DNA from: Aurantimicrobium sp. MWH-Uga1
GTDB lineage: Bacteria > Actinomycetota > Actinomycetes > Actinomycetales > Microbacteriaceae
DNA: 64,000 nucleotides
Assembly: GCF_003325955.1 (NCBI RefSeq)
Contig: NZ_CP030929.1
Location: 1,116,001 to 1,180,000 of the forward strand
Direction of reading: 5' to 3'
Shown here: positions 1-64,000 of the stretch, piece by piece
How the letters are laid out: every line of letters starts with the position of its first letter
How positions within the stretch are numbered: position 1 is the stretch's first letter
Translations under genes and position numbers: made by a program
The notes under the pieces: model-generated
Told to the model about the DNA's origin: nothing
Seen by the model: the letters and a program-made list of their open reading frames with translations, nothing else
Databases searched by the model: none

Positions 1-348
1 GAGGAATGAGTTAATACCCAGTCCGGCGGCGATGGCGAATGGCAAACGAGCCACAAAACCAAACGCGATGGTCATCAAACCAGCAGCCAAAGCTGTTGCA
101 CTGGCTACTGCCTGCGGTGCAAATTCAAATGCTTCTGCGGATCCGCCGCCGATGACGTTGCCGTTAACGTCAGGGCTGAATGCCAAGATGATGGGGTTCA
201 GGATGATGATGTAAACCATCGTCATGAAGATGACGAGACCGCCACGGAATTCGGTACCAATTGTGGACCCACGCTTGGTGATTTCGAAATAGCGATCGAG
301 TGTTGCTGCGAAGCCAGACTTCGGCTTCTCGGTGGTCGACGACGACAA
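1..348 (-). CDS. NCS2/AzgA-type purine (adenine/guanine) permease, 5' part only
   Basis: Integral membrane proton symporter likely importing hypoxanthine, guanine or adenine. The 116 visible residues carry the AzgA/PbuG-type N-terminus: a short polar tail, then RYFEITKRGSTIGTEFRGG followed by a first membrane helix with TMVYIIILNPIIL, and a second hydrophobic stretch ending in AAGLGINSF, which matches the family pattern. I start at a TTG (348) because it is preceded by a strong AAAGGAGAA ribosome binding site about 4 nt away and no ATG lies between this site and the conserved helix. The gene runs off the left edge, so about three quarters of it is missing. Substrate within the purine group cannot be told. 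Confidence 0.85.
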   Translation of the reverse strand, partial: MSSSTTEKPKSGFAATLDRYFEITKRGSTIGTEFRGGLVIFMTMVYIIILNPIILAFSPDVNGNVIGGGSAEAFEFAPQAVASATALAAGLMTIAFGFVARLPFAIAAGLGINSFL

Positions 349-516
349 ACCGTTCTCCTTTTTGAAGTAGGGATGAGGGAACTACAGCCTTCACACTATC
401 GTGGCTGAGAATTTGCCTAGAGTTTTTTCCCGGCAAGTCTTAACCACTACTTGAGGTGAATTTTCTTGAGACTGGCACTACATGTGGTGCTTGGCGACCT
501 GACGTAGTCTTGATAC

Positions 517-1416
517 ATGAGCACCCTGCGCACCCCAAACGGCATAGATCTTGAAGCACAAGGGATTACTCCTGATCGACAACTGCCTTCACGCGCTCAC
601 CGTAAAGTCGTCGCCATAGACGGATATGACTTAGCCACGATTCGAATCGATGCAGTTGGGCCAGTTCGTGGCACCGCTGTCTTAGTACCGGGGTACACCA
701 GTAATGCAGACACCTTCAATTGCATTTTGGAGCCTTTATCCCGACGCGGGTACAACGTTGTTTCTTTTTCACAACGCGGACAACACCTCTCTCGAGGACC
801 CAACGATGTCCATGAGTATTCACTGCAAAGACTTGGCGCAGATATTCACGAGCTCATCACCGCAATGAACTTGGGGCCACGCGTTCACCTCGTGGGCCAC
901 AGTTTCGGTGGTGTTGTGTCCATCGAGGCAGTACTTCACAACCCCGATGCTTTTGAAAGCTTGACCATGTGGAACTCTGGCCCTGAATGTATGGGTGGCG
1001 ATATTGAATCCCAGCGCCGCGCTCTACTGGAATATGGCCCCCGTGCTTTTTATCTCTCCACACGCATTGCTGCCGGCTTAGACCCTGATGCAGATATCAA
1101 GGGTGAACTAAACGTAGTTGAGCAGTACTACTACGACCGTTTGATGGGAACCAACCCAGCTCAACTTGAAGCCGGGATCACCATCCTGGCGAACCAAGTC
1201 AACAAGACTGCGCAGCTCAAGGCCACCGGCGTTCCCGTGCTGGTCTCCCACGGTGCCAACGATGACGCGTGGCCAATCCCGATGCAACGCGAAATGGCTG
1301 AAGAACTTGAGGCTGACTACTGGGTTATCGCACATGCCGGACATTCTGCTCACGCAGATCGTTCCCACACATCTGCCGAGTTACTCGCCACCTTCTGGGA
1401 CGAACACTTACGCTAA
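517..1416 (+). CDS. alpha/beta hydrolase
   Basis: Predicted cytoplasmic serine hydrolase (esterase/lipase superfamily), 299 aa. The nucleophile elbow GHSFGG sits near residue 127; a likely acid is the Asp in SHGANDDAWPI near 247, and a likely catalytic His is in AHAGHSAH near 273. An oxyanion-loop type stretch VLVPGYTSNA lies near residue 57. There is no signal peptide. No clear Shine-Dalgarno precedes the ATG, and a -10-like TTGATACAT abuts it, so a leaderless transcript is possible. The 3' end overlaps the convergent ZIP gene by 4 nt. Substrate is unknown; monoacylglycerol lipase or haloperoxidase-like relatives are alternatives. Confidence 0.85.
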   Translation: MSTLRTPNGIDLEAQGITPDRQLPSRAHRKVVAIDGYDLATIRIDAVGPVRGTAVLVPGYTSNADTFNCILEPLSRRGYNVVSFSQRGQHLSRGPNDVHEYSLQRLGADIHELITAMNLGPRVHLVGHSFGGVVSIEAVLHNPDAFESLTMWNSGPECMGGDIESQRRALLEYGPRAFYLSTRIAAGLDPDADIKGELNVVEQYYYDRLMGTNPAQLEAGITILANQVNKTAQLKATGVPVLVSHGANDDAWPIPMQREMAEELEADYWVIAHAGHSAHADRSHTSAELLATFWDEHLR

Positions 1417-2144
1417 ACCAGTTCGTGAATGACCAAGCTAACTAAGAAGCCGAAGGTGACAAGCAAACCAGTGTAGTTGTGTGCTTTGCGGAAAGCCTCA
1501 GGAATCATGGTGTCAGTAACCATGGCCAACATTGCTCCAGCAGCAAGTGAGGTAATAAAGCCCGTTGTTTCTGCGGAGGCATCCGCCAAGATTGTGAAGC
1601 CAAGCAAGCTGGATACTGCAGCCGCAATCGCAATGCCTCCCCATAACGTAAAAACATACCGAGCCGATTTCCCAGCGGACTTAAACTCAGCCGTGCTGGA
1701 TAGACCTTCGGGGAAGTTCGATATGGCAACCGCAATAAGGATAGGGATGCTGACCCCTTGACCACCCACCATTGACAGTCCAAGGACCATAGATTCGGGA
1801 ACGCCGTCAAGCAACGCACCTATGGCAATTCCTGTGCCTGTTCCGGGGTGTTCTCCTGTGCCTCGACGGTTACGTGCATTGCGATAATCAAGCCAAATAT
1901 TGGCAAATACGTAGATGAGTGCACCCACGGCAAAGCCAGAAATGGTGGGCCACACGCCAGCTTCCGTTATTGCTTCACCGACAAGGTCAAAGGCAAGTGC
2001 AGAAATCAAAACCCCCGCACCAAAAGCCATAATGCTCACAACGACCTTGCTCGGCACCCTGACATACCAGGCAACAAGGGCGCCCACGAAGAGCATTCCG
2101 CCGGCAAATAAACCGGCGAGCGCGGCGGTGAGCCATTCAAACAT
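1413..2144 (-). CDS. ZIP-family divalent metal transporter
   Basis: Membrane importer of zinc or related divalent cations, 243 aa, eight hydrophobic segments. The family's metal-binding helices are visible: GIAIGALLDGVPESMVLGLS (helix IV type, near residue 105) and ISNFPEGLSS (helix V type, near 143). The His of the usual HNxPEG motif is replaced by a Ser (SNFPEG), and the first helix has DG in place of HN, variation also seen among bacterial ZIPs. It starts 9 nt downstream of the SNF2 helicase stop on the same strand, so co-transcription is likely. The metal cannot be assigned from sequence alone. Confidence 0.85.
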   Translation of the reverse strand: MFEWLTAALAGLFAGGMLFVGALVAWYVRVPSKVVVSIMAFGAGVLISALAFDLVGEAITEAGVWPTISGFAVGALIYVFANIWLDYRNARNRRGTGEHPGTGTGIAIGALLDGVPESMVLGLSMVGGQGVSIPILIAVAISNFPEGLSSTAEFKSAGKSARYVFTLWGGIAIAAAVSSLLGFTILADASAETTGFITSLAAGAMLAMVTDTMIPEAFRKAHNYTGLLVTFGFLVSLVIHELV

Positions 2145-2153
2145 GACTACAGG

Positions 2154-4271
2154 CTATGCGTATTGAGATTCGATTGCACGTGTCAGGATGTGCACGAGAG
2201 CATCAAGCTGAATGGAGTCTTGTGAACCAGGCTCAAGCTCTTCGCCCTCCAGCGCGCGGGCCGCGAGGCCGCGCTTGCTATCGATGAGTTCTGCGATCTT
2301 CGCGTCGATTGTTTGTGCAGCGATGATACGCCAAGCGGTAACAGGCATTTCTTGACCAATACGGTGAACGCGGTCTATTGCCTGGGTCTGCTCTGCTGCA
2401 GTCCACGACAATTCAGCCAACACCACGTTGGAGGAGGCCTGCAGATTCAATCCAACCCCGGCAGCAGTGAGAGAACACACGGCAACCTGGACAGAATCAT
2501 CCTTGTTGAAAGCATCAATTGCTTCTTGGCGTGCAGCAGTGGACTGGTCCCCACGAATCGAGACGGATTTAATTCCCTGAGCTGCAAACGCGCGTTCTGC
2601 CGTGTCCATGACATCGATGTGCTTGGCAAAAAAGACCACCTTGCCCACTGAGCGAGCAAGCTGGGCGGCATAGTCGGAGGCAAGTCCGGCCTTGGCCTGA
2701 CCAATCTTGCGAACCATGGTGAAGACGTTATCTCCGGTCTTCTGTCCCTTGGACTCATCAAGTTCTTGCTGCGCCACCATGCGGATCAGTTCAGCCGTTG
2801 AGCCACGGAAGTTGCCCGAGACGGTCAAGCGCTTGTAACGCTCAAGCAAACGGTGAGCCAGCTCTGCCTCGGCAGCCTTGATGGAGTTACCCAGCTCATC
2901 ATCGAGTTCAACAGGGAGATCAACCACACGCTTAGCTGGAAGATCTTTCGCCACGTCAATCTTGCGACGGCGAACAATACCCATGGAGATGACTGTCTCT
3001 CGTGCTGCAGCATAGAAGCCTTGATCTGCTGGGGTGAGACCTGTCGCTTCAAGTTTGGCGGTGAGTTCAGCCGAAGGCTTTTCTCCCTCTATCCACCCGA
3101 GGAACTTCCAGATAGCCCGGAAGTCATCAATATCGTTGATCAGAGGCGTACCTGTCAGAGCAATGCGCAGTGGATTGTGGCCAGGAGTGCGTGCCACGAT
3201 GCGCTCTGACAGAGCCAACACGTGCTTGGAACGCTGTGAGGTTAGGTTCTTGATGAAGTGTGCCTCATCAACAACCATTCCTTTGAAGCCCATCTGACCA
3301 ATCCACGATAGGTGGCGGTCAAGAACTTCGTAGTTCACGATAAACACATCTGCAAAAGCATCAACATCGGTACCATCACCGTGAATCACAGTGGCTTTGC
3401 GACCAGGGATCCACCGCTCAACTTCACGAGCCCAGTTCATTTTCACCACATTGGGCACGATGGCCAACAGTGGGAAAGCGTTTGCCATGGAGGCAGCAAT
3501 CAAACTTTGTGCCGTCTTTCCCAAACCAGGCTCATCGGCGAGCAGGAATGTACGGTGACCTTCTCGCACACTTTCGATAAAGCGAATCTGGTGGGGCATG
3601 AGTTCACGCCCGGGAGGCGAGTAACGATCAAATTTGGGAACCTTGGGCATGTTCATGCAGGCAGAACCCCCACCTGCACCTGTTTCAAATGACTTGAACA
3701 AGGGACCCAACAATTCCCAGTTCGATAAACGAAGAACTGGAATAGATCCGGTGGAAACCTTGCTGAAATCAGGTTCCAGGAAAGGATTTGATTTCAAGCG
3801 AGCTTTCACAGACTGAGGAAGGACCTGCTTCTCTGCAAGTTCTGGAGCAAACTCTTCAACAGGCTTTGGAACCTCAGTGGTAATGATGAGATCTTCAGGG
3901 TTGATCTCTGCACCAGATTCAACAAGCCAGTCCCGGCGCATTTTCTGCGCCACAGGACTGGTGGCGTGGTCTACTTCAAGTAGTTGAATGAGCGAGGTGT
4001 CGCGCGCAGCAGTCTTTGCCAAAATGGTGGCCACACCATCAAGGCGTTTGAGTTGTTCTGCACGTGCTGAATCAGTGAGGCTGGTGTCAGCTTTGACACG
4101 TGCACGCTCTTCGCGCACGAGAAAAGCGATGACTTGAAACTTGGTGCGGTTGGTTGGTCCAACCTTCTTCCCTGTTTGTGCCTTAGCCTCAACTTCACGA
4201 ACCTTGCGAGCGAGGATAGGGATTAACCCAGAATTATCCAGGGTGTTACGACGAGTGCCTGTGCGGGCCAC
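2154..4271 (-). CDS. SNF2-family DEAD/DEAH-box helicase
   Basis: ATP-dependent DNA translocase of the Swi2/Snf2 superfamily, about 705 aa. Motif I is ADEPGLGKTAQS (Pro in place of the usual Met), motif II is VVDEAHFIKN, motif III is ALTGTPLIND, and the C-terminal helicase lobe ends with RVHRIGQEMPV, so both RecA lobes are complete. The N-terminal 180 residues are charged and match nothing I can name. The frame stays open upstream to 4367, but the GTG at 4271 has a GGAG site 5 nt upstream and fits better than the upstream ATG. The architecture resembles SMARCAL1-like bacterial proteins that act in fork repair, but the exact role is unknown. It leads a likely two-gene unit with the ZIP transporter. 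Confidence 0.88.
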   Translation of the reverse strand: MARTGTRRNTLDNSGLIPILARKVREVEAKAQTGKKVGPTNRTKFQVIAFLVREERARVKADTSLTDSARAEQLKRLDGVATILAKTAARDTSLIQLLEVDHATSPVAQKMRRDWLVESGAEINPEDLIITTEVPKPVEEFAPELAEKQVLPQSVKARLKSNPFLEPDFSKVSTGSIPVLRLSNWELLGPLFKSFETGAGGGSACMNMPKVPKFDRYSPPGRELMPHQIRFIESVREGHRTFLLADEPGLGKTAQSLIAASMANAFPLLAIVPNVVKMNWAREVERWIPGRKATVIHGDGTDVDAFADVFIVNYEVLDRHLSWIGQMGFKGMVVDEAHFIKNLTSQRSKHVLALSERIVARTPGHNPLRIALTGTPLINDIDDFRAIWKFLGWIEGEKPSAELTAKLEATGLTPADQGFYAAARETVISMGIVRRRKIDVAKDLPAKRVVDLPVELDDELGNSIKAAEAELAHRLLERYKRLTVSGNFRGSTAELIRMVAQQELDESKGQKTGDNVFTMVRKIGQAKAGLASDYAAQLARSVGKVVFFAKHIDVMDTAERAFAAQGIKSVSIRGDQSTAARQEAIDAFNKDDSVQVAVCSLTAAGVGLNLQASSNVVLAELSWTAAEQTQAIDRVHRIGQEMPVTAWRIIAAQTIDAKIAELIDSKRGLAARALEGEELEPGSQDSIQLDALVHILTRAIESQYA

Positions 4272-4416
4272 ATTGTCTCCATGACTTAAGAAACGACAGC
4301 AATACGGCGAGATTTCGCTGGTGTATTGCCCCAAACTGCACCTGTCAGAGATTTCGTCACGCATCACGCGTTAGCGCCGGCGACGAGAGAAGTCTGGTGG
4401 TACGAAAGTTAGTCTA

Positions 4417-4773
4417 CTACTTCCCTGAAGGTGTCTTGATCATGAAGCCACCGAGAAAGAACACGGCAGCCGCAGCAACCTGGAGAAGCATCCACCACTG
4501 AATTCCTGGAGTGATGCCGTCCGTGAGACGGTAGACCGGATTCCAATAGATGGCGATGGCAACAAAAAGGGGCGTGAACAGCCAGCGTTTGCTATTGATG
4601 GACTGCCACGAGAATACGGCCAATATTGCTGCCAAAATACTCACCACAAAAAGCACGGTGATGTACCAATCTGTTCCGTAAACCCCCATGCCAATAAACA
4701 TGGCGATGACTCCGGCTAAACCGGGAACTATTCCCGGGCGAATGAGCTCAGGCTCAGCAGACTTTTTTGCCAT
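4417..4773 (-). CDS. small membrane protein with four predicted helices
   Basis: 118 aa, no recognised function. After a short charged N-terminus (MAKKSAEPELIRPG) there are four hydrophobic segments, with a WNPVYRL motif between the third and fourth that may be family-specific. The frame continues upstream to 4932, but the ATG at 4773 is chosen because the preceding codons only antisense-read the desaturase and the protein composition becomes membrane-like here. It starts 10 nt after the desaturase stop on the same strand, so the two are probably co-transcribed. A role in membrane lipid adaptation is a guess from context only. Confidence 0.75.
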   Translation of the reverse strand: MAKKSAEPELIRPGIVPGLAGVIAMFIGMGVYGTDWYITVLFVVSILAAILAVFSWQSINSKRWLFTPLFVAIAIYWNPVYRLTDGITPGIQWWMLLQVAAAAVFFLGGFMIKTPSGK

Positions 4774-4783
4774 GTATAGAAGT

Positions 4784-5878
4784 TTATCTGCGTCTAAACC
4801 GGCTTGCTTCGGGGCAGTCGAATGGATCTCGGGCAGCCAATCCAACCTCGTTGAGGTAGGCCACCACAATTGCGTATGAACGCATAAGCGAAGTTTCAGC
4901 GTAGGGAACTCCCTCGCGAGCGCAGTGCTCACGTACGATCATGCGTGCTTTTTTCAAGTGAGGTCGGGCCATGCTGGGGAAAAGGTGGTGTTCAATTTGG
5001 TAGTTCAGGCCACCCATGAAGGCAGTCGCACCGAAACCTTTAATGTTGCGCGAGGTCATGACCTGTTTGGTCATGAAGTCAACCTTGTTTTCTTTTGGAA
5101 TCTGGGGCATTCCCTTGTGGTTAGGGGCAAACGATGCTCCCATGTAGACGCCAAAAACCGCGAGTTGAACACCGAGGAAAGCAAATGCCATCCCCAGAGG
5201 AAGAAACCAGAACACGACGGCCACATACGCGGTAAGTCGCAGGGCAATCAAGGAGAGTTCGATAGCGCGACCTTCGAGGCGCCCTTTGCTAAATAAAGTG
5301 CCGATAGAGCGCACATGCAAGTTGATGCCTTCAAGCGTGAGCAGGGGAAAGAATAAGTATCCCTGGCGCTGTGTAATCCACTTCAACAGGCCCTTCTGCT
5401 TGGCTGCATCTGTTTCCTGAAACGAGATTGTGTCCCACTCAATATCCGGGTCTTTACCCACCGTGTTGGGGTTGATGTGGTGTTTGGTGTGTTTATTCAT
5501 CCACCAGGCATAGGAAATTCCCACCACACCAGAAGCCAATATGCGCCCGGTCCAGTCATTGGCTTTACCTGATTTGAAAACCTGACGGTGTGACGCTTCA
5601 TGGGTGATGAAAGCTATTTGTGTCAGCAAGATACCCAGCCCTGCTGCAATGAGAAGTTGGAACCACGATTGCCCTATCAACACGAACCCCGTGATGAGTC
5701 CAGCCATGGCCAAAGTGAGCCCAGCAGCAAGCAACATATAGAACGTCCTCGAACGCTCCATGAGCCCTGCGGCAGTGACTGCCTTCATCAGTGAGGCGTA
5801 ACTGTTGGTTACCGGCTGGGAGTTGGGATTACGGGTTTTCGTTGAACGAATAGGTCCGAGGATAGAACTAAGTGTCAT
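4784..5878 (-). CDS. membrane fatty acid desaturase
   Basis: Di-iron membrane desaturase, 364 aa, acting on acyl chains of CoA or phospholipids. All three histidine boxes are present: HEASH near residue 93, HTKHH near 129 and QIEHH near 294, the last with Gln as first position, which is typical of front-end (delta-6 type) and mycobacterial DesA3-like enzymes. Two hydrophobic pairs flank the boxes as expected. No cytochrome b5 domain is fused, so an external ferredoxin or NADPH-oxidoreductase would be the electron donor; none lies in the neighbourhood. Regiospecificity is not readable from sequence. Confidence 0.9.
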   Translation of the reverse strand: MTLSSILGPIRSTKTRNPNSQPVTNSYASLMKAVTAAGLMERSRTFYMLLAAGLTLAMAGLITGFVLIGQSWFQLLIAAGLGILLTQIAFITHEASHRQVFKSGKANDWTGRILASGVVGISYAWWMNKHTKHHINPNTVGKDPDIEWDTISFQETDAAKQKGLLKWITQRQGYLFFPLLTLEGINLHVRSIGTLFSKGRLEGRAIELSLIALRLTAYVAVVFWFLPLGMAFAFLGVQLAVFGVYMGASFAPNHKGMPQIPKENKVDFMTKQVMTSRNIKGFGATAFMGGLNYQIEHHLFPSMARPHLKKARMIVREHCAREGVPYAETSLMRSYAIVVAYLNEVGLAARDPFDCPEASRFRRR

Positions 5879-5946
5879 ATCGCCACTTCTGTAAGTCAGG
5901 TCGACTTCACAGCCGGCGAGGTATTGCGTTGAGCAGTTAGTTCAAT

Positions 5947-8169
5947 CTAACGTGCAAACCTGCGAAGTCGCAGTGAATTGAGCACAACGAACAAACTTGA
6001 GAACGCCATTGCTGCTCCCGCAAGCATGGGATTGAGGAATCCCAGCATTGCCAGCGGTATTGCTGCGACGTTATAGGCGAATGCCCAAAAGAGATTTCCG
6101 TAAATGATCCGCAGTGTTTTGCGCGAGAGCGAAAGCGCATCTGCGGCAGCAGTGAGCGTTCCACGAATCAACGTGATGTCGCTTGCGGCGATTGCAACAT
6201 CTGTTCCTGTCCCCATAGCTATGCCAAGATCCGACTGAGCTAGCGCAGCGGCGTCGTTGACGCCGTCACCAATCATGGCCACTGCTCCGCCACGCTGTTG
6301 GAAATCAGCAATAACCTGCAACTTGCTCTCTGGGGTCGCTCCTGCGATGACACGCGAAATACCGACCTGTGCCGCTATATGGTGAGCGGCGTCTTCGTGA
6401 TCGCCTGTCAACAGGATTGTTTCAAGCCCCATTTGATTGATGCGGGTAATCGCTGCAGCAGAATCGTCTTTGATGGTGTCTGCAACTGCCACAATGGCCT
6501 GCACAGTTCCATCCCAGCCAGCTAACACTGTGGTTGCTCCGGTGTGTTGTGCGGTCTTCAGCTGAACGGATTGAGACTCTGAAAGCACCAGCTGGTTTTC
6601 TGCCATCCAGTCTTGTGTTCCCACAAAAACTGTCACTCCCTCGATAACACCGGTGACACCCTGGCCTGCCACAGAGGAAAATCCTGACACTTCAGGAAGC
6701 TTGAGCCCTTCTGCCGCGGCCACAATGGCATGAGCAATGGGGTGTTCCGAATAAGTTTCGAGAGCTGCAATGATACTCAGAACCTCTTGAGATGAACCTG
6801 TTGTTTCAATGCTGGTGACACTCATCTGGCCAGTGGTGACGGTCCCGGTTTTATCCAAGACAACTGTCTTGATTCGGGCAGAACTTTCTATCGCATCAGG
6901 ACCAGAAATGATGATTCCCATTTGGGCGGCTCGTCCGGTTCCTACCAGCAGTGCAACCGGTGTAGCCAAACCGAGAGCACAGGGACAGGCAATAACCAAG
7001 ACAGCTATAGCTGCCGTGAAGCCCACGGTCACGGGGGCCCCAGCAATCCACCATCCCAAGATGGTGAGCGCTGCCAAACCGATCACGATGGGGACAAAGA
7101 CGGCAGAAATTCGGTCAGCAAGCTTTTGAACTGCAGCTTTATGTAGTTGTGCATCCTCAACAAGTGTCGCAAGCTGAGCCATCCGGGTGTTGTGTCCAAC
7201 CTGGGTTGCTCGGACGGTGAGTCGACCATCCAAGACGATTGTTGAGCCAGTAACGGCGGTTTCTGGACTTTTATCTACGGGAAGAGACTCACCGGTGAGT
7301 GAGCTCTCATCAACGGCAGCTTGCCCGTTAACGACCTCACCATCGGTGGCGATAATCTCACCTGGCTTGACAATGAATATGTCACCCACGGCTAACTGCT
7401 CTGCAGGAATTCTCTTCTCAACCCCGTCAACGAGGATGGTCGCTTCAGTAGCTTTGAGCTCACTCAATGCGCGCAGTGCGGCACTGGCACTGCGCTGCGA
7501 GCGCTCTTCTAAGAAGCGCCCCAAAAGCAAGAACGTAGTGACGCCAGCTGCCGCTTCAAAGTAGATGTTGTGTGTGGGGTCCACCTGCCAGGCAAAGAGC
7601 TCCAGGGTGTGATGCATCCCTACCATGCCCGCCGCACCAAAAAAGAGCGCATAAACCGACCAGAAGTAGGCGGCGAAGGTTCCCATCGTGATGAGGGTAT
7701 CCATCGTAAGAATGCCATGACGCAAGTTCAAAAAAGTTGAACGGTGGAATGGCCAGCCGCAGAAAAAAACCACAGGGGTGGTCAGTAACAGAGAAATCCA
7801 TTGCCAGTAACTAAATTGCCATGCGGGAACCATTGCCAACACAATGACGGGAACCGACAGAACGATGGCGATGACCAGTCTTTCCAGAAGTGAAATCTTT
7901 CCCGGCTTACTGTCATCTTCGTGATGACTGTGACTGTGCTGATCTGAAGCAGGAAGGGTTGCCGTGTAGCCAATTTTGCTAACCTGCTTGACTAAATCTT
8001 CCGCGCTTACACCTTCCGGATATTCCACTTTGGCGCTGTTTGTCGCCAAATTAACGGCGGCGTGAACACCAGGAAGTTCACCCAGGCTTTTTTCAACACG
8101 AGAAACACAGCTGGAACAGGTCATTCCTTCGATACCCAGAACAACGGTGGAGGTGGTCTTCTCAGCCAT
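5947..8169 (-). CDS. copA: copper-type heavy-metal translocating P-type ATPase
   Basis: P1B ATPase exporting Cu(I) or Ag(I) across the membrane, 740 aa from this start. An N-terminal HMA domain carries GMTCSSC, followed by a short His-rich linker (HSHSHHEDD), eight helices with ACPCALGLATP (about residue 400), the phosphorylation site DKTGTVT, and the hinge MIGDGVNDAAAL. CPC plus HMA indicates the Cu(I) class. An in-frame ATG lies at 8193, but the ATG at 8169 follows a purine-rich GAGGAAAGAAG and starts directly with MAEKTT. The His-rich linker could serve as additional metal sensor. Upstream is a membrane-anchored acidic/His-rich protein, separated by a strong hairpin. Confidence 0.92.
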   Translation of the reverse strand: MAEKTTSTVVLGIEGMTCSSCVSRVEKSLGELPGVHAAVNLATNSAKVEYPEGVSAEDLVKQVSKIGYTATLPASDQHSHSHHEDDSKPGKISLLERLVIAIVLSVPVIVLAMVPAWQFSYWQWISLLLTTPVVFFCGWPFHRSTFLNLRHGILTMDTLITMGTFAAYFWSVYALFFGAAGMVGMHHTLELFAWQVDPTHNIYFEAAAGVTTFLLLGRFLEERSQRSASAALRALSELKATEATILVDGVEKRIPAEQLAVGDIFIVKPGEIIATDGEVVNGQAAVDESSLTGESLPVDKSPETAVTGSTIVLDGRLTVRATQVGHNTRMAQLATLVEDAQLHKAAVQKLADRISAVFVPIVIGLAALTILGWWIAGAPVTVGFTAAIAVLVIACPCALGLATPVALLVGTGRAAQMGIIISGPDAIESSARIKTVVLDKTGTVTTGQMSVTSIETTGSSQEVLSIIAALETYSEHPIAHAIVAAAEGLKLPEVSGFSSVAGQGVTGVIEGVTVFVGTQDWMAENQLVLSESQSVQLKTAQHTGATTVLAGWDGTVQAIVAVADTIKDDSAAAITRINQMGLETILLTGDHEDAAHHIAAQVGISRVIAGATPESKLQVIADFQQRGGAVAMIGDGVNDAAALAQSDLGIAMGTGTDVAIAASDITLIRGTLTAAADALSLSRKTLRIIYGNLFWAFAYNVAAIPLAMLGFLNPMLAGAAMAFSSLFVVLNSLRLRRFAR

Positions 8170-8231
8170 AGCTTCTTCTTTCCTCACAACCATTAACGCT
8201 CTGTGTTTTCAGAATATTCCTGTTTAAGCCA

Positions 8232-8261
8232 AGATGGCCGCCTCAGTTGAGGCGGCCATCT
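8232..8261 (-). terminator. strong hairpin between the acidic membrane protein and copA
   Basis: Perfect 14-bp inverted repeat (arms AGATGGCCGCCTCA and its complement) with a 2-nt centre, located just after the stop of the upstream gene. On the minus strand it is followed by TTGGCTT, a weak T-run, so it may act as a terminator or an attenuator that lowers copA expression relative to the upstream gene. Confidence 0.6.
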
Positions 8262-8272
8262 AAAGCGAACTC

Positions 8273-8776
8273 CTAGTTGGTTGTTGCGGGTGCTGGAGTT
8301 GTGGTGGGGTAACCCTCAGGAATGATGTCGTTACCATTTGCATCATGCTCGTGAGGAACATTTCCTGGCATCGAGCCATCTGCTTCAAGTCCACCCTGTT
8401 CTCCGCCAGCCATACCAGCCTGTGGTCCGTGGCCACGCTTACCTTCGTGACCGCCGCGGGGTCCGTCACCGTCGCGGTCGCCATCCATGTGGCCGCCATT
8501 TCCAGGGAGCTGACCTGTAACACCTTCTGCCATACCAACAGCGGGACGGTTGTTGTGATCAATCACATTCGCTACCGCCATTCCGCCACCAAATACACCG
8601 GCCAGAAGAACAACTCCTGCTGCCGAGATACCGACAATGGCTCCGGTTCCGAGACGACGCTTGCGTCCTTCTTCAATGGGAGTCACGTTCTCAGCCTGCT
8701 CTGCAGTTGCTTCAGGTGCAGCGGGGGTGAATTCTGCTGGTGTTTCTACGTTGTCGTTGTTGTCGTTCTTGGGCAT
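8273..8776 (-). CDS. single-pass membrane protein with Gly/Asp/His-rich outer tail
   Basis: 167 aa, not assigned to a family. An acidic N-terminal 45 residues is followed by a basic patch (RKRR), one transmembrane helix (about residues 44-67) and an extracytoplasmic tail rich in Gly, Asp and His, including GGHMDGDRDGDGPRGGH and HEHDANGN. The start at 8776 is chosen because GGAGG sits 7 nt upstream; the ATG 6 nt earlier is too close to that site. The frame stays open to 8863 without a better start. The tail could bind divalent metals, which fits its position upstream of copA, but calcium-like DxDxDG spacing is equally suggestive. Function is unproven. Confidence 0.75.
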   Translation of the reverse strand: MPKNDNNDNVETPAEFTPAAPEATAEQAENVTPIEEGRKRRLGTGAIVGISAAGVVLLAGVFGGGMAVANVIDHNNRPAVGMAEGVTGQLPGNGGHMDGDRDGDGPRGGHEGKRGHGPQAGMAGGEQGGLEADGSMPGNVPHEHDANGNDIIPEGYPTTTPAPATTN

Positions 8777-8910
8777 CTGCATGCCTCCTTCGTTTCGTGT
8801 TGTGTGTTCTGCTGAGGGGTTGGGATCCTCTGGCCGTGGGGCCGATAAGTACACACTGCACACGCTCCCTATGAGGACGCTATGAAACAGTTAAGGATGA
8901 GCACAGAGTT

Positions 8911-10398
8911 TTATTGAGCAGTTCGCTTTTCATATCTTTTGACTGCCGCTGCGGTGATTTTGTCTGCCATACCGTTGAAAATGATTCCGTGTGCAGGCAG
9001 AATCGACAGCCAATACAGCCTGCCGCCCAAGCCACGCGGGAAGAAAATGGCGCGTTGGAGATAGCGAGAAGAACCATCTGGTTGCGCTTCAGCGCTGAGT
9101 TCTAGCCAGGCCAATCCAGGAACTTTCATCTCTGCACGCAAACGCAAAAAGCGACCATGGTCGATCCGCTCCACACGCCACCAGTCGACCGACTCCCCCA
9201 CCCGAAGTTTTTCTGGGTTGCTGCGTCCACGTCGCAAACCGACACCGCCAACGAGCTTGTCGGCAAAACCTCGAGCAGCCCACGCGATAGGAAGGGAATA
9301 CCAGCCGTTCTCGCCACCGATTCCTTCGATGATTGCCCATAAGTCTTCTACTGGTGCCGCACAGTCACGCTCTTTAATGTCGAGATAGACCCGGTGACCA
9401 GCCCATTCAGGGTCTGAGGGTAAGGGGTCACTGGGTGCACCGTAGACACTAGCGTTTTGCCAGCTTGTCTCAATGTCTCCTTCTTGCATCTTGCCCAGGG
9501 CAAGATGCACAGCTCGACGGTAAGGCACGAGGCCCTCTGCTGGGGGCGGGATGATCTGGTCAACATCATGCTCATTCATGATGCAGTCATGCTGAAGCGA
9601 CGCAATGATGGGGACTGCGAGCGCTCTGGGGATCGGGGTAACCAAGTTCACCCACTGACTAGCTAAGTAGGGAGTGAGCACAGGAAGGCGCAAAATGGCG
9701 CGTTCTTTCATACCTGCTTCGAGGGCGTAACCGTTCATCATGTCCGAATACTTCAGTACATCGGGACCACCAATATCCAGTGTCCTGTTTACACTCGGTG
9801 GCAAATCGGCTGCCTTGATGAGGTAGTACATAACATCCCGCACAGCGATTGGCTGAATGAGATTACCCACCCACTTTGGTGCCGTCATCACCGGGAGAAC
9901 ATCCGTGAGGTGACGAATCATTTCAAAACTGGTTGAACCCGAACCAATAATTACACCGGCTTGCAGTGCAACCGTGGGAACTCCTGATGCCAGGAGTATT
10001 TCTCCCACCTCAGCTCGAGAGCGCAGGTGCTTAGACAGCTCACCTTTGGAGGGGTGCAATCCACCCAAGTAAACAATTCTTTTGACACCGCCCTCTTTGG
10101 CAGCACGGGCTACGTTGTGTGCACCGGTGATTTCTTTCGACTCAAAATCACCCTTCTCTCCCATGGCATGCACGAGGTAATAGAGGACGTCAATGTTCTT
10201 GCATGCCTCGGTAACAATCTCTCCATCAAGAAGATTGCCCTCGACAATGTCTACCTGCGGGCGCCAAGGAACATCTTTGAGTTTGTCGGCAATACGAACC
10301 AGAACACGAACAGAGAAACCTGCCTCGAGGAGCCTGGGAACCAAACGTCCACCGATGTATCCGGTTGCACCGGTAACGAGCGCGCGTTTTTTTGCCAT
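8911..10398 (-). CDS. SDR/NmrA-like NAD(P)-binding protein with C-terminal DUF2867
   Basis: 495 aa with two parts. Residues 1-300 form a Rossmann domain with GATGYIGG at 10-17 and the atypical-SDR pattern of NAD(P)-dependent epimerase/NmrA proteins; YxxxK is not obvious, suggesting an atypical SDR. The C-terminal part (about 320-490) matches the DUF2867 pattern with WYSLP and RLYWLSILPAHGIIF. This fusion is common in Actinobacteria and other bacteria, but its substrate is not known. It is monocistronic here, diverging from the HNH/excalibur gene 52 nt away. Confidence 0.85.
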   Translation of the reverse strand: MAKKRALVTGATGYIGGRLVPRLLEAGFSVRVLVRIADKLKDVPWRPQVDIVEGNLLDGEIVTEACKNIDVLYYLVHAMGEKGDFESKEITGAHNVARAAKEGGVKRIVYLGGLHPSKGELSKHLRSRAEVGEILLASGVPTVALQAGVIIGSGSTSFEMIRHLTDVLPVMTAPKWVGNLIQPIAVRDVMYYLIKAADLPPSVNRTLDIGGPDVLKYSDMMNGYALEAGMKERAILRLPVLTPYLASQWVNLVTPIPRALAVPIIASLQHDCIMNEHDVDQIIPPPAEGLVPYRRAVHLALGKMQEGDIETSWQNASVYGAPSDPLPSDPEWAGHRVYLDIKERDCAAPVEDLWAIIEGIGGENGWYSLPIAWAARGFADKLVGGVGLRRGRSNPEKLRVGESVDWWRVERIDHGRFLRLRAEMKVPGLAWLELSAEAQPDGSSRYLQRAIFFPRGLGGRLYWLSILPAHGIIFNGMADKITAAAVKRYEKRTAQ

Positions 10399-10450
10399 GT
10401 GCTGACTCTACGCCTGTGTATTGGTACCGTCATAGAGGGAGGGAGTCCGC

Positions 10451-11440
10451 GTGCACACGAACAAACGTATCTGGCTTGTCATTGGCCTCGTTTGCTTATT
10501 TGTGTTAGTCGTGGGCTCCATTGCAAGTTCGGTAAATGCCGTACGTTCAATGCAAACTGCAGTCACTGTGGATTCTCTGGAGCAAGCCTTAGAGGCCAGT
10601 CCCTCTCCCATCGGTATTGCCGTCCCCACAGAAACTCCCACAGCGCCAGCAACCGTCTCCCCCGATCTGACTCAGTCGTCCTCGTCATCCACCTCTGTTT
10701 TTGTCGCGATGCTTGCTGAACTTCCCCAAGACGATTCACCGAGTTCTCACACCGGATATGACCGCGACTATTTCAATGCCTGGATTGATGCTGATGGGGA
10801 TGGCTGTAATACCCGTGCTGAAGTGTTAATGATGGAGTCACAAACTACTGTCTCCACCCGCGGGCGTTGTACCGTCACCACTGGTTCGTGGGTCTCGGTC
10901 TATGACGGTGCTCTGTTGACCGAAGCAGGCAGTCTCGACATTGACCACTTCGTGCCTTTGAATGAGGCATGGCTCTCTGGCGCCTATGCCTGGGATAGTG
11001 CCACTCGGGTCCAGTTTGGTAATGACCTTGGCTACGGCCCTTCACTGGTGGCAGTGACGGCAAGTTCCAACAGATCGAAAAGTGATCAAGATCCGGCGAG
11101 GTGGATGCCGCCAGCACGAGGATACTTTTGTGATTATGCCGCCACCTGGGTTGCGGTGAAGTGGCGTTGGAGCTTGAGCGTGGACTCCCTAGAACGTATG
11201 GCGTTGCAATCTGTTCTGAGCGGGTGTACCTCGGTCTCCGTTGAGATTCCTCAGAAAGCCACCGTTACGGCAGGCGCTGCCCCGCAACCGGTTGCTCCAA
11301 TCTCAGACGGCGCGCTTGACCCGAACTATGGCACGTGCTCACTTGCGCAAGCATACGGCGCGGGCCCCTATGTGCAGGGTATTGATCCCGAATATGAGTG
11401 GTACCGCGATAGGGACAAAGACGGCGTGGTCTGCGAGTAA
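10451..11440 (+). CDS. secreted or membrane-anchored HNH-like nuclease with C-terminal excalibur domain
   Basis: 329 aa. An N-terminal hydrophobic segment (residues 8-28, IWLVIGLVCLFVLVVGSIAS) acts as signal anchor, followed by a Ser/Thr/Pro linker. The middle part has IDHFVPLNEAW near residue 163 and NRSKSDQDP near 216, the H..N arrangement of DUF1524/HNH nucleases. The C-terminus has Cys-flanked DRDKDGVVCE, the calcium-binding excalibur motif. The GTG start is supported by GGGAGGGAG 5 nt upstream. This nuclease-plus-excalibur layout is widespread in Gram-positive bacteria and is thought to act extracellularly, for nutrient DNA use or competence. Activity not shown. Confidence 0.85.
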   Translation: MHTNKRIWLVIGLVCLFVLVVGSIASSVNAVRSMQTAVTVDSLEQALEASPSPIGIAVPTETPTAPATVSPDLTQSSSSSTSVFVAMLAELPQDDSPSSHTGYDRDYFNAWIDADGDGCNTRAEVLMMESQTTVSTRGRCTVTTGSWVSVYDGALLTEAGSLDIDHFVPLNEAWLSGAYAWDSATRVQFGNDLGYGPSLVAVTASSNRSKSDQDPARWMPPARGYFCDYAATWVAVKWRWSLSVDSLERMALQSVLSGCTSVSVEIPQKATVTAGAAPQPVAPISDGALDPNYGTCSLAQAYGAGPYVQGIDPEYEWYRDRDKDGVVCE

Positions 11441-11447
11441 CCAAGAT

Positions 11448-11480
11448 AAGAGCCCGACCTCAATCGAGGTCGAGCTCTTT
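11448..11480. terminator. bidirectional terminator between convergent genes
   Basis: Inverted repeat AAGAGCCCGACCTC / GAGGTCGAGCTCTT with one C-A interruption and a 4-nt AATC loop, ending in TTT on the plus side. It sits between the excalibur gene (plus) and the CCGG mini-gene (minus) and can serve both. Confidence 0.7.
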
Positions 11481-11495
11481 GCGCTGTGTTTATGC

Positions 11496-11594
11496 TTACT
11501 TGCCGCCGCAGCACGCGCCGCCGCAGCAGCCGCCCTCTTCTCCGCCACCTACGGTTGCGGAAGGGGTCTCAAGCTTGATGTTTGCGGTTGCCAT
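11496..11594 (-). CDS. 32-residue cysteine/glycine-rich peptide (CCGG..CCGG)
   Basis: Very small open reading frame, 32 codons plus TAA. It starts MATANIKLETP, then has a GGGEEGG linker and a C-terminal GGCCGGACCGGK, with Cys at 23, 24, 28 and 29. The ATG is preceded by AAAGGAG 5 nt upstream, one of the best ribosome binding sites in the window, and the gene is followed by a hairpin, so translation is very likely. Function unknown. The paired vicinal cysteines suggest soft-metal binding (Cu, Zn, As) or redox; a modified peptide precursor is possible, but no maturase lies nearby. Upstream on the same strand is an SMR pump. Confidence 0.72.
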   Translation of the reverse strand: MATANIKLETPSATVGGGEEGGCCGGACCGGK

Positions 11595-11720
11595 ATGGTC
11601 TCCTTTGTTGAAGGGCGACCGTCGGGGCTATCGAGCCTGACCGGTCGAGGTCTGTATTAAGTGTGCGCCTGTTTTGCTTTCAGGTCAATGTGGGAGCGGG
11701 GTATGTCGCCCAGAGCGTAA

Positions 11721-12053
11721 TTAGCTGTGCGAACTTCCCATTTCCAACATGACGACTCCGACGATGATAAGCGCAAGCCCAATGAAACCCCAGACATTGA
11801 TGGTTTCCTTGAACAAAAAGATTCCCATGATGGCAACGAGAGCAGTGCCACATCCTGCCCAGATGCCATAGGCCACACCCATGCTGAGACCTTTGGAGAG
11901 CCCCAACCCCAGTGCAATAAATGCGCCCAGATATCCCACGATGACGAAAATGGTGGGCACAAGCTTGGTAAAACCTTCACTCATTTTCAGCGAAATAGTG
12001 CCAATCACTTCGCTGACGATGGCAAGGGCGAGTAAAAGATACGCAACAACCAT
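11721..12053 (-). CDS. SMR-family multidrug efflux transporter
   Basis: Small proton-coupled efflux protein, 110 aa and four helices, the size of EmrE/QacE. The essential membrane-embedded Glu is at residue 15 in AIVSEVIGTISLK, and the GVAYGIWAGCGTA signature in the third helix contains the conserved Trp and Gly residues. It usually works as an antiparallel dimer exporting quaternary cations or guanidinium. It starts 9 nt after the IclR-type regulator stop, so it may be read from that gene's promoter. Substrate not predictable. Confidence 0.92.
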   Translation of the reverse strand: MVVAYLLLALAIVSEVIGTISLKMSEGFTKLVPTIFVIVGYLGAFIALGLGLSKGLSMGVAYGIWAGCGTALVAIMGIFLFKETINVWGFIGLALIIVGVVMLEMGSSHS

Positions 12054-12062
12054 GTGTGTAGC

Positions 12063-12848
12063 TTAACTCGCCCCGTGAATACGGCGGCTAAGTTCCTGGG
12101 CTGTTGTCTTGATTTCGGGAAGGAGTTGTTCAACTCGCAACTGGAGATCTTCTTCGGTTGCGGAAACAGGAACGGGGTAGGTCACCGCAATAGCTGCAGC
12201 TGGCCAGCCGAGGTGGTCTTTGACCACCACACCGACGGAGGCTAGACCATCAGTGATTTCGCTGCGTTCAGTGGAATAGCCCTGTTGGGCGGCCTGGGTC
12301 ACCAGCGCTTTGAGTTCACGATAGCTTTGAGGTCCAGCCAAGCCCAGTTCTTCTCGTTGAGTAAAAACAACGGGATCAGAATAAAGCGCTCGTAATTGTG
12401 CCGGTGGTAATGCTGAAAGCAGAGCACGGCCGGACGCCGTGAGGTGTGCAGGAAGTCTCACTCCGACGTCTGTGATGAGTGAGGGTCGTCTGGCTGCACG
12501 CTCTTCGACGACGTAGAGAACATCGGTTCCGTGCAGAACAGCTAGGTGTGCAGACTCCCCGATATGGTCGACCAGTTTGGCCAACAAGGGTGCGCCTAAT
12601 CGGGTCAAAGGTTGCTGCCTCGAATAGGAGGAGGAGAGCTCAAAGGCAGCTGGCCCTAAACCATAACGGCGCTCTTCAGGGATGTGGAGGGCAAAGCCAC
12701 GCTCGGTGAGCACCGTCAAGATTTGATACACGGATGACCGCGGTAAAGATAGTGCAGTCGCAATAGTTTGAGCAGGAACTGGTCCTCTTTGGTGGGCAAG
12801 AAACTCCAAAATACGCAGGGTCGAATCGGCTGCGGGAACTTTACTCAC
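12063..12848 (-). CDS. IclR-family transcriptional regulator, likely controller of the hut genes
   Basis: About 261 aa. The N-terminus is a winged helix-turn-helix (TLRILEFLAHQRGPVPAQ, then ALSLPRSSVYQILTVL) and the rest is the IclR effector domain with the LTASGRALLSALP stretch. It is divergent from hutH, 87 nt apart, which suggests control of histidine utilisation by urocanate or histidine. The start is uncertain: GTG at 12848 leaves the TGTCTG-N6-CAGACA dyad in the intergenic space, while an alternative TTG at 12884 would place that dyad inside the coding sequence. The downstream SMR gene may be co-transcribed. Confidence 0.85.
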   Translation of the reverse strand: MSKVPAADSTLRILEFLAHQRGPVPAQTIATALSLPRSSVYQILTVLTERGFALHIPEERRYGLGPAAFELSSSYSRQQPLTRLGAPLLAKLVDHIGESAHLAVLHGTDVLYVVEERAARRPSLITDVGVRLPAHLTASGRALLSALPPAQLRALYSDPVVFTQREELGLAGPQSYRELKALVTQAAQQGYSTERSEITDGLASVGVVVKDHLGWPAAAIAVTYPVPVSATEEDLQLRVEQLLPEIKTTAQELSRRIHGAS

Positions 12849-12863
12849 AACCCCAGTATGCCT

Positions 12864-12881
12864 TGTCTGTGATATCAGACA
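12864..12881. promoter_or_regulatory. dyad TGTCTG-N6-CAGACA, candidate IclR operator for hut
   Basis: Perfect 6-bp arms around a TGATAT spacer in the divergent region between the IclR regulator and hutH. The centre contains GATATCA, also seen in the dyad by the second IclR gene at 56475-56497. Function inferred from location only. Confidence 0.5.
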
Positions 12882-12934
12882 CAAGGGGTGTTTTAGGCGT
12901 ATTTATCGCAATCTTTTCGGTGTGAAATCAGTAC

Positions 12935-14479
12935 ATGAGTTCTGTAACTGTGGGCACTGGTGCCGTATCAATAGACGATGTCGTTGCTGTTGCGCGATAT
13001 GACGCACAGATTGTGCTCGATGAAAAGGCGCTCGAAGGGGTTGCCCAGTCTCGCGCCGTTATCGATGCCTTGGCCTCTGACCCTAACCCGCACTACGGCA
13101 TCTCCACCGGTTTCGGTGCACTGGCAACCACCTTTATTGAGTCCGACCGCCGAGCTCAACTCCAGGCGTCACTTGTGCGCTCCCATGCAGCAGGTTCTGG
13201 GTCGGAGGTAGAGCGTGAAGTAATTCGCGCACTGATGCTTCTTCGCCTGTCCACACTGATGACCGGCCGCACCGGTGTGCGACCCATCGTTGCTCAGTCC
13301 TATGCAGCACTCATTAACGCCGGAATAACTCCCGTGGTTCGCGAATATGGCTCCCTCGGCTGTTCGGGCGACCTTGCGCCCCTGTCCCACTGTGCTTTAG
13401 CAACGATGGGCGAAGGTGATGTGCGCAACGCAGAGGGCATTTTGATGCCTGCATCTCAAGCGCTCTCAGAGGCAGGCATCACTGCTCTCAAGCTGGAAGA
13501 AAAAGAAGGCCTTGCCCTGATCAATGGCACGGATGGCATGCTCGGCATGCTCGCACTGGCCATTACAGATCTCAAGATGCTCATGACAGCTGTTGATATT
13601 TCTGCAGCGATGACCATCGAAGGATTGATGGGGACCGACAAGGTCTTTGCCGCCGATTTACACGCTCTGCGCCCCCAGGTAGGCCAAGGACAATCTGCAA
13701 CCAACCTACGTAACATCTTGGCCGATTCACCCATCGTGCACTCGCATGCAGGGCCTGAAGATGGTCGAGTGCAGGATGCCTACTCACTGCGTTGCTCGCC
13801 CCAAGTTCACGGTGGGGCTCGGGACACCATCGCTCACGCAGAACTCGTAGCCAACCGAGAACTTGCCTCAGCAATAGACAACCCTGTACTCACCGTTGAT
13901 GGCCGTGTAGAAAGCAACGGAAACTTCCACGGTGCACCGGTTGCCTATGTATTGGACTTCCTCGCCATCGTTGCCGCAGATGTCGCGTCGATGAGTGAGC
14001 GCCGTACCGACCGCTTCCTGGACCGCTCACGCAATCAAGGATTGCCTCCCTTCCTCGCTCACGAAGTGGGTGTGGACTCAGGCCTCATGATTGCTCAATA
14101 CACGGCGGCAGGTTTGGTCTCAGAAATGAAGAGGTTGGCAGTTCCTGCCTCGGCAGACTCCATCCCCTCCAGTGCTATGCAAGAAGACCACGTCTCAATG
14201 GGCTGGCATGCTGGACGCAAACTCCGCAAAGCAGTTGATGCACTCTCACGCGTCATTGCAATTGAACTCATGACCGCCTCACGCGGTATTGACCTGCGTG
14301 CTCCGTTGCAACCCAGCCCAGTTACTGGTGCTGTCATCGCAGAACTCCGCAATAACGGGGTTGCTGGCCCGGGTGCAGACCGTTTCCTCTCCCCCGAGAT
14401 TGAAACTGCAGCTGAGCTCACCCTTTCTGGCCGTGTCACAGCCGTAGCTCAAGCTGCCGCAACTACCCCACTGATCTAA
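12935..14479 (+). CDS. hutH: histidine ammonia-lyase
   Basis: Converts L-histidine to trans-urocanate and ammonia, first step of histidine breakdown, cytoplasmic tetramer; 514 aa as expected. The substrate-binding YGISTGFG is near residue 54, and the MIO-forming tripeptide is C143-S144-G145 in GSLGCSGDLAPLSH rather than Ala-Ser-Gly; a Cys-Gly type MIO crosslink is known for actinobacterial enzymes. Further family signatures: DNPVLTVDG and the C-terminal QEDHVSMGWHAGRK. No strong ribosome binding site precedes the ATG. It opens a tight operon with hutU (30 nt) and hutI. Confidence 0.97.
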   Translation: MSSVTVGTGAVSIDDVVAVARYDAQIVLDEKALEGVAQSRAVIDALASDPNPHYGISTGFGALATTFIESDRRAQLQASLVRSHAAGSGSEVEREVIRALMLLRLSTLMTGRTGVRPIVAQSYAALINAGITPVVREYGSLGCSGDLAPLSHCALATMGEGDVRNAEGILMPASQALSEAGITALKLEEKEGLALINGTDGMLGMLALAITDLKMLMTAVDISAAMTIEGLMGTDKVFAADLHALRPQVGQGQSATNLRNILADSPIVHSHAGPEDGRVQDAYSLRCSPQVHGGARDTIAHAELVANRELASAIDNPVLTVDGRVESNGNFHGAPVAYVLDFLAIVAADVASMSERRTDRFLDRSRNQGLPPFLAHEVGVDSGLMIAQYTAAGLVSEMKRLAVPASADSIPSSAMQEDHVSMGWHAGRKLRKAVDALSRVIAIELMTASRGIDLRAPLQPSPVTGAVIAELRNNGVAGPGADRFLSPEIETAAELTLSGRVTAVAQAAATTPLI

Positions 14480-14509
14480 ACACTCGAGAACAAGCCCAAG
14501 GAGACCCTC

Positions 14510-16168
14510 ATGACCACAGGACCTCGTACCGTCCGTGCCGCACGCGGCAACACACTCACCGCCAAGAGCTGGCAGACCGAAGCCCCCCTGCGCATGCTCA
14601 TGAACAACCTTGACCCTGAGGTTGCTGAACACCCCGAAAAGCTCGTTGTGTATGGAGGCACCGGTAAAGCTGCCCGCACCTGGGAAGCATATGACGCCAT
14701 CGTGCGCACCCTCGAAACTCTCGACTCTGATGAAACCCTCTTGGTTCAGTCCGGAAAACCTGTCGGTGTATTCCGCACCAACGAGTGGGCTCCTCGTGTG
14801 CTCATTGCCAACTCCAACCTCGTTGGTGACTGGGCAAACTGGCCAGAATTTCGCCGCCTCGAGGCCGAAGGCCTCACCATGTACGGTCAGATGACCGCTG
14901 GTTCCTGGATCTACATCGGAACCCAGGGCATATTGCAGGGAACCTACGAAACTTTCGGCGCTGTTGCCCGTCAACATTTTGGTGGAACTCTCGCTGGAAC
15001 TCTCACCCTCACCGGTGGCTGCGGTGGTATGGGTGGTGCACAGCCACTGGCCGTCACTATGAACGATGGTGTTGTGCTCATCGTTGATGTCGACGCTACC
15101 CGTCTCCAACGTCGTGTCGAACACGGTTACCTGGATGAGATGACCCATGACCTCGACGACGCGATTGCTCGTGTTCTGGCAGCTAAGGAGTCCAAGACCC
15201 CGTTGTCGGTCGGAATTGTTGGCAATGCAGCTGATGTCTTCACTGAGTTACTAGAACGCAAAGTTCCAATCGACATTGTGACGGACCAAACAAGTGCACA
15301 TGACCCCCTCTCCTACCTTCCTGAAGGTGTTTCGGTTGAGGAATGGCACAAGAAGGCAGAACAGGATGCTGCCTGGTTTACCGAACACTCTCGTGCCGCG
15401 ATGGCGAAGCAGGTCAAAGCCATGGTTGAGTTCCAGGATGCTGGAGCCATTGTCTTCGACTACGGAAACTCTATCCGTGCAGAGGCCAAGCTCGGTGGTT
15501 ATGACCGCGCCTTTGATTTCCCCGGCTTCGTGCCCGCCTATATTCGCCCACTTTTTTGTGAAGGTAACGGGCCATTCCGCTGGGCTGCCCTCTCTGGTGA
15601 CCCTGAAGACATTGCCAAAACCGACAAAGCAATCATGGAACTCTTCCCCGAGAATGAACACCTCAAGCGATGGATCACCAAGGCAGGCGAAAAGGTTCAC
15701 TTCGAAGGTTTGCCTGCCCGCATTTGCTGGCTGGGGTATAAAGAACGTCACCTGGCAGGTTTGAAGTTCAACGAAATGGTTGCTTCTGGTGAACTCTCTG
15801 CCCCAATCGTTATTGGCCGTGACCACCTCGACTCTGGTTCAGTTGCTTCTCCCTACCGTGAAACCGAAGCCATGAAAGACGGCTCCGATGCGATCGCTGA
15901 CTGGCCTTTGCTCAACGCCCTGCTCAACACAGCATCAGGTGCAACGTGGGTTTCACTGCACCATGGTGGTGGTGTTGGTATTGGCCGCTCAATCCACTGT
16001 GGTCAAGTCACTGTTGCCGATGGAACCGAACTGGCCGCCCAGAAACTCGAACGCGTTCTCACCAATGACCCCGGTACCGGTGTAATGCGCCACGTTGATG
16101 CTGGTTACGAGCGAGCCGAAGAGGTCGCACGTGAGCGCGGTCTGCGTGTTCCCATGTGGGAAAACTAA
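14510..16168 (+). CDS. hutU: urocanate hydratase
   Basis: NAD-dependent hydration of urocanate to imidazolonepropionate, 552 aa, normal length. Recognisable blocks: [21 protein letters not shown] stretch at about 87-104 ([11 protein letters not shown]), [15 protein letters not shown] near 168-182 that belongs to the NAD site, [10 protein letters not shown], and [20 protein letters not shown] near the C-terminus with the conserved Cys. An AAGGAG lies 7 nt before the ATG. It follows hutH by 30 nt. Confidence 0.97.
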
Positions 16169-16188
16169 AGGCAAGTAAGCTCACCATC

Positions 16189-17394
16189 ATGTCTCGCACG
16201 CTTTTTACGAACATCGGTTTGCTCGTGACGAACAACCCGAAAGAAGCGGCACGTGCCGGCGGAACGGACTCCCCTACCGGGGAGATCCGGGACGCCGCCA
16301 TGATTGTTGAGAGTGGTCTTGTGGCGTGGGTTGGCAAGGCCGCGGATGCCGAAACCGGTGGCGGTTTCGATATTGATGCTGTGGTCAATGTGCATGGAAA
16401 CACCCTGATTCCCGGGTTTGTCGATTCCCACTCTCACCTCGTTTTTGCCGGGGATCGCTCTGCAGAGTTTGCCGCCCGCATGGAGGGAACACCGTATGCT
16501 GCAGGCGGAATACGTTCAACCGTTGCGGCAACACGTGCTGCCACCGAAGAGAGTTTGCGCGAGCACCTTGCCGCGTTGGTTAAAGAAATGCATTCGCAGG
16601 GCACCACGACCATCGAAATCAAGTCCGGATACGGACTAGATGTAACAACAGAAGAACGTTTGGTTCGCTTAGCTAGAGAATTCACGGAGGAAGTTACCTT
16701 CTTAGGCGCGCATGTTGTTCCTGCAGAGTTTGCTGATTCCCGTGATGAGTATGTTGAGCTTGTGACGGGCGAAATGCTTTCAGCGTGTGCACCACATTCA
16801 AAGTGGATTGATGTCTTTTGTGAACATGGTGCTTTCACGGTGGAGGAAACAAGGCGTATCTTGACTGCCGGAATAGCAGCTGGGCTCCAACCCCGCGTGC
16901 ACGCGTCACAACTTGGCCCCGGTGAAGGTGTTGCCTTAGCGGTTGAACTAGGCGCTGCCTCTGTAGATCACTGCACCTATCTCACCGAAGAAGATGTAGT
17001 AGCCCTAGCAGACTCCAGTACAGTTGCCACATTGCTTCCTGGCGTGGAGTTCTCAACCAAACAGCCCTACCCTTCAGGCCGAGCACTGATTGATGCGGGA
17101 GTGAGCGTTGCCCTGTCCACAGACTGCAATCCAGGGTCCAGCTTCACTTCGTCTATGCCTTTTTGTATAGCTGTTGCGGTGCGAGAAATGGGCATGAGTC
17201 CAGCAGAAGCCCTGTGGGCCTCCACCGCAGGAGGAGCCCAGGCTCTGCGTCGGGGTGATGTAGGCAAACTCTCACAAGGAATGCGCGCAGACATTGCCGA
17301 AATCACCGCACCAAGCTACATCCACCTTGCCTATCGTCCCGGAGTGCCCCAAATTGGGCGCGTGTGGAAAGACGGAGAACTTATCGCTGGCTAA
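16189..17394 (+). CDS. hutI: imidazolonepropionase
   Basis: Amidohydrolase-fold metalloenzyme opening the imidazolone ring to N-formimidoyl-L-glutamate; about 401 aa. Metal site residues in [13 protein letters not shown], then [21 protein letters not shown] and STDCNPGSS are all in place. The frame stays open upstream to 16156 with another ATG, which would overlap hutU by 13 nt; the start at 16189 gives the usual family N-terminus ([14 protein letters not shown]) and a 20-nt gap from hutU. The 3' end overlaps the convergent hutG-like gene by 14 nt. Confidence 0.95.
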
Positions 17395-18337
17395 CGCCGG
17401 CAACCGCCTCCAATACACACAATGCCGCAAGGCGAACAGTTCTGCCGTCTGGCGTATCAGTGGTGGCATCAATTTCGGTCAGGTCTAGTGATCGAACCTG
17501 AGGGAAAGCAGCTGCGAGGCGGGCAATCTGGCGCAGTTCATAGGCACTGATTCCGCCAGGGACACTGGCGGGGCATGCCGGGGCAACGGATCGATCACAC
17601 ACGTCCACATCCAGGTCAACATGCACTGGACCGCCTGCAGCACCGGCAATAGCGAGCGCTTCGCTCATGATTTCTGACAGAGGTCGTCTGGCAAGTTCAT
17701 CACGGTGAATTACCGTAATACCTAGCTCATGAGCCCTGCGAGCATAGGCAACTGAGTTTGCATAGTCTTGAATGCCAATTTGCACAATTCGTTGAGGATT
17801 CAGGCCCGCCTCAATCAGCCTGCGCACAGGAGAGCCATTGCTCACCCCATCACGCAGGTCATAGTGAGCATCTAGTGTGATCAAACCAGCGGTGGAAAGG
17901 TCACTTCCCCACGCGCCCAGCGCAGCAGCTACTGTGACAGAATTATCGCCACCGAGAGCAATCACCAATTCAGACGCTTTAGCGGCATCGGCCATCATCG
18001 CAATCGTTCGTGCTTCACCTGCAGGAGAATCAGGGTCGGCAACATTGCCAAAATCTGCCACGGTGAGCTCTTCAAGATCCACAATCTCGGGATTATTTCG
18101 CACGCCCTTCTCGGGCAGACCTCGATCTTGCATGAGCGCAGGAGAGTAGCGAAACAGTGCAGAACGTATCGCGTCAGGGGTTTCGTGAGCATTAGTTGCA
18201 CTCAACGAAGTCTGTGATGCAGGAACACCGACGAGGGAAACATCAATACGGGATCCCGCGGCCAATTCAGAAGGCGCTGGCCAACCACCGGCTCGAGGCC
18301 AGAGAGGGTCGTGAGACAAGCCAGCAGGTTTATTCAT
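17381..18337 (-). CDS. hutG: arginase/agmatinase-family ureohydrolase, probable formimidoylglutamase
   Basis: 318 aa, manganese hydrolase fold. Probably removes formamide from N-formimidoylglutamate, the last hut step, because it sits convergently against hutI. Metal motifs: DAHYD, DVDVCD and TEIDATTD are standard, but the usual GGDHS is GGDNS, so one metal-binding His is Asn. This may indicate altered metal binding, or a branch of the family with a different site. The ATG at 18337 gives the conserved length; the frame remains open to 18460 with no support. It overlaps the upstream SdpI-like gene by 8 nt. Agmatinase or guanidino-acid hydrolase activity are alternatives. Confidence 0.82.
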
Positions 18338-18683
18338 TGTCAGCAGCTTTCGCGGCTTTCTGGCCTTGAACTCCGGCGAAAATAACTCCCACCAGTAAAG
18401 CTCCCAGAGCAACCTGAACCAGATACATCTGGAACTGTGATGGCAAGAATAAGGCAACAATCATCAACGTTGCATTAGCCAAAGCGGTATCTCGCATGAT
18501 CGGGTAGGCCACCACGTGAGCGGCCAACCACGTTTTCTCATTCTTGCGAGTAGCTTTTGTGCGGATACCTGCCCACGCATTAGGCACAACCTTGCCGGAT
18601 GCAGCACGCGCCACGACAACGTAAAGAATCACATCCGCCACGAGCGAAAGTGCAACGGTGAGGTACAAAGTGCCGGAATCCAT
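18330..18683 (-). CDS. SdpI-family small membrane protein
   Basis: 117 aa, three hydrophobic segments. The stretch AWAGIRTKATRKNEKTWLAAH between the first two helices has the pattern GIRT..T..NE.TW..AH of the SdpI family, whose Bacillus member gives immunity to the SdpC toxin. In Actinobacteria these proteins are common and mostly without known role, so immunity should not be assumed. Overlaps the hutG-like gene by 8 nt on the same strand and could be translationally coupled. Confidence 0.75.
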   Translation of the reverse strand: MDSGTLYLTVALSLVADVILYVVVARAASGKVVPNAWAGIRTKATRKNEKTWLAAHVVAYPIMRDTALANATLMIVALFLPSQFQMYLVQVALGALLVGVIFAGVQGQKAAKAADNE

Positions 18684-18709
18684 AGCTCTAGGCTACTTTG
18701 TCTCGCGCC

Positions 18710-20092
18710 TTATTGCGGGTTCGAAAGGTCGATGGTTTCGCCATGCTCGGGTGCCCGAACATTCCATTTCAATTCAGACGCAATCCTGAAGCGCATCCGG
18801 TCTGCAGCATCGATTTCACCATGGGTGACATACGTCATTTTCGGAGCACGTGGAGCGGTGTGCATCCATTGCACCAGCTCATCCGCATCTGCGTGGCCTG
18901 ACATACTCTCAAGCTGAATCACCTGGGCACGAATGGGCACATCACGGCCGTGAATACGCAGTGAGGTCGCCCCCTCAGCCAACAGTGCCCCCCGAGTTCC
19001 TCCTGCCTGATATCCAGAAATAAGTATGAGGTTGTTGGGGTCATCACCAAAAGCAACAAGGTGATGCAACACTCGACCACCGGTCATCATGCCGGACGCC
19101 GCAATGATGATCATGGGTCCGTGACGCTCGTTGAGTTTCTTCGATTCTTCTACGGTGCCGACCATGTGGGCGACGTCATAGACGGCCTCAAATTCGTCAG
19201 CAGGAATCGTGTGCTCATCTTGATGATTGTGATACATCCGTGTCGCACTAGCCGCCATAGGGCTGTTGACGTAGATCGGGACGCGAGGAATCTCGCCTCG
19301 GTCCATCAATCGCCAGATATGTAACATCAGGCCCTGAGTTCTTCCCACCGCAAAAGCAGGGATGACGACGACACCGCCACGTTCAAGCGTGGGCTTGAGT
19401 GCAGGGCCAAGTTCTTTCTCGGGGTCGATGTTGGGGTGGCTGCGATTACCGTACGTAGATTCGGTAATGAGAATGTCCGCACCCTCAAAAGGACGAGGGG
19501 GCTTCATCAGTGGATCATGCTGACGGCCCATATCTCCCGTGAAATGCAGGGTGGTTCCTGCAACCTTGATGTGCAATTGGGATGCACCTAGAATGTGGCC
19601 GGCCGGAAGGAAAGTTGCCTTCACGCCTGGGGCAACCTCGAGCTCTTTATCAAACTCTGCAGTTCGGAACTGCGACAGGGCTTGTTCTACATCTTGCACC
19701 GTGTAGAGGGGCTTGGGTGGGTTGTGTTTGGAATACCCCTTCTTGGCAGCATGTGCTGCCTCTTCCTCCAAAAGGTGGGCGCTATCTGGAAGCAAAATGG
19801 AACACAGCTCTGCGGTTCCTGTTGTGGCGATGATCTTTCCACGGAAACCATCACGCACGAGCGCGGGAACATATCCCGAATGGTCTAAGTGTGCGTGGGT
19901 AAGCAAGACCACATCGATAGTGTCGGGCGGAACTGGGAAGGGTTCGCGATTACGCTCGCGCAAAGACTTGTATCCCTGGAACAGGCCACAATCGACCAGA
20001 ATGCGTTTGCCACCGGTTTCAATCAGGTACTTACTTCCGGTGACCGTCTCAGTTCCCCCGAGGAAGCGCAGTGTGTGTTCAGGCTTTGTCAT
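18710..20092 (-). CDS. MBL-fold beta-CASP RNA nuclease-like protein
   Basis: 460 aa metallo-beta-lactamase fold with beta-CASP insertion and RMMBL tail, as in bacterial/archaeal CPSF73-like exonucleases. The zinc motif HAHLDHSG is near residue 57, the second metal Asp in FTGDMGRQHDP, beta-CASP signature IAASGMMTGGRVLHHL, and GHADADELVQWM with the last His. RNA processing is the likely activity. The frame extends to 20203, but ATG 20092 marks the start of homologous sequence (TLRFLGGTETVTGSKYLIE). Upstream on the opposite strand is tRNA-fMet. Confidence 0.88.
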   Translation of the reverse strand: MTKPEHTLRFLGGTETVTGSKYLIETGGKRILVDCGLFQGYKSLRERNREPFPVPPDTIDVVLLTHAHLDHSGYVPALVRDGFRGKIIATTGTAELCSILLPDSAHLLEEEAAHAAKKGYSKHNPPKPLYTVQDVEQALSQFRTAEFDKELEVAPGVKATFLPAGHILGASQLHIKVAGTTLHFTGDMGRQHDPLMKPPRPFEGADILITESTYGNRSHPNIDPEKELGPALKPTLERGGVVVIPAFAVGRTQGLMLHIWRLMDRGEIPRVPIYVNSPMAASATRMYHNHQDEHTIPADEFEAVYDVAHMVGTVEESKKLNERHGPMIIIAASGMMTGGRVLHHLVAFGDDPNNLILISGYQAGGTRGALLAEGATSLRIHGRDVPIRAQVIQLESMSGHADADELVQWMHTAPRAPKMTYVTHGEIDAADRMRFRIASELKWNVRAPEHGETIDLSNPQ

Positions 20093-20166
20093 AACTTTCA
20101 CACTACGCCTGTGCCACTGACCGTGGTCGGTGGGTCTTCCGGAGCGTGGTAAAGTTGAACTACCGA

Positions 20167-20240
20167 CGCGGGGTGGAGCAGCTCGGTAGCTCGCTGGGCT
20201 CATAACCCAGAGGTCGCAGGTTCAAATCCTGTCCCCGCAA
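20167..20240 (+). tRNA. initiator tRNA-fMet (CAT)
   Basis: Full cloverleaf: acceptor CGCGGGG/CCCCGCA with the C1:A72 mismatch that marks initiator tRNA, anticodon stem CTGGG/CCCAG with three G-C pairs next to the loop and anticodon CAT, T-arm GGTTCAAATCC. CCA is not encoded. The gene stands alone and is followed by a terminator. Confidence 0.95.
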
Positions 20241-20247
20241 CAAAAAG

Positions 20248-20279
20248 AGAAAGCCCTTTCTTGATTGGAAGGGCTTTCT
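20248..20279 (+). terminator. rho-independent terminator of tRNA-fMet
   Basis: Stem AGAAAGCCCTT / AAGGGCTTTCT (11 bp) with a 10-nt loop, followed by TATTTTTC. It starts 7 nt after the tRNA. Confidence 0.9.
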
Positions 20280-20307
20280 TATTTTTCAAGCCGGGTATCG
20301 TGGAAGC

Positions 20308-21207
20308 GTGACCAGAAGCCACTACACCCTCAATGAAGACCTCCAGCTCGCCCTGCAACTAGCTGATGCCGCTGACGAGATTTCTCGCGCTCGCTATCTC
20401 GCTCTCGATCTCGAGGTCACGACAAAGCCCGATAAGACTCCAGTCACGGATGCGGATCGTGCTGTAGAAAAAGCCATAATCGACATTCTCGCTCGCGAGC
20501 GAGGATCTGATTACATGCTGGGCGAAGAGTTCGGCGAACAAAAAGGAACTGTTTCTGAACGCCCCACTGCGACAGCAGATCACCCTCACCGCCAATGGAT
20601 TATTGACCCTATAGACGGTACTTCAAACTTTTTACGTGGTGTTCCTGTCTGGGCAACTCTGATTGCGTTGGCTATCGATGGAGAACCAGTACTGGGTGTG
20701 GTGAGTGCACCAGCTTTGGGCAAACGCTGGTGGGGCTCACAAGGTAATGGTGCGTGGGTTGATGAATCTCACGACCCTCTGGCAAACATTCCCCTTCCCG
20801 ATGATCTCGCCAATGTTCTCGAGCAACCTATGGTTGCCGTGGCAGAACCGCGCCGTCTTGAAGTTTCAGGAGTATCCAAGCTTGCTGATGCCAGCATCAG
20901 CTATAACTCCTTGCAACAGTGGGATCAAGCTGGTTACCTAGACGAACTAGTTGGCCTCAGCAGAAAAGTATGGCGAACCCGGGCGTATGGCGACATGTGG
21001 TCCTACATGATGGTTGCCGAGGGCATTGTGGACGTGGCGGGAGAATTTGATCTTAAGCCCTATGACATGGCTGCCTTGATGCCCATCGTGACAGAAGCTG
21101 GCGGGACCTTCACCTCGATTGACGGTCACGCAGATGTGTGGCACGGGAGCGCTTTAGCAACGAATGGCGCTCTTCATGCCGCCGTGCTTGCTGAATTAGC
21201 TCGCTAG
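20308..21207 (+). CDS. hisN: inositol-monophosphatase-like histidinol-phosphatase
   Basis: Mg-dependent phosphatase, 299 aa. Motifs of the IMPase family: GEEFGE near residue 72 and DPIDGTSNFLRG near 96, and the C-terminal FDLKPYDMAALMPIVTEAGG near 247. The TTKPDKTPVTDADRAVE N-terminal stretch and the KPYDMAAL signature are typical of actinobacterial HisN (histidinol-phosphate phosphatase), which completes histidine biosynthesis together with genes elsewhere. Starts with GTG. Inositol-1-phosphatase activity cannot be excluded, as the two share most motifs. Confidence 0.85.
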   Translation: MTRSHYTLNEDLQLALQLADAADEISRARYLALDLEVTTKPDKTPVTDADRAVEKAIIDILARERGSDYMLGEEFGEQKGTVSERPTATADHPHRQWIIDPIDGTSNFLRGVPVWATLIALAIDGEPVLGVVSAPALGKRWWGSQGNGAWVDESHDPLANIPLPDDLANVLEQPMVAVAEPRRLEVSGVSKLADASISYNSLQQWDQAGYLDELVGLSRKVWRTRAYGDMWSYMMVAEGIVDVAGEFDLKPYDMAALMPIVTEAGGTFTSIDGHADVWHGSALATNGALHAAVLAELAR

Positions 21208-22104
21208 TTTTCCTTCAGCTTCCAACCGAGCAATTCGGGCACGAGCAGCATCCTCTGAAGTAGACGAGGGTCCCAAGAGTGAACGAAGCATCTTCAAGAT
21301 CACTCCGGTGAGCCACGATGCTGGCCACCACGGTTTCTTCAGACCCAAAATCTGACGGTATTCCTCAGGAATGCTTTCGACAGCACCGGCAAACATGATG
21401 CGATAGAACGGCATCATGCTGCGACGTAGCGGTGGCTTACGCAAGAAAGCAATCGTTTCCTCTACGCGCTCATCGTGTTTGAGAACGCCATCGGTATTGA
21501 ACTTGTGCAAGGCCGCAATGAGTTCCTTTTCTGATCGCGGAGGGTTAGCTACACCAACGAGCTCTCCTGCGATGGACCACTCGGAAACATACTGGTCGGC
21601 ACCACCCGGGATGGGATCTCCCCAGGCCTGATGACAGCCCAAGAAAGCGTCAGTGAATACCACATGTACCCAATACAACAGCTCTGGATCTCCAGCAGAA
21701 TATGAGCGTTCAACACCCTGCGCATCGATGTAGGTGCCCTTGACGCGATCGTGGAACTTAGCCACCCGGGAGGATTCGTGTTCAGCAAGTGCGGTGTCAC
21801 CGAAGGTGACCGTGATGAGCCACTGAATAGTCCCAGCCAGACGCCCCAACGGGTCTTCTTTATAGCGTGACCAGTCGTGAACTCCGGCCATGGCTCCAGG
21901 GTGCAAGGTTTGCATCAGCAGGGCACGAATACCGGCAACCATGGTTGGCATGCCACCGTGCACTGCCCACGATGCTGATCTTGGGCCAAAGAAGCCGACA
22001 TCGTCGCCTTGTTCAATGTTCTTCACCCAATAGGGAGTGCCTTGGGTATCCCCGGAGAAAGTTTCCAGCAGATGCGAACGGATACTTTCGCTAAACCTAC
22101 TCAT
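21196..22104 (-). CDS. oxygenase MpaB / DUF2236 family protein
   Basis: 302 aa. Typical MpaB/Lcp-type pattern: FGPRSASWAVHGGMPTMVAG near the N-terminus, LLMQTLHPGAMAGVHDWS, and a long helical body with VHVVFTDAFLGCHQAW near residue 146. Members include heme-dependent latex-clearing protein, but most actinobacterial relatives have no known substrate. Four-nt overlap with the flavin reductase upstream suggests co-transcription and possibly a shared redox task. The convergent hisN-like gene overlaps its 3' end by 12 nt. Confidence 0.82.
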   Translation of the reverse strand: MSRFSESIRSHLLETFSGDTQGTPYWVKNIEQGDDVGFFGPRSASWAVHGGMPTMVAGIRALLMQTLHPGAMAGVHDWSRYKEDPLGRLAGTIQWLITVTFGDTALAEHESSRVAKFHDRVKGTYIDAQGVERSYSAGDPELLYWVHVVFTDAFLGCHQAWGDPIPGGADQYVSEWSIAGELVGVANPPRSEKELIAALHKFNTDGVLKHDERVEETIAFLRKPPLRRSMMPFYRIMFAGAVESIPEEYRQILGLKKPWWPASWLTGVILKMLRSLLGPSSTSEDAARARIARLEAEGKLAS

Positions 22105-22697
22105 GCCTCGAGCTTGGAGTTGCTGTCGAGTTTGTGCCAGGTGCGGTTGTGGTACACCAGCGGGTGTGCAGAACTTGCGTCCAGTTCAGCACTTCCTGCC
22201 TCAGGGGTTTTCGCTTCCAGAGCTTCAATCAAAAACACGGTGGAATTTCCCGCTTTGAGCTTGTTCACTGTTCGGCCTCGAATCCACGCATGCGCCTCGG
22301 AATAGACAGTTTCTCCCGTGGGGAGCCGCTCAGTAGGAATGTCTTGGGGAAAACGGTTAGCTCCGCTTGTTGCGGCAAGTTTGGCCAAATGAAGCTGGTC
22401 TGCACCCAAGAGGTGAACCACGACCGTTTCAGCTTCAGTGATGATAGGCGTTGCCGAGGATTGCGCAGATGCAGAGAAGACCAAGAGTGGTGGTTCTGCA
22501 CTCACCGAAAACACACTGGTGACTGTCATCGCGACAGGACCGTTGCCCGCATCTGCGGTGACAATTGCTACACCAGCAGGGTGGTTGCGGAAAGCCAGCT
22601 TGAACTCATCAGCTGAGAGCACCTCAACATCGTGAGGTGGATCGATAATGCCGTCGTGAATAATCGGCAAGTTCTCTGAGGGCATACTGTGAGTCAT
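22101..22697 (-). CDS. flavin reductase (DIM6/NTAB) family protein
   Basis: 198 aa FMN-binding split-barrel domain. Family signature HPAGVAIVTADAGNGPVAMT then VSAEPPLLVFSAS, and a C-terminal LVYHNRTWHKL. Such proteins reduce FMN with NAD(P)H for a partner monooxygenase, or act on small aromatic substrates. It overlaps the MpaB-like gene by 4 nt, so it could supply its electrons, although MpaB enzymes are heme proteins and this link is only inferred. The N-terminus (first 28 residues) is longer than usual. Confidence 0.85.
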   Translation of the reverse strand: MTHSMPSENLPIIHDGIIDPPHDVEVLSADEFKLAFRNHPAGVAIVTADAGNGPVAMTVTSVFSVSAEPPLLVFSASAQSSATPIITEAETVVVHLLGADQLHLAKLAATSGANRFPQDIPTERLPTGETVYSEAHAWIRGRTVNKLKAGNSTVFLIEALEAKTPEAGSAELDASSAHPLVYHNRTWHKLDSNSKLEA

Positions 22698-22742
22698 CGT
22701 TTCTCCATTGTTTCACTGTTCACACAGAGCTAGCCTGTGAAT

Positions 22743-23225
22743 ATGAGCCTCAACGACATTGCCTTGACCACTCTTGATGGAAAACCCACAACCTTCGGAG
22801 CTTATTCCGACAAAGTTGTGTTGGTAGTGAATGTTGCATCCCGTTGTGGACTTTCACCCCAATACCAGCAGCTCGAGGAACTTCAAGAGAAGTATGGCTC
22901 GCGCGGATTTACTGTACTGGGAGTGCCTTCTAACCAGTTTTTGCAGGAGTTGAAGACCAGCGACGATATCGCTCAATACTGTTCCACCACCTGGGGTGTG
23001 ACCTTCCCCATGACAGAAAAGGTCAGTGTCAACGGACGTAAACGCCACCCGCTTTATGTTGAGCTTGTCAAGGCTAAGGATGCATCTGGCAAAGCAGGTC
23101 CAGTGATGTGGAACTTTGAAAAATTCCTCGTTCTTCCTTCTGGCGAGATTAAGCGCTTCCGCCCCACAACCAAACCCGATGACCCTGCCATCATTGCGGC
23201 CATCGAAGCCGCGTTGCCCCAGTAG
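22743..23225 (+). CDS. glutathione peroxidase-family thiol peroxidase
   Basis: 160 aa, cytoplasmic. Peroxidatic Cys in VASRCGLSPQY near residue 35, with Gln in VPSNQF and Trp in MWNFEKFLV completing the tetrad; Cys rather than selenocysteine. Actinobacteria lacking glutathione usually recycle this enzyme with thioredoxin. A GTG two codons upstream (22737) is an alternative start. No strong ribosome binding site. A hairpin follows the stop. Confidence 0.92.
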   Translation: MSLNDIALTTLDGKPTTFGAYSDKVVLVVNVASRCGLSPQYQQLEELQEKYGSRGFTVLGVPSNQFLQELKTSDDIAQYCSTTWGVTFPMTEKVSVNGRKRHPLYVELVKAKDASGKAGPVMWNFEKFLVLPSGEIKRFRPTTKPDDPAIIAAIEAALPQ

Positions 23226-23243
23226 GAAATCACTAACTTAACA

Positions 23244-23276
23244 GGTGAGCCCCCGAGCATTGCTCGGGGGCTCACC
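23244..23276. terminator. bidirectional terminator
   Basis: Perfect 16-bp inverted repeat (GGTGAGCCCCCGAGCA and complement) with a 1-nt centre, between the convergent peroxidase and the 2OG-oxygenase-like gene; a TTTT lies on the plus side. Confidence 0.85.
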
Positions 23277-23294
23277 AGCGTTTTAGGAGAAGAA

Positions 23295-24080
23295 TTACAT
23301 CTTCTCCGCTTCAGGGTCTTTCACACCTTCTTCGACGATGCCCTTTGCAAGAAGTGCCAAACGACGCTCTTCAAGACGACGTTCGAACTCCTTCTGACCA
23401 GCAGCAATGAAGTCCGCATCCAGTGGGTAGTTCTCAACACGAGGCTTACCGTGATACTTGGTGACATATGCGTCAAGTTCGGGACCGGACTCCCAAGAGG
23501 TGATCAGACAGTAACGAGGCTCATCACCCTGGTGCCATACGGCGTGCCAGAAGCGTTGAGTGTCAACAATCAGCTGGGCACCTGCAGGAAGAGGAATACG
23601 AATCTCGGTCGAAGGGTCCAAACGGTCTTCGCGCAAAATCATCATCGAGTCTGGGTTGTCCGAGAGGTTAAAGAAGCCACGAACAATCCAGCCGGTTCCG
23701 TCTGGGTTGAGACGGTTGTTGTCGTCCTGGTGCATGTTGTACAGGGCGTCAGAGTACTTGTTGGGCTGAAGCTCAATCACGCGGCAACGGCCAACGTTGG
23801 CTCCGGGCTCTTGCGCACGCTTGGTGAGGATAGGTGCCTTGGCAACCTGAGAATCAATCCACACACCGTCTTTGTCGGTGCGGGGAGGAGTGTGGTTCCA
23901 GAAACCATTGCACTCAATCTCACCAAAGGCAGAAGCCAATGGAGCGAAACGAGTAACACCGGAGGACTTCCAATCGACATACTCAATGTCGAGCCATTCC
24001 TTCGGGTCAGCAGCCTGGTCGTAGCTGTCGAGAACGACATAACCAGTTTCTTCGAATGCCTTGAGGCGGTTGTATCCCAT
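23295..24080 (-). CDS. uncharacterised protein with 2OG/Fe(II)-oxygenase-like motifs
   Basis: 261 aa, no family I can name with confidence. The middle part reads as a double-stranded beta-helix: an HxD pair at H117-x-D119 (NMHQDDNN), a second His at 179 or 183 (RFWHAVWHQ) and an Arg 189, the spacing of an Fe(II)/2-oxoglutarate dioxygenase facial triad. A C-terminal coiled, charged helix (KEFERRLEERRLALL) follows. No signal peptide. The gene is flanked by its own intergenic region of about 165 nt upstream and a terminator downstream, so it is monocistronic. Cupin-like or phytanoyl-CoA-hydroxylase-like relatives are possible. Function unassigned. Confidence 0.72.
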   Translation of the reverse strand: MGYNRLKAFEETGYVVLDSYDQAADPKEWLDIEYVDWKSSGVTRFAPLASAFGEIECNGFWNHTPPRTDKDGVWIDSQVAKAPILTKRAQEPGANVGRCRVIELQPNKYSDALYNMHQDDNNRLNPDGTGWIVRGFFNLSDNPDSMMILREDRLDPSTEIRIPLPAGAQLIVDTQRFWHAVWHQGDEPRYCLITSWESGPELDAYVTKYHGKPRVENYPLDADFIAAGQKEFERRLEERRLALLAKGIVEEGVKDPEAEKM

Positions 24081-24245
24081 GGGGTGGGTCCCTTTCGTAA
24101 CGAGCGCACACGTTTTTATACGCTCAACTCAGCCCAAAGTACCACTTGAGAAGCCTCGAAATGCAGCCACACACCGGCGTATTTTTAGCGAAATGAGGCC
24201 CCGGGCTTCACGAGCGAAGAAGGCGACCTCCGGTAACCTTGGCTT

Positions 24246-25220
24246 ATGCCTCCGAAGAAGAAACCAGTCGTTACCATTCTGGTTCCCATGTACAACGAGG
24301 AACTGGTTCTTCCCCTTCTTTTCGATGAGCTCAACCGGGTAACCGGCGGCATCAGAGACTGTGATTTTGTCTACCTTTTTGTCGATGATGGATCAAAAGA
24401 TGCATCTGTGAGCATTGTGAAAAACTACGCCTCCCAGGATTCCCGTGTTCGCTTTCTTGCCTTGAGTAGAAACTTCGGCAAGGAAAAGGCTCTGCTGGCA
24501 GGCTTCGACCATGTCCACTCTGATGCGGTAATCGTTATTGATGCCGACCTGCAGGATCCCCCTGAACTCATCCCCGAAATGATTGCTTTGTGGAAGCAGG
24601 GCTACCAAGACGTCTATGCCAAGCGCATTAACCGTCGTGGGGAAACCTGGATGAAAAAAGTCACCTCCAGGATGTATTACCGTCTACTTCAAACAACCAC
24701 GCGGATTGAGATTCAGCCAGATACCGGTGACTTCCGTCTGCTTGACCGAGCGTGCATCGATGCTCTCAAGCAATTTAGAGAAACCGAGCGCAACACCAAA
24801 GCACTGTTCTCTTGGATAGGTTTCCGCAAGTACGCCATCGAATATGACCGTGCTCCGCGGGCAGCGGGAAAAACCAAGTTTAACTACTTCCGCCTGATTA
24901 ACCTTGCCATCGACGGACTCACCTCCTTCACAACCACTCCTTTGCGCGTAGCAGGGGTTCTCGGATTCTTAGTCTCACTGATTGCATTTATCTACTTGCT
25001 GCAAGTGATTATCAAAAACATCATCTATGGCCCTGATGTCTCTGGTTATCCCTCAACCATGGCAACCATCTTGTTCTTAGGTGGAGTGCAACTGATGTCT
25101 CTGGGCATCATTGGTGAATACATTGGCAAGATTTTCAATGAGACTAAGAACCGTCCCACCTACCTAGTGGGAGAGAACAACCTCAACACTGAGCCTGCTC
25201 GCGGTTCACGTAAAAAGTGA
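24246..25220 (+). CDS. family 2 glycosyltransferase, GtrB/DPM1 type
   Basis: 324 aa. Transfers a sugar from UDP/GDP-sugar to polyprenyl phosphate on the inner membrane face. GT2 domain with VPMYNEE near residue 15, DDGS, and IDADLQDPPEL (DxD region), plus QPDTGDFRLLDR and two C-terminal helices (about 235-260 and 270-295) typical of undecaprenyl-phosphate glucosyl/mannosyltransferases. Overlaps the GtrA gene by 4 nt, and the next gene is a large polytopic transferase, giving a three-component lipid-linked glycosylation unit. Confidence 0.92.
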   Translation: MPPKKKPVVTILVPMYNEELVLPLLFDELNRVTGGIRDCDFVYLFVDDGSKDASVSIVKNYASQDSRVRFLALSRNFGKEKALLAGFDHVHSDAVIVIDADLQDPPELIPEMIALWKQGYQDVYAKRINRRGETWMKKVTSRMYYRLLQTTTRIEIQPDTGDFRLLDRACIDALKQFRETERNTKALFSWIGFRKYAIEYDRAPRAAGKTKFNYFRLINLAIDGLTSFTTTPLRVAGVLGFLVSLIAFIYLLQVIIKNIIYGPDVSGYPSTMATILFLGGVQLMSLGIIGEYIGKIFNETKNRPTYLVGENNLNTEPARGSRKK

Positions 25221-25621
25221 AGAAGTCCACAAAACCGCTGAGGTTTATTCTTGTTGGCATTGCCAACACGGCGATTGATTTCATCGTTTTATTGAGCTTG
25301 ACCGCCGTTGGGTTGCCTCTCGTGGCGGCAAACTTCATCTCCACCAGCGTCGCACTGACATTTAGCTTCTTCGCTAACCGGACCTTCACGTTCGGCTCTA
25401 CTGGGAAAAAGCGGTCCCAGGCCCTACGCTTCTTGCTCGTTACCCTGGTGGGATTGTGGGTGTTGCAACCCATCGTCTTAGTTCTGGCTGTACCTGTTTT
25501 GGAAGGCATGCTCGCGCGTGAAGCGAGCATCGTGGTGGCCAAATTGTTTGCCACCGTCGTTTCGATGGTCTGGAATTACCTTCTCTATGATTCGCTTGTC
25601 TTTAGAAAACCTCAGCGCTAG
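25217..25621 (+). CDS. GtrA-family membrane protein
   Basis: 134 aa with four helices. GtrA-type signature LRFILVGIANTAIDFIVLL at the N-terminus and FSFFANRTFTF near 50. Proposed to flip or present polyprenyl-linked sugars produced by GtrB. Start GTG within the GtrB stop (4-nt overlap) implies translational coupling. Confidence 0.92.
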   Translation: MKKSTKPLRFILVGIANTAIDFIVLLSLTAVGLPLVAANFISTSVALTFSFFANRTFTFGSTGKKRSQALRFLLVTLVGLWVLQPIVLVLAVPVLEGMLAREASIVVAKLFATVVSMVWNYLLYDSLVFRKPQR

Positions 25622-25652
25622 GGCTGACCCCCTCTAGGAATGTAAGGACCTT

Positions 25653-27185
25653 GTGAGCACCTCAACCTCCAACTGGACAACATCTAAGTTTGTTGAGTTT
25701 TTCACGCACTCTCCCTTGCGTTTTTGGATCACGCTTATCGCTGTTTTTTCTCTGGGACGTTTGGCTACCTGGGGCTACCCTTTCGATAGTGACCACTGGA
25801 TCTTCTACTACGTCGGACACAACTGGATTGTTGATGGTGGACAACTTTATGTTGATGCCTGGGATCACAAACCACCGCTGATATTCCTCTACAACGGCGT
25901 CATGGCAGCCCTTTTGGGCGACAACATCGTTTTACACCGCCTCTGGTTCACGCTCTTTGCCATCGTGGACACGGTGCTGTTCTACTTTGTTATCAAACGT
26001 TTTATGCCCCAACTTTTGGCAACTATTCGCTCCAGCATTGATCCCAACCGCGCAATCCAGCTCACCCTGTTGCTCTATGTCTTCATTCGCAACCTGTCCC
26101 AGTTTGCCTCCAATGGAAACACGACTGAAAACCTTGGCCTGATTTTCCTCCTGGCCATGATTTTGTGTTACCTCAAGTTCTCTGACAACCGCTCCTGGGG
26201 TTGGATTGCTCTCGCAGGTTTGTTTGCCGCGAACCTGTTCTGGGTCAAAGGCAACCTCATCTTGCTCGGTGGAGTCGTCGGGCTTCTGCTACTGATTCAT
26301 GGTTGGAAGAAACCACACTTGGTCTGGCATGTCATTGCCTTTATCGCGCCAATCCTCATCGTGTCAGCTCTCTGGCTGGGATACTTTGCTGTCCAGGGAA
26401 ACTTCCACGACTTTATGGTGGCGTCTTTCTCCTTCTCAGCGAAATACGCCTCCAGCGCCTGGGCAGGAAAAGTCAGTGCCAACATTCTGCTGATCGTGAT
26501 TACCGCAGCAATGCTTCTACCTGCACTAATTTTCTTTGCGGTTTTCTTACGCGATGTGAAAACCCAGTACCGTACTCAGGCATACCAAGTTACTGGGCTG
26601 TCGATGTTGGTCGGCCTGGCTTTGATAGCAGCGGTTGGCTCGTTCTATAGCTATTACCTGTTGATCATCATGCCGTTCATCACCATCGTGATGATGTACG
26701 GATTATTCAGAATGACGTCCTTTACGAAGGTCAGCAAAGTCCTTCTGACCCTGATTTTCATCGGGACAATTGCGGTCAATGGCCTAATTTCTCTACGTTT
26801 CTTGGTCAACAACTACACCGGTGTGACCAAGCAGGAAGCCATCGAATATACCCAAGCAGCTCAGTATGTGAACGAACACACTCAGCCAGGTGAGAAGGTC
26901 TTTGCTTATGACTATGGTGCGACCTTCTATGAACTAGCTGGCCGGCAATCTGCCAGCAGATTCATTTCAGCAAGCCACCTCTTGCTCGATTACCGAGATA
27001 ACTTTGGATTCGGTTTCAACGACATTTTCCTGACAGAGTTGGAAGAAAGTCAGCCTCGCTACATTGTTCTCAATGACCGCTCTACTGACCTGTATTTCAC
27101 GAACGAACCTGTGGCGAACTACATCACCGAAAACTACGAACCGGTGAAGAAGTTTGGTCAGATTGAAGTACTGCAACGGAAGTAG
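25653..27185 (+). CDS. polytopic membrane glycosyltransferase (GT-C / ArnT-like)
   Basis: 510 aa, about ten to twelve hydrophobic segments, with an extracytoplasmic first loop containing YPFDSDHWIFYYVGHNW and WDHKPPLIFLYNG near residues 40-80, the position and pattern of the acidic catalytic loop in GT-C (ArnT/PMT) enzymes. A C-terminal soluble tail follows. It presumably moves the GtrB-charged polyprenyl sugar to an envelope acceptor; acceptor not known. Start is GTG 31 nt after gtrA. Confidence 0.82.
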   Translation: MSTSTSNWTTSKFVEFFTHSPLRFWITLIAVFSLGRLATWGYPFDSDHWIFYYVGHNWIVDGGQLYVDAWDHKPPLIFLYNGVMAALLGDNIVLHRLWFTLFAIVDTVLFYFVIKRFMPQLLATIRSSIDPNRAIQLTLLLYVFIRNLSQFASNGNTTENLGLIFLLAMILCYLKFSDNRSWGWIALAGLFAANLFWVKGNLILLGGVVGLLLLIHGWKKPHLVWHVIAFIAPILIVSALWLGYFAVQGNFHDFMVASFSFSAKYASSAWAGKVSANILLIVITAAMLLPALIFFAVFLRDVKTQYRTQAYQVTGLSMLVGLALIAAVGSFYSYYLLIIMPFITIVMMYGLFRMTSFTKVSKVLLTLIFIGTIAVNGLISLRFLVNNYTGVTKQEAIEYTQAAQYVNEHTQPGEKVFAYDYGATFYELAGRQSASRFISASHLLLDYRDNFGFGFNDIFLTELEESQPRYIVLNDRSTDLYFTNEPVANYITENYEPVKKFGQIEVLQRK

Positions 27186-27264
27186 ACATTGACAATCTGG
27201 TCCTTCAGATACTTCCTGAAGTGAGCGAACAACAAGAGCAAAAACGCTGTGTTGAAATTGATGA

Positions 27265-27894
27265 GTGCACAACACACTTGTTGATGACTCCCGCACCACA
27301 AATGCCCAGAGTCACTCACTTTTAGACGATATTGTCGGCATTTCTGCTTCCGCCCTCCTCGCCTCCGTCGGGGTATTTCTGATGGACAGTGGCCACGTAG
27401 TTACCGGCGGTATCGCTGGTCTGGCCCTGCTGATCAGCTATGCCACACCATTTTCTTTCAGTGTGGTCTGGATTGTGGCGAGCATTCCTTTTCTTCCCTT
27501 AGCTGTCTGGAAAAAAGGGTGGAACTTCACGCTGCGCAGCCTCGTCGCAATTGTCTTAGTTTCACTGTTTACTCAACTCACAGCCATGAACTTAGGCCCC
27601 CTAGATATTGATCCGCTATTCGGTGCAGTTGTCGGCAACGTGGTGGCCAGTATTGGTGTCTTAGGACTATTCCGCCACCGATCATCTTTGGGTGGCTTTA
27701 ACGTTGTTGCCCTCATTGCTCAAGAACAATATGGCTGGCGAGCAGGGTATGTTCAGCTGGTCATTGATTTAGCCATCGTGGCAGGTGCCTTCTTTGTCGC
27801 CTCACCTGTGATTGTGCTCTACTCGGCTGTGGGCGCTTTTGTTTTCAACTTCATCCTCGCGCTGAACCACCGTGAAGGTCGCTATAACGGTTAG
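27265..27894 (+). CDS. YitT/DUF161-family membrane protein
   Basis: 209 aa, five or six helices. Family pattern in SGHVVTGGIAGLALLISYAT and LFRHRSSLGGFNVVAL (GG-N motif). YitT proteins are widespread, function unclear; the DUF2179 C-terminal domain found in long members is absent. GTG start. Overlaps the convergent GNAT gene by 4 nt. Confidence 0.8.
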   Translation: MHNTLVDDSRTTNAQSHSLLDDIVGISASALLASVGVFLMDSGHVVTGGIAGLALLISYATPFSFSVVWIVASIPFLPLAVWKKGWNFTLRSLVAIVLVSLFTQLTAMNLGPLDIDPLFGAVVGNVVASIGVLGLFRHRSSLGGFNVVALIAQEQYGWRAGYVQLVIDLAIVAGAFFVASPVIVLYSAVGAFVFNFILALNHREGRYNG

Positions 27895-28421
27895 CTTTCC
27901 CTGGGGTTTTGGGGAGTGGGAAGCGTGAGTTGATAAAAAGCCAGATCTAGCCAGCGGCCAAACTTGTATCCCACCTCGGGAAGGGTTCCTACGTGCACAA
28001 ACCCTAATTGGGTGTGTAAGTGAATACTTGCCGTGTTCGAAGCGTCAATGCCTCCGAGCATGACGTGGAATTCCAGCTTCGTCGCGGTATCAATAAGTAG
28101 CTGCAAGAGTTGTTTACCGAGGCCTTGCCGACGGAAATCTTTGTGAACATACACCGAATGTTCCACGGTGTACTTATTAGCGGGGAAGGGCCTAAAGCTT
28201 CCCAAACTGCCAAAACCCATCAGCACACCCTCGTCATCGACCAAACCGATGACGGGATATTTACCTGCCTTTTTTCCCTCAAACCAAGTGACCATGTTTG
28301 CCTGTGTGCGCGGTTCATAATCGAACAGCGCAGTTGAGTTCACAATTGCATCATTGAGAATCTCACGAATGGCCTCACCGTGTTCTTCGAGTGTGCAGTC
28401 AACGATTGTGTAGGAAGCCAT
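27891..28421 (-). CDS. GNAT N-acetyltransferase, phosphinothricin-acetyltransferase-like
   Basis: 176 aa GNAT fold. Pattern of the PAT/BAR group: ILNDAIVNSTALFDYEPRT near the N-terminus and acetyl-CoA loop DFRRQGLGKQLLQLLI near residue 98. Such proteins acetylate phosphinothricin or methionine sulfoximine; the native substrate may be methionine sulfone/sulfoximine-like. Downstream on the same strand is the ssrA terminator, but that belongs to the tmRNA. Confidence 0.85.
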   Translation of the reverse strand: MASYTIVDCTLEEHGEAIREILNDAIVNSTALFDYEPRTQANMVTWFEGKKAGKYPVIGLVDDEGVLMGFGSLGSFRPFPANKYTVEHSVYVHKDFRRQGLGKQLLQLLIDTATKLEFHVMLGGIDASNTASIHLHTQLGFVHVGTLPEVGYKFGRWLDLAFYQLTLPTPQNPRES

Positions 28422-28440
28422 AGGGCAATTGAAACAGAAA

Positions 28441-28461
28441 AAGCCCTGCGTTGCAGGGCTT
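28441..28461 (-). terminator. rho-independent terminator of ssrA
   Basis: On the minus strand, 9-bp stem AAGCCCTGC / GCAGGGCTT with a 3-nt loop followed by TTTTTCTG, 38 nt after the tmRNA 3' end. Confidence 0.88.
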
Positions 28462-28498
28462 CCTCACTCCTCACAGCGCATGATGTGCCATTCACAAA

Positions 28499-28868
28499 TG
28501 GTGGAGATGGGGGGAATTGAACCCCCGTCCACTGCTGGGATTGTGAGTCTTCTACGGGTGTAGCTGATTAGAGGCGTTCTACTTGGCTCCGACCTTTGTT
28601 ACCAGCATCTAAGTCGACGAGCCCAGTCTGAGTAAGAGTCCCACAGTGCCCTCAGGCATAACACTGCAGCTAGTTCCCTAGATGACGCCAGAACACGGAT
28701 CGGGATCTAGTCCGGTCTGACGGACTTCAGGCTCGCTTAGGCAGCGAGGGCGAAGTCGGCGCGCTTAGATTTGGCACCTATATTTTGCACAGAGCGTTTA
28801 CGAGATAACTGTGCATCCTCGACCCGCTTCTCTCTCGCTCGCAGGCAATGTCGAATCCGATCATCCCC
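28499..28868 (-). ncRNA. ssrA: transfer-messenger RNA (tmRNA)
   Basis: 370 nt. Acceptor arms pair at 28862-28868 (GGGGATG) and 28503-28509 (CATCTCC), followed by discriminator A and encoded CCA at the 3' end; a T-arm GTTCAATTCC precedes. The tag reading frame (28737-28775) encodes AKSKRADFALAA then TAA, the degradation tag for ribosome rescue; one alanine from the tRNA-like part is added in front. The SKR..DFALAA form is typical of Actinobacteria. It lies downstream of smpB on the same strand. Confidence 0.96.
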
Positions 28869-29001
28869 ATGAGAGTGCGTAGTCACATCATGCGCTGTTG
28901 AGTTGTGAAAAACGAGTCAAGCTCGCTCTAGCGCGTAATTGTTGCGCAGTTGAAGTGTACAACGCACACCTGACAATAAATATTCCCGTGGGCTGTGAGT
29001 T

Positions 29002-29478
29002 TTACTCACCCAAGTGTTTGCGGGCAGAGATAGCTCTATCTGCCTCGCGCTTGTCTTGGCGTTCACGCAGAGTCTGACGCTTGTCGTATTCCTTTTTACC
29101 CTTAGCCAAAGCAAGTTCAACTTTGGCCCGACCATCGTTGAAATAGAGCGAGAGAGGAATGAGGGTGTAACCACCCTCCTTCACCTTGCTAGCGAGCTTG
29201 GTGATCTCCTGCTTGTGCATCAGGAGCTTACGCTTACGCCTAGGTGTGTGGTTGTTCCAGGTTCCCTGGTGATATTCCGGGATGTGCACAGCATCAAGCC
29301 ATGCTTCGCCATTTTCAATAAAGGCGTAACCATCGGTCAGCGATGCACGGCCTTGGCGCAGAGACTTTACTTCTGTCCCCCACAAAACCAAGCCGCACTC
29401 ATAGGTGTCAATGATGTTGTAATCGTGGCGAGCCTTACGGTTGGTGGCAACAACCTTCTGACCTTTTTCTTTCGGCAT
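29002..29478 (-). CDS. smpB: SsrA-binding protein
   Basis: 158 aa, the protein partner of tmRNA in trans-translation. Conserved [36 protein letters not shown] and the basic C-terminal tail [18 protein letters not shown]. It stands between ftsX and ssrA, a usual actinobacterial order. Confidence 0.97.
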
Positions 29479-29536
29479 TGCACACCTCCTTCAAGCTTCC
29501 TGCGCAAAGTCCTAGTTTACGCGCCCAATGCAGGGA

Positions 29537-30451
29537 CTAAATCTTGAGGTAGCGGGTGATAGCGAAGTTGGCAGAGATCGCTGCCAATAGGGATCCCACG
29601 ACCACCAAGATGGGCACGACAAAGAATGCCTCACTGAGTCCCACAAAGGAAGTCAGCGGAATGTTGATGGCCAAGTAACCCTGAACGAAGAAGTGAACGA
29701 GGGCGATAATGGCGCCACCGGCCAAAATCGACCCCACCAACGCAGCAAACACACCTTCCAAAATGAACGGGGTTTGAATAAAGCGGTTCGAAGCACCCAC
29801 TAAACGCATAATGCCCAGTTCACGGCGCCGCGAGAAGGCAGAAAGGCGAATAGTTGTTGCAATCAGAAGTACAGCAGCAATCAGCATCAACCCAGCAACA
29901 CCAATGGCGGTGTAGCTCGCGGAGTTGAGAATGGAAAAAATCTGATCTAGGTAACTGCGCTGATCGGTCACTGCTTCAACACCCTTTTGAGCAGATAATG
30001 CTTCTACTAATACAGCAGATTGCGAAGGATCTTTGAGGTTTACCCAAAAAGTTTCATTGAGCTGTTCCGGGGTGACATACTCTGCAACAGGGTTGTCCTT
30101 GAACTGTTCCTGGAAGTTCGCGTAAGCCTGCTCGTGATCTTCGAAGTAGTACTTGTCAATAAATGGGGACAACGTATCTGAAGAGAGAGTTTCTTCCACT
30201 GCTTTAACTTCAGCCTCAGTAGCTGCTCCATCAATACAGTTCTCGCCGGCTGAGACATCAGTACAGAGGTACACAGCAACCTGCGCCTTGTCGTACCAAT
30301 AGTTCTTCATCTGACCAATCTGCATTTGCAGCAAGATTGCCGTACCAACAAAAGTCAGCGAAATAAACGTCACCAATATGACCGAAACCACCATGGAGAA
30401 GTTCCGGCGGAGACCATTAGCGACCTCTGCCCAGACCAGTGCAAACCTCAT
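29537..30451 (-). CDS. ftsX: cell division membrane protein FtsX
   Basis: 304 aa, four helices (about 20-42, 175-200, 227-250, 270-300) with a large extracellular loop containing two Cys (LCTDVSAGENC), as in other actinobacterial FtsX. Partner of FtsE; the complex activates peptidoglycan hydrolases during division. Start overlaps the ftsE stop by 4 nt, giving coupling. smpB follows 58 nt later. Confidence 0.96.
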   Translation of the reverse strand: MRFALVWAEVANGLRRNFSMVVSVILVTFISLTFVGTAILLQMQIGQMKNYWYDKAQVAVYLCTDVSAGENCIDGAATEAEVKAVEETLSSDTLSPFIDKYYFEDHEQAYANFQEQFKDNPVAEYVTPEQLNETFWVNLKDPSQSAVLVEALSAQKGVEAVTDQRSYLDQIFSILNSASYTAIGVAGLMLIAAVLLIATTIRLSAFSRRRELGIMRLVGASNRFIQTPFILEGVFAALVGSILAGGAIIALVHFFVQGYLAINIPLTSFVGLSEAFFVVPILVVVGSLLAAISANFAITRYLKI

Positions 30452-31602
30452 CGAACAGGCCCCACATTCTGGTCATCGTTGCCAGATTTCTTTGCACGCT
30501 GTTGTGCTTGGATACGCAAACGTTCTGTCAAAGGTAAGGAGTTGAGATCGACACCGGGTTTCGTCAGTGATTCTGTTTGCTCCGTAGCGGAAGTATCGGC
30601 AAAAGCAGGAGGGTCAAGACGGGGAATTGGCCGCGAATCATTCATGCCAAAAAGTTCGTTCAAATCACCCAGGTCATCAATCTCACCGGTGTCATAGGCA
30701 CTAGGAATCTCAGGAACAGCATCCATGGTGATGTCATCGACAGGATCAAAGACCGGAGTGGGAACAACAATGTCGGTTGTCTCAATAATGTGAGGCTGTT
30801 GCGATTCAGTGATGATGCCTTGAGGACGCGTCGTTGCCGCCATCGCAGCTGCGGCAGCAGCTGTGTGGTCACCAGTGGAGTTGATGGTGGCGTCAGCACC
30901 CACAATGGGCAGGGCTGCCGTGTTTCCATATCCAGATTCACGTTCATCACGAACAATTTGACCTGCGACAAGTTCAATCACGCGCTTTTGCATGCGGTCG
31001 ACGAAGTCCGCCGCATGTGTCGCCATCACAATGGTGGTTCCGCCAGCATTAATGCGTTCCAGCAAAGCCATAATTCCTGCACTAGTAGCGGGGTCAAGGT
31101 TACCTGTGGGCTCATCAGCCAGAAGCAGTGCAGGCTTGTTCACAATGGCGCGTGCAATCGCAACGCGCTGCTGCTCACCACCAGATAGTTCGTGCGGATA
31201 ACGCTGCGCTTTTCCAGCAAGGCCGACCATCTTGAGAACATCGGGAACAGCTTCTTGAATGAAACCTCGTGACTTACCAATTACCTGCAAAGTGAATGCG
31301 ACGTTGTCAAAAACGGTCTTGTTGGGAAGCAGACGGAAGTCTTGGAAAACCACTCCCAAGTTCCTTCGGAAGTAGGGAACCTTTCGGCTGGAAATCGACC
31401 CCAGGTCCTGACCGAGAACATGAATAGAGCCAGAGTTTGGCTTATCTTCTTTGATCATCAAACGCAGGCAGGAAGACTTACCTGAACCTGAAGCACCAAC
31501 GAGGAAGACGAACTCGCCGCGCTGAATCTCAAAATCAACCCCGTTGAGGGCAGGACGAGAGGAACCCGCGTATTTTTTGGTGACCGAATTAAAACGAATC
31601 AT
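30448..31602 (-). CDS. ftsE: cell division ATP-binding protein FtsE with long C-terminal extension
   Basis: ABC ATPase that powers FtsX. Walker A GASGSGKS at 36-43, signature LSGGEQQRVAIARAI near 140, Walker B LLADEPTGNLD near 163, all intact within the first 225 residues, which is the normal FtsE length. A further 155 or so residues follow, rich in Pro, Asp and Thr (for example FDPVDDITMDAVPEIP), with no predicted fold and ending in a basic KSGNDDQNVGPVR. It is not a frameshifted neighbour, since the frame continues to a 4-nt overlap with ftsX. prfB, often upstream in Actinobacteria, is not in this window. Confidence 0.94.
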   Translation of the reverse strand: MIRFNSVTKKYAGSSRPALNGVDFEIQRGEFVFLVGASGSGKSSCLRLMIKEDKPNSGSIHVLGQDLGSISSRKVPYFRRNLGVVFQDFRLLPNKTVFDNVAFTLQVIGKSRGFIQEAVPDVLKMVGLAGKAQRYPHELSGGEQQRVAIARAIVNKPALLLADEPTGNLDPATSAGIMALLERINAGGTTIVMATHAADFVDRMQKRVIELVAGQIVRDERESGYGNTAALPIVGADATINSTGDHTAAAAAAMAATTRPQGIITESQQPHIIETTDIVVPTPVFDPVDDITMDAVPEIPSAYDTGEIDDLGDLNELFGMNDSRPIPRLDPPAFADTSATEQTESLTKPGVDLNSLPLTERLRIQAQQRAKKSGNDDQNVGPVR

Positions 31603-31681
31603 GACGTATTGAGCCTAGGCGGGGCACCTGTGAAAACAACCGAAAGGAGCAGGCGTGCCGACGAACCGGTAACCTTGAGAC

Positions 31682-31885
31682 ATGCGCAAGTTTTTATTCA
31701 ATGCCAGTGTGCTCGGTGCCCTCTTTGGCGGCTTTACCGCACTGCGTGCCACTCTGCGCGGCCCTCGCGACTGGCGTTTGATTCTTGTGTGGCTGGGATG
31801 GGGTATTTCTGTTGCCCTTGCCGTGGCTGATGTGGTGAAGGAAAGCCAGCAGGAGCAGCTCGAAAACGAGCCCTACGACTTCTAA
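31682..31885 (+). CDS. small two-helix membrane protein
   Basis: 67 aa. Two hydrophobic stretches (about 8-22 and 32-50) and an acidic tail ESQQEQLENEPYDF. No recognised family. The stop is 2 nt before the ATG of the VIT1-like gene, supporting translational coupling and that this short frame is real. Ribosome binding site is weak. Confidence 0.6.
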   Translation: MRKFLFNASVLGALFGGFTALRATLRGPRDWRLILVWLGWGISVALAVADVVKESQQEQLENEPYDF

Positions 31886-31887
31886 AC

Positions 31888-32613
31888 ATGATTTCGACTC
31901 CCCTCAAGGGTGCTGACCCTCACGAGTATGACCACTCCCACCCCGATCTCTCAGGTGGGTGGCTCCGAGCTTCCGTTTTCGGTGCCATGGACGGACTTGT
32001 TTCCAACATCGCCCTGATTGCCGGAATCGGCGCCGCAGGAGCTAGCCCTCAAACAGTTGTCCTCACTGGTGCTGCTGGTTTGGTGGCCGGTGCGTTCTCG
32101 ATGGCTTTGGGCGAATATGCCTCAGTTAAAACTTCGAATGAACAAGTTGATTCAGAACTTGAGATTGAGCGCCAAGCTCATGCACGAAACCCTCAAGGTG
32201 AGGAAAACGAGTTAGTACTCAACTTTATTGAAATGGGAATGACTGAGAAGACCGCTCAGTTTGCAGCTTCAGAAGTTCACCAAAACTCCGAACAGGCCGC
32301 GCGCATTCACATCACTCAAGAGTTGGGTGTCGATCCAGACTCTAAACCATCGCCGTGGATTGCAGCGATGTCTTCTTTTGCAATGTTTGCGGCCGGGGCA
32401 TTTATTCCTTTGATTCCTTATGCCCTTGGATTTGAATTACTGTGGCTGGGTCTAGCAACTGGTGGAGTGGGACTTCTGGTTGCTGGTGGTATCGCTGCTC
32501 GGTTTACCCGAAAGTCCTGGTGGAAGAGTGCCTTGCGCCAACTCTTCTTTGGAGCAATAGCAGTAACTGCAACGTATCTAGTTGGTTCACTACTAGGCGT
32601 TGGTGCCGCTTAG
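31888..32613 (+). CDS. VIT1/CCC1-family iron/manganese transporter
   Basis: 241 aa, five helices. Signature GWLRASVFGAMDGLVSNIAL with the metal-binding Asp/Met/Gly, then GAFSMALGEYASVKTSNEQVD and a cytoplasmic acidic/His-poor loop (Glu-rich) that in the family senses metal. Moves Fe(II) or Mn(II) out of the cytoplasm in bacteria. The last 21 nt overlap the convergent LAxTG protein gene. Confidence 0.88.
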   Translation: MISTPLKGADPHEYDHSHPDLSGGWLRASVFGAMDGLVSNIALIAGIGAAGASPQTVVLTGAAGLVAGAFSMALGEYASVKTSNEQVDSELEIERQAHARNPQGEENELVLNFIEMGMTEKTAQFAASEVHQNSEQAARIHITQELGVDPDSKPSPWIAAMSSFAMFAAGAFIPLIPYALGFELLWLGLATGGVGLLVAGGIAARFTRKSWWKSALRQLFFGAIAVTATYLVGSLLGVGAA

Positions 32614-33444
32614 TTTTTTTCGAACCAACAAAATTCCAATTCCAATGAGGCCAAGACCGCCAGTGGCGAATAGGAATATTTCCGGAGCTGAATCAGCTCC
32701 CGTGGTTGCCAAACCAGAATTGTTTTCTGTGGCTGGTGCAGGCGTCGCTGAAGCAGTTGGCTGTGGGCTATTGATAGCAGTGATTGAAATGAAAGAGGCT
32801 TCCAGCCAAGTCGTAGTCAATGTTCCGCCAGTACCGTTGGAGCCAGCAATGCCGTTGACTCCGGGGATGCCAGGCGCGCCAGGCATAGGGAATCCCATAT
32901 TCATTCCAGCACCGCCAGGAGCTCCTCCAGTTCCACCTGTTCCTCCAAGGCCGGGTAAGACTTCGTAGATCGTGACCGAGCTAATGCTCAACACAGAAGA
33001 TAGGCCGTCTCCACCAGAGGTTCCGCTAGTACCTCCAGCCCCAGATGCACCGTCGGTGCCATTTGTTCCTGCGATACCACTGCTTCCAACAACGAATCTC
33101 AATGATTGAACTGAGCCAGAATTATTCGTGTAGGTAAAATCAGCCTTGGCTCCAGAACCACCCAAACCACCAGTCCCGCCTTGACCGCCAATTCCGCCGG
33201 TTGCTCCCAGGTTTAAGCCTTGACCACCGACCCCGCCGTTTCCACCCGCTCCGCCGTTTCCAGCTTTCATCACAAATGAGATGGTCTGACCAGCATCGAG
33301 AGTGCATGTCAATGAACCCGAGTTGATTACTTGAACCGAACAAGGTTGTGCGGGTGCAGCAACGCTGGGCGTAGCGGTGAAAGTCATCACAATGGTCGCA
33401 CAAATTGCAGCTACTGAGATTGAATTTCTAGTGATTTTCAGCAC
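32593..33444 (-). CDS. secreted glycine-rich surface protein with LAxTG sorting signal
   Basis: 283 aa from the GTG at 33444 (AAAGGATAGG upstream; frame open to 33507). Signal peptide with hydrophobic ISVAAICATIVMTFTATPS and cleavage near AAPAQ. The body has two Gly-rich tracts of GGxGG repeats (near 60-95 and 130-215), reminiscent of mycobacterial PGRS or collagen-like repeats, alternating with short non-repeat segments. The end reads LATTGADSAPE, a helix and RKK: a class E sortase (LAxTG) signal for cell wall anchoring. Function unknown, perhaps adhesion. Overlaps the VIT gene by 21 nt. Confidence 0.82.
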   Translation of the reverse strand: MLKITRNSISVAAICATIVMTFTATPSVAAPAQPCSVQVINSGSLTCTLDAGQTISFVMKAGNGGAGGNGGVGGQGLNLGATGGIGGQGGTGGLGGSGAKADFTYTNNSGSVQSLRFVVGSSGIAGTNGTDGASGAGGTSGTSGGDGLSSVLSISSVTIYEVLPGLGGTGGTGGAPGGAGMNMGFPMPGAPGIPGVNGIAGSNGTGGTLTTTWLEASFISITAINSPQPTASATPAPATENNSGLATTGADSAPEIFLFATGGLGLIGIGILLVRKKLSGTNA

Positions 33445-33603
33445 GTGAAGACACCTATCCTTTGAGGTTCTAGTAAGTGCACAAGACAAATCCTCGTTAT
33501 AAAACACCTTAGTTGCTGTTTGAATCCGGAATTGGGAAAACTCATAATTTACCCATCAGATTTTCATAGCCCAGACATAGGAAATCTTCTTAGCGTGGAC
33601 ACC

Positions 33604-34338
33604 ATGAAGAAAATTACCCTCGCAACAACCGGTTCCCTCCTGACTGTCCTTGCCTTAGCAGGATGCTCCACTTCGGCAACGCTGGACACAAGCTCTGCAA
33701 CAACTGCTGTCTCGGCCCCCACGGCATCAATCTCAACGGTTGACACCTCCGGCAACGCTGTCACCTGTGAAGGAAAAATCTCTGCATCTCCATCTGTCAC
33801 AGAAGGCCCCTATTACAAAGCTGGTGACTTCGTCCGATCTGACATCTCAGAAGGACAAGCTGGACTTCCGATGACGTTGACGCTAACCGTCGTCGATACG
33901 AATTGCAACCCAGTTCCCAATGCACGTGTCGATATCTGGCACGCCAACGCTCAAGGTCAGTATTCAGGGGTTACGGACCCCAAGGAAGGTTGTGCTGATT
34001 GTGGAGATAAGACCTTCCTTCGTGGCACTCAAACAACGAGTGAACAAGGGCAAGTCACATTCCAGACGATTTTTCCTGGATGGTATCCGGGAAGAACCGT
34101 GCACATACACGTCAAAATTTGGGAAAACGGTTCTGAAGTTCTCACTACGCAACTCTTCGTGACCAAAGCAGATGCAGATACAGCTTTTGCAACTGCCGGA
34201 TACAAGGGTGAGCAAAATACAACCAACGAACAGGACAGAATTGCTCAGCAGCTGGGATCACAAATTTCAAACCTCATGTTCACCAACAATTTCAGAGGCA
34301 GCACCGTGAGCTCACAAGCTCAGATTGTGCTCCCCTAG
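33604..34338 (+). CDS. extracellular lipoprotein of the intradiol dioxygenase family
   Basis: 244 aa. The N-terminus is a lipoprotein signal with LAGC lipobox (LALAGCS), so the protein is anchored outside the cell. The rest matches the intradiol ring-cleavage beta-sandwich: EGPYYKAGDF with a ligand Tyr, VDIWHANAQGQYSG with another Tyr, and GWYPGRTVHIHVKI with the His pair that binds Fe(III). Extracellular members are known in Actinobacteria and fungi. The start at 33604 is chosen since the open frame from 33520 would hide the lipobox. Substrate is probably a catechol; not assigned. Confidence 0.85.
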   Translation: MKKITLATTGSLLTVLALAGCSTSATLDTSSATTAVSAPTASISTVDTSGNAVTCEGKISASPSVTEGPYYKAGDFVRSDISEGQAGLPMTLTLTVVDTNCNPVPNARVDIWHANAQGQYSGVTDPKEGCADCGDKTFLRGTQTTSEQGQVTFQTIFPGWYPGRTVHIHVKIWENGSEVLTTQLFVTKADADTAFATAGYKGEQNTTNEQDRIAQQLGSQISNLMFTNNFRGSTVSSQAQIVLP

Positions 34339-34375
34339 TCCAATCATTCTGACCGCCTCTTCCAGGGAAACAAAA

Positions 34376-34399
34376 AGACCACCTAGCAAGAGGTGGTCT
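34376..34399 (-). terminator. terminator of tRNA-Lys
   Basis: On the minus strand: stem AGACCACCT / AGGTGGTCT (9 bp), 6-nt loop, followed by TTTTTG. Lies 10 nt after the tRNA 3' end; can also help stop the convergent dioxygenase transcript. Confidence 0.85.
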
Positions 34400-34408
34400 G
34401 AATGTTTG

Positions 34409-34481
<73 letters not shown>

Positions 34482-34627
34482 AGTTGGTTCGAAATTGTGT
34501 TCCGAACCGAAAGACAACATTATCAGCACTGAGCGCGCTGGTCGAATTGAGTAAGTTATGCCTTTCGTTCGGTGCCACTACACGCAGAGTGTTTTGTTTG
34601 CCATTACGTGGAAACCATCGGTTTCAA

Positions 34628-34686
34628 CCAATGAAATTACGAAATCCGTATTATTTCCTGAAAAATACTTTCGATTTCGTCATTGG
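34628..34686. promoter_or_regulatory. imperfect long dyad upstream of ald
   Basis: Arms CCAATG-N5-ACGAAATC (34628-34646) and GATTTCGTCATTGG (34673-34686) flank an AT-rich 26-nt centre, about 60 nt before the alanine dehydrogenase start. The size and shape fit an Lrp/AldR-type multimeric operator. Inference from position; no promoter boxes are clear. Confidence 0.4.
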
Positions 34687-34745
34687 AATAGATAAAGTAG
34701 TGGAGTACTCACCCAACGAGGGGTGAGCTCGATTCAGGAGATCCC

Positions 34746-35861
34746 ATGAAGGTCGCAGTACCAACCGAAATCAAGAACAACGAGTTCCGCGTTGCAATTA
34801 CCCCCGCAGGCGTTCACGAACTTGTTGGTAACGGACACGAAGTCCTCGTTCAGTCTGGAGCTGGCATCGGCTCCTCGATCACAGACGAGGCGTACAAAGC
34901 AGCTGGCGCAAAAATTGTTGCTACCGCTGAAGAAGTTTGGGCAGCGGCTGATGTTCTGCTCAAGGTTAAGGAACCTATCGCTAGCGAATACAAGTACTTC
35001 CGTGAGGGACTCGTACTGTTCACCTACCTCCACCTTGCTGCTGAGCCTGAGCTCACCAAGGCATTGGTTGACTCCAAAGTCACCGCTATTGCTTACGAAA
35101 CCGTTCAGCTTCCTACCCGCCAGCTTCCCCTTCTTGCTCCAATGAGTGAAGTTGCAGGCCGTCTTGCTCCGATCCTGGGCGCGAACGTCATGCTCAAGCC
35201 CAACGGCGGTCCCGGCCTCCTTGTTCCCGGCGTTCCGGGAACCCACCCTGCAAAGGTTGTTGTTCTTGGCGGTGGTGTTGCTGGAACCAACGCTGTTCAA
35301 GTTGCAGCAGGTATGGGCGCAGAAGTGACCGTTCTTGACACCAACCTCTTCCGCCTGCGTGAGCTCGATGCACTGTATGACGGCCGCATCAAGACCATCG
35401 CGTCGAACTCCTTCGAAATTGAGAAGGCATGTCTTGAAGCCGACATGGTCATTGGTTCTGTCCTGATCCCCGGCGCGAAGGCCCCCAAGCTCGTCAGCAA
35501 TGACTTGGTCAAGCGCATGAAGCCAGGCAGTGTTCTCGTTGACATCGCTGTTGATCAGGGAGGCTGCTTCGCAGACACCCACCCAACCACTCACGCAGAG
35601 CCCACCTTCCAGGTGCACAACTCTCTGTTCTACTGCGTAGCCAACATGCCTGGTGCTGTGCCCAACACCTCCACCTACGCTTTGACGAACGCAACCCTGC
35701 CCTACCTGCGCTCCATTGCAAACAATGGATGGCATGCAGCTCTCAAGGCAGACCTCTCGCTGCGTCTAGGTCTGAACACCCACGCTGGTGCTGTGACCAA
35801 TGCTCCTGTGGCAACTGCTGTAGGCATGGAATACAGCGACGTGGACGATATCTTCGCCTAA
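34746..35861 (+). CDS. ald: alanine dehydrogenase
   Basis: NAD-dependent interconversion of L-alanine with pyruvate and ammonia, 371 aa, usual length, cytoplasmic. Recognised by MKVAVPTEIKNNEFRVAITPAGV, the substrate Lys region LKVKEP, the Rossmann VVVLGGGVAGTNA near residue 175, and VLVDIAVDQGGCF. Strong AGGAG lies 6 nt before the ATG. Upstream is a long intergenic region with an inverted repeat that may be an operator. The terminator after it lies inside the convergent gene's last codons. Confidence 0.97.
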   Translation: MKVAVPTEIKNNEFRVAITPAGVHELVGNGHEVLVQSGAGIGSSITDEAYKAAGAKIVATAEEVWAAADVLLKVKEPIASEYKYFREGLVLFTYLHLAAEPELTKALVDSKVTAIAYETVQLPTRQLPLLAPMSEVAGRLAPILGANVMLKPNGGPGLLVPGVPGTHPAKVVVLGGGVAGTNAVQVAAGMGAEVTVLDTNLFRLRELDALYDGRIKTIASNSFEIEKACLEADMVIGSVLIPGAKAPKLVSNDLVKRMKPGSVLVDIAVDQGGCFADTHPTTHAEPTFQVHNSLFYCVANMPGAVPNTSTYALTNATLPYLRSIANNGWHAALKADLSLRLGLNTHAGAVTNAPVATAVGMEYSDVDDIFA

Positions 35862-38416
35862 GTTCTCAACACTGCCCTCGTGGTGGAGCCATCAGCTTCA
35901 ACCACGAGGGCAGTGTCGTTTTCGGTATGAGGGAATAACCCTGATTTGAGACGTAATCCGCGTATCTCGCTTGGTGAGCATCCGTCCAGAATGAGAAGTC
36001 CTGCTTCGCATATTTCGGTGAGTTGAGCGTGGTTCAGCATCCATTCATCCGGGGTGCCAATGAGTATGGGAGAGCGTGCGGAAGAAGAGACGGCCAACGC
36101 CGACTTAAGTGCACTCACCCGATCACCGTATGCATTGGTCAAATGACTGATGAGGGAAGTTTTGCGGTGAGTAATCACTGCATACGAACGATTTTCTTCA
36201 CAAATCATTTCTCCCCACTGACCAGACTCAGGCTGAAGATCACTTACGTGAAAGAGCTGAATTTGATGCCCTCGCCAAAGGCCACGACCCGGCTCAGATG
36301 CACCGAGGAGCTGTAGTCGCACCGGGAACAAATCCACGAGTGCGTGAGTGCCGCGTGGGTGATCTTTGGTCCCGATAACGAAAACTGCGTTGCGTTGGGG
36401 TGCTAGCCGGACACATCTCGTCAGTGAAGCAAGAAACTGCTCACGATGTTCGAGACCGAAACAATCGAGGAGATGATCAAGATCTTCAATGAATACCTTT
36501 GTTCCTTCTCGCAGCAGAGACTCTGACTCCTCAACGACAGCGTCCCAGGCTATCTCGCTATCGCGCAGTAACAAGCCACCTAATTGATAGTGCAATGAGG
36601 CCACTGCGCAGCTCACCCCTGAACGTGCAAGACCACTAATGAGCAGGTTGCCGTCGTGGTGAGGGATGTACGGGGTCCAGTCCTGGGCTTGATGTTCTGG
36701 GATATCGAGTATCCCCAGCCAGGCAGAGTTTTCAAGAGGAGCCGGCATCTCGGAGGATGCAATCACTCGCGGCAGCTCTGGCTTCCACGGCACATGCTGT
36801 TCCCACAACGAATTCTCATCAAGCCAGCATCGAGACATTCTCAAGACTGCATGGAGGTCTTCATCACTTGTTTTGGCCGCCTGGAATTCAGTCAGCGAAA
36901 GACCTGTTCCCTGGATGAAGGCGCGACCTGGAATATGTGGCAATTGATAAGCATCCTCTACTCCAAGTAATCCATGAGAATCTGCTTTTTCGGAAACACG
37001 AAAACATACTCGAAGTGAACAGTTGGCCAAAATGGCATCGTTGATGACTCCCCCGGTTCGTTGGCTTGAGAGGATGAGATGCATCCCGAGGGAGCGTCCC
37101 CTCGACGCCACATCAACAAACAAAGCTGCACACTCGGCGAATGACTCCGTGAGCACTCGATACTCGTCCACCACAATGAGCAAGCGAGAAAGCTCTACCT
37201 CAACTGGTAGATCTGAGATATCTGCAACACCCGCCTCCGCCAAGACATGCTCTCGGTGACGAATCTCTGCCTGAAGCGAGGAGATAGCTCGGCGGGTTTG
37301 TTGAGGACTGAGGTCAGTGAGAACACTTGTGACGTGCGGAAGGTCTTTCACACGTGAAAAGCCTGCGCCACCTTTGTAATCAATCAACAGGAGAGAAAGT
37401 CGTTGTGGGGAATACATCGAGGCAAGTGTCAGCATCCATGAGAGCAAGAACTCTGTTTTCCCTGAGCCTGTCATTCCTGCAATAACGGCGTGAGGCCCTG
37501 CATGAACCAAATCCAGAAACAGTGGAAAGTCATGTTTTCTCCCGACACAGGCCAGCAAGGAATCTCGTGATTGCTCCCATTGCTTTGAGGTATTGATCAC
37601 TGAAGGAACAGAACTTGGAATGGTTATCACCGGAGCATGTCGAGCCTGAGCTGCCTCACTCTCGGCGCGAAGTAGCGTAATGATTCGATTGGACTCTGCT
37701 CGGGTCAACAAATCAACCTGAAGCTCCTCATCACGAACAACTGGGTCCACCACATCACGAAGGACGGCTCTGCCTCGGTTAATGCTAAGGAGATATCGAA
37801 CACCACTGGGCAACACCTCAGTTGTGTTCACGCGGTGAAGGATTACGTCAGCAGGCTGCTGATTCGAACTTGTGAATTGGTCGAGTTCCGGCTCATCACC
37901 AACGCTCCAGCCGACCTTGGTTGCTTCAGAGATTCCCCACGTCCACAACAGCTGGAAATACATAGCCCGCAAGGCTGACCGCGCCTCCACATCATCGCCA
38001 CAGACAGCAATCCCTAATTGAGCATCAATCACTAGTGGTTTCCCCTCACGAAACGCAAGCCCAATCCGAATGAGGCGCTGGGTTCCCTCTGGCTGTGCAG
38101 AAGCAGCCCAGGCAGGTCTGAGATTGTTGGTAGGTAAAGCCCACTGGCTGGCTGCCGGATATTTCAGAATGAGTTCATCCCGCTCAGCTTGGCGCTGCTC
38201 GTGCTTTCGAGCACGTTGAGTTATTTCTTCCTCGTCATCATGTTCCTGTTTGAGTTTTTCTGACTTTCTGACCTGAAGTTTGCCGTCAGCAAACTGGGCC
38301 AGCGCCATGATGGGCCCCAGAAGTGCAAAAAGCAGGGTGTAGGCAGAGCCTGTTACCAACCAGAGAATGACACTTGTGACGATGGGCGCAATGAGGGCAA
38401 AGATAGGAACACGCAT
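35858..38416 (-). CDS. FtsK/EccC-like membrane ATPase
   Basis: 852 aa. Two N-terminal helices (residues 5-40) precede a long charged segment, then an FtsK/SpoIIIE ATPase with Walker A GMTGSGKT near 316, Walker B LLIVVDEYRVL near 418 and SSQRTGG. A second ATPase-like unit begins near 590 with ISGLARSGVSCAV, where the Lys of the P-loop is lost, so it appears degenerate. The layout recalls EccC of type VII secretion, but no WXG100 gene is in the window. It ends the nine-gene minus-strand cluster. DNA translocation, protein export or surface polymer assembly are all possible. The last codons overlap ald by 4 nt and carry its terminator. Confidence 0.85.
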   Translation of the reverse strand: MRVPIFALIAPIVTSVILWLVTGSAYTLLFALLGPIMALAQFADGKLQVRKSEKLKQEHDDEEEITQRARKHEQRQAERDELILKYPAASQWALPTNNLRPAWAASAQPEGTQRLIRIGLAFREGKPLVIDAQLGIAVCGDDVEARSALRAMYFQLLWTWGISEATKVGWSVGDEPELDQFTSSNQQPADVILHRVNTTEVLPSGVRYLLSINRGRAVLRDVVDPVVRDEELQVDLLTRAESNRIITLLRAESEAAQARHAPVITIPSSVPSVINTSKQWEQSRDSLLACVGRKHDFPLFLDLVHAGPHAVIAGMTGSGKTEFLLSWMLTLASMYSPQRLSLLLIDYKGGAGFSRVKDLPHVTSVLTDLSPQQTRRAISSLQAEIRHREHVLAEAGVADISDLPVEVELSRLLIVVDEYRVLTESFAECAALFVDVASRGRSLGMHLILSSQRTGGVINDAILANCSLRVCFRVSEKADSHGLLGVEDAYQLPHIPGRAFIQGTGLSLTEFQAAKTSDEDLHAVLRMSRCWLDENSLWEQHVPWKPELPRVIASSEMPAPLENSAWLGILDIPEHQAQDWTPYIPHHDGNLLISGLARSGVSCAVASLHYQLGGLLLRDSEIAWDAVVEESESLLREGTKVFIEDLDHLLDCFGLEHREQFLASLTRCVRLAPQRNAVFVIGTKDHPRGTHALVDLFPVRLQLLGASEPGRGLWRGHQIQLFHVSDLQPESGQWGEMICEENRSYAVITHRKTSLISHLTNAYGDRVSALKSALAVSSSARSPILIGTPDEWMLNHAQLTEICEAGLLILDGCSPSEIRGLRLKSGLFPHTENDTALVVEADGSTTRAVLRT
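35869..35916. terminator. bidirectional terminator inside the end of the FtsK-like gene
   Basis: Perfect 16-bp inverted repeat ACACTGCCCTCGTGGT and complement, with a 16-nt loop and CGTTTTC on the plus side. It follows ald by 7 nt and, on the minus strand, is translated as part of the last 17 or so codons of the FtsK-like gene. Confidence 0.8.
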
Positions 38417-38482
38417 TCAAGCACTTCAGCACATCAGTGCTGGCTCGATTTTCCATTCACCCCCGCGTGGGGATAACTCGAC

Positions 38483-39100
38483 CTAGGTAATGGTGAGGTG
38501 GAGATCTCCAATATCCACGCGTGTGCCTCGAACGACTGTGTAACGAGTCCCAGGCTGGGCTCGCCGGGGAACTACGCCGGGCTCACGAATAATCGACCCG
38601 TTACCACTGTTACGGTCGCTGATCCACAGTTCATCACCCTCAACACCAAACTCTAGATGTGTTTTGGAGACCGACCGGCCCGGATCAGTCACAACAATGA
38701 GGTGCTCAAATTCTTCGCCCTCAGCTGGTTGGGGCATGCGTCCAAGAAGGGCGCTCTGGGTGATGTCAACACTTTCACCGGTTGCAAGAGTAACGGTGAA
38801 CGAACTCACAGATGCGAGCTCAGCCTCGGTAGCAAAACGGGGCGGTTCAACAACTGCTACTGGTGGTGCATCAAAAAGCTCTGACAGGTCATTACCATCA
38901 ATACGTTCCACAATGTTGGTTGAAGTGGTGACAGAGTCTGGTTCTGCGGCAGGAATGAAAGACTCTGATGGCGGGATGGATGCCTCAGGTTCACGAGGTT
39001 GCACCACGGGAACACTCTGTGTTCTCGCCAACGAACTTCCACATTCACCACAAAACAGCGCACCGGCTGGCAACGCACTGTGACAAACCTCACACTCCAT
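38483..39100 (-). CDS. zinc-ribbon plus FHA domain protein
   Basis: 205 aa. N-terminal zinc ribbon with paired Cys (CEVCHSAL..CGECG, residues 3-21), a low-complexity middle, and a C-terminal FHA domain: LGRMPQ near 116, SKTHLEF near 145, and NSGNGS near 167, the Gly-Arg, Ser-x-x-His and Asn-Gly residues for phospho-threonine binding. Likely reads phosphorylated targets of the kinase encoded in the same cluster, here next to the transglutaminase-like and FtsK-like genes. Cytoplasmic. Confidence 0.86.
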   Translation of the reverse strand: MECEVCHSALPAGALFCGECGSSLARTQSVPVVQPREPEASIPPSESFIPAAEPDSVTTSTNIVERIDGNDLSELFDAPPVAVVEPPRFATEAELASVSSFTVTLATGESVDITQSALLGRMPQPAEGEEFEHLIVVTDPGRSVSKTHLEFGVEGDELWISDRNSGNGSIIREPGVVPRRAQPGTRYTVVRGTRVDIGDLHLTIT

Positions 39101-39109
39101 ACTGTGATG

Positions 39110-41308
39110 TTACCTGCGCTTGGGAAGCCAGCTGGTCAAGCGTGCCCAGGGAATGTTGAAAGAACGCAGGGAAATTCGTGCTTGGAAACGTTGCCATCTG
39201 GTGCGTTCTCGAGCAATTTCGTTACTGAGTAGATCAACTTCTGCCCACGCACTACGTGCTTCAGTCTCACTCACTTTTTCACCTGAATACTGAGCTGTGT
39301 CTGCAAGAACAGCAACCGTTGTTGCTGTGTGAATTCCTGTTTCTTTAGCAATTTCCTGACGAGTATGTGATGTTTGCGTTCTCGTGCCGTTATCCACAAG
39401 CACATCCCGGAGTTCATCCCAGGCACCCAAGACTTGTTCCTGGCTTGTAGAAGCTGTAAGTCTCTTGTTCCGTCTTCTGCGTTTGAGGAACACGATAGCC
39501 AGCAATGGTGAGGCCAGAATGCCCAGCCAAAGCAGCGTCCACGCAACACCTGAGATGATGGCCAGAACGGTCTGCAAGACAGGGTCTATTGTGTTGGGCT
39601 GTTCTTCCTGCGCCGCTTCGGCAGAGGCGCTGTCGTTGAGTTGAGGTTCTTCTTGAGCCGGAGGGTCAGCAGCAGTTTGTGGGAATGCCACCTCAGTTGG
39701 ATCTTGTGGCTGCTCGTCCGGAATGGGACGCTCAGCCGGATTGGTGTTGATAGCAACCCATCCCTGATTTGTAGAAACTTCAATCCACGCAGTCATATCT
39801 GAACCAGTGAAAGTCAGCGCTGTCTGTGCACTGGATCCTTCGGGGGCGATGAAGCCCATCACGACCCGTGCGGGGAAACCAAGTTGGGTCGCAATCAACG
39901 CGGCAGCAGTGGAGTATTGCTCTGCATCGCCAACCATGGGAGTTGCTGCAAACAAGGCTGCTATGCGGTTGGCGCCGTGACCTGACGCACTAGGGACTTC
40001 CCCTGGTCGGCCGTGACTGATATATCCCTCAGCCATGAGTGCTGTCAGGGAAGCTTGTAAGCGCTCACCCGCTGAGGTTTTCCCCTTGGTAGTAGTGGCA
40101 ACGAAAGCATCGAGACCGTCCGGAATGATCTCTGGTGCCGGAACGATGGCATCCCCAGGTTTGAGTGACGCAAGGGAATCAACGCCTAGCAAATCTCCCT
40201 CGTGAGCAATAGAGGTGTAACTGTCGCCAGGGGCCAAACCTGTTAGAAGAGCTCCTGTTTGAGATGGGCGACTGTAGTAAAAACTATCTGTCAGACTGCG
40301 AGCATTCGAGCCGGTAAATGTGAGTGTGCCGAGTGCACCTGGCAGGGGTACCCATGGTCCTGTGAGTTGTTCAATGGTGATTTCAGCAGAGATTTTTTGC
40401 CCTGAGGAAGAATCAACTGGTAGCGAACCAGGAATTTTCGTGAAGTCCGCGGCAACACCACCGACCGAATACAGCACTCCGGTGTAGTTATCTAGCGTGG
40501 CCAGAGAAAGACGTTGACCAGCTTCCAAACCTGTCACGGTCAACATTTCTGCAGATAGCTGGTCTCCAGTGACGTAGTTTCGATACTCCGAGAGCGGGCT
40601 GGTGTCATCTTGGAGAACAAAAGGCTGTTCAATTTCAGTGCGCCACACACTGCGATTTGTAATGGGAACTACAACAACAATGGCAGATGCGACAACTGCT
40701 GCCAGAACCACAACACCAAGAGACCTCAACCCTGTCCTTGGGCTTGTACCTCGGCCAGCTGCAAACCACAGCGCAACAAGGATAAAGACGCCAACAGTGA
40801 CCACAATGCTGGCAAAGCTTCTGCTTGGACCTAACCAAATAGAGGCTCCCAGGGTCAGTAACGGGACCACAGCTGCCCAGTTCGAGCGTGCCCGGTTAAG
40901 TGGGAGACGAAGCGATAACACCGTGGCGAGCACAACGCCACACAGCGACAAAATAAATGCGGGAACTAAAAGTGCCTCATAAGATCCCACGGGAGGCATG
41001 ACAGTGACAAGCTGCTTCCAGGAAAGCACAACCTCGGTTATGAGAGAAAGTTCACCTTGGAGCGTGGGAAGAATTCCCACAAGGGCCTGGCTGGGAATGG
41101 CAACAGGAACACCAACGAGTAAATAAATCCCGACCGTTGCCATGACGGTTGCGAGAACCGACCATGATCTACGCGAAGAAAGCAGAGCAATAAGAGCTCC
41201 GAGTACCCCACCAACAACCACAGCGACAATAAACGCAGGCGTTTGATAGACCGGCCATAACGGAACCAGTGAGACCATTACTGCGAGAGCGAGAAAGAGT
41301 GCTCTCAT
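39110..41308 (-). CDS. TgpA-like membrane protein with degenerate transglutaminase domain
   Basis: 732 aa. Six or so N-terminal helices (to about 205), an outer domain with a transglutaminase-like fold (about 420-530), another helix near 590-615 and a cytoplasmic DUF4129-like tail. The catalytic sites look lost: Cys of the usual GDCxxFA is Ala in GDAEQYS, the His position of GHAWVEV reads DMTAWIEV, and the Asp in the WxxxDPT position is Asn in WVAINTNP. The fold may bind peptidoglycan or protein without cleavage. Overlaps the DUF58 gene by 4 nt upstream. Members of the DUF58-MoxR-TGase trio are regularly linked. Confidence 0.86.
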   Translation of the reverse strand: MRALFLALAVMVSLVPLWPVYQTPAFIVAVVVGGVLGALIALLSSRRSWSVLATVMATVGIYLLVGVPVAIPSQALVGILPTLQGELSLITEVVLSWKQLVTVMPPVGSYEALLVPAFILSLCGVVLATVLSLRLPLNRARSNWAAVVPLLTLGASIWLGPSRSFASIVVTVGVFILVALWFAAGRGTSPRTGLRSLGVVVLAAVVASAIVVVVPITNRSVWRTEIEQPFVLQDDTSPLSEYRNYVTGDQLSAEMLTVTGLEAGQRLSLATLDNYTGVLYSVGGVAADFTKIPGSLPVDSSSGQKISAEITIEQLTGPWVPLPGALGTLTFTGSNARSLTDSFYYSRPSQTGALLTGLAPGDSYTSIAHEGDLLGVDSLASLKPGDAIVPAPEIIPDGLDAFVATTTKGKTSAGERLQASLTALMAEGYISHGRPGEVPSASGHGANRIAALFAATPMVGDAEQYSTAAALIATQLGFPARVVMGFIAPEGSSAQTALTFTGSDMTAWIEVSTNQGWVAINTNPAERPIPDEQPQDPTEVAFPQTAADPPAQEEPQLNDSASAEAAQEEQPNTIDPVLQTVLAIISGVAWTLLWLGILASPLLAIVFLKRRRRNKRLTASTSQEQVLGAWDELRDVLVDNGTRTQTSHTRQEIAKETGIHTATTVAVLADTAQYSGEKVSETEARSAWAEVDLLSNEIARERTRWQRFQARISLRSFNIPWARLTSWLPKRR

Positions 41309-42564
41309 GCCAGTGTCATCCTTTTACCCAACAACTGCTGAACGTCATCGAGACGGCCGATAGAAGCCACCGTGAGGCGCCCCATGCGGCGCGTGTGCGG
41401 GGAAGATTCCGGTGCACAGCTCAAAATCACAACCTCAACTCCTGCGGGGAAAGCAATTGAGGCAGAGTGAAGGGTCTTGGACTCAAGAGTTGGACCAGTC
41501 ACCACAAAGACTATTGAGACATCTGCAGCTTGAACAGAAGCTAGACGTGAAAGCTCAACAATGTTGGGGCTTCCTTCTTGCAGATGAACTCCTGAAAGTT
41601 CATCAAGCAGACGATCCTTTGAGACAGTTGACAATCCTCGGACACGATTAGCCGCAGGTCGATCAGCGCGGCGGCGGGAAGCTAACTCGCGTGCGGCTTC
41701 ACGCAGTGCGCTGAGTCGCCCCGTGGGTTGCGGCCTAGCATCAGCGCTCACCAACACGGAAAGATCTCGAGTGTCTCGAATAGCCCGCACACCCAAGGAC
41801 GCAGCCGTGCTGACGGCGAGTTCAAAATCATCATCACCTGCATAAGCAGCCGGGTCAGTATCCAACGCAATCATCAGATGGGAGCGACGAGTTTGCTCAA
41901 ACTGTCGGACCATGAACTGCCCAGTTTTTGCGGTGGATTTCCAGTGAATATTGCGGCGATCATCACCTGGAACATATTCACGCAAAGCGTGAAAGGACAG
42001 GTCACTATCGGTGAGATCTTTCGTGGGATTTCCTTCAAGATCACGAACAAAACCTGTGCTCATACTCAATAAGCCGATAGTGCGTGGGTGAATGAAGAGC
42101 GTGCGTGATTCGCCGTGCACGACCTCGCGAGATACCAACCCCAGTGGGTCTTGACGCACAACACGGGCAGGACCGACCTGTACCATGCCACGGTGTTCAG
42201 TCGGAATAGGTAACGAGATGTCTTCATGAGCACTCTTCCGAAGACGCCCCACCTGGGTTTCAACCTGAGAGTCTCCCACCGGAACAAAAACTTCTAAGCC
42301 CATGAGGGAGTGCGAGGTGGGGTTGCGAACACTGACAATAAGTTGAGCGTCATCTCCGACGACGACGCGTTCATGCGCAAGATGAAAAGAAACCTCGTGG
42401 GCATGGCGAAAAAGTGCATATAAGGATGCGAAGCCGAAGGTAACGATACCTGCAACACCTAAGCCAATAAGTTCAATCCAGCCCTGCGAAGCACCAAAAA
42501 TAAGGCAGAGTAAGGCTGCAACAGCCCAACCCCACCCTCTGATGGTGACTACGCGAAGAAACAT
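41305..42564 (-). CDS. DUF58-domain membrane protein
   Basis: 419 aa. Two N-terminal helices, then a beta-rich region and the DUF58 core LREYVPGDDRRNIHWKSTA near 196, followed by a vWA-like part with MIALDTD. DUF58 proteins are clients of MoxR AAA ATPases and are linked to envelope assembly; molecular function is unknown. The start overlaps the moxR stop by 1 nt (TAATG), the stop overlaps the TGase gene by 4 nt. Confidence 0.9.
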   Translation of the reverse strand: MFLRVVTIRGWGWAVAALLCLIFGASQGWIELIGLGVAGIVTFGFASLYALFRHAHEVSFHLAHERVVVGDDAQLIVSVRNPTSHSLMGLEVFVPVGDSQVETQVGRLRKSAHEDISLPIPTEHRGMVQVGPARVVRQDPLGLVSREVVHGESRTLFIHPRTIGLLSMSTGFVRDLEGNPTKDLTDSDLSFHALREYVPGDDRRNIHWKSTAKTGQFMVRQFEQTRRSHLMIALDTDPAAYAGDDDFELAVSTAASLGVRAIRDTRDLSVLVSADARPQPTGRLSALREAARELASRRRADRPAANRVRGLSTVSKDRLLDELSGVHLQEGSPNIVELSRLASVQAADVSIVFVVTGPTLESKTLHSASIAFPAGVEVVILSCAPESSPHTRRMGRLTVASIGRLDDVQQLLGKRMTLA

Positions 42565-43526
42565 TATGCGGCAGGTGCTCCCACGGGAAGATCAATCAAA
42601 ATCTTGCCCACAACATTGTTCGCGGTCACACCATCGAACTCTGCTTCAGGATCCAGCACGAGGCGGTGTGAAAGAACAGAGTCGGCGAGCGCTTTGACAT
42701 CATCAGGAATGACAAAGTGTCGTCCTTGGGATGCAGCGTGGACACGTGAGGCAGCAATGAGTGCCAGCGCACCACGAACCGAAGCACCCAGGCGCACCTC
42801 GGGGGCGAAACGAGTTGCTTCGACGATTCGTGAAACGTAGTCGTTGATTTCGGCATCTACATGAACAGTCTTAGCTAACTCAATAAGTTTGACCACCATC
42901 TCAGCAGGAACGACTCCGTCGAGTTCTCCTGATTTTTTCTTGGCGGAGCCTTCCAAAATTTGCATGGTGGATGCGTGGTCTGGGTATCCCAACGAGGCTT
43001 TCATCAGGAAGCGGTCGAGCTGCGCCTCAGGTAAGCGGTAGGTTCCTGCTTGTTCAATCGGGTTCTGAGTGGCAATAACCATGAAAGGTTCCCCGGTGGA
43101 GTGTGTCACACCATCAACGGTGACGTGATGTTCTTCCATGACTTCCAAGAGTGCTGACTGGGTTTTTGGGCTGGCGCGGTTGATTTCGTCAGCGAGGACA
43201 ATATTGGAGAAGATGGGGCCTTTGTGGAATTCAAAGGCGCCTTTTTTCTGGTCAAAAATGCTCACACCGGTGATGTCACCGGGGAGAAGGTCCGGGGTGA
43301 ACTGAATACGCGAGTGGGATCCTTGGACACTTTGAGCCATGGCGCGAGCTAGGGAGGTCTTTCCTGTGCCGGGGTAGTCCTCCAGGAGGAGGTGCCCACC
43401 GCTGAGCATCGCGGTGAAGGCGAGGCGAACTGTCCGGTTCTTGCCCAGGAGTACCTGTTCCACGTTTTCGACTAGTTTGTCGAAGACTTTCTGGAACCCG
43501 GCTGCTTGTTCGGGTTTCATGCTCAT
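42564..43526 (-). CDS. MoxR-family AAA+ ATPase
   Basis: 320 aa chaperone-like ATPase. Walker A DYPGTGKTS near 48, Walker B VLADEINRASPKTQSALLEVMEE near 108, sensor I ATQNPIEQAGTYRLPEA, and the RLGASVRGALAL sensor II region. Start at 43526 is supported by AAAGG 6 nt upstream; the frame extends to 43628 without support. Typically activates vWA/DUF58 proteins encoded next to it. Confidence 0.94.
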   Translation of the reverse strand: MSMKPEQAAGFQKVFDKLVENVEQVLLGKNRTVRLAFTAMLSGGHLLLEDYPGTGKTSLARAMAQSVQGSHSRIQFTPDLLPGDITGVSIFDQKKGAFEFHKGPIFSNIVLADEINRASPKTQSALLEVMEEHHVTVDGVTHSTGEPFMVIATQNPIEQAGTYRLPEAQLDRFLMKASLGYPDHASTMQILEGSAKKKSGELDGVVPAEMVVKLIELAKTVHVDAEINDYVSRIVEATRFAPEVRLGASVRGALALIAASRVHAASQGRHFVIPDDVKALADSVLSHRLVLDPEAEFDGVTANNVVGKILIDLPVGAPAA

Positions 43527-43555
43527 GGTGTGCCTTTCGGTGGGACGGGTGACAT

Positions 43556-46500
43556 TTAGGGTGTGGGAGTTGGAATATCTACAGTCATTGCTGAACTGGG
43601 TGCACTGCAGTTGGACGCTGACAAACAAGCCCTTATCACTACATTCTGACCTGCACCAGGTGTGATGCCATTGGAGGCATAGCGACTTGAATCAAATTCA
43701 GCGCTAACAAAGTCAGCACTCACAGCTGTGAGTTCCAGCCAGTTCGAATTACCGACCTTGAGCTGGTAACTCACACTGCCAACAGGGGCGGGTGTAATCG
43801 ATAGCCCAGAAACTTTCAACAGAAAGGCTGTGTTCGGGTCTAAGTTCGCACCACAGTTTGCTGACGTCCCTGTGGCAGGTGCGATCACACAATCAACAGA
43901 GGTAAACGTTGGTGAAGCAATAACTTCAACCTGGGTCACCGTTGCAGAACATCCAAAGTCATTCACGGCAATGACGGCAATGAAGTAGGTTCCCGGTGCT
44001 TTATCGCCATCGGAACCCTGTAGTGAACCCGAAGCGGGGTGTGTTGCGTAGTCGCTCGGACAACCTGCTGAAAGACTTCCCACTCGGGTGACGTAATAGC
44101 GCAGCGCACCGGCAGAGCCAGCTGCCGTTGCTGGATTCCACGTGAGGGTTGTTGCACCAGAGATACTGTTGCTCACCGAAGTGATGGTGACTTGGGAGGG
44201 TGCACCTGGTGCTGTGAAGTTTCCTGAGTCAGTCGAATTCCAGTTTGTCGTTTGCGCACTGTTCTTCGCCGTCACCCTCGCGAAATAGCTGAAACCAGGC
44301 GTCACCGGAATATTGGCCAGTGAGGTTTGATTTGCATCTATGTTGAAGGTGGACCGTGGGCTTCCGTTTTCAAAGAAAACCACCTCATATCCAGTTACAA
44401 GGCTGCCCCCAGCAGGTGTCGTGACTGCAGTCCAGGAAATTGTGGCAAGGCCCTGTTGTCCTGTTACAGCAGAAATGTTCACAGAGGCTGGACCTGCCGG
44501 AATAACATCGGCGCTCAAGGGCTCACTCCAACTGCTCACCAGTGAGGTGCCGATGGCGTTGGTTGCACTGACCGTAAAACGGAATCGCTGCCCGGTGGGC
44601 AAACCATCTAGGGAACACACAGTCGAGGTGCATTCTTTGCGGTATCCCGCATCACTTTCAACCGTGTATTTCGTTATTGGTGAATTGTTAGCGGCAGGTG
44701 CTTGCCAGGACAGGGTGAGGTTTCCTGAGACAAATCCAGCTGCGCGCGTGGGTGCTTGAGGCGCTGAAGGAACGTCTTGCACCGAAATGTTGATCACTCC
44801 CCAGACATAACGGTCTGGGTCGTTGGTGGCATCTGCCACCTCATACTCCAGCGTGGTGTCGCTGGGATCAGCGTTGGCAGAGACGGTGACCGTCAGCGTC
44901 GATTTATCCGCTGAGGGCGTCACCGTTACACCCGGAGGAATGTTGCCATTGTTGAGGCCTCGCACGGCAAGAACCTTGAGTGGCTGTCCCGGGAATGGAT
45001 TGGTTGCTTGATCGTTGGCCAAGACATCTACAGTTTGGGTTTCTCCACGCTTGGCCACAATGCTGTCGGTAGCAGGAATGGCAAGGGGTCTGGTTGAGGG
45101 CACAATTCTGACAAGGATTTGTCCTGGTGAACCCTCAGTGACCTTGTCTTTGACAGTGACGGTGAGGGGAACGGTCTTTCCCTTGACCGCATCATCGCTT
45201 GCTTTGAGAGTGAGGGTTTGGCCACTGAGCGTGGCGGTGACACCGGAGCCATCGCCACTGACGGTGTATTCAAGTTCGTCTTGGTCATCAATATAGGGGT
45301 ATCTGGTCACGCGAACGAGATCCAGTGTCTTTTCTTGACCAGGTTCTAGGTCAATGTTGGCCCCCAGCATGACTGGTGGCATGTTTTCTCGTGGTGTCAC
45401 CGTAATCGGCAACACGATGGTAGCGGTGTGTGCTCCGGGTGAGGTTGCGGAGTCACCATCGGTGACCTCGAAGGAGATGGATGCTGGACCAAAATAACGG
45501 TCTTCGCTGGTGTAGGTCAGGGTGGTGTCATTGATCACCAGGCGTGAACCGTCAGCATGCGTTGCACGCACGCTGTTGCTATCGGTGAGCTTGACGGTTT
45601 TGCCCAAAGCAGCAATGACATAGTCATTGATGTTTATCCGCAGAGGTTGTTCACTGACCACGGTCAGAGGCTTGACGCCTTTCTTACGTTGCGGCAAAGC
45701 ATCATCAGTTCCGGGAACCCAAATAAACGCTGTGGAACTGATGGCGGGATCTTCCGGATGCGCAACAGTAAAGGGAATGATTTGTGAGGTTTCTTGAACC
45801 TGAACACGAACAGTGTTACTAGAGATAACCCGGGCTGTCGATCCATATCCACTCACAATTGTGGGACGCAGCGCAGATACGGGGCCGTCAGCAAAGAAAG
45901 CATTCTTGAGCACGTTCACGTCAACAGAGGATTGGTCCAAAATATCTGACAGGCTCACCACAGCATCCGAGATAACGGGGCGCGAAAGCGGAGCCTGCGT
46001 CTGCACATCCACGGTGATGAAGTTGGAAGCAGAACCTGCAAGATCATTTTCAATCTCATAGACAAGGCCATAACGACCTGGTGTCATCGGCGCAGTAATC
46101 TTGACAAGATCTCCCACAATTTCTGCGGTAACAGAATCATCCTGAGCAGTCACAGATACGAGAGTCAGCGGACGACCATCTGGATCGCTGTCATTTTGTA
46201 GCGCACGAACGTAGACGGTGTAACCAGGGCGCGCCGTGACCGTATCTGCTATTGCAATCGGGTTGCGCCCACCAGCAAGCGGCTCAGCAATACCCACGCG
46301 GATTAATGCGTTGGCTTGAGCTCCCAATGCATCAACGACGGAATAACTGAACGTGTCGGTTCCGGTGGCATAGGCAGATGCCTCGTACTCTATCCAGTCG
46401 CTTCCCACAGCAGCAATGGATCCTTTTTCGGGATTGGTATCTAAACCAACAAATTGAACAGAGTCACCATCAGGGTCAATACCCACCAACGGAATAGGAA

Positions 46501-49237
46501 TTCTCACTGTTTGCCCCGACATGGCCCGGGCAGTCACGGTGCGTGGGGTGGGCGCTTGATTGGTGTCTTGGTCAATCGCGCGCACAGAGATTGTTACCGT
46601 TCCGCTGGCCCATTGACCATTATCTGCATTTACCCGGTACACCGCCGAGTACGTTCCGGGGTTACTACCTGCTAAGAATCTCAACTGGTTGCCCGAGGTA
46701 AACAGCAGACCTGCACCGGAGGGTACGTCTTGATCCAGCTGGGCTGCAAGGGTGAGCTGGCCGCCGTCCGGGTGAATGTCATTCGCGAGTACCGGGATAG
46801 TTATGACATCGCCAACGCGCACGGCAACAACATCGGGGACAGCAACCGGTGCTTGGGCCATGGTGGGGGCGGGTGTTTGCACCACCGTCACGGTGCCCTC
46901 ACTTTGGGAAACACCGTTGCTGATGCGGTATCCGAAAGCCACTGCCGCATCGAGAGGTTTGGTGAGGGTGACGCGAAGAATGCGATGATCCACCACTTCA
47001 ACTTGAATGCCTGAATCCACAGGAATGTTCGTCACACCCGTAACGACGAGAACACCGCCAGATGGATCGCGGTCGGTTGCTGTGACATCCACTGTCCGGG
47101 TCTGCTGCAGGGGAACATACACAGCATGCGCCGCAGTGATCGGCTGTGCAGAAACTTCCGGAGGGTCAATCACGTCAATGCGCACTAACCCAGACCCAGT
47201 GACGTCACCATCGGTGACGGCATAGGTGACATAGGTTGATCCGGTGCGTGAGGCAGTGACCGAGAAGGAGAAGTCAGCAAAGTCGGGAACGATATCCAAT
47301 CCCGGTACTGCTGGAACACCGGTCAAACTCAACACCCCAGAACCACCGCGCACATGAGGTGACGGGTTGATAGTGATGGGTTGTCCCACGATGGCAATAA
47401 CTGCGAAGGCATCGGCAACGATGGGGACTTGTCCAGGTGCTCGAACATTGATTTGAACAGCACCAAACCCAGAGGCTCGGCCATCAGAGATCTCGAGAGC
47501 TACCTGCTTAAGTCCACCGCCACCGCGGCCTGAGTCAGTGAAGGCTACTCGGCCTGCTGGGGTGTAAGAGAGGGAATCGGGGGCGTCCACGGTCGCCGAG
47601 GCCACAAAGATGGCGTCCCCGTCTGGATCAATCCAGTCTTCCAACACGTTGACGATAACCTGGCCACCTGTTGCCACGTTGGTTCGGGTTGGACGTGCTT
47701 GAACAGGCGGTGAGTTCTCGCTCTCTGGACGGATGTTGAGTGTGACGGTGGCAGAGGCCTGTCCACCGCGACCATCGGAGATGCTGTAGTCAAACTGTGT
47801 TGATCCAGAGGCATCTGGTGCCAAACGCACCATGACTTGGCTGCGGTCAGCATTGATATAGATCTCCCCCAGCGCTGCTGGAATGGAGGTAACAGTATCA
47901 ATGACCAGAGCATCACCATTGGGGTCATAGTCATTGAGTAAAACCGGAAGCGAGGTCACTCGGCCCGGGCGCGCACCTAAATCATCATCGACGGCTACTG
48001 GTGGTTGCGGATCTTTAGCAAACTCTGGGGCATCAGCATTATTTGTTTGAACAACCTGCTGCTCAAGTGCTTGCTGTTCGAGCAAAGTATCCCAATTGTT
48101 GATCAGTCTGACCCCGCCCTGAACAGCCCAGACCAATCCGTTGAGCGCATCATTGAGGGCAACAACCTGGTCGCTGACACGGAAGACCAACTCAGCACTG
48201 CCGGCCATAGATTCCGCATTCTCAGTGGATTCTTCTGCAACACCACACTTCGACCACACCGTTCCACCCGACCATGCAGCATAGGCACACTCACCGTGGA
48301 TGACCGCTGATGCCGGACGACCCTGAGCTGAAGCAACAGAGCTGAAAACTTCACCACTATCAAGATTGATGGCGGCAAGGCCTGCGGTGTGAGAAATCAG
48401 TATCGAGGACGAACCAGAAACGGAGGTGATCCGGTTTCCTGATGCTTCAATACCTCGTGCGCTGGGCTGTTGAAGAACTGATTGCCCCACATCAAAAGAA
48501 GCAGAGCCGAGGTCGATGACTCGGCCTTGGGTGTAGAGGGTTGCAGTTTGCTGATCCAGCACCGCCCAGCGTTCCCCGATAAGAGTGGCCTGTACCTTTC
48601 CCGCGGTGAGCTCAGCATCGAGTTGTTGGATGTCTGATGTAACAGAACTAGTGGTGTTGATTGTGGATACCGTTCCCAAGGAAGCGCTAACCCCAACAAG
48701 GTAACCCGCGCTGGAAACTGCCACAACAGAATCTGCTCCAACGGTGAAGTTTGCTGGCTGAGTTTTCGCGTCGAAATTAGACAGGGTTGCTGCGGGCAAC
48801 ACCCATACATCTCCGGTTGCTGGTGCGTGCAAGATGATGTTGTCTCCGGCGAGCGCAGCATAGGTGACATCTTGTGGAAGTGGAATGCTTTCGGCGACCT
48901 CACCGGTGGCCTGATCGACAATATCCAGTGACCTGGTTGCCTCGTTGATAAGGAACACGTGCGAACTGTTTTGAACCAGGTCCATTTGTGTGGAGTCGGT
49001 GGTGAGCACAGTGTTGAGTTCGAACACTTTTGTGTTGGCTCTACCGATTGCTTGTTTATCCCCGTTGGTCACCCATACAGCACCGTCGTCGAGATTGACG
49101 CGCTGTGCTTGGTAACCAGTTGCCAGGATTGAACCGATAACCAACATGGACAGTGCCACAAGAGAGGCGGTCCATTTGAGCACTGTTCGCCTGCGCAGAC
49201 TCATTCCCCGCAGTGTGGCAAACCAACGACGAAGCAT
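43556..49237 (-). CDS. giant membrane-anchored protein: beta-propeller, Ig/cadherin-like and fibronectin III repeats
   Basis: About 1893 aa from the ATG at 49237, 2 nt after the kinase stop (frame open to 49312). A cytoplasmic basic N-terminus (MSLRRRT) and one helix (about 20-43) precede a region of repeated short beta strands (to 380) resembling a propeller. Residues about 410-1480 carry successive Ig/cadherin-like units with D-x-D-P-x-G motifs such as NDYDPNGDALV, DPDGDAIF, NDIHPDGG, NDSDPDGRPLT, typical of bacterial Big_9/VCBS-like modules. From about 1480, three fibronectin III domains (SWQAPAANNSPITKY, TWNPATAAG). No sorting signal. Homologue of the Fn3 protein of bifidobacterial PFNA clusters; likely surface sensing or adhesion. 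Confidence 0.88.
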   Translation of the reverse strand: MLRRWFATLRGMSLRRRTVLKWTASLVALSMLVIGSILATGYQAQRVNLDDGAVWVTNGDKQAIGRANTKVFELNTVLTTDSTQMDLVQNSSHVFLINEATRSLDIVDQATGEVAESIPLPQDVTYAALAGDNIILHAPATGDVWVLPAATLSNFDAKTQPANFTVGADSVVAVSSAGYLVGVSASLGTVSTINTTSSVTSDIQQLDAELTAGKVQATLIGERWAVLDQQTATLYTQGRVIDLGSASFDVGQSVLQQPSARGIEASGNRITSVSGSSSILISHTAGLAAINLDSGEVFSSVASAQGRPASAVIHGECAYAAWSGGTVWSKCGVAEESTENAESMAGSAELVFRVSDQVVALNDALNGLVWAVQGGVRLINNWDTLLEQQALEQQVVQTNNADAPEFAKDPQPPVAVDDDLGARPGRVTSLPVLLNDYDPNGDALVIDTVTSIPAALGEIYINADRSQVMVRLAPDASGSTQFDYSISDGRGGQASATVTLNIRPESENSPPVQARPTRTNVATGGQVIVNVLEDWIDPDGDAIFVASATVDAPDSLSYTPAGRVAFTDSGRGGGGLKQVALEISDGRASGFGAVQINVRAPGQVPIVADAFAVIAIVGQPITINPSPHVRGGSGVLSLTGVPAVPGLDIVPDFADFSFSVTASRTGSTYVTYAVTDGDVTGSGLVRIDVIDPPEVSAQPITAAHAVYVPLQQTRTVDVTATDRDPSGGVLVVTGVTNIPVDSGIQVEVVDHRILRVTLTKPLDAAVAFGYRISNGVSQSEGTVTVVQTPAPTMAQAPVAVPDVVAVRVGDVITIPVLANDIHPDGGQLTLAAQLDQDVPSGAGLLFTSGNQLRFLAGSNPGTYSAVYRVNADNGQWASGTVTISVRAIDQDTNQAPTPRTVTARAMSGQTVRIPIPLVGIDPDGDSVQFVGLDTNPEKGSIAAVGSDWIEYEASAYATGTDTFSYSVVDALGAQANALIRVGIAEPLAGGRNPIAIADTVTARPGYTVYVRALQNDSDPDGRPLTLVSVTAQDDSVTAEIVGDLVKITAPMTPGRYGLVYEIENDLAGSASNFITVDVQTQAPLSRPVISDAVVSLSDILDQSSVDVNVLKNAFFADGPVSALRPTIVSGYGSTARVISSNTVRVQVQETSQIIPFTVAHPEDPAISSTAFIWVPGTDDALPQRKKGVKPLTVVSEQPLRININDYVIAALGKTVKLTDSNSVRATHADGSRLVINDTTLTYTSEDRYFGPASISFEVTDGDSATSPGAHTATIVLPITVTPRENMPPVMLGANIDLEPGQEKTLDLVRVTRYPYIDDQDELEYTVSGDGSGVTATLSGQTLTLKASDDAVKGKTVPLTVTVKDKVTEGSPGQILVRIVPSTRPLAIPATDSIVAKRGETQTVDVLANDQATNPFPGQPLKVLAVRGLNNGNIPPGVTVTPSADKSTLTVTVSANADPSDTTLEYEVADATNDPDRYVWGVINISVQDVPSAPQAPTRAAGFVSGNLTLSWQAPAANNSPITKYTVESDAGYRKECTSTVCSLDGLPTGQRFRFTVSATNAIGTSLVSSWSEPLSADVIPAGPASVNISAVTGQQGLATISWTAVTTPAGGSLVTGYEVVFFENGSPRSTFNIDANQTSLANIPVTPGFSYFARVTAKNSAQTTNWNSTDSGNFTAPGAPSQVTITSVSNSISGATTLTWNPATAAGSAGALRYYVTRVGSLSAGCPSDYATHPASGSLQGSDGDKAPGTYFIAVIAVNDFGCSATVTQVEVIASPTFTSVDCVIAPATGTSANCGANLDPNTAFLLKVSGLSITPAPVGSVSYQLKVGNSNWLELTAVSADFVSAEFDSSRYASNGITPGAGQNVVIRACLSASNCSAPSSAMTVDIPTPTP

Positions 49238-49239
49238 GG

Positions 49240-50346
49240 TTATTGCGCCACCACAATCACAATGGCGGTGATAACTGCAATCAGCGCAGCTGCCGAACCG
49301 AGCACGCTCCACAAGAGTCGACGTCGCCGTTTACTAGCAACAAAGGCTAGTTCATCACGTTGCGCAGGTGTTCCGCTGTATCCGGCGCGACGCCAACTGG
49401 GGTTGGCATGGGCATCAAGTGGGGCGAGCATGGTGCGGTCATTCTCGTTGATAACGATGGCGTTGGATCCCCATTCGTCTCCGACAACATCGAGAGGTGT
49501 TTGGGCTAATCCCATACTGGTTTCAACCTGTTGGAGTTCACGCGCAAATTCCACCGCAGAGTGTTGCCTGTCTATGGGGTTTTTACTCAGTGCTTTGAGT
49601 AGCAACGCCTGGAGTTGCGGTGGAACATCATCGCGGCCAATCGGTTGTGGTTTGGATTTGAGAATGCGGCCAGCTAGGTGTCCTGGTGAATTGTCTTTCC
49701 CAGGAACTTCGAAGGGGCTGCGACCAGCCAGCAAAGAGTAGACCGTTGCACCCAGAGCCCAGATTTCTGAGGCAGTGGTGCCCGTGGTGGTTTCTCTGAT
49801 TACTTCAGGTGCTGACCAGGGAACAGACAGGCCGACTGCTGTTGTGTTATCTCCTTGATAGACCGAGGAAGCAATACCAAAGTCACTCAAGACAGGGTGA
49901 CCGTACGCGGTGATGAGAATGTTCCCTGGCTTAATATCTCGATGCAGGACGTTAGCGCGGTGTGCGGTTTCTAACGCTGCAGCGATTTTGATTCCGGTAC
50001 GTAGTGCTTCTGCCACAGGGAGAGTTTCAGCACGAAAACGTTCACCGTATCCAGAGTTACAGACCTCGGTGACCAGATAAGGCCTGCCATCTGAGCTCAC
50101 GCCTGCCTCGAAAACACTCAAGATGGCTGGGTGGGTGCTCAGTTGTGACATCAGCTGAGCTTCCGATTGGAACATGTCACGAACGCGGGGGTTGACTACT
50201 TCAGGGAGCAACACTTTGATGGCAACATTGCGCCTGGGCAATTGCTGTTCATACAAAAAGACGTCAGCAAATCCGCCCGAGCCCAATACTCGAACAAAGG
50301 TGAAGCCCGAGAGCACGGGTGCGGTTGAAGGTAGACGCCTAGCCAT
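49240..50346 (-). CDS. membrane-anchored Ser/Thr protein kinase
   Basis: 368 aa. Hanks-type kinase: P-loop GSGGFADVF near 22, ATP-binding Lys in VAIKVL near 44, catalytic HRDIKPGNI near 138, DFG in LSDFGIAS near 160, APEVI near 185. Followed by a linker and a C-terminal helix (LLWSVLGSAAALIAVITAIV), with almost no outer domain, so no PASTA sensor. The start at 50346 has AAGGTGG upstream; a GTG three codons earlier is less likely. Neighbours: PP2C phosphatase, two FHA proteins and the giant Fn3 protein, a complete phospho-signalling set. Confidence 0.95.
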   Translation of the reverse strand: MARRLPSTAPVLSGFTFVRVLGSGGFADVFLYEQQLPRRNVAIKVLLPEVVNPRVRDMFQSEAQLMSQLSTHPAILSVFEAGVSSDGRPYLVTEVCNSGYGERFRAETLPVAEALRTGIKIAAALETAHRANVLHRDIKPGNILITAYGHPVLSDFGIASSVYQGDNTTAVGLSVPWSAPEVIRETTTGTTASEIWALGATVYSLLAGRSPFEVPGKDNSPGHLAGRILKSKPQPIGRDDVPPQLQALLLKALSKNPIDRQHSAVEFARELQQVETSMGLAQTPLDVVGDEWGSNAIVINENDRTMLAPLDAHANPSWRRAGYSGTPAQRDELAFVASKRRRRLLWSVLGSAAALIAVITAIVIVVAQ

Positions 50347-50361
50347 GTGGTCCACCTTCCC

Positions 50362-50380
50362 CCAACACCGACGGTGTTGG
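50362..50380. promoter_or_regulatory. 9-bp palindrome upstream of the kinase start
   Basis: Perfect inverted repeat CCAACACCG-A-CGGTGTTGG between the PP2C stop (50425) and the kinase ATG (50346), 16 nt before the latter. No T-run follows on the minus strand, so it may be an operator or RNA hairpin limiting readthrough rather than a terminator. Inference. Confidence 0.45.
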
Positions 50381-50424
50381 TGTGCTCAACGCAAATAACG
50401 CCGTAAATTCAGCGCACTTGAAGT

Positions 50425-51240
50425 TTAAGCAGGTGAAACTGTGGATTCGGTGTGCCCCACCGTGACTGCCATAACGTCGATGACGATGAGGGTGACGTTA
50501 TCGCGACCGCTATTTGTCAAAGCAGCGTTCATGAGCTCCGTTACTGCGTCTTCAACCGTCGGTGCAGCTGAGAGAAAATGCTCGATGCCGACATCGGTCA
50601 GTTCCTTTGTCAGCCCATCAGAACACAGAAGTAAACGCATGCCTGGAATAACGGGAAGTGCAACATAGTCGGGAATTGGTTCGTCGATGATGCCCACAGC
50701 ACGTGTGATCACATTGGCGTGAGGGTGGTAGTCGGCTTCTTCTTTGGTGATGGTGCCTGCATCAACCAGCTGCTGCACCACCGAGTGATCGACGGTGACC
50801 TGTTCGAAAGTCTCGCCCATCTTCACGTACACACGTGAGTCACCAATGTTGAAGATTGCCCATTGCAGTTGATCTGCTTCCTGCACCAATGCCGCACCGG
50901 TGACCGTAGTTCCAGCGCCCTGCTGTTCTTCGGTCAAACGAGAACGCAAATCCGTCACCGATAGTGCTAACGCCATTTCGAGGGCGTCCAAATCAGCAAA
51001 GCCTGACTTTTCGAGACCAGCAATGCGCTGCACAACCGCGTCACTGGCCACATCGCCTGCGCTGTGACCTCCCATGCCATCAGCAACAGCAAAGACGGGG
51101 CAGGCAATCGCGTAGGAGTCTTCATTGTTGGCACGGTGGTTTCCCACATCTGTTCCTGCAGCCCACGCAAGCGTGACGGATGCCCCGGTACTCAGGTCGA
51201 CAACAGTCGTCCCAGTTGAGTTCTGGCCAAGGGCAGTCAC
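50425..51240 (-). CDS. PP2C-family Ser/Thr protein phosphatase
   Basis: 271 aa metal-dependent phosphatase (PstP/PrpC type). Motifs DVGNHRANNEDSY near 32, FAVADGMGGHSAGDVAS near 49, IFNIGDSRVYV near 130, LLCSDGLTKEL near 207, GRDNVTLIVI near 248, giving the Mn-binding Asp residues. Cytoplasmic (no helix at the end). Starts with GTG preceded by GGAG at 8 nt. Counteracts the kinase encoded next. Confidence 0.95.
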   Translation of the reverse strand: MTALGQNSTGTTVVDLSTGASVTLAWAAGTDVGNHRANNEDSYAIACPVFAVADGMGGHSAGDVASDAVVQRIAGLEKSGFADLDALEMALALSVTDLRSRLTEEQQGAGTTVTGAALVQEADQLQWAIFNIGDSRVYVKMGETFEQVTVDHSVVQQLVDAGTITKEEADYHPHANVITRAVGIIDEPIPDYVALPVIPGMRLLLCSDGLTKELTDVGIEHFLSAAPTVEDAVTELMNAALTNSGRDNVTLIVIDVMAVTVGHTESTVSPA

Positions 51241-51283
51241 AGAAAGTTCTCCAAGATTGGGGCGTTACCCGTTCCTTAAACGG

Positions 51284-51994
51284 TTAGCCAAGAACTTCAA
51301 TTCTATTACCGTCTCCAAGGTCCACGATTGCGCCAACACTCAAGGCCATGGAATCCCCGGGCGCGAGCAAGACGGTTGGGTGAGATGGAATGATGATGCG
51401 TGTTCCATTTGTAGAGCGTAAATCAGTCACAACCACCACATCCCCCTGCATTTCCAAGCGGGCGTGGGTGGAGGAAACAATTCCGTCCGGTGAGGAAAGA
51501 ACGGCCAGTGTCACGCTTTGCTCTGATCGCACAGGCACCACAGGGAGCCTGCCAAAGATTACCGGCTTCGTCAGCGACCACTTTGTTCCATTGATATGAC
51601 GCAGGGAGAACTGCGAATGAATATCTTCTTGTTGCTCAGGCTGGTCTTCAGGTTCCTCGTCGATGTTCTCCAGATCTCCAAGCAGTTGCTTCACACCCAC
51701 AGACGTATCGAGCAGGGAACCGATGAGTGTGTTGTATTGGCCTGTGGTGGACTCTGGAATCACCGTCTCATCTGAAGTAATTACCGTGTCATCTTCCGAC
51801 GGAATGACCGCGCCAACGATGGTGGCATCATCACCGGTCACCGCGTCGATGACTGTGCTTTCAATAACCTCAACCGAGCCAACAATTGTTTCATCAATGG
51901 GAACCCGAATAACGGTGTCATCATCAGGATTATCGGGGATGACGGTGTCATCATCTGGGGTGATGTGGGTGTTCTCGTCAGGGTTATTCATCAT
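51284..51994 (-). CDS. FHA-domain protein with acidic Asp/Thr-rich N-terminus
   Basis: 236 aa. The first 110 residues are acidic with repeated DDTVI units (ITPDDDTVIPDNPDDDTVI), each with a Thr next to Asp/Glu, a likely kinase target region. The rest is an FHA domain: IFGRLPVVP, SSTHARLEM, STNGT. Presumed phospho-reader or substrate of the cluster kinase (GarA/FhaB-like logic). Two consecutive ATGs; either may start. 21 nt after smc, so smc and this cluster could share transcripts. Confidence 0.88.
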   Translation of the reverse strand: MMNNPDENTHITPDDDTVIPDNPDDDTVIRVPIDETIVGSVEVIESTVIDAVTGDDATIVGAVIPSEDDTVITSDETVIPESTTGQYNTLIGSLLDTSVGVKQLLGDLENIDEEPEDQPEQQEDIHSQFSLRHINGTKWSLTKPVIFGRLPVVPVRSEQSVTLAVLSSPDGIVSSTHARLEMQGDVVVVTDLRSTNGTRIIIPSHPTVLLAPGDSMALSVGAIVDLGDGNRIEVLG

Positions 51995-52015
51995 GTGTAA
52001 TATCCCTCACTCGCG

Positions 52016-55000
52016 TCAGGACGCTTGTGCGTTCTCCGGAGCTGACACACGCTGTCCCACTACGGCAGAGACACCGTCTTGGCGCATAGACACACCATAG
52101 AGCGCATCAGCAATTTCCATGGTGCGCTTTTGGTGTGTAATCACGATGAGCTGGCTAGAGTTGCGCAAATCTTCAAAAATAGCCAACAGTCGACCCAGGT
52201 TGGCATCGTCCAATGCTGCCTCGACCTCATCCATGATGTAGAACGGCGAGGGGCGTGCCTTAAAAATTGCAACCAGCAATGCCACAGCTGCCAGAGATCG
52301 TTCACCACCGGAGAGCAGACTCAAACGGTCAATCTTCTTACCCGCTGGTTTGACCATCACCTCAATACCGGTAGTTAACAGGTCATCTGGGTTGGTGAGG
52401 TTGATGCTTCCAGAACCTCCGGGGAAAAGGATGGGGAATACTTCAGCAAAAGCAGCCTGAGTGTCTTCAAACGCTGTTTGGAAAACCGTCTGCATCGTGT
52501 TGTCGACTTCTTCGATGATGGTCATCAAGTCTTTACGCGTGTTGGTCAGGTCTGTGAGCTGCTCAGTGAGGAAAGTGTGGCGCTGTTCGAGGGCGGCGAA
52601 CTCTTCCAATGCCAGTGGGTTCACGCGGCCTAGCTGGCCAAGCTTGCGTTCAGCCTTTTCAAGACGAGATTGTTGCTCAGCGCGGACATAGGGCTTTGTT
52701 TCTGGTTCAGCATCTGCTGGAGCATCGGCATCAAGAGCAACCAGGATGGGAACTTCGGGTCCATATTCCGCGATAAGGACATCTTCGACCAGACCAAGTT
52801 CGTTTCCGGCGCGCTCAAGGAGTGCAGAGAGCTGCATTTTCTTTTCATAGATCTGCAGTTCGAGAACGTGCACGTTTTCGGTAATCGAGTGCAGGCGCTC
52901 ACGTAACTGCGATTCTTCCTGACGCAAGGAAATGAGTTCCTGATTTTGGGCAGCACGGTCGGCTTCACGCTGCGCGAGAACAACGCGGGCTTCAGAAACT
53001 GAACGGTCAACTGAATCGAGAACAGCGGGAAGAGACTCGGCGACCCCTGCCGCTGCATCAATTTGGCGCTTGCGAATGACAGCACGACGTGCGGCTTCTT
53101 CAGCTGCGGCACGGTCTGCTTCGAGCTGCTGACGCAACCCTTCCACACGCAGTTCTTCCGCACGCACACGCTCACGTGCTGTTTCAAGTTCCAAACGGGC
53201 TTGAACTTCTTGTTCACGAACCTGCTCGAGTTCAGCAAAGAGCTCATCACGAGCAGAAACGTCCAATATAGGTCTGGGTCTGGACTCCACAGCATCCAGC
53301 TCGGTACTGGCACGGTGTGCATTGTGTTCTGCTTCCTCAACGGAGGCGGCAGCAAGCGCAAGTGAAGCGCTCAAACGTTCAGATTCAGCTGTTGCCGCTT
53401 CCACCTGCACGCGAGCACGGTTGAGTGCTTCGGAACGGGCGGCAAGTTGTGAATCGTATTCGCGCAGTGCAGCCAGTGCAGCTGTGGAGCGTTCCTTGGC
53501 TACCTGGGCCACACCACGTTGATCAGCGAGCTCAAGGCGAGCCTGATCAATCAAGCCAATGACCTCGTCAAGGCGCTGTTGAGCTGAATCACGCTCAGAA
53601 ACCAATTCGATACGACTTTGCTTCGAGCCTGATCCCCCGCGCAATACGAAGCGGGTGAGAACTTCACCGGCTTGGGTAATGACGGTGATGTTGGAGTCAG
53701 CTGCGTCCAGACCCTTCTTCCATGCTTGTCGTGCTGTCTCAAGATCATCGGCAATGACAGTGGATGCCAAGAGTGCGAGTACACCAGCTGGGCCAGAAAC
53801 GACCTTGCTAGCTGGAATAACTCCGGAAATCTCTGGAAGTTTTATGGGGGTTGTGCTCTGCTGTGCTGCAACGACAATTTCAACACGGCCGAGATCATCC
53901 CGGTCAACGTTCGCCAGTGCAGAAATTGCGGCATCCATGTCATCAGCGAGAACAGCATCCGAGAGTGAACCCAGCCCGGCAGCAATAGCCGCCTCGTAAC
54001 CTGATTTCACCTGGATGTGTTCTGCAACTAATCCTTGAATGCCTGACAGCTTGGCTTTCACCAGAGCAGATGAACCATCTTTTTGATCCAGAGCCATGGA
54101 GAGGGCACCAGTGCGAGCTTGTAAGGCATCGCGTTCACGTTCCAGGGTGTGAAGTTCATCACGTAACCGGTCAATGGTGCTCTCTGCATCAACCACAGCA
54201 GCTTGAGCGGCTTCATAGGTTTCGTTGAGCCCTGTTTCTCCGGCCGTAGTATCAGCGGAATCTGCTTCCACCTGTGCAAGGTGTTGCTCAGCGGTGGCGC
54301 GACGTTCTGTAGCCGCATCGAGAGCATTTTGCTGACGCAACACTTCACCACGAACGGCGGCTAGAGCAGAATCTGCGGCTTCTTTCTTACCGCGCAAACT
54401 GGTTAGTTCCAGATCGTGCTGAGAGACCAGAGCTGACTGTGCTGAAATTTGCTCATCAATGGAGTCGAGCTTTTCGCGCGCGACAACAGTCGCCTGCTGG
54501 GATGCCTGCCATGCTGCTTCGGCAGCAGTGACGATGCCTCGCATAACCTCAACTTCAGACTCAGCGCCCTCAATCATGGCCTGGTTGACGCCAGAGCCCA
54601 AAGGTTGCTGATCAGTGTCTGCACCAAGGAGAGCTAAACGCTGGTTAGCCAAGTTATAGAGACCACGCAGACGTTCTTGAATGGATTCCAAAGCAAAGAC
54701 GGTTTTGCGGGCGGACTCTACATCGTCTGCACTCTGGTCCGCTTCTAGACGTCGCACGCGCAGCATGGTGCGCTCAAGCTGTTCTTGCAGCACGATGCGT
54801 TCACTGTGACGCTCTGACTCGGTCTTGTTGTGTGCATCGAGTGTGGTGCGCAACTGAACAACATCGTCAGCCAGGATACGTGCTCGTGCATCACGAACTT
54901 CTGCCTGGATGCTTTGTGCTTCGCGGGCAATCTCTGCCTGGTGTCCTAGTGGCTTCAGTTGGCGGCGAACCTCAGTTGCGAGGTCAGTGAGGCGGGTGAG

Positions 55001-55561
55001 GTTTGCCTGCATTGCTTCAAGCTTGCGCACTGTTTTTTCTTTACGACGACGGTGCTTGAGGATTCCGGCAGCTTCCTCAATGAAGCCACGGCGATCTTCT
55101 GGGCTTGCCTGGAGCACGTTATCGAGTCGTCCTTGGCCGACGATGACGTGCATCTCACGACCGAGGCCTGAGTCCGAAAGGAGTTCTTGAACATCAAGCA
55201 GTCGGCAGTTTTCGCCGTTGATCGCATATTCACTCGAACCGTTGCGAAACAGGGTTCGGCTAATTGTTACTTCTGTGTATTCGATGGGCAGGGCACCATC
55301 GGAGTTGTCGATGGTGAGCAGAACCTCAGCGCGGCCTAGGGGGCCGCGTGTGGAGGTTCCCGCAAAGATAACGTCTTCCATCTTGCCGCCACGCAGCGTC
55401 TTTGCGCCCTGCTCACCCATGACCCAGGCGAGTGCGTCAACCACGTTGGATTTACCGGAACCATTCGGGCCAACGACACAGGTGACACCGGGTTCAAAGG
55501 CAAAAGTGGTCGGTTGGGCGAACGACTTAAAGCCTTTGAGCGTCAGGCTTTTTAGATACAC
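52016..55561 (-). CDS. smc: chromosome segregation ATPase SMC
   Basis: 1181 aa, usual length. N-terminal Walker A GPNGSGKSNVVDALAWVMGEQ near 32, long coiled-coils interrupted by the hinge around residues 500-660 (LADDMDAAISALANV..), and C-terminal ABC signature LLSGGERSLAAVALLVAI with Walker B FYIMDEVEAALDD. Ring-forming DNA loop extruder acting with ScpAB. In many Actinobacteria, mutM is directly upstream and ftsY downstream; here an IclR/PLP pair separates mutM, and an FHA gene follows instead of ftsY. Confidence 0.98.
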   Translation of the reverse strand: MYLKSLTLKGFKSFAQPTTFAFEPGVTCVVGPNGSGKSNVVDALAWVMGEQGAKTLRGGKMEDVIFAGTSTRGPLGRAEVLLTIDNSDGALPIEYTEVTISRTLFRNGSSEYAINGENCRLLDVQELLSDSGLGREMHVIVGQGRLDNVLQASPEDRRGFIEEAAGILKHRRRKEKTVRKLEAMQANLTRLTDLATEVRRQLKPLGHQAEIAREAQSIQAEVRDARARILADDVVQLRTTLDAHNKTESERHSERIVLQEQLERTMLRVRRLEADQSADDVESARKTVFALESIQERLRGLYNLANQRLALLGADTDQQPLGSGVNQAMIEGAESEVEVMRGIVTAAEAAWQASQQATVVAREKLDSIDEQISAQSALVSQHDLELTSLRGKKEAADSALAAVRGEVLRQQNALDAATERRATAEQHLAQVEADSADTTAGETGLNETYEAAQAAVVDAESTIDRLRDELHTLERERDALQARTGALSMALDQKDGSSALVKAKLSGIQGLVAEHIQVKSGYEAAIAAGLGSLSDAVLADDMDAAISALANVDRDDLGRVEIVVAAQQSTTPIKLPEISGVIPASKVVSGPAGVLALLASTVIADDLETARQAWKKGLDAADSNITVITQAGEVLTRFVLRGGSGSKQSRIELVSERDSAQQRLDEVIGLIDQARLELADQRGVAQVAKERSTAALAALREYDSQLAARSEALNRARVQVEAATAESERLSASLALAAASVEEAEHNAHRASTELDAVESRPRPILDVSARDELFAELEQVREQEVQARLELETARERVRAEELRVEGLRQQLEADRAAAEEAARRAVIRKRQIDAAAGVAESLPAVLDSVDRSVSEARVVLAQREADRAAQNQELISLRQEESQLRERLHSITENVHVLELQIYEKKMQLSALLERAGNELGLVEDVLIAEYGPEVPILVALDADAPADAEPETKPYVRAEQQSRLEKAERKLGQLGRVNPLALEEFAALEQRHTFLTEQLTDLTNTRKDLMTIIEEVDNTMQTVFQTAFEDTQAAFAEVFPILFPGGSGSINLTNPDDLLTTGIEVMVKPAGKKIDRLSLLSGGERSLAAVALLVAIFKARPSPFYIMDEVEAALDDANLGRLLAIFEDLRNSSQLIVITHQKRTMEIADALYGVSMRQDGVSAVVGQRVSAPENAQAS

Positions 55562-55643
55562 GTCGTTTGGCTCCCACTATCAGCAGTGCACACGCACTAG
55601 CTAACAAATTTACTGGATATAAAAGCCAGAAAAAACCACAGGT

Positions 55644-56408
55644 TTAGTGGTCGTCTTCGAGTTCTTTCCGAATCGAATCAGAAGCCTGTTGCAGCACCTC
55701 TACTAAACGAGGAATATCCATGTGGGTCAGGTGGGCAACGATACCCAAAGCAGCGACGCACCGCCCACCGCGCAAGATGGGAACAGCAACGGAACCATTG
55801 CCTGCGGTGCTTTCTTGGCGCGCAATGGCATAACCACGGTTTTTGGTTTCAACCAGTTCTGCCTTGAGTTTGACCGGATCCACGATCGAGTAGGGAGTGG
55901 TGCGAGTCAGCGGCCTGCTGAGGTATTTTTCAATAGCTTCATTGCTTTGCCATGCCAATAACACTTTGCCCACACCGGTGGTGTGGAGTGGAAGGTGACC
56001 ACCAGCACGCGAGGCGGTGTGCACTGAGCGTTCTCCACCAATACGGTCAACGTAGAGTGCCTGGCCTCGGTCAAGCACAGCCAATGTAATGTTTTCTCCC
56101 GTTTCTTCATAGAGACGAGCCAACGTGGGAAGTGCGCGATGACGCAGCTGATCACTCACCGGTGCAAGCTGGCCTATGGACCACACGCGTGTTCCAATGC
56201 GGTAGCGACGGTCTGATCCTCGAACGAGGAATCCACCGGCGACGAGTTCTGCCACCACGCGGTGTGTAGAGGACATCGGTAGAAGAGATTTTTCGGACAG
56301 TTCCGACAGTGTCAGCGCGCGACGACGCTCGTTGAAACACCCCAGAACAGCGATACCGCGACCAATAGAAGAGATTGGTGCACCGGCAGTTGTACGTGCT
56401 GGACTCAT
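55644..56408 (-). CDS. IclR-family transcriptional regulator
   Basis: 254 aa. Winged HTH at 10-75 (LTLSELSEKSLLPMSSTHR) and IclR effector domain. Encoded next to, and on the same strand as, the PLP enzyme, 93 nt downstream of its stop. Likely controls that enzyme's gene or a related amino-acid pathway. A dyad with a GATATCA core lies in the gap. Confidence 0.9.
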   Translation of the reverse strand: MSPARTTAGAPISSIGRGIAVLGCFNERRRALTLSELSEKSLLPMSSTHRVVAELVAGGFLVRGSDRRYRIGTRVWSIGQLAPVSDQLRHRALPTLARLYEETGENITLAVLDRGQALYVDRIGGERSVHTASRAGGHLPLHTTGVGKVLLAWQSNEAIEKYLSRPLTRTTPYSIVDPVKLKAELVETKNRGYAIARQESTAGNGSVAVPILRGGRCVAALGIVAHLTHMDIPRLVEVLQQASDSIRKELEDDH

Positions 56409-56474
56409 GAAATATCTGCCCTTTCAGGCTATGAAAAAGAAGGTTCCAATGACCGGAACTCTACTCCTCATTTA

Positions 56475-56497
56475 TCTCGATATCAAGATATTTGAGA
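56475..56497. promoter_or_regulatory. dyad TCTC-g-ATATC-aa-GATAT-tt-GAGA, candidate IclR operator
   Basis: Imperfect palindrome in the gap between the PLP enzyme gene and the IclR gene. It shares the GATATCA core with the dyad next to hutH. Inference. Confidence 0.35.
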
Positions 56498-56501
56498 ATA
56501 T

Positions 56502-57578
56502 TTATGAATTTCTTCCCCGAGCAGCAACTTTCCACGTGTCCACAAGTTCACCGCGATCAAAGACATACACCTGATCAGCAAGATTCACGGTATTACAGAC
56601 GTGGTTAGGAATCACGGAAAGAACATCGCCTCGAGTTGGCACCTGCCCCTTCGGAAATTCAATCGTGGCGTGATGTTCTGACAGCGCCACAATTCTGGCC
56701 TCTGGGTTACCCAGGACTCGCCCGTAACCTGTCGCATACCCTGCACGGTCAGCAGCTAAAGCTTTGCCACCGGCATCGACAATGACCCGATTTCCGCGAA
56801 TGCTCACCACAGTGGCTCGAACAGTCAATGCAACGTGATCCCAGTCACAACTTCCCAGTTCAAGCTGTTGAGCGTCGTTGAATACATAAACTCCAGGCCT
56901 TTGTTCTGTGATGACGTGAACATCAGCCGATGCTAGAGAAGGAGTGGAGCCTCCACTGAGGATGAGGTTTTCACATAACCCCGCTGCCTCAAGATGTGAT
57001 TTGGCTTGCTCCAGTGCACGAGCTTCGTCTTGAGCTGCGGGGCTTAGTGCCCCCGGCCCATAACTATGCCCAGGGAAAGTAAAGGCTCCAGAAATAGTGA
57101 GGCCCAGTTCGAGCAATCCAGAAACTAATTCAGTGACCCCCTCAGGAGCGATACCGCTGCGATGATGACCACAGTCAACTTCAATCATGAACTCGATGAG
57201 TGGCGCTCGTCCGCCAAGAAGTTCTTTCATTTGTTGGCCTGATTCGACCGAATCAATACCCATTCGGATGGTCGCACGATCCAAGAGTGAATCCAGTCGC
57301 TGGGCCTTTCTAGGAGTCAGCCACACGGGATAGGCAATAAACACATCCGTGAATCCTGCATCCACGAATATTTCAGCTTCGCCAATCGTTGCAACGGTGA
57401 TACCTAAAACACCTGCAGCGTGTTGCATGCGAGCAATCTCAATAATTTTGTGTGTTTTCACATGGGGTCGAAGTGCGTATCCTCGCTGCCTCGCAGATTC
57501 GGCTGCTCGAGAAATATTCGCCTGAAGAATTTCTAGATCAACAGCTATGAAAGGTGTCTCAGGCATATCAAGGCTCAT
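56502..57578 (-). CDS. D-threonine aldolase / D-serine dehydratase-like PLP enzyme
   Basis: 358 aa, alanine-racemase-fold PLP enzyme. RPHVKTHK near 39-46 holds the PLP Lys; the C-terminal metal pair is His-x-Cys in IPNHVCNTVNL, and EVDCGHHRSGI is conserved. Members act on D-threonine, D-serine or 3-hydroxy-aspartate; substrate undetermined. The start is the first ATG of the window's frame; the second (57566) is possible. It sits 9 nt after the mutM stop, so transcribed with the rnc-mutM unit. Confidence 0.88.
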   Translation of the reverse strand: MSLDMPETPFIAVDLEILQANISRAAESARQRGYALRPHVKTHKIIEIARMQHAAGVLGITVATIGEAEIFVDAGFTDVFIAYPVWLTPRKAQRLDSLLDRATIRMGIDSVESGQQMKELLGGRAPLIEFMIEVDCGHHRSGIAPEGVTELVSGLLELGLTISGAFTFPGHSYGPGALSPAAQDEARALEQAKSHLEAAGLCENLILSGGSTPSLASADVHVITEQRPGVYVFNDAQQLELGSCDWDHVALTVRATVVSIRGNRVIVDAGGKALAADRAGYATGYGRVLGNPEARIVALSEHHATIEFPKGQVPTRGDVLSVIPNHVCNTVNLADQVYVFDRGELVDTWKVAARGRNS

Positions 57579-57587
57579 ACCCAGAGC

Positions 57588-58445
57588 CTACTTTTTCTGA
57601 CAGCGAGGACAGAAGTGAGAACCCCGATTCATGAAGGAAACTTTCTTGATGGGAGTACCACATCGAGGGCAGGGTTTCCCCTGCTGTCCGTAAGCATTCA
57701 AACTGTGTGCAAAGTAACCCGATTGGCCGTTGACGTTGACATACTGGGCGTCAAAACTGGTTCCTCCCTCCGCCAAGGCTTTATTTAGAACCTTTCGGAC
57801 CTCGAGCAACAGTTCTTGTGCTTTAGCTTTACTCAACGCGTCGGCATTTCGTTCGCCGTGAATCTTCGCTGCCCACAACGACTCATCTGCGTAGATGTTC
57901 CCCACACCGCTGATGAGAGTCTGATCCAGCAATGCACGCTTAACCCCTGTGCTCTTCTTCCTCAGGCGAGAAATGAACAACTCGTCATCAAAGAAAGAGT
58001 CAAGTGGGTCTAAGGCAATGTGTGCCGCCTGAGCCGGAACTAGTCCGGAAGGTTGTTCCACGAGTTCATCTACGGCCATCGACCCAAAGATGCGCTGGTC
58101 AACAAAGTTGACTAGCAACTTTCCGTGCTCAGGATGTGTAATTCCATATTGAATACGCAAATGTCGATCAGGTTCTGCAGCTGGATCCCGGAGTAAAACT
58201 TGTCCGCTCATTCCGAGGTGCGTAACGAGCGCATCGCCAGAATCCAGAGGAAACCACATGAACTTTCCCCGACGCTCGGCAGAAAGAACAGTTGCCCCCT
58301 GCAACATACCCACGAAATCTCCACGCCGGGCATCGTGTCGTTTCAGAGATCGTGGGTCAACAACCTGAACAGAATCAATGCGAGCACCAACAAGTGCTGG
58401 TTCTAAACCAGCGCGCACAACCTCAACTTCGGGAAGTTCAGGCAT
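57588..58445 (-). CDS. mutM: formamidopyrimidine-DNA glycosylase
   Basis: 285 aa. DNA repair glycosylase/lyase for oxidised purines (8-oxoG). MPELPEVE at the start gives the Pro nucleophile and Glu; VTHLGMSGQ near 73; NIYADESLWAA near 174; C-terminal zinc finger CPRCGTPIKK...CPRC. Start is 4 nt after the rnc stop. Confidence 0.97.
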   Translation of the reverse strand: MPELPEVEVVRAGLEPALVGARIDSVQVVDPRSLKRHDARRGDFVGMLQGATVLSAERRGKFMWFPLDSGDALVTHLGMSGQVLLRDPAAEPDRHLRIQYGITHPEHGKLLVNFVDQRIFGSMAVDELVEQPSGLVPAQAAHIALDPLDSFFDDELFISRLRKKSTGVKRALLDQTLISGVGNIYADESLWAAKIHGERNADALSKAKAQELLLEVRKVLNKALAEGGTSFDAQYVNVNGQSGYFAHSLNAYGQQGKPCPRCGTPIKKVSFMNRGSHFCPRCQKK

Positions 58446-58449
58446 GAAT

Positions 58450-59160
58450 TCAGGAGGCGTTCTCGCTCAGAGTGGCCCATGCACTTAGTGCTGCCGCCAT
58501 CTCCGCATGCTTCTTACTTGTTCCCGTTCCTGTCGCCTCGACCAGCGTGCCGACTACAACGGTTGCAGTGAAGACACGAGCGTGATCTGGGCCATCGGCC
58601 TCGACCGAGTACTGGGGAACATCGGAACCGAGCTTGGCAGCAATTTCTTGCAGACTGGTTTTGGGGTCCATAGCGGCACCAAAACGTTCTGGATTCTTCA
58701 GTAGTGGTTCAATCAACCTCAGAACAAGATCATTCGCAGCCTCGGGGCCTTCAGTGAGATAGGCGGCACCAAATAGTGCTTCAACGGTGTCTGCCAGGAT
58801 GGAATCTTTGTTGCGTCCACCCGTGAGTTCTTCGCCGTTGCCTAAGCGAATGTAGTTGCCAAGATTAATGCTGCGAGCAACCTCTGCAAGTGCAATCGTA
58901 GAAACCAGTGATGCTCGTCTCTTCGCCAACTCCCCTTCAACTAAATCAGGGTGAGTGCGATACAGCATCACGGTAACGGCTTGCCCTAATACTGCATCAC
59001 CGAGGAACTCTAAACGTTCGTTGTGGGCGATGCCCCCGTGCTCATACGCAAAAGAACGATGCGTCAAGGCAAGCTCATAGAGCTCCCCGTCAAGGGGTAT
59101 GCCAAGAGAACTCGAGAGACCCGAGATATCGGTCAGATGACCAGAAGCAGGAGAGCTCAT
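58450..59160 (-). CDS. rnc: ribonuclease III
   Basis: 236 aa. Double-stranded RNA endonuclease for rRNA and mRNA processing. Signature NERLEFLGDAVLGQAV near 47, catalytic Glu/Asp; DTVEALFGAAYLTEG near 117, C-terminal dsRBD (DPKTSLQEIAAKLG). The ATG at 59160 is chosen (AGGCGAG upstream) over the GTG two codons earlier. Between rpmF and mutM, the standard order. Confidence 0.97.
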   Translation of the reverse strand: MSSPASGHLTDISGLSSSLGIPLDGELYELALTHRSFAYEHGGIAHNERLEFLGDAVLGQAVTVMLYRTHPDLVEGELAKRRASLVSTIALAEVARSINLGNYIRLGNGEELTGGRNKDSILADTVEALFGAAYLTEGPEAANDLVLRLIEPLLKNPERFGAAMDPKTSLQEIAAKLGSDVPQYSVEADGPDHARVFTATVVVGTLVEATGTGTSKKHAEMAAALSAWATLSENAS

Positions 59161-59183
59161 GCTCACTCGCCTAAAGTATGTGA

Positions 59184-59390
59184 CTAAACGTCAGCTACCT
59201 TGCGGCCCTTGTACTCCATGAAGAGTGGGGTGCCAGCAGAGTCTTCAACAACCTTTGCGCGGTGAGGCAGGCTGTAGGTTACTTTGCCGGAAGCGTCAAC
59301 GCTCTTGACGAGGGTGGCGGCTTCAGCCTTCCACTGTGAACGGCGCATGCGAGTGCTTGCTCGCGACATTTTCCGCTTGGGAACAGCCAT
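59184..59390 (-). CDS. rpmF: 50S ribosomal protein L32
   Basis: 68 aa, [20 protein letters not shown] typical N-terminus. The four Cys of the zinc-binding form are absent, so this is the Cys-minus (C-) version. Between YceD-like gene and rnc. Confidence 0.97.
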
Positions 59391-59411
59391 GGCTATCTCT
59401 TCTCTTCTTAC

Positions 59412-59966
59412 TTAATTCTGTGAACCGGTGCTTGTGCCACCGTTGTCTTCGGAAGCAGTCAACTGGCTAAGCGCAGCCCATCTCGGGTCAATCGTCTTAG
59501 TCAGCGTGGTATCCAGCGGTTCGGCCAAACGTTCACCAGTCTCAGGATCGAGACCAGCACAGTCTGGGCGACATACCGGCTGGAACGGAAGTGCGAGCAC
59601 GACCGCTTCCCTGACTAGAGGTTCAAGATCCACGTGGTCGTCGTGAACCTCATAATCAAATGCTTCGTCTACAGAATACGCGAAAAGTTCCTGAAATTCG
59701 AGTTCGAGGTCTTCCTCGATGGGCTCCAGGCACCTTCCACACTCTCCAAATGCTGTTGTTTCTATCTCAGCCGTGACCAAAATGCCGTCACCAAGGGATT
59801 CCAAACGCAGGTCCAAGTGGATATTTTCACCGGCAGGGACGCTGATAATTCCTTCGCCCATTTTTTCGGGAGCCACAACGTCGAGCTCCCGCTCACGGTG
59901 CTCACCGGGGCGGTGCATGAGGTCATGGACCTCAATGGTGAATGGGGTTTTGACGAATTTGCTCAC
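59412..59966 (-). CDS. YceD / DUF177-family protein
   Basis: 184 aa, conserved partner upstream of rpmF. Cys pair in GECGRCLEPIEEDLELEFQE near 90, and a second pair in CRPDCAG near 137. Linked to 23S rRNA accumulation in E. coli and plants; role here not tested. Ends in a Ser/Thr/Gly-rich tail. Confidence 0.9.
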   Translation of the reverse strand: MSKFVKTPFTIEVHDLMHRPGEHRERELDVVAPEKMGEGIISVPAGENIHLDLRLESLGDGILVTAEIETTAFGECGRCLEPIEEDLELEFQELFAYSVDEAFDYEVHDDHVDLEPLVREAVVLALPFQPVCRPDCAGLDPETGERLAEPLDTTLTKTIDPRWAALSQLTASEDNGGTSTGSQN

Positions 59967-60068
59967 ACAAAGATTCTACGCTGAGCACCGTTACAGCCTC
60001 GCCACCAAGCATTTCCATCTCGGTTCGCACAGTGTTTCAATCCCACATAAACTAAAGAGGTAACACTC

Positions 60069-60150
60069 GCGGGAGTGGTGAAATTGGTATACACGCCAGA
60101 TTTAGGTTCTGGTGCCGAGAGGCGTGAGGGTTCAAGTCCCTTCTCCCGTA
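60069..60150 (+). tRNA. tRNA-Leu (TAG)
   Basis: 82 nt with long variable arm: acceptor GCGGGAG/CTCCCGT, anticodon stem CCAGA/TCTGG with TAG, variable arm TGCCGAGAGGCG, T-arm GAGGGTTCAAGTCCCTT. CCA not encoded. Diverges from the YceD gene. Confidence 0.94.
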
Positions 60151-60190
60151 CAAAAGCTCCACCCCTTACGCTGTGCAAGAAAGAGTATTC

Positions 60191-60838
60191 ATGCTCCACG
60201 CTGCTGCTTTAGATAGCCAAATGAGTGACCTGCTCAGCCACGTCGGAGTGGTCATCTTTTACCTCGTTGTCTGGGGCCTCGTTTTTGCGGGAACTGGTCT
60301 CTTCGTGGGAGCATTTATCCCTTTCATTACTGGCGACTCTCTCCTTTTTGCAGCAGGGCTGATCACCGCAGCCAATGAGAATCTCAACATTTGGATTCTT
60401 GCTCTGGGTGTGGGAATTGCTGCGTTCATCGGGGATCAGGTGGGCTTTATCTTGGGCAGGCACCTGGGCCGCCCGTATCTGGATAAAAAGAGTGGTCCGC
60501 GCATGAAACGCATCATTGCCCGGGTCGAGAAGTTTTACTACGCCTACGGCTGGTGGTCAGTCGTCATTGCCCGATTTATTCCCTGGGCTCGCGTCTTTGT
60601 CCCCTGGGTTGCCGGCATTGGCAACATGAACTACTTCAAGTTTTTGACCAGTAATTTTGTGGGCGCTGTTGCCTGGGGTGTTGGACTCACTCTCGTTGGA
60701 TACTTTGCGGCGAGCATTCCTGGGGTCAAGGCTGCCGCCTATGTGATTGCGGGATTCTTTATTCTTGCTTCCATCATTTTCAGCATTCGCACGTGGATTG
60801 CGGAGCGTCGTGACCGCCAACAGGATTCTGCGAATTAG
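60191..60838 (+). CDS. DedA-family membrane protein
   Basis: 215 aa. DedA/Tvp38 motifs: GAFIPFITGDSLLFAAG, QVGFILGRHLGRPYL, and ARFIPWARVFVPWVAGIGNM, the last carrying the essential Arg residues. Thought to flip polyprenyl phosphate or phospholipids using proton motive force. Start at 60191 ATG with GAAAGAG upstream; a GTG at 60173 is an alternative. First of two DedA genes in tandem. Confidence 0.9.
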   Translation: MLHAAALDSQMSDLLSHVGVVIFYLVVWGLVFAGTGLFVGAFIPFITGDSLLFAAGLITAANENLNIWILALGVGIAAFIGDQVGFILGRHLGRPYLDKKSGPRMKRIIARVEKFYYAYGWWSVVIARFIPWARVFVPWVAGIGNMNYFKFLTSNFVGAVAWGVGLTLVGYFAASIPGVKAAAYVIAGFFILASIIFSIRTWIAERRDRQQDSAN

Positions 60839-60880
60839 CTGAGAGCTAGCCAAGAACACTACCTATAGTCTTAACGCATT

Positions 60881-61663
60881 ATGCATACAGCGCTGATTCC
60901 CTTCTTGGATCCTGAAAATCTCATCGCCGGCTTCGGCGCCTATGCACTCTTAGGCGTTGCCTTCATCGTCTTTGCAGAGACTGGTTTGCTTGTTGGCTTT
61001 CTACTGCCCGGTGACACCCTCCTTTTCATGACTGGTGTTCTCGCCGTGAATGAATCGTTCTTCGGTGTGAATATCTTCTGGGTGTGTGCCGCAATTTCTT
61101 TTGCCGCATTCGTCGGTGGTGAAGTGGGCTACTTTATTGGCCATAAGTTTGGGCCGAGTATTTTCGAAAAGAAAGAAAGTGGCTTCTTCAGCACGAAAAA
61201 CGTCGAGCGAACCAACGCATTTTTCACACGTTATGGCGGGCTAGCCGTGATCATGGCTCGCTTTGTTCCCGTGGTTCGCACCTTTGCCCCGGTGGCCGCT
61301 GGTGTCGGCAAAATGAACTACAAGAAATACACCCTCTACAACCTCATTGGCGCCATCATCTGGGGAACAGGTCTCACCTTTGCAGGTTGGCTAGTTGCCA
61401 CTCTCATCCCACCTGTTGCTGTTTTCGTGACCAACTACATCGACGTTGTGCTCATTGGTGTAGTTGTCATTGTTCTCATTCCCAGCATCTATCACTACAT
61501 CCAAGCCGTTGTGAAAGCCCGTCGCGCCAAGGCCGAAGAGGCTCACAAGCACAACCCTGTGACACACACCGTCTCACATGAAGAGGCAGAGAAGCTGGCC
61601 CTGAAGCCTGAAGTTTTCAACCAAAAGCATGACGGTCAGCACGAAGCAGACCCTACAAAGTAG
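60881..61663 (+). CDS. DedA-family membrane protein, second copy
   Basis: 260 aa. Motifs GFLLPGDTLLFMTG, EVGYFIGHKFGPSIF, MARFVPVVRTFAPVAAGVGKM. It differs from the first copy by about half its residues and has a longer, charged C-terminus (AEEAHKHNPVTH). Same presumed function; 42 nt downstream. The PhzF gene follows after 2 nt. Confidence 0.92.
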   Translation: MHTALIPFLDPENLIAGFGAYALLGVAFIVFAETGLLVGFLLPGDTLLFMTGVLAVNESFFGVNIFWVCAAISFAAFVGGEVGYFIGHKFGPSIFEKKESGFFSTKNVERTNAFFTRYGGLAVIMARFVPVVRTFAPVAAGVGKMNYKKYTLYNLIGAIIWGTGLTFAGWLVATLIPPVAVFVTNYIDVVLIGVVVIVLIPSIYHYIQAVVKARRAKAEEAHKHNPVTHTVSHEEAEKLALKPEVFNQKHDGQHEADPTK

Positions 61664-61665
61664 TC

Positions 61666-62520
61666 ATGACTGACACGTCAGTTCTTCGGCTTACTGCTTT
61701 CTCCGATGACCCCGAGGGTGGAAACCCGGCAGGTGTCGTTCTCGATGCAAGTGAGCTCTCTACAGAGCAGATGCAGAGCATCGCCGCAGATGTGGGATAT
61801 TCCGAAACTGCGTTTCTGATCCCCCACACTGATGTGGAGAACAGCTACCAAATTCGTTACTTCACCCCCGCTGCAGAAGTTGCTTTTTGTGGACACGCGA
61901 CCATCGCATCCGGTGTGGTTCTAGGCCGTGAATATGGTGACGGCGTCTACGAACTGAGTACCCAAGCTGGACCGGTTGAGGTTGATGTAACCGTTGCCGG
62001 AGAGAACGTGGTGGCAACGCTAACCTCTCCCCCCACCACGCTGGCTCCACTAGACCCAGACCTTGTCTATGACCTACTTGATGCCCTCGATTGGGATGAG
62101 ACGGCTCTTGATTCTCGATTCACGCCTGCTGTGGGATTTAGTGGAAACCACCACCCCATCTTGGTACTCGACAGCCGTGAAACCCTTGCATCAATGGATT
62201 ATGACTTTGATGTTTTAGCTCAGCTCATGAAAGAGCATGATTGGACAACCATCCAATTGGTTTACCCGGAGGAAGGTGACCCCCACGGCCGGCGTTGGCA
62301 TTCACGCAATCCTGCTCCCTCTGTAGGAATCTATGAGGATCCTGCAACAGGATCTGCAGCAGCGGCCCTTGGCGCATACTTTCGCGAAACTGGTGTCTAT
62401 GGCGTTGGTGACCACATCACCATTTTTCAAGGCGACGATATGGGGCGCCCCAGTTCCATCATGCTCACCATCGGTGGTTCACGCATGAAAATTTCGGGCA
62501 CCGCCACCGATATTCTCTAG
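61666..62520 (+). CDS. PhzF-family isomerase/epimerase-like protein
   Basis: 284 aa, diaminopimelate-epimerase-like fold. Conserved Glu in DVGYSETAFLI near 45, FCGHATIASG near 76 and EDPATGSAAAALGAYF near 224. No phenazine genes surround it, so the substrate is unknown. Convergent with the Tad genes; its stop abuts the TadG-like stop. Confidence 0.9.
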   Translation: MTDTSVLRLTAFSDDPEGGNPAGVVLDASELSTEQMQSIAADVGYSETAFLIPHTDVENSYQIRYFTPAAEVAFCGHATIASGVVLGREYGDGVYELSTQAGPVEVDVTVAGENVVATLTSPPTTLAPLDPDLVYDLLDALDWDETALDSRFTPAVGFSGNHHPILVLDSRETLASMDYDFDVLAQLMKEHDWTTIQLVYPEEGDPHGRRWHSRNPAPSVGIYEDPATGSAAAALGAYFRETGVYGVGDHITIFQGDDMGRPSSIMLTIGGSRMKISGTATDIL

Positions 62521-62970
62521 CTAGCCCAACACCGTTCGTGCTGTTGCGGTAACAGAAATGTTGATACCGTCAGGCATAAACATAGACACCACTGGCGGAT
62601 GCCAGGTTTTACGCAGCGTCACTTCTGAGCTGACCCCATCGGGAGTTCGCGCAGAAACAAGCTGAACGCCCACGCTATCTGCCTTGGGAATGATGCTGAG
62701 ATAGTTCTGCGCCTGAGCTTTGACTGCTGTATCCGTCAAGGAAACCCGAGCGACACCATCAACCAGTTGCACATCATCAAGGTTGAATGCTTCAGCAGAG
62801 ATAAGTGCAGCACCATCCGCAACGGTGAATAGTCTCTTGCGCTCGATATATAGGCTCGTTGCTGCCATCGTTCCCACAATCACAGCTAAACCAATCAATC
62901 CGGCAAAGATAATCAAGATGAGGCTTGAACCTTCTTCTGAAGAAAGCGTTCTGTTTTCAATCCGTTGCAT
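62521..62970 (-). CDS. TadG-like pilus-assembly/secreted protein
   Basis: 149 aa. One N-terminal helix (SSLILIIFAGLIGLAVIVGT) preceded by a Gly-Ser boundary (EEGSSL), then a region with the ADGAALISAEAFNL pattern of TadE/G-type pseudopilins. Part of a Tad (Flp) pilus or secretion unit with the two genes upstream. Overlaps the upstream gene by 1 nt. Confidence 0.75.
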   Translation of the reverse strand: MQRIENRTLSSEEGSSLILIIFAGLIGLAVIVGTMAATSLYIERKRLFTVADGAALISAEAFNLDDVQLVDGVARVSLTDTAVKAQAQNYLSIIPKADSVGVQLVSARTPDGVSSEVTLRKTWHPPVVSMFMPDGINISVTATARTVLG

Positions 62971-63437
62971 CAGCGCACTCCATGAAAACGTGAGACAACC
63001 TGGCTCGCTTGTGAGCTAATCGGCACGACGGCTGCCTGGTCCAAATTCAACACGGCAGGAACCATCGGCAGTGGGACATTCACCTTCACGCCAATGCTGA
63101 CAAGCGAACCCGGAGTGAGACAGCCACCGTTTGTTTGCGTGCACGTGATTGTGACGTTGGCTTGTGAGGAATCTAGACCATAATCCGCAAGAGCAAAATC
63201 TATGGCTTGCTGCGCCCGAGCAACAGCAACATCAGGGTTGGGGGATTCCACATAAACCCTGGCTGCCTGTCTGGCAGCACCCTCAGTAGCAAGAGTTGCT
63301 CCCTGGACAGCAGAAACTGCGAGCACGAGATAGACCAAGGGGATCAGCAACAACATCCCCGCGGTGATGAACTCCAGTGAAGCTGAACCCTCCTCGCCGC
63401 GCAAACTAGTTATGTACTTCTTTCGCAGCATGACCAC
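62970..63437 (-). CDS. TadE-family pseudopilin-like protein
   Basis: 155 aa. EEGSASLEFITAGMLLLIPLVYLVLAVSA: TadE signature with the Glu just before the helix. Two Cys near the C-terminus (TCTQTNGGC) may form a disulphide. Overlaps the next TadE-like gene by 32 nt. Confidence 0.8.
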   Translation of the reverse strand: MVMLRKKYITSLRGEEGSASLEFITAGMLLLIPLVYLVLAVSAVQGATLATEGAARQAARVYVESPNPDVAVARAQQAIDFALADYGLDSSQANVTITCTQTNGGCLTPGSLVSIGVKVNVPLPMVPAVLNLDQAAVVPISSQASQVVSRFHGVR

Positions 63438-63807
63438 TCACCTCCAGCGATGTTGCCGGTCCCCAGAGCCCAATCATGGGCAAGGGTGCTTGCACTGTGA
63501 TGACTGTTGCCGGAGCACCCAGCCAGTTTTCTTCATGCGTACTGACGTTGGTGGCATATTGCTCTCCAACGGCGGTGGTGATGAGATCTCGTGTGCGTTG
63601 CACACCCTCAGCAGGTGTCGAATCAATGAGTGCGCCCCATCGCGCTCCTTCCGAAGCAGCATCTTGCAACGTGTTTTTCACATGCAATACCAGGCCCAGC
63701 TGCAGCACGCCCAATGTCAGAAAGGTCAGCAAAATACCGACGAGGACGAACTCAACAACTGCCGAGCCACTGTCATCACTGGCAACCTGACGAAGACGTG
63801 CACTCAT
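63406..63807 (-). CDS. TadE-family pseudopilin-like protein
   Basis: 133 aa. SGSAVVEFVLVGILLTFLTLGVLQ: TadE helix with the conserved Glu. Preceded by the Flp-like fragment; the three genes form one minus-strand unit. Confidence 0.85.
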   Translation of the reverse strand: MSARLRQVASDDSGSAVVEFVLVGILLTFLTLGVLQLGLVLHVKNTLQDAASEGARWGALIDSTPAEGVQRTRDLITTAVGEQYATNVSTHEENWLGAPATVITVQAPLPMIGLWGPATSLEVSGHAAKEVHN

Positions 63808-63815
63808 GATGAAAC

Positions 63816-64000
63816 CTAGAAACTCACCACGCGAGAAATAGCTTGATCAAAAACGGTTCCTAGCGCAGGGGCAGCAATCGCCCAGATAGCAACAACCAGA
63901 CCAGCCGTCATCAAAGTGATGAGAACCCAACCAGGAACATCGCCTTGCTCGTCGTGCAGACGAGCATTCACATTATGAGCAATGTTCTTGAGTACTTTTA
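63816..64000 (-). CDS. small Flp/DUF4244-like membrane protein, 3' part
   Basis: About 60 residues remain, ending at TAG. DEQGDVPGWVLITLMTAGLVV is a single helix typical of the small pilin-like proteins encoded next to TadE in Actinobacteria. It runs off the right edge; the start lies outside the window. The stop is 8 nt before the TadE ATG. Confidence 0.65.
   Translation of the reverse strand, partial: KVLKNIAHNVNARLHDEQGDVPGWVLITLMTAGLVVAIWAIAAPALGTVFDQAISRVVSF

Follow-up and report, generated by a model that had tools for sequence, protein, structure and literature searches.

A block of nine genes in the actinobacterium Aurantimicrobium sp. MWH-Uga1 may be read, with about even confidence, as a Microbacteriaceae PFNA-like envelope system that carries a stripped EccC, kin to the EccC of a wider actinobacterial locus resembling type VII secretion systems (T7SS). 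In the window (the whole stretch of 64,000 nucleotides analyzed here, from a genome of 1.61 Mb on one contig), positions 35858-51994 were filled by nine minus-strand ORFs: FHA, PP2C, Ser/Thr kinase, giant protein, MoxR, DUF58, TgpA-type transglutaminase (TGase), zinc-ribbon FHA, and EccC-like ATPase (Table 1). This order, given by the first-pass annotation, was confirmed by the ORFs and Pfam, and its gaps of -4 to about 78 nt also held: refined starts gave -4 to 69 nt (43, 69, 2, 29, -1, -4, 9, and 66 nt). The spacing from smc to the start of the FHA gene was 21 nt, and the stop of the EccC gene overlapped a convergent gene (34746-35861). Pfam scores were above the cut-off for FHA, PP2C_2, Pkinase, Big_9, fn3, AAA_3, DUF58, TgpA_N, Transglut_core, and FtsK_SpoIIIE; the zinc-ribbon FHA protein was below both of its cut-offs (20.0 vs 25 bits and 20.4 vs 20.7 bits). 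The kinase had a C-terminal TM-like segment (residues 346-371) and no extracellular domain, and the DUF58 protein had two TM-like segments near the N-terminus. Elsewhere in the window, a tmRNA gene was found at 28499-28868 (tag peptide AKSKRADFALAA), and an ORF at 32593-33507 contained a glycine-rich repeat region and, by eye, a sortase-substrate-like C-terminus (LATTG followed by a hydrophobic stretch).

Table 1. Genes of the block in the window, in order from the first gene.
Feature	Position	Strand	Evidence
FHA-domain protein, 236 aa, block's first gene	51284..51994	-	Pfam FHA 29.5 bits vs cut-off 20.7
PP2C phosphatase, 271 aa	50425..51240	-	Pfam PP2C_2; NCBIfam Stp1-like, under cut-off; PP2C tree
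Ser/Thr kinase, 371 aa	49240..50355	-	Pfam Pkinase 138.9 bits; hydrophobicity scan
Giant protein, 1893 aa from likely ATG: signal anchor, beta-propeller, Big_9/cadherin-like repeats, fn3	43556..49237	-	
MoxR AAA+ ATPase, 320 aa from likely ATG	42564..43526	-	Pfam AAA_3 211 bits
DUF58 protein, 419 aa	41305..42564	-	Pfam DUF58; hydrophobicity scan
TgpA-type membrane transglutaminase-like protein, 732 aa	39110..41308	-	Pfam TgpA_N + Transglut_core
Zinc-ribbon FHA protein, 205 aa	38483..39100	-	Pfam Zn_Ribbon_1 + FHA, both just under cut-off; family kept in place
Short EccC-like ATPase, 852 aa	35858..38416	-	Pfam FtsK_SpoIIIE; NCBIfam; structure and motif comparisons

A genome scan with MoxR yielded 80 loci, which were the best MoxR matches and therefore biased to this clade; their named genera belong to the Microbacteriaceae, and the nearest named relatives were Aurantimicrobium minutum strains (MoxR identity 93-97%). 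Gene order was counted in those 63 that exceeded 20 kb, the other 17 being excluded. Nine separate single-strand ORFs in the order of the window were present in 56 of these 63 loci (57 by a looser count), and all nine genes including an ATPase-bearing EccC in 46. An EccC match including the ATPase was found in 48 loci, an N-terminal stub only in 10, and no match in five. The stub loci, all named Frigoribacterium (L038, L044, L048-L050, L056, L064, L073, L075, and L076), retained 274-314 N-terminal residues and no ATPase domain. Outside the strict count were Mycetocola miduiensis and two Labedella loci (L042, L054, and L062), which had no PP2C, EccC, or separate zinc-ribbon FHA gene; L057, which was apparently frame-broken; L088, in which the separate zinc-ribbon FHA gene was absent; and L065 and L105, in which EccC was not found. 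Catalytic motifs were kept in 70 of 73 kinases and 65-66 of 66 phosphatases among relatives, consistent with the identities predicted for both enzymes in the first-pass annotation, and FHA motifs were kept somewhat less (first FHA, 66-74 of 75; zinc-ribbon FHA, 53-76 of 76). In comparison with one congener (G299), dN/dS values ranged from 0.015 (MoxR) to 0.151 (EccC), with 0.146 for the giant, which indicated that, as far as a single-congener comparison goes, all nine genes are under purifying selection. Since these ratios were accompanied by nine separate, same-order ORFs in so many related loci, a chance arrangement was excluded.

The PFNA operon of Bifidobacterium comprises pkb2, fn3, aaa-atp, duf58, and tgm, to which prpC, a hypothetical gene, and fha are added in some species (PMC8430577). 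The likeness to PFNA that had been proposed for the block was borne out by the same core order (kinase-giant-MoxR-DUF58-TGase) and by a homologous giant. This core order was complete in three of six contexts from f4 g24 (in the other three, one core gene was unlabelled or beyond the stretch), and the protein matches of the f4 giant, where named, were all Bifidobacterium; the giant of G019 was matched by a 2021-aa protein of B. scaligerum. The giant of the block was homologous to FN3, sharing an HMM family and a tree with the f4 g24 giants, and was comparable in size, with a C-terminal fn3: the B. longum giant has 1994 aa (PMC10688814). The block differed from PFNA in that FHA and PP2C genes were located upstream of the kinase and zinc-ribbon FHA and short EccC genes after the TGase; EccC was absent from the six f4 g24 contexts, which spanned 18.5-28 kb. 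The suggestion of a distinct variant was supported. A phosphatase and an FHA gene do not in themselves set the block apart from PFNA, as prpC and fha both belong to the B. longum operon of eight genes (PMC8430577). In two reports (PMC6803598 and PMC10688814), PFNA is described as restricted to Bifidobacterium and as a device for sensing host immune signals. The PFNA-like block is not restricted to Bifidobacterium, and PFNA-type core order was also found outside this genus in f9 (G056 and G190) and f13 (G073) contexts. As a separate observation, all eight f4 genomes searched (six f4 g24 and two f4 g8) had a very short EccC-like ORF of 591-697 aa (L269-L275 and L279), which formed a clade of its own and was located outside the fetched PFNA neighbourhoods.

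The giant protein began with a signal-anchor helix followed by a beta-propeller at approximately residues 50-385, not named in the first-pass annotation. A hydrophobicity scan gave an N-terminal anchor at 19-45 and a second hydrophobic stretch at 604-625; the C-terminus had no such stretch. Giants fell into three groups (most trees in this study were quick ones with SH-aLRT support only): the Bifidobacterium-type giants of f4 plus five others (13 rows, support 100), the nine-gene giants (14 rows, support 100), and a group of 32 rows (support 95) including all 20 giants near a full EccC. The block giants were therefore separate from those of Bifidobacterium in a tree that is unrooted and does not fix the pairing of sisters; a clade uniting the nine-gene giants with those of Bifidobacterium was withdrawn after the corrected tree gave this rootless three-way split. 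Within the order, 133 of 248 genomes, representing 46 of 86 genera, had a match to the N-terminal region of the giant. In a sample taken across the phylum, eight of 197 genomes had one, and three of these eight, including that of the window itself, belonged to the order.

The ninth gene encoded a short EccC with a hydrophobic N-terminal segment, an N-terminal module, a D1 domain with intact Walker motifs, and a D2 domain with a degenerate Walker A, which was lost in Aurantimicrobium. It was colinear with the full-length EccC linked to giants in other loci, minus the FHA-bearing N-terminus and the third ATPase domain (D3). The nearest NCBIfam families were EssC/EccC (197.7 and 179.4 bits, far under the equivalog cut-offs of 778.4 and 509.15), and the best match by both sequence and structure was EccC (4nh0). 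The possibility of a DNA translocase FtsK was rejected: the E value was 5.8e-52 for 4nh0 vs 5.3e-17 for FtsK, and the genome has a separate FtsK, this canonical FtsK and the ATPase of the window being its sole FtsK/SpoIIIE-family matches above the cut-off. In a quick tree, short EccC was sister to giant-linked EccC (SH-aLRT 96), a pairing left open by a careful D1-only tree; two of 17 giant-side EccCs (G237 and G185) were outside the giant-linked clade. The ATPase had been proposed to be EccC-like and to export or assemble surface parts. Its EccC-like nature held (NCBIfam and 4nh0), but the usual role of a T7SS exporter was not supported because D3 and a neighbouring WXG100 gene were missing. 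As judged from its sequence, this is a T7SS motor in reduced form and not a demonstrated exporter.

Full-length EccC (more than 1300 aa) was found in 17 of 42 fetched giant contexts, in nine families of the order; these contexts were hand-picked from strong hits, some spanning 20 kb or less, so that this count is no frequency, and the EccC of G212 was beyond its fetched stretch. The usual order was giant-MoxR-DUF58-TGase-zinc-ribbon FHA family-PP2C-FHA-kinase-small gene-EccC-WXG100, and an alternative order, near that of the window, was PP2C-(FHA)-kinase-giant-MoxR-DUF58-TGase-EccC-WXG100. A WXG100-like ORF was located within 6 kb in 14 of the 17 contexts (calls beyond Pfam were from a custom HMM; three small ORFs were checked in Pfam, of which L149 scored 61 bits, above the cut-off, and two had identical scores below it, 21.5 vs 27.3). 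All five giant-linked full EccCs checked had an N-terminal FHA domain above the Pfam cut-off. Fission of such an FHA-EccC into the zinc-ribbon FHA protein and short EccC was rejected because the zinc-ribbon FHA family coexists with FHA-EccC (e.g., G005, G176, and G090). Two further features of these loci were noted by eye: approximately 90 residues ahead of the FHA domain in L202:11237-15691 and other giant-linked EccCs had a ubiquitin-like beta-grasp look, which, if correct, may represent a TsxB/EsaB part fused to giant-linked EccC; and a conserved 234-aa gene between the kinase and full-length EccC (L145:16154-16858, and the L147/L148 context), with no Pfam hit, resembled a degenerate FHA with a helical region after it.

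Neither the window nor the available sequence of the 80 related loci yielded a WXG100 ORF. Because the short EccC has neither the FHA N-terminus nor D3, and no WXG100 ORF occurs at these loci, WXG100 export by the block is not supported at the level of sequence. The only WXG100 gene of the genome was directly downstream of groEL (L001; G000:C1:277430-277678, minus strand). Of the 30 WXG100 loci fetched, each of 3 kb, 15 also contained groEL; one of these was from G258, in which the best match to the ATPase of the window, among the matches listed, was FtsK-like (E 7.2e-12); the groEL-side gene was therefore rejected as proof of a working T7SS.

Among described subtypes, T7SSd of Actinomycetota is reported to combine WXG100 with a kinase, a large Ig-domain protein, and an ATPase that bears FHA (Garrett, Higginson, Palmer 2024, PMC11217815). 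The block resembled T7SSd/T7SSe in its EccC-type ATPase, predicted Ser/Thr kinase, PPM phosphatase, separate FHA protein (T7SSe), and large Ig-domain envelope protein (PMC11217815), and differed in the absence of WXG100, of FHA on the ATPase, and of D3. The terms MoxR, DUF58, transglutaminase, and fibronectin did not occur in the text of the survey (PMC11217815). The block giant departed from TsdI-type topology (an N-terminal signal peptide and C-terminal TM helix) in having no hydrophobic stretch at the C-terminus. The likeness to T7SSa (ESX) lay in an ATPase of the EccC family with 4nh0 as the best match, whereas none of EccB, EccD, EccE, and mycosin was among the nine genes, and D3 was missing.

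A working minimal T7SS, in which the short EccC exports WXG100-type substrates encoded elsewhere and the giant is an envelope conduit like TsdI of T7SSd, appears unlikely. This reading would fit the single WXG100 gene in a genome in which this ATPase is the only match of its family above the cut-off besides canonical FtsK, the presence of WXG100 in 58 of 60 family genomes, the intact D1, and the large Ig-domain protein reported for T7SSd (PMC11217815). However, a similar groEL-side WXG100 gene was present in half of the fetched loci, including that of a genome with an FtsK-like best match among those listed, and no WXG100 ORF was found in the window or the available sequence of the 80 loci. 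The loss of the third ATPase domain also counts against it. D3 binds the EsxB signal.

Among 60 family genomes, 31 clear short EccCs were picked on the basis of score and ORF length; short ORFs with lower scores, such as those of G237, G274, G287, and G296, were left out. The short EccC was within 20 kb of a giant in 21 of the 31 genomes and not in 10: four were on the giant's contig at distances of 62 kb to 2.0 Mb, five had giants on other contigs only (the assembly of G294 consists of 290 contigs), and G261 had no giant match. The first-pass annotation had counted scattering of the FtsK-like and zinc-ribbon FHA genes in relatives against its own reading; these 10 genomes showed such scattering, but a PP2C or zinc-ribbon FHA gene was still beside the short EccC in nine of them. 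When the 10 loci were taken together with L161, L222, L253, and L254, PP2C was immediately upstream of EccC, or of a zinc-ribbon FHA gene preceding it, in 11 of 14 separated loci. The zinc-ribbon FHA gene was between PP2C and EccC in L230 and L242 and upstream at the locus edge in L240 and L243, and nothing was found in the short flank of L252; PP2C ran to the locus edge in L237, L245, L250, L251, and L253 and was split over two frames in L254. In a PP2C tree excluding L250 and L254, nine proteins from separated loci and 15 from nine-gene loci formed one clade (99) with at least three forced state changes. Mycetocola miduiensis and the two Labedella genomes had a short EccC elsewhere (3/3) with a PP2C sequence just upstream. 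In seven further genomes (Frigoribacterium and Frondihabitans), the matches listed were to longer EccC or FtsK, with no short EccC among them. Repeated separation with PP2C and EccC kept together is the best hint at function in these data.

Doubtful to a similar degree as a minimal T7SS is the view that two neighbouring systems without a shared mechanism are present, i.e., a PFNA operon (FHA, kinase, giant, MoxR, DUF58, and TGase) and an independent PP2C/zinc-ribbon FHA/EccC unit. The nine unlinked genomes, L161 and L222, and the Mycetocola and Labedella pairs outside the block speak for two systems. On the other hand, in 56 of 63 loci the core genes from kinase to TGase were enclosed by PP2C on one side and EccC on the other, 21 of the 31 family genomes had the short EccC near a giant, and the same gene families were combined in full-EccC loci.

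It is very improbable that the block is an ordinary signalling operon for cell-wall homeostasis with the EccC-like protein as a decaying passenger, since the lost D2 Walker A in Aurantimicrobium, the stub in 10 Frigoribacterium loci, and the highest dN/dS of the nine genes are opposed by a ratio that is still purifying and near that of the giant, by a D1 motif in 51 of 66 EccC ORFs (stubs and cut ORFs being among the 15 without it), and by a PP2C that stays with EccC. A defence system was also set aside after a PADLOC run on seven of the nine proteins, in which the kinase and ATPase hits looked superfamily-level.

DUF58 proteins hold a vWA domain, and MoxR of the block scored 211 bits for AAA_3 and 39 bits for bpMoxR (cut-off 27). 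As in the MoxR-vWA ternary systems of PMC7159879, MoxR is accompanied by a DUF58 partner and a propeller-bearing protein; none of the effector domains of that paper was among the Pfam hits of the block. No paper joining MoxR, DUF58, TGase, and the giant with a T7SS was found in open-licence PMC literature.

Returning to the PFNA-like envelope system with a stripped EccC, we infer a mechanism from what was read directly in the genes, namely their composition, selection, and kinship and the missing FHA region, D3, and WXG100 genes. In this view, the membrane kinase and PP2C would set the phosphorylation state of shared partners, and the FHA proteins would dock on these partners once phosphorylated. 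Lacking an FHA domain and D3 of its own, the EccC ring may be switched via the zinc-ribbon FHA protein and PP2C and drive the assembly or insertion of an envelope complex containing the giant propeller/Ig protein. MoxR and DUF58 would act as remodelling chaperones for this complex, and the TgpA-type enzyme may process or cross-link it. The block is probably not a WXG100 exporter. More tentatively, it is possible that PFNA, the nine-gene block, and an undescribed T7SS subtype (giant, MoxR, DUF58, transglutaminase, phospho-module, FHA-EccC, and WXG100) are three branches of one ancient envelope machine, in which the Microbacteriaceae motor, having lost FHA docking and D3, would be a two-ATPase engine with a dedicated PP2C that builds or inserts a surface complex and does not secrete WXG100.

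These results suggested that the PFNA-like gene family and the T7SS-motor gene family are branches of one wider envelope system. That homologous blocks occur in the Microbacteriaceae and other families of the order, and lie close to T7SS genes in related loci, speaks for an envelope role that is older and more general. The blocks also give MoxR-DUF58-TGase modules a candidate client (the giant) and a candidate motor (EccC), and the separable PP2C-EccC pair provides a way to ask whether a phosphatase controls a T7SS-family motor.
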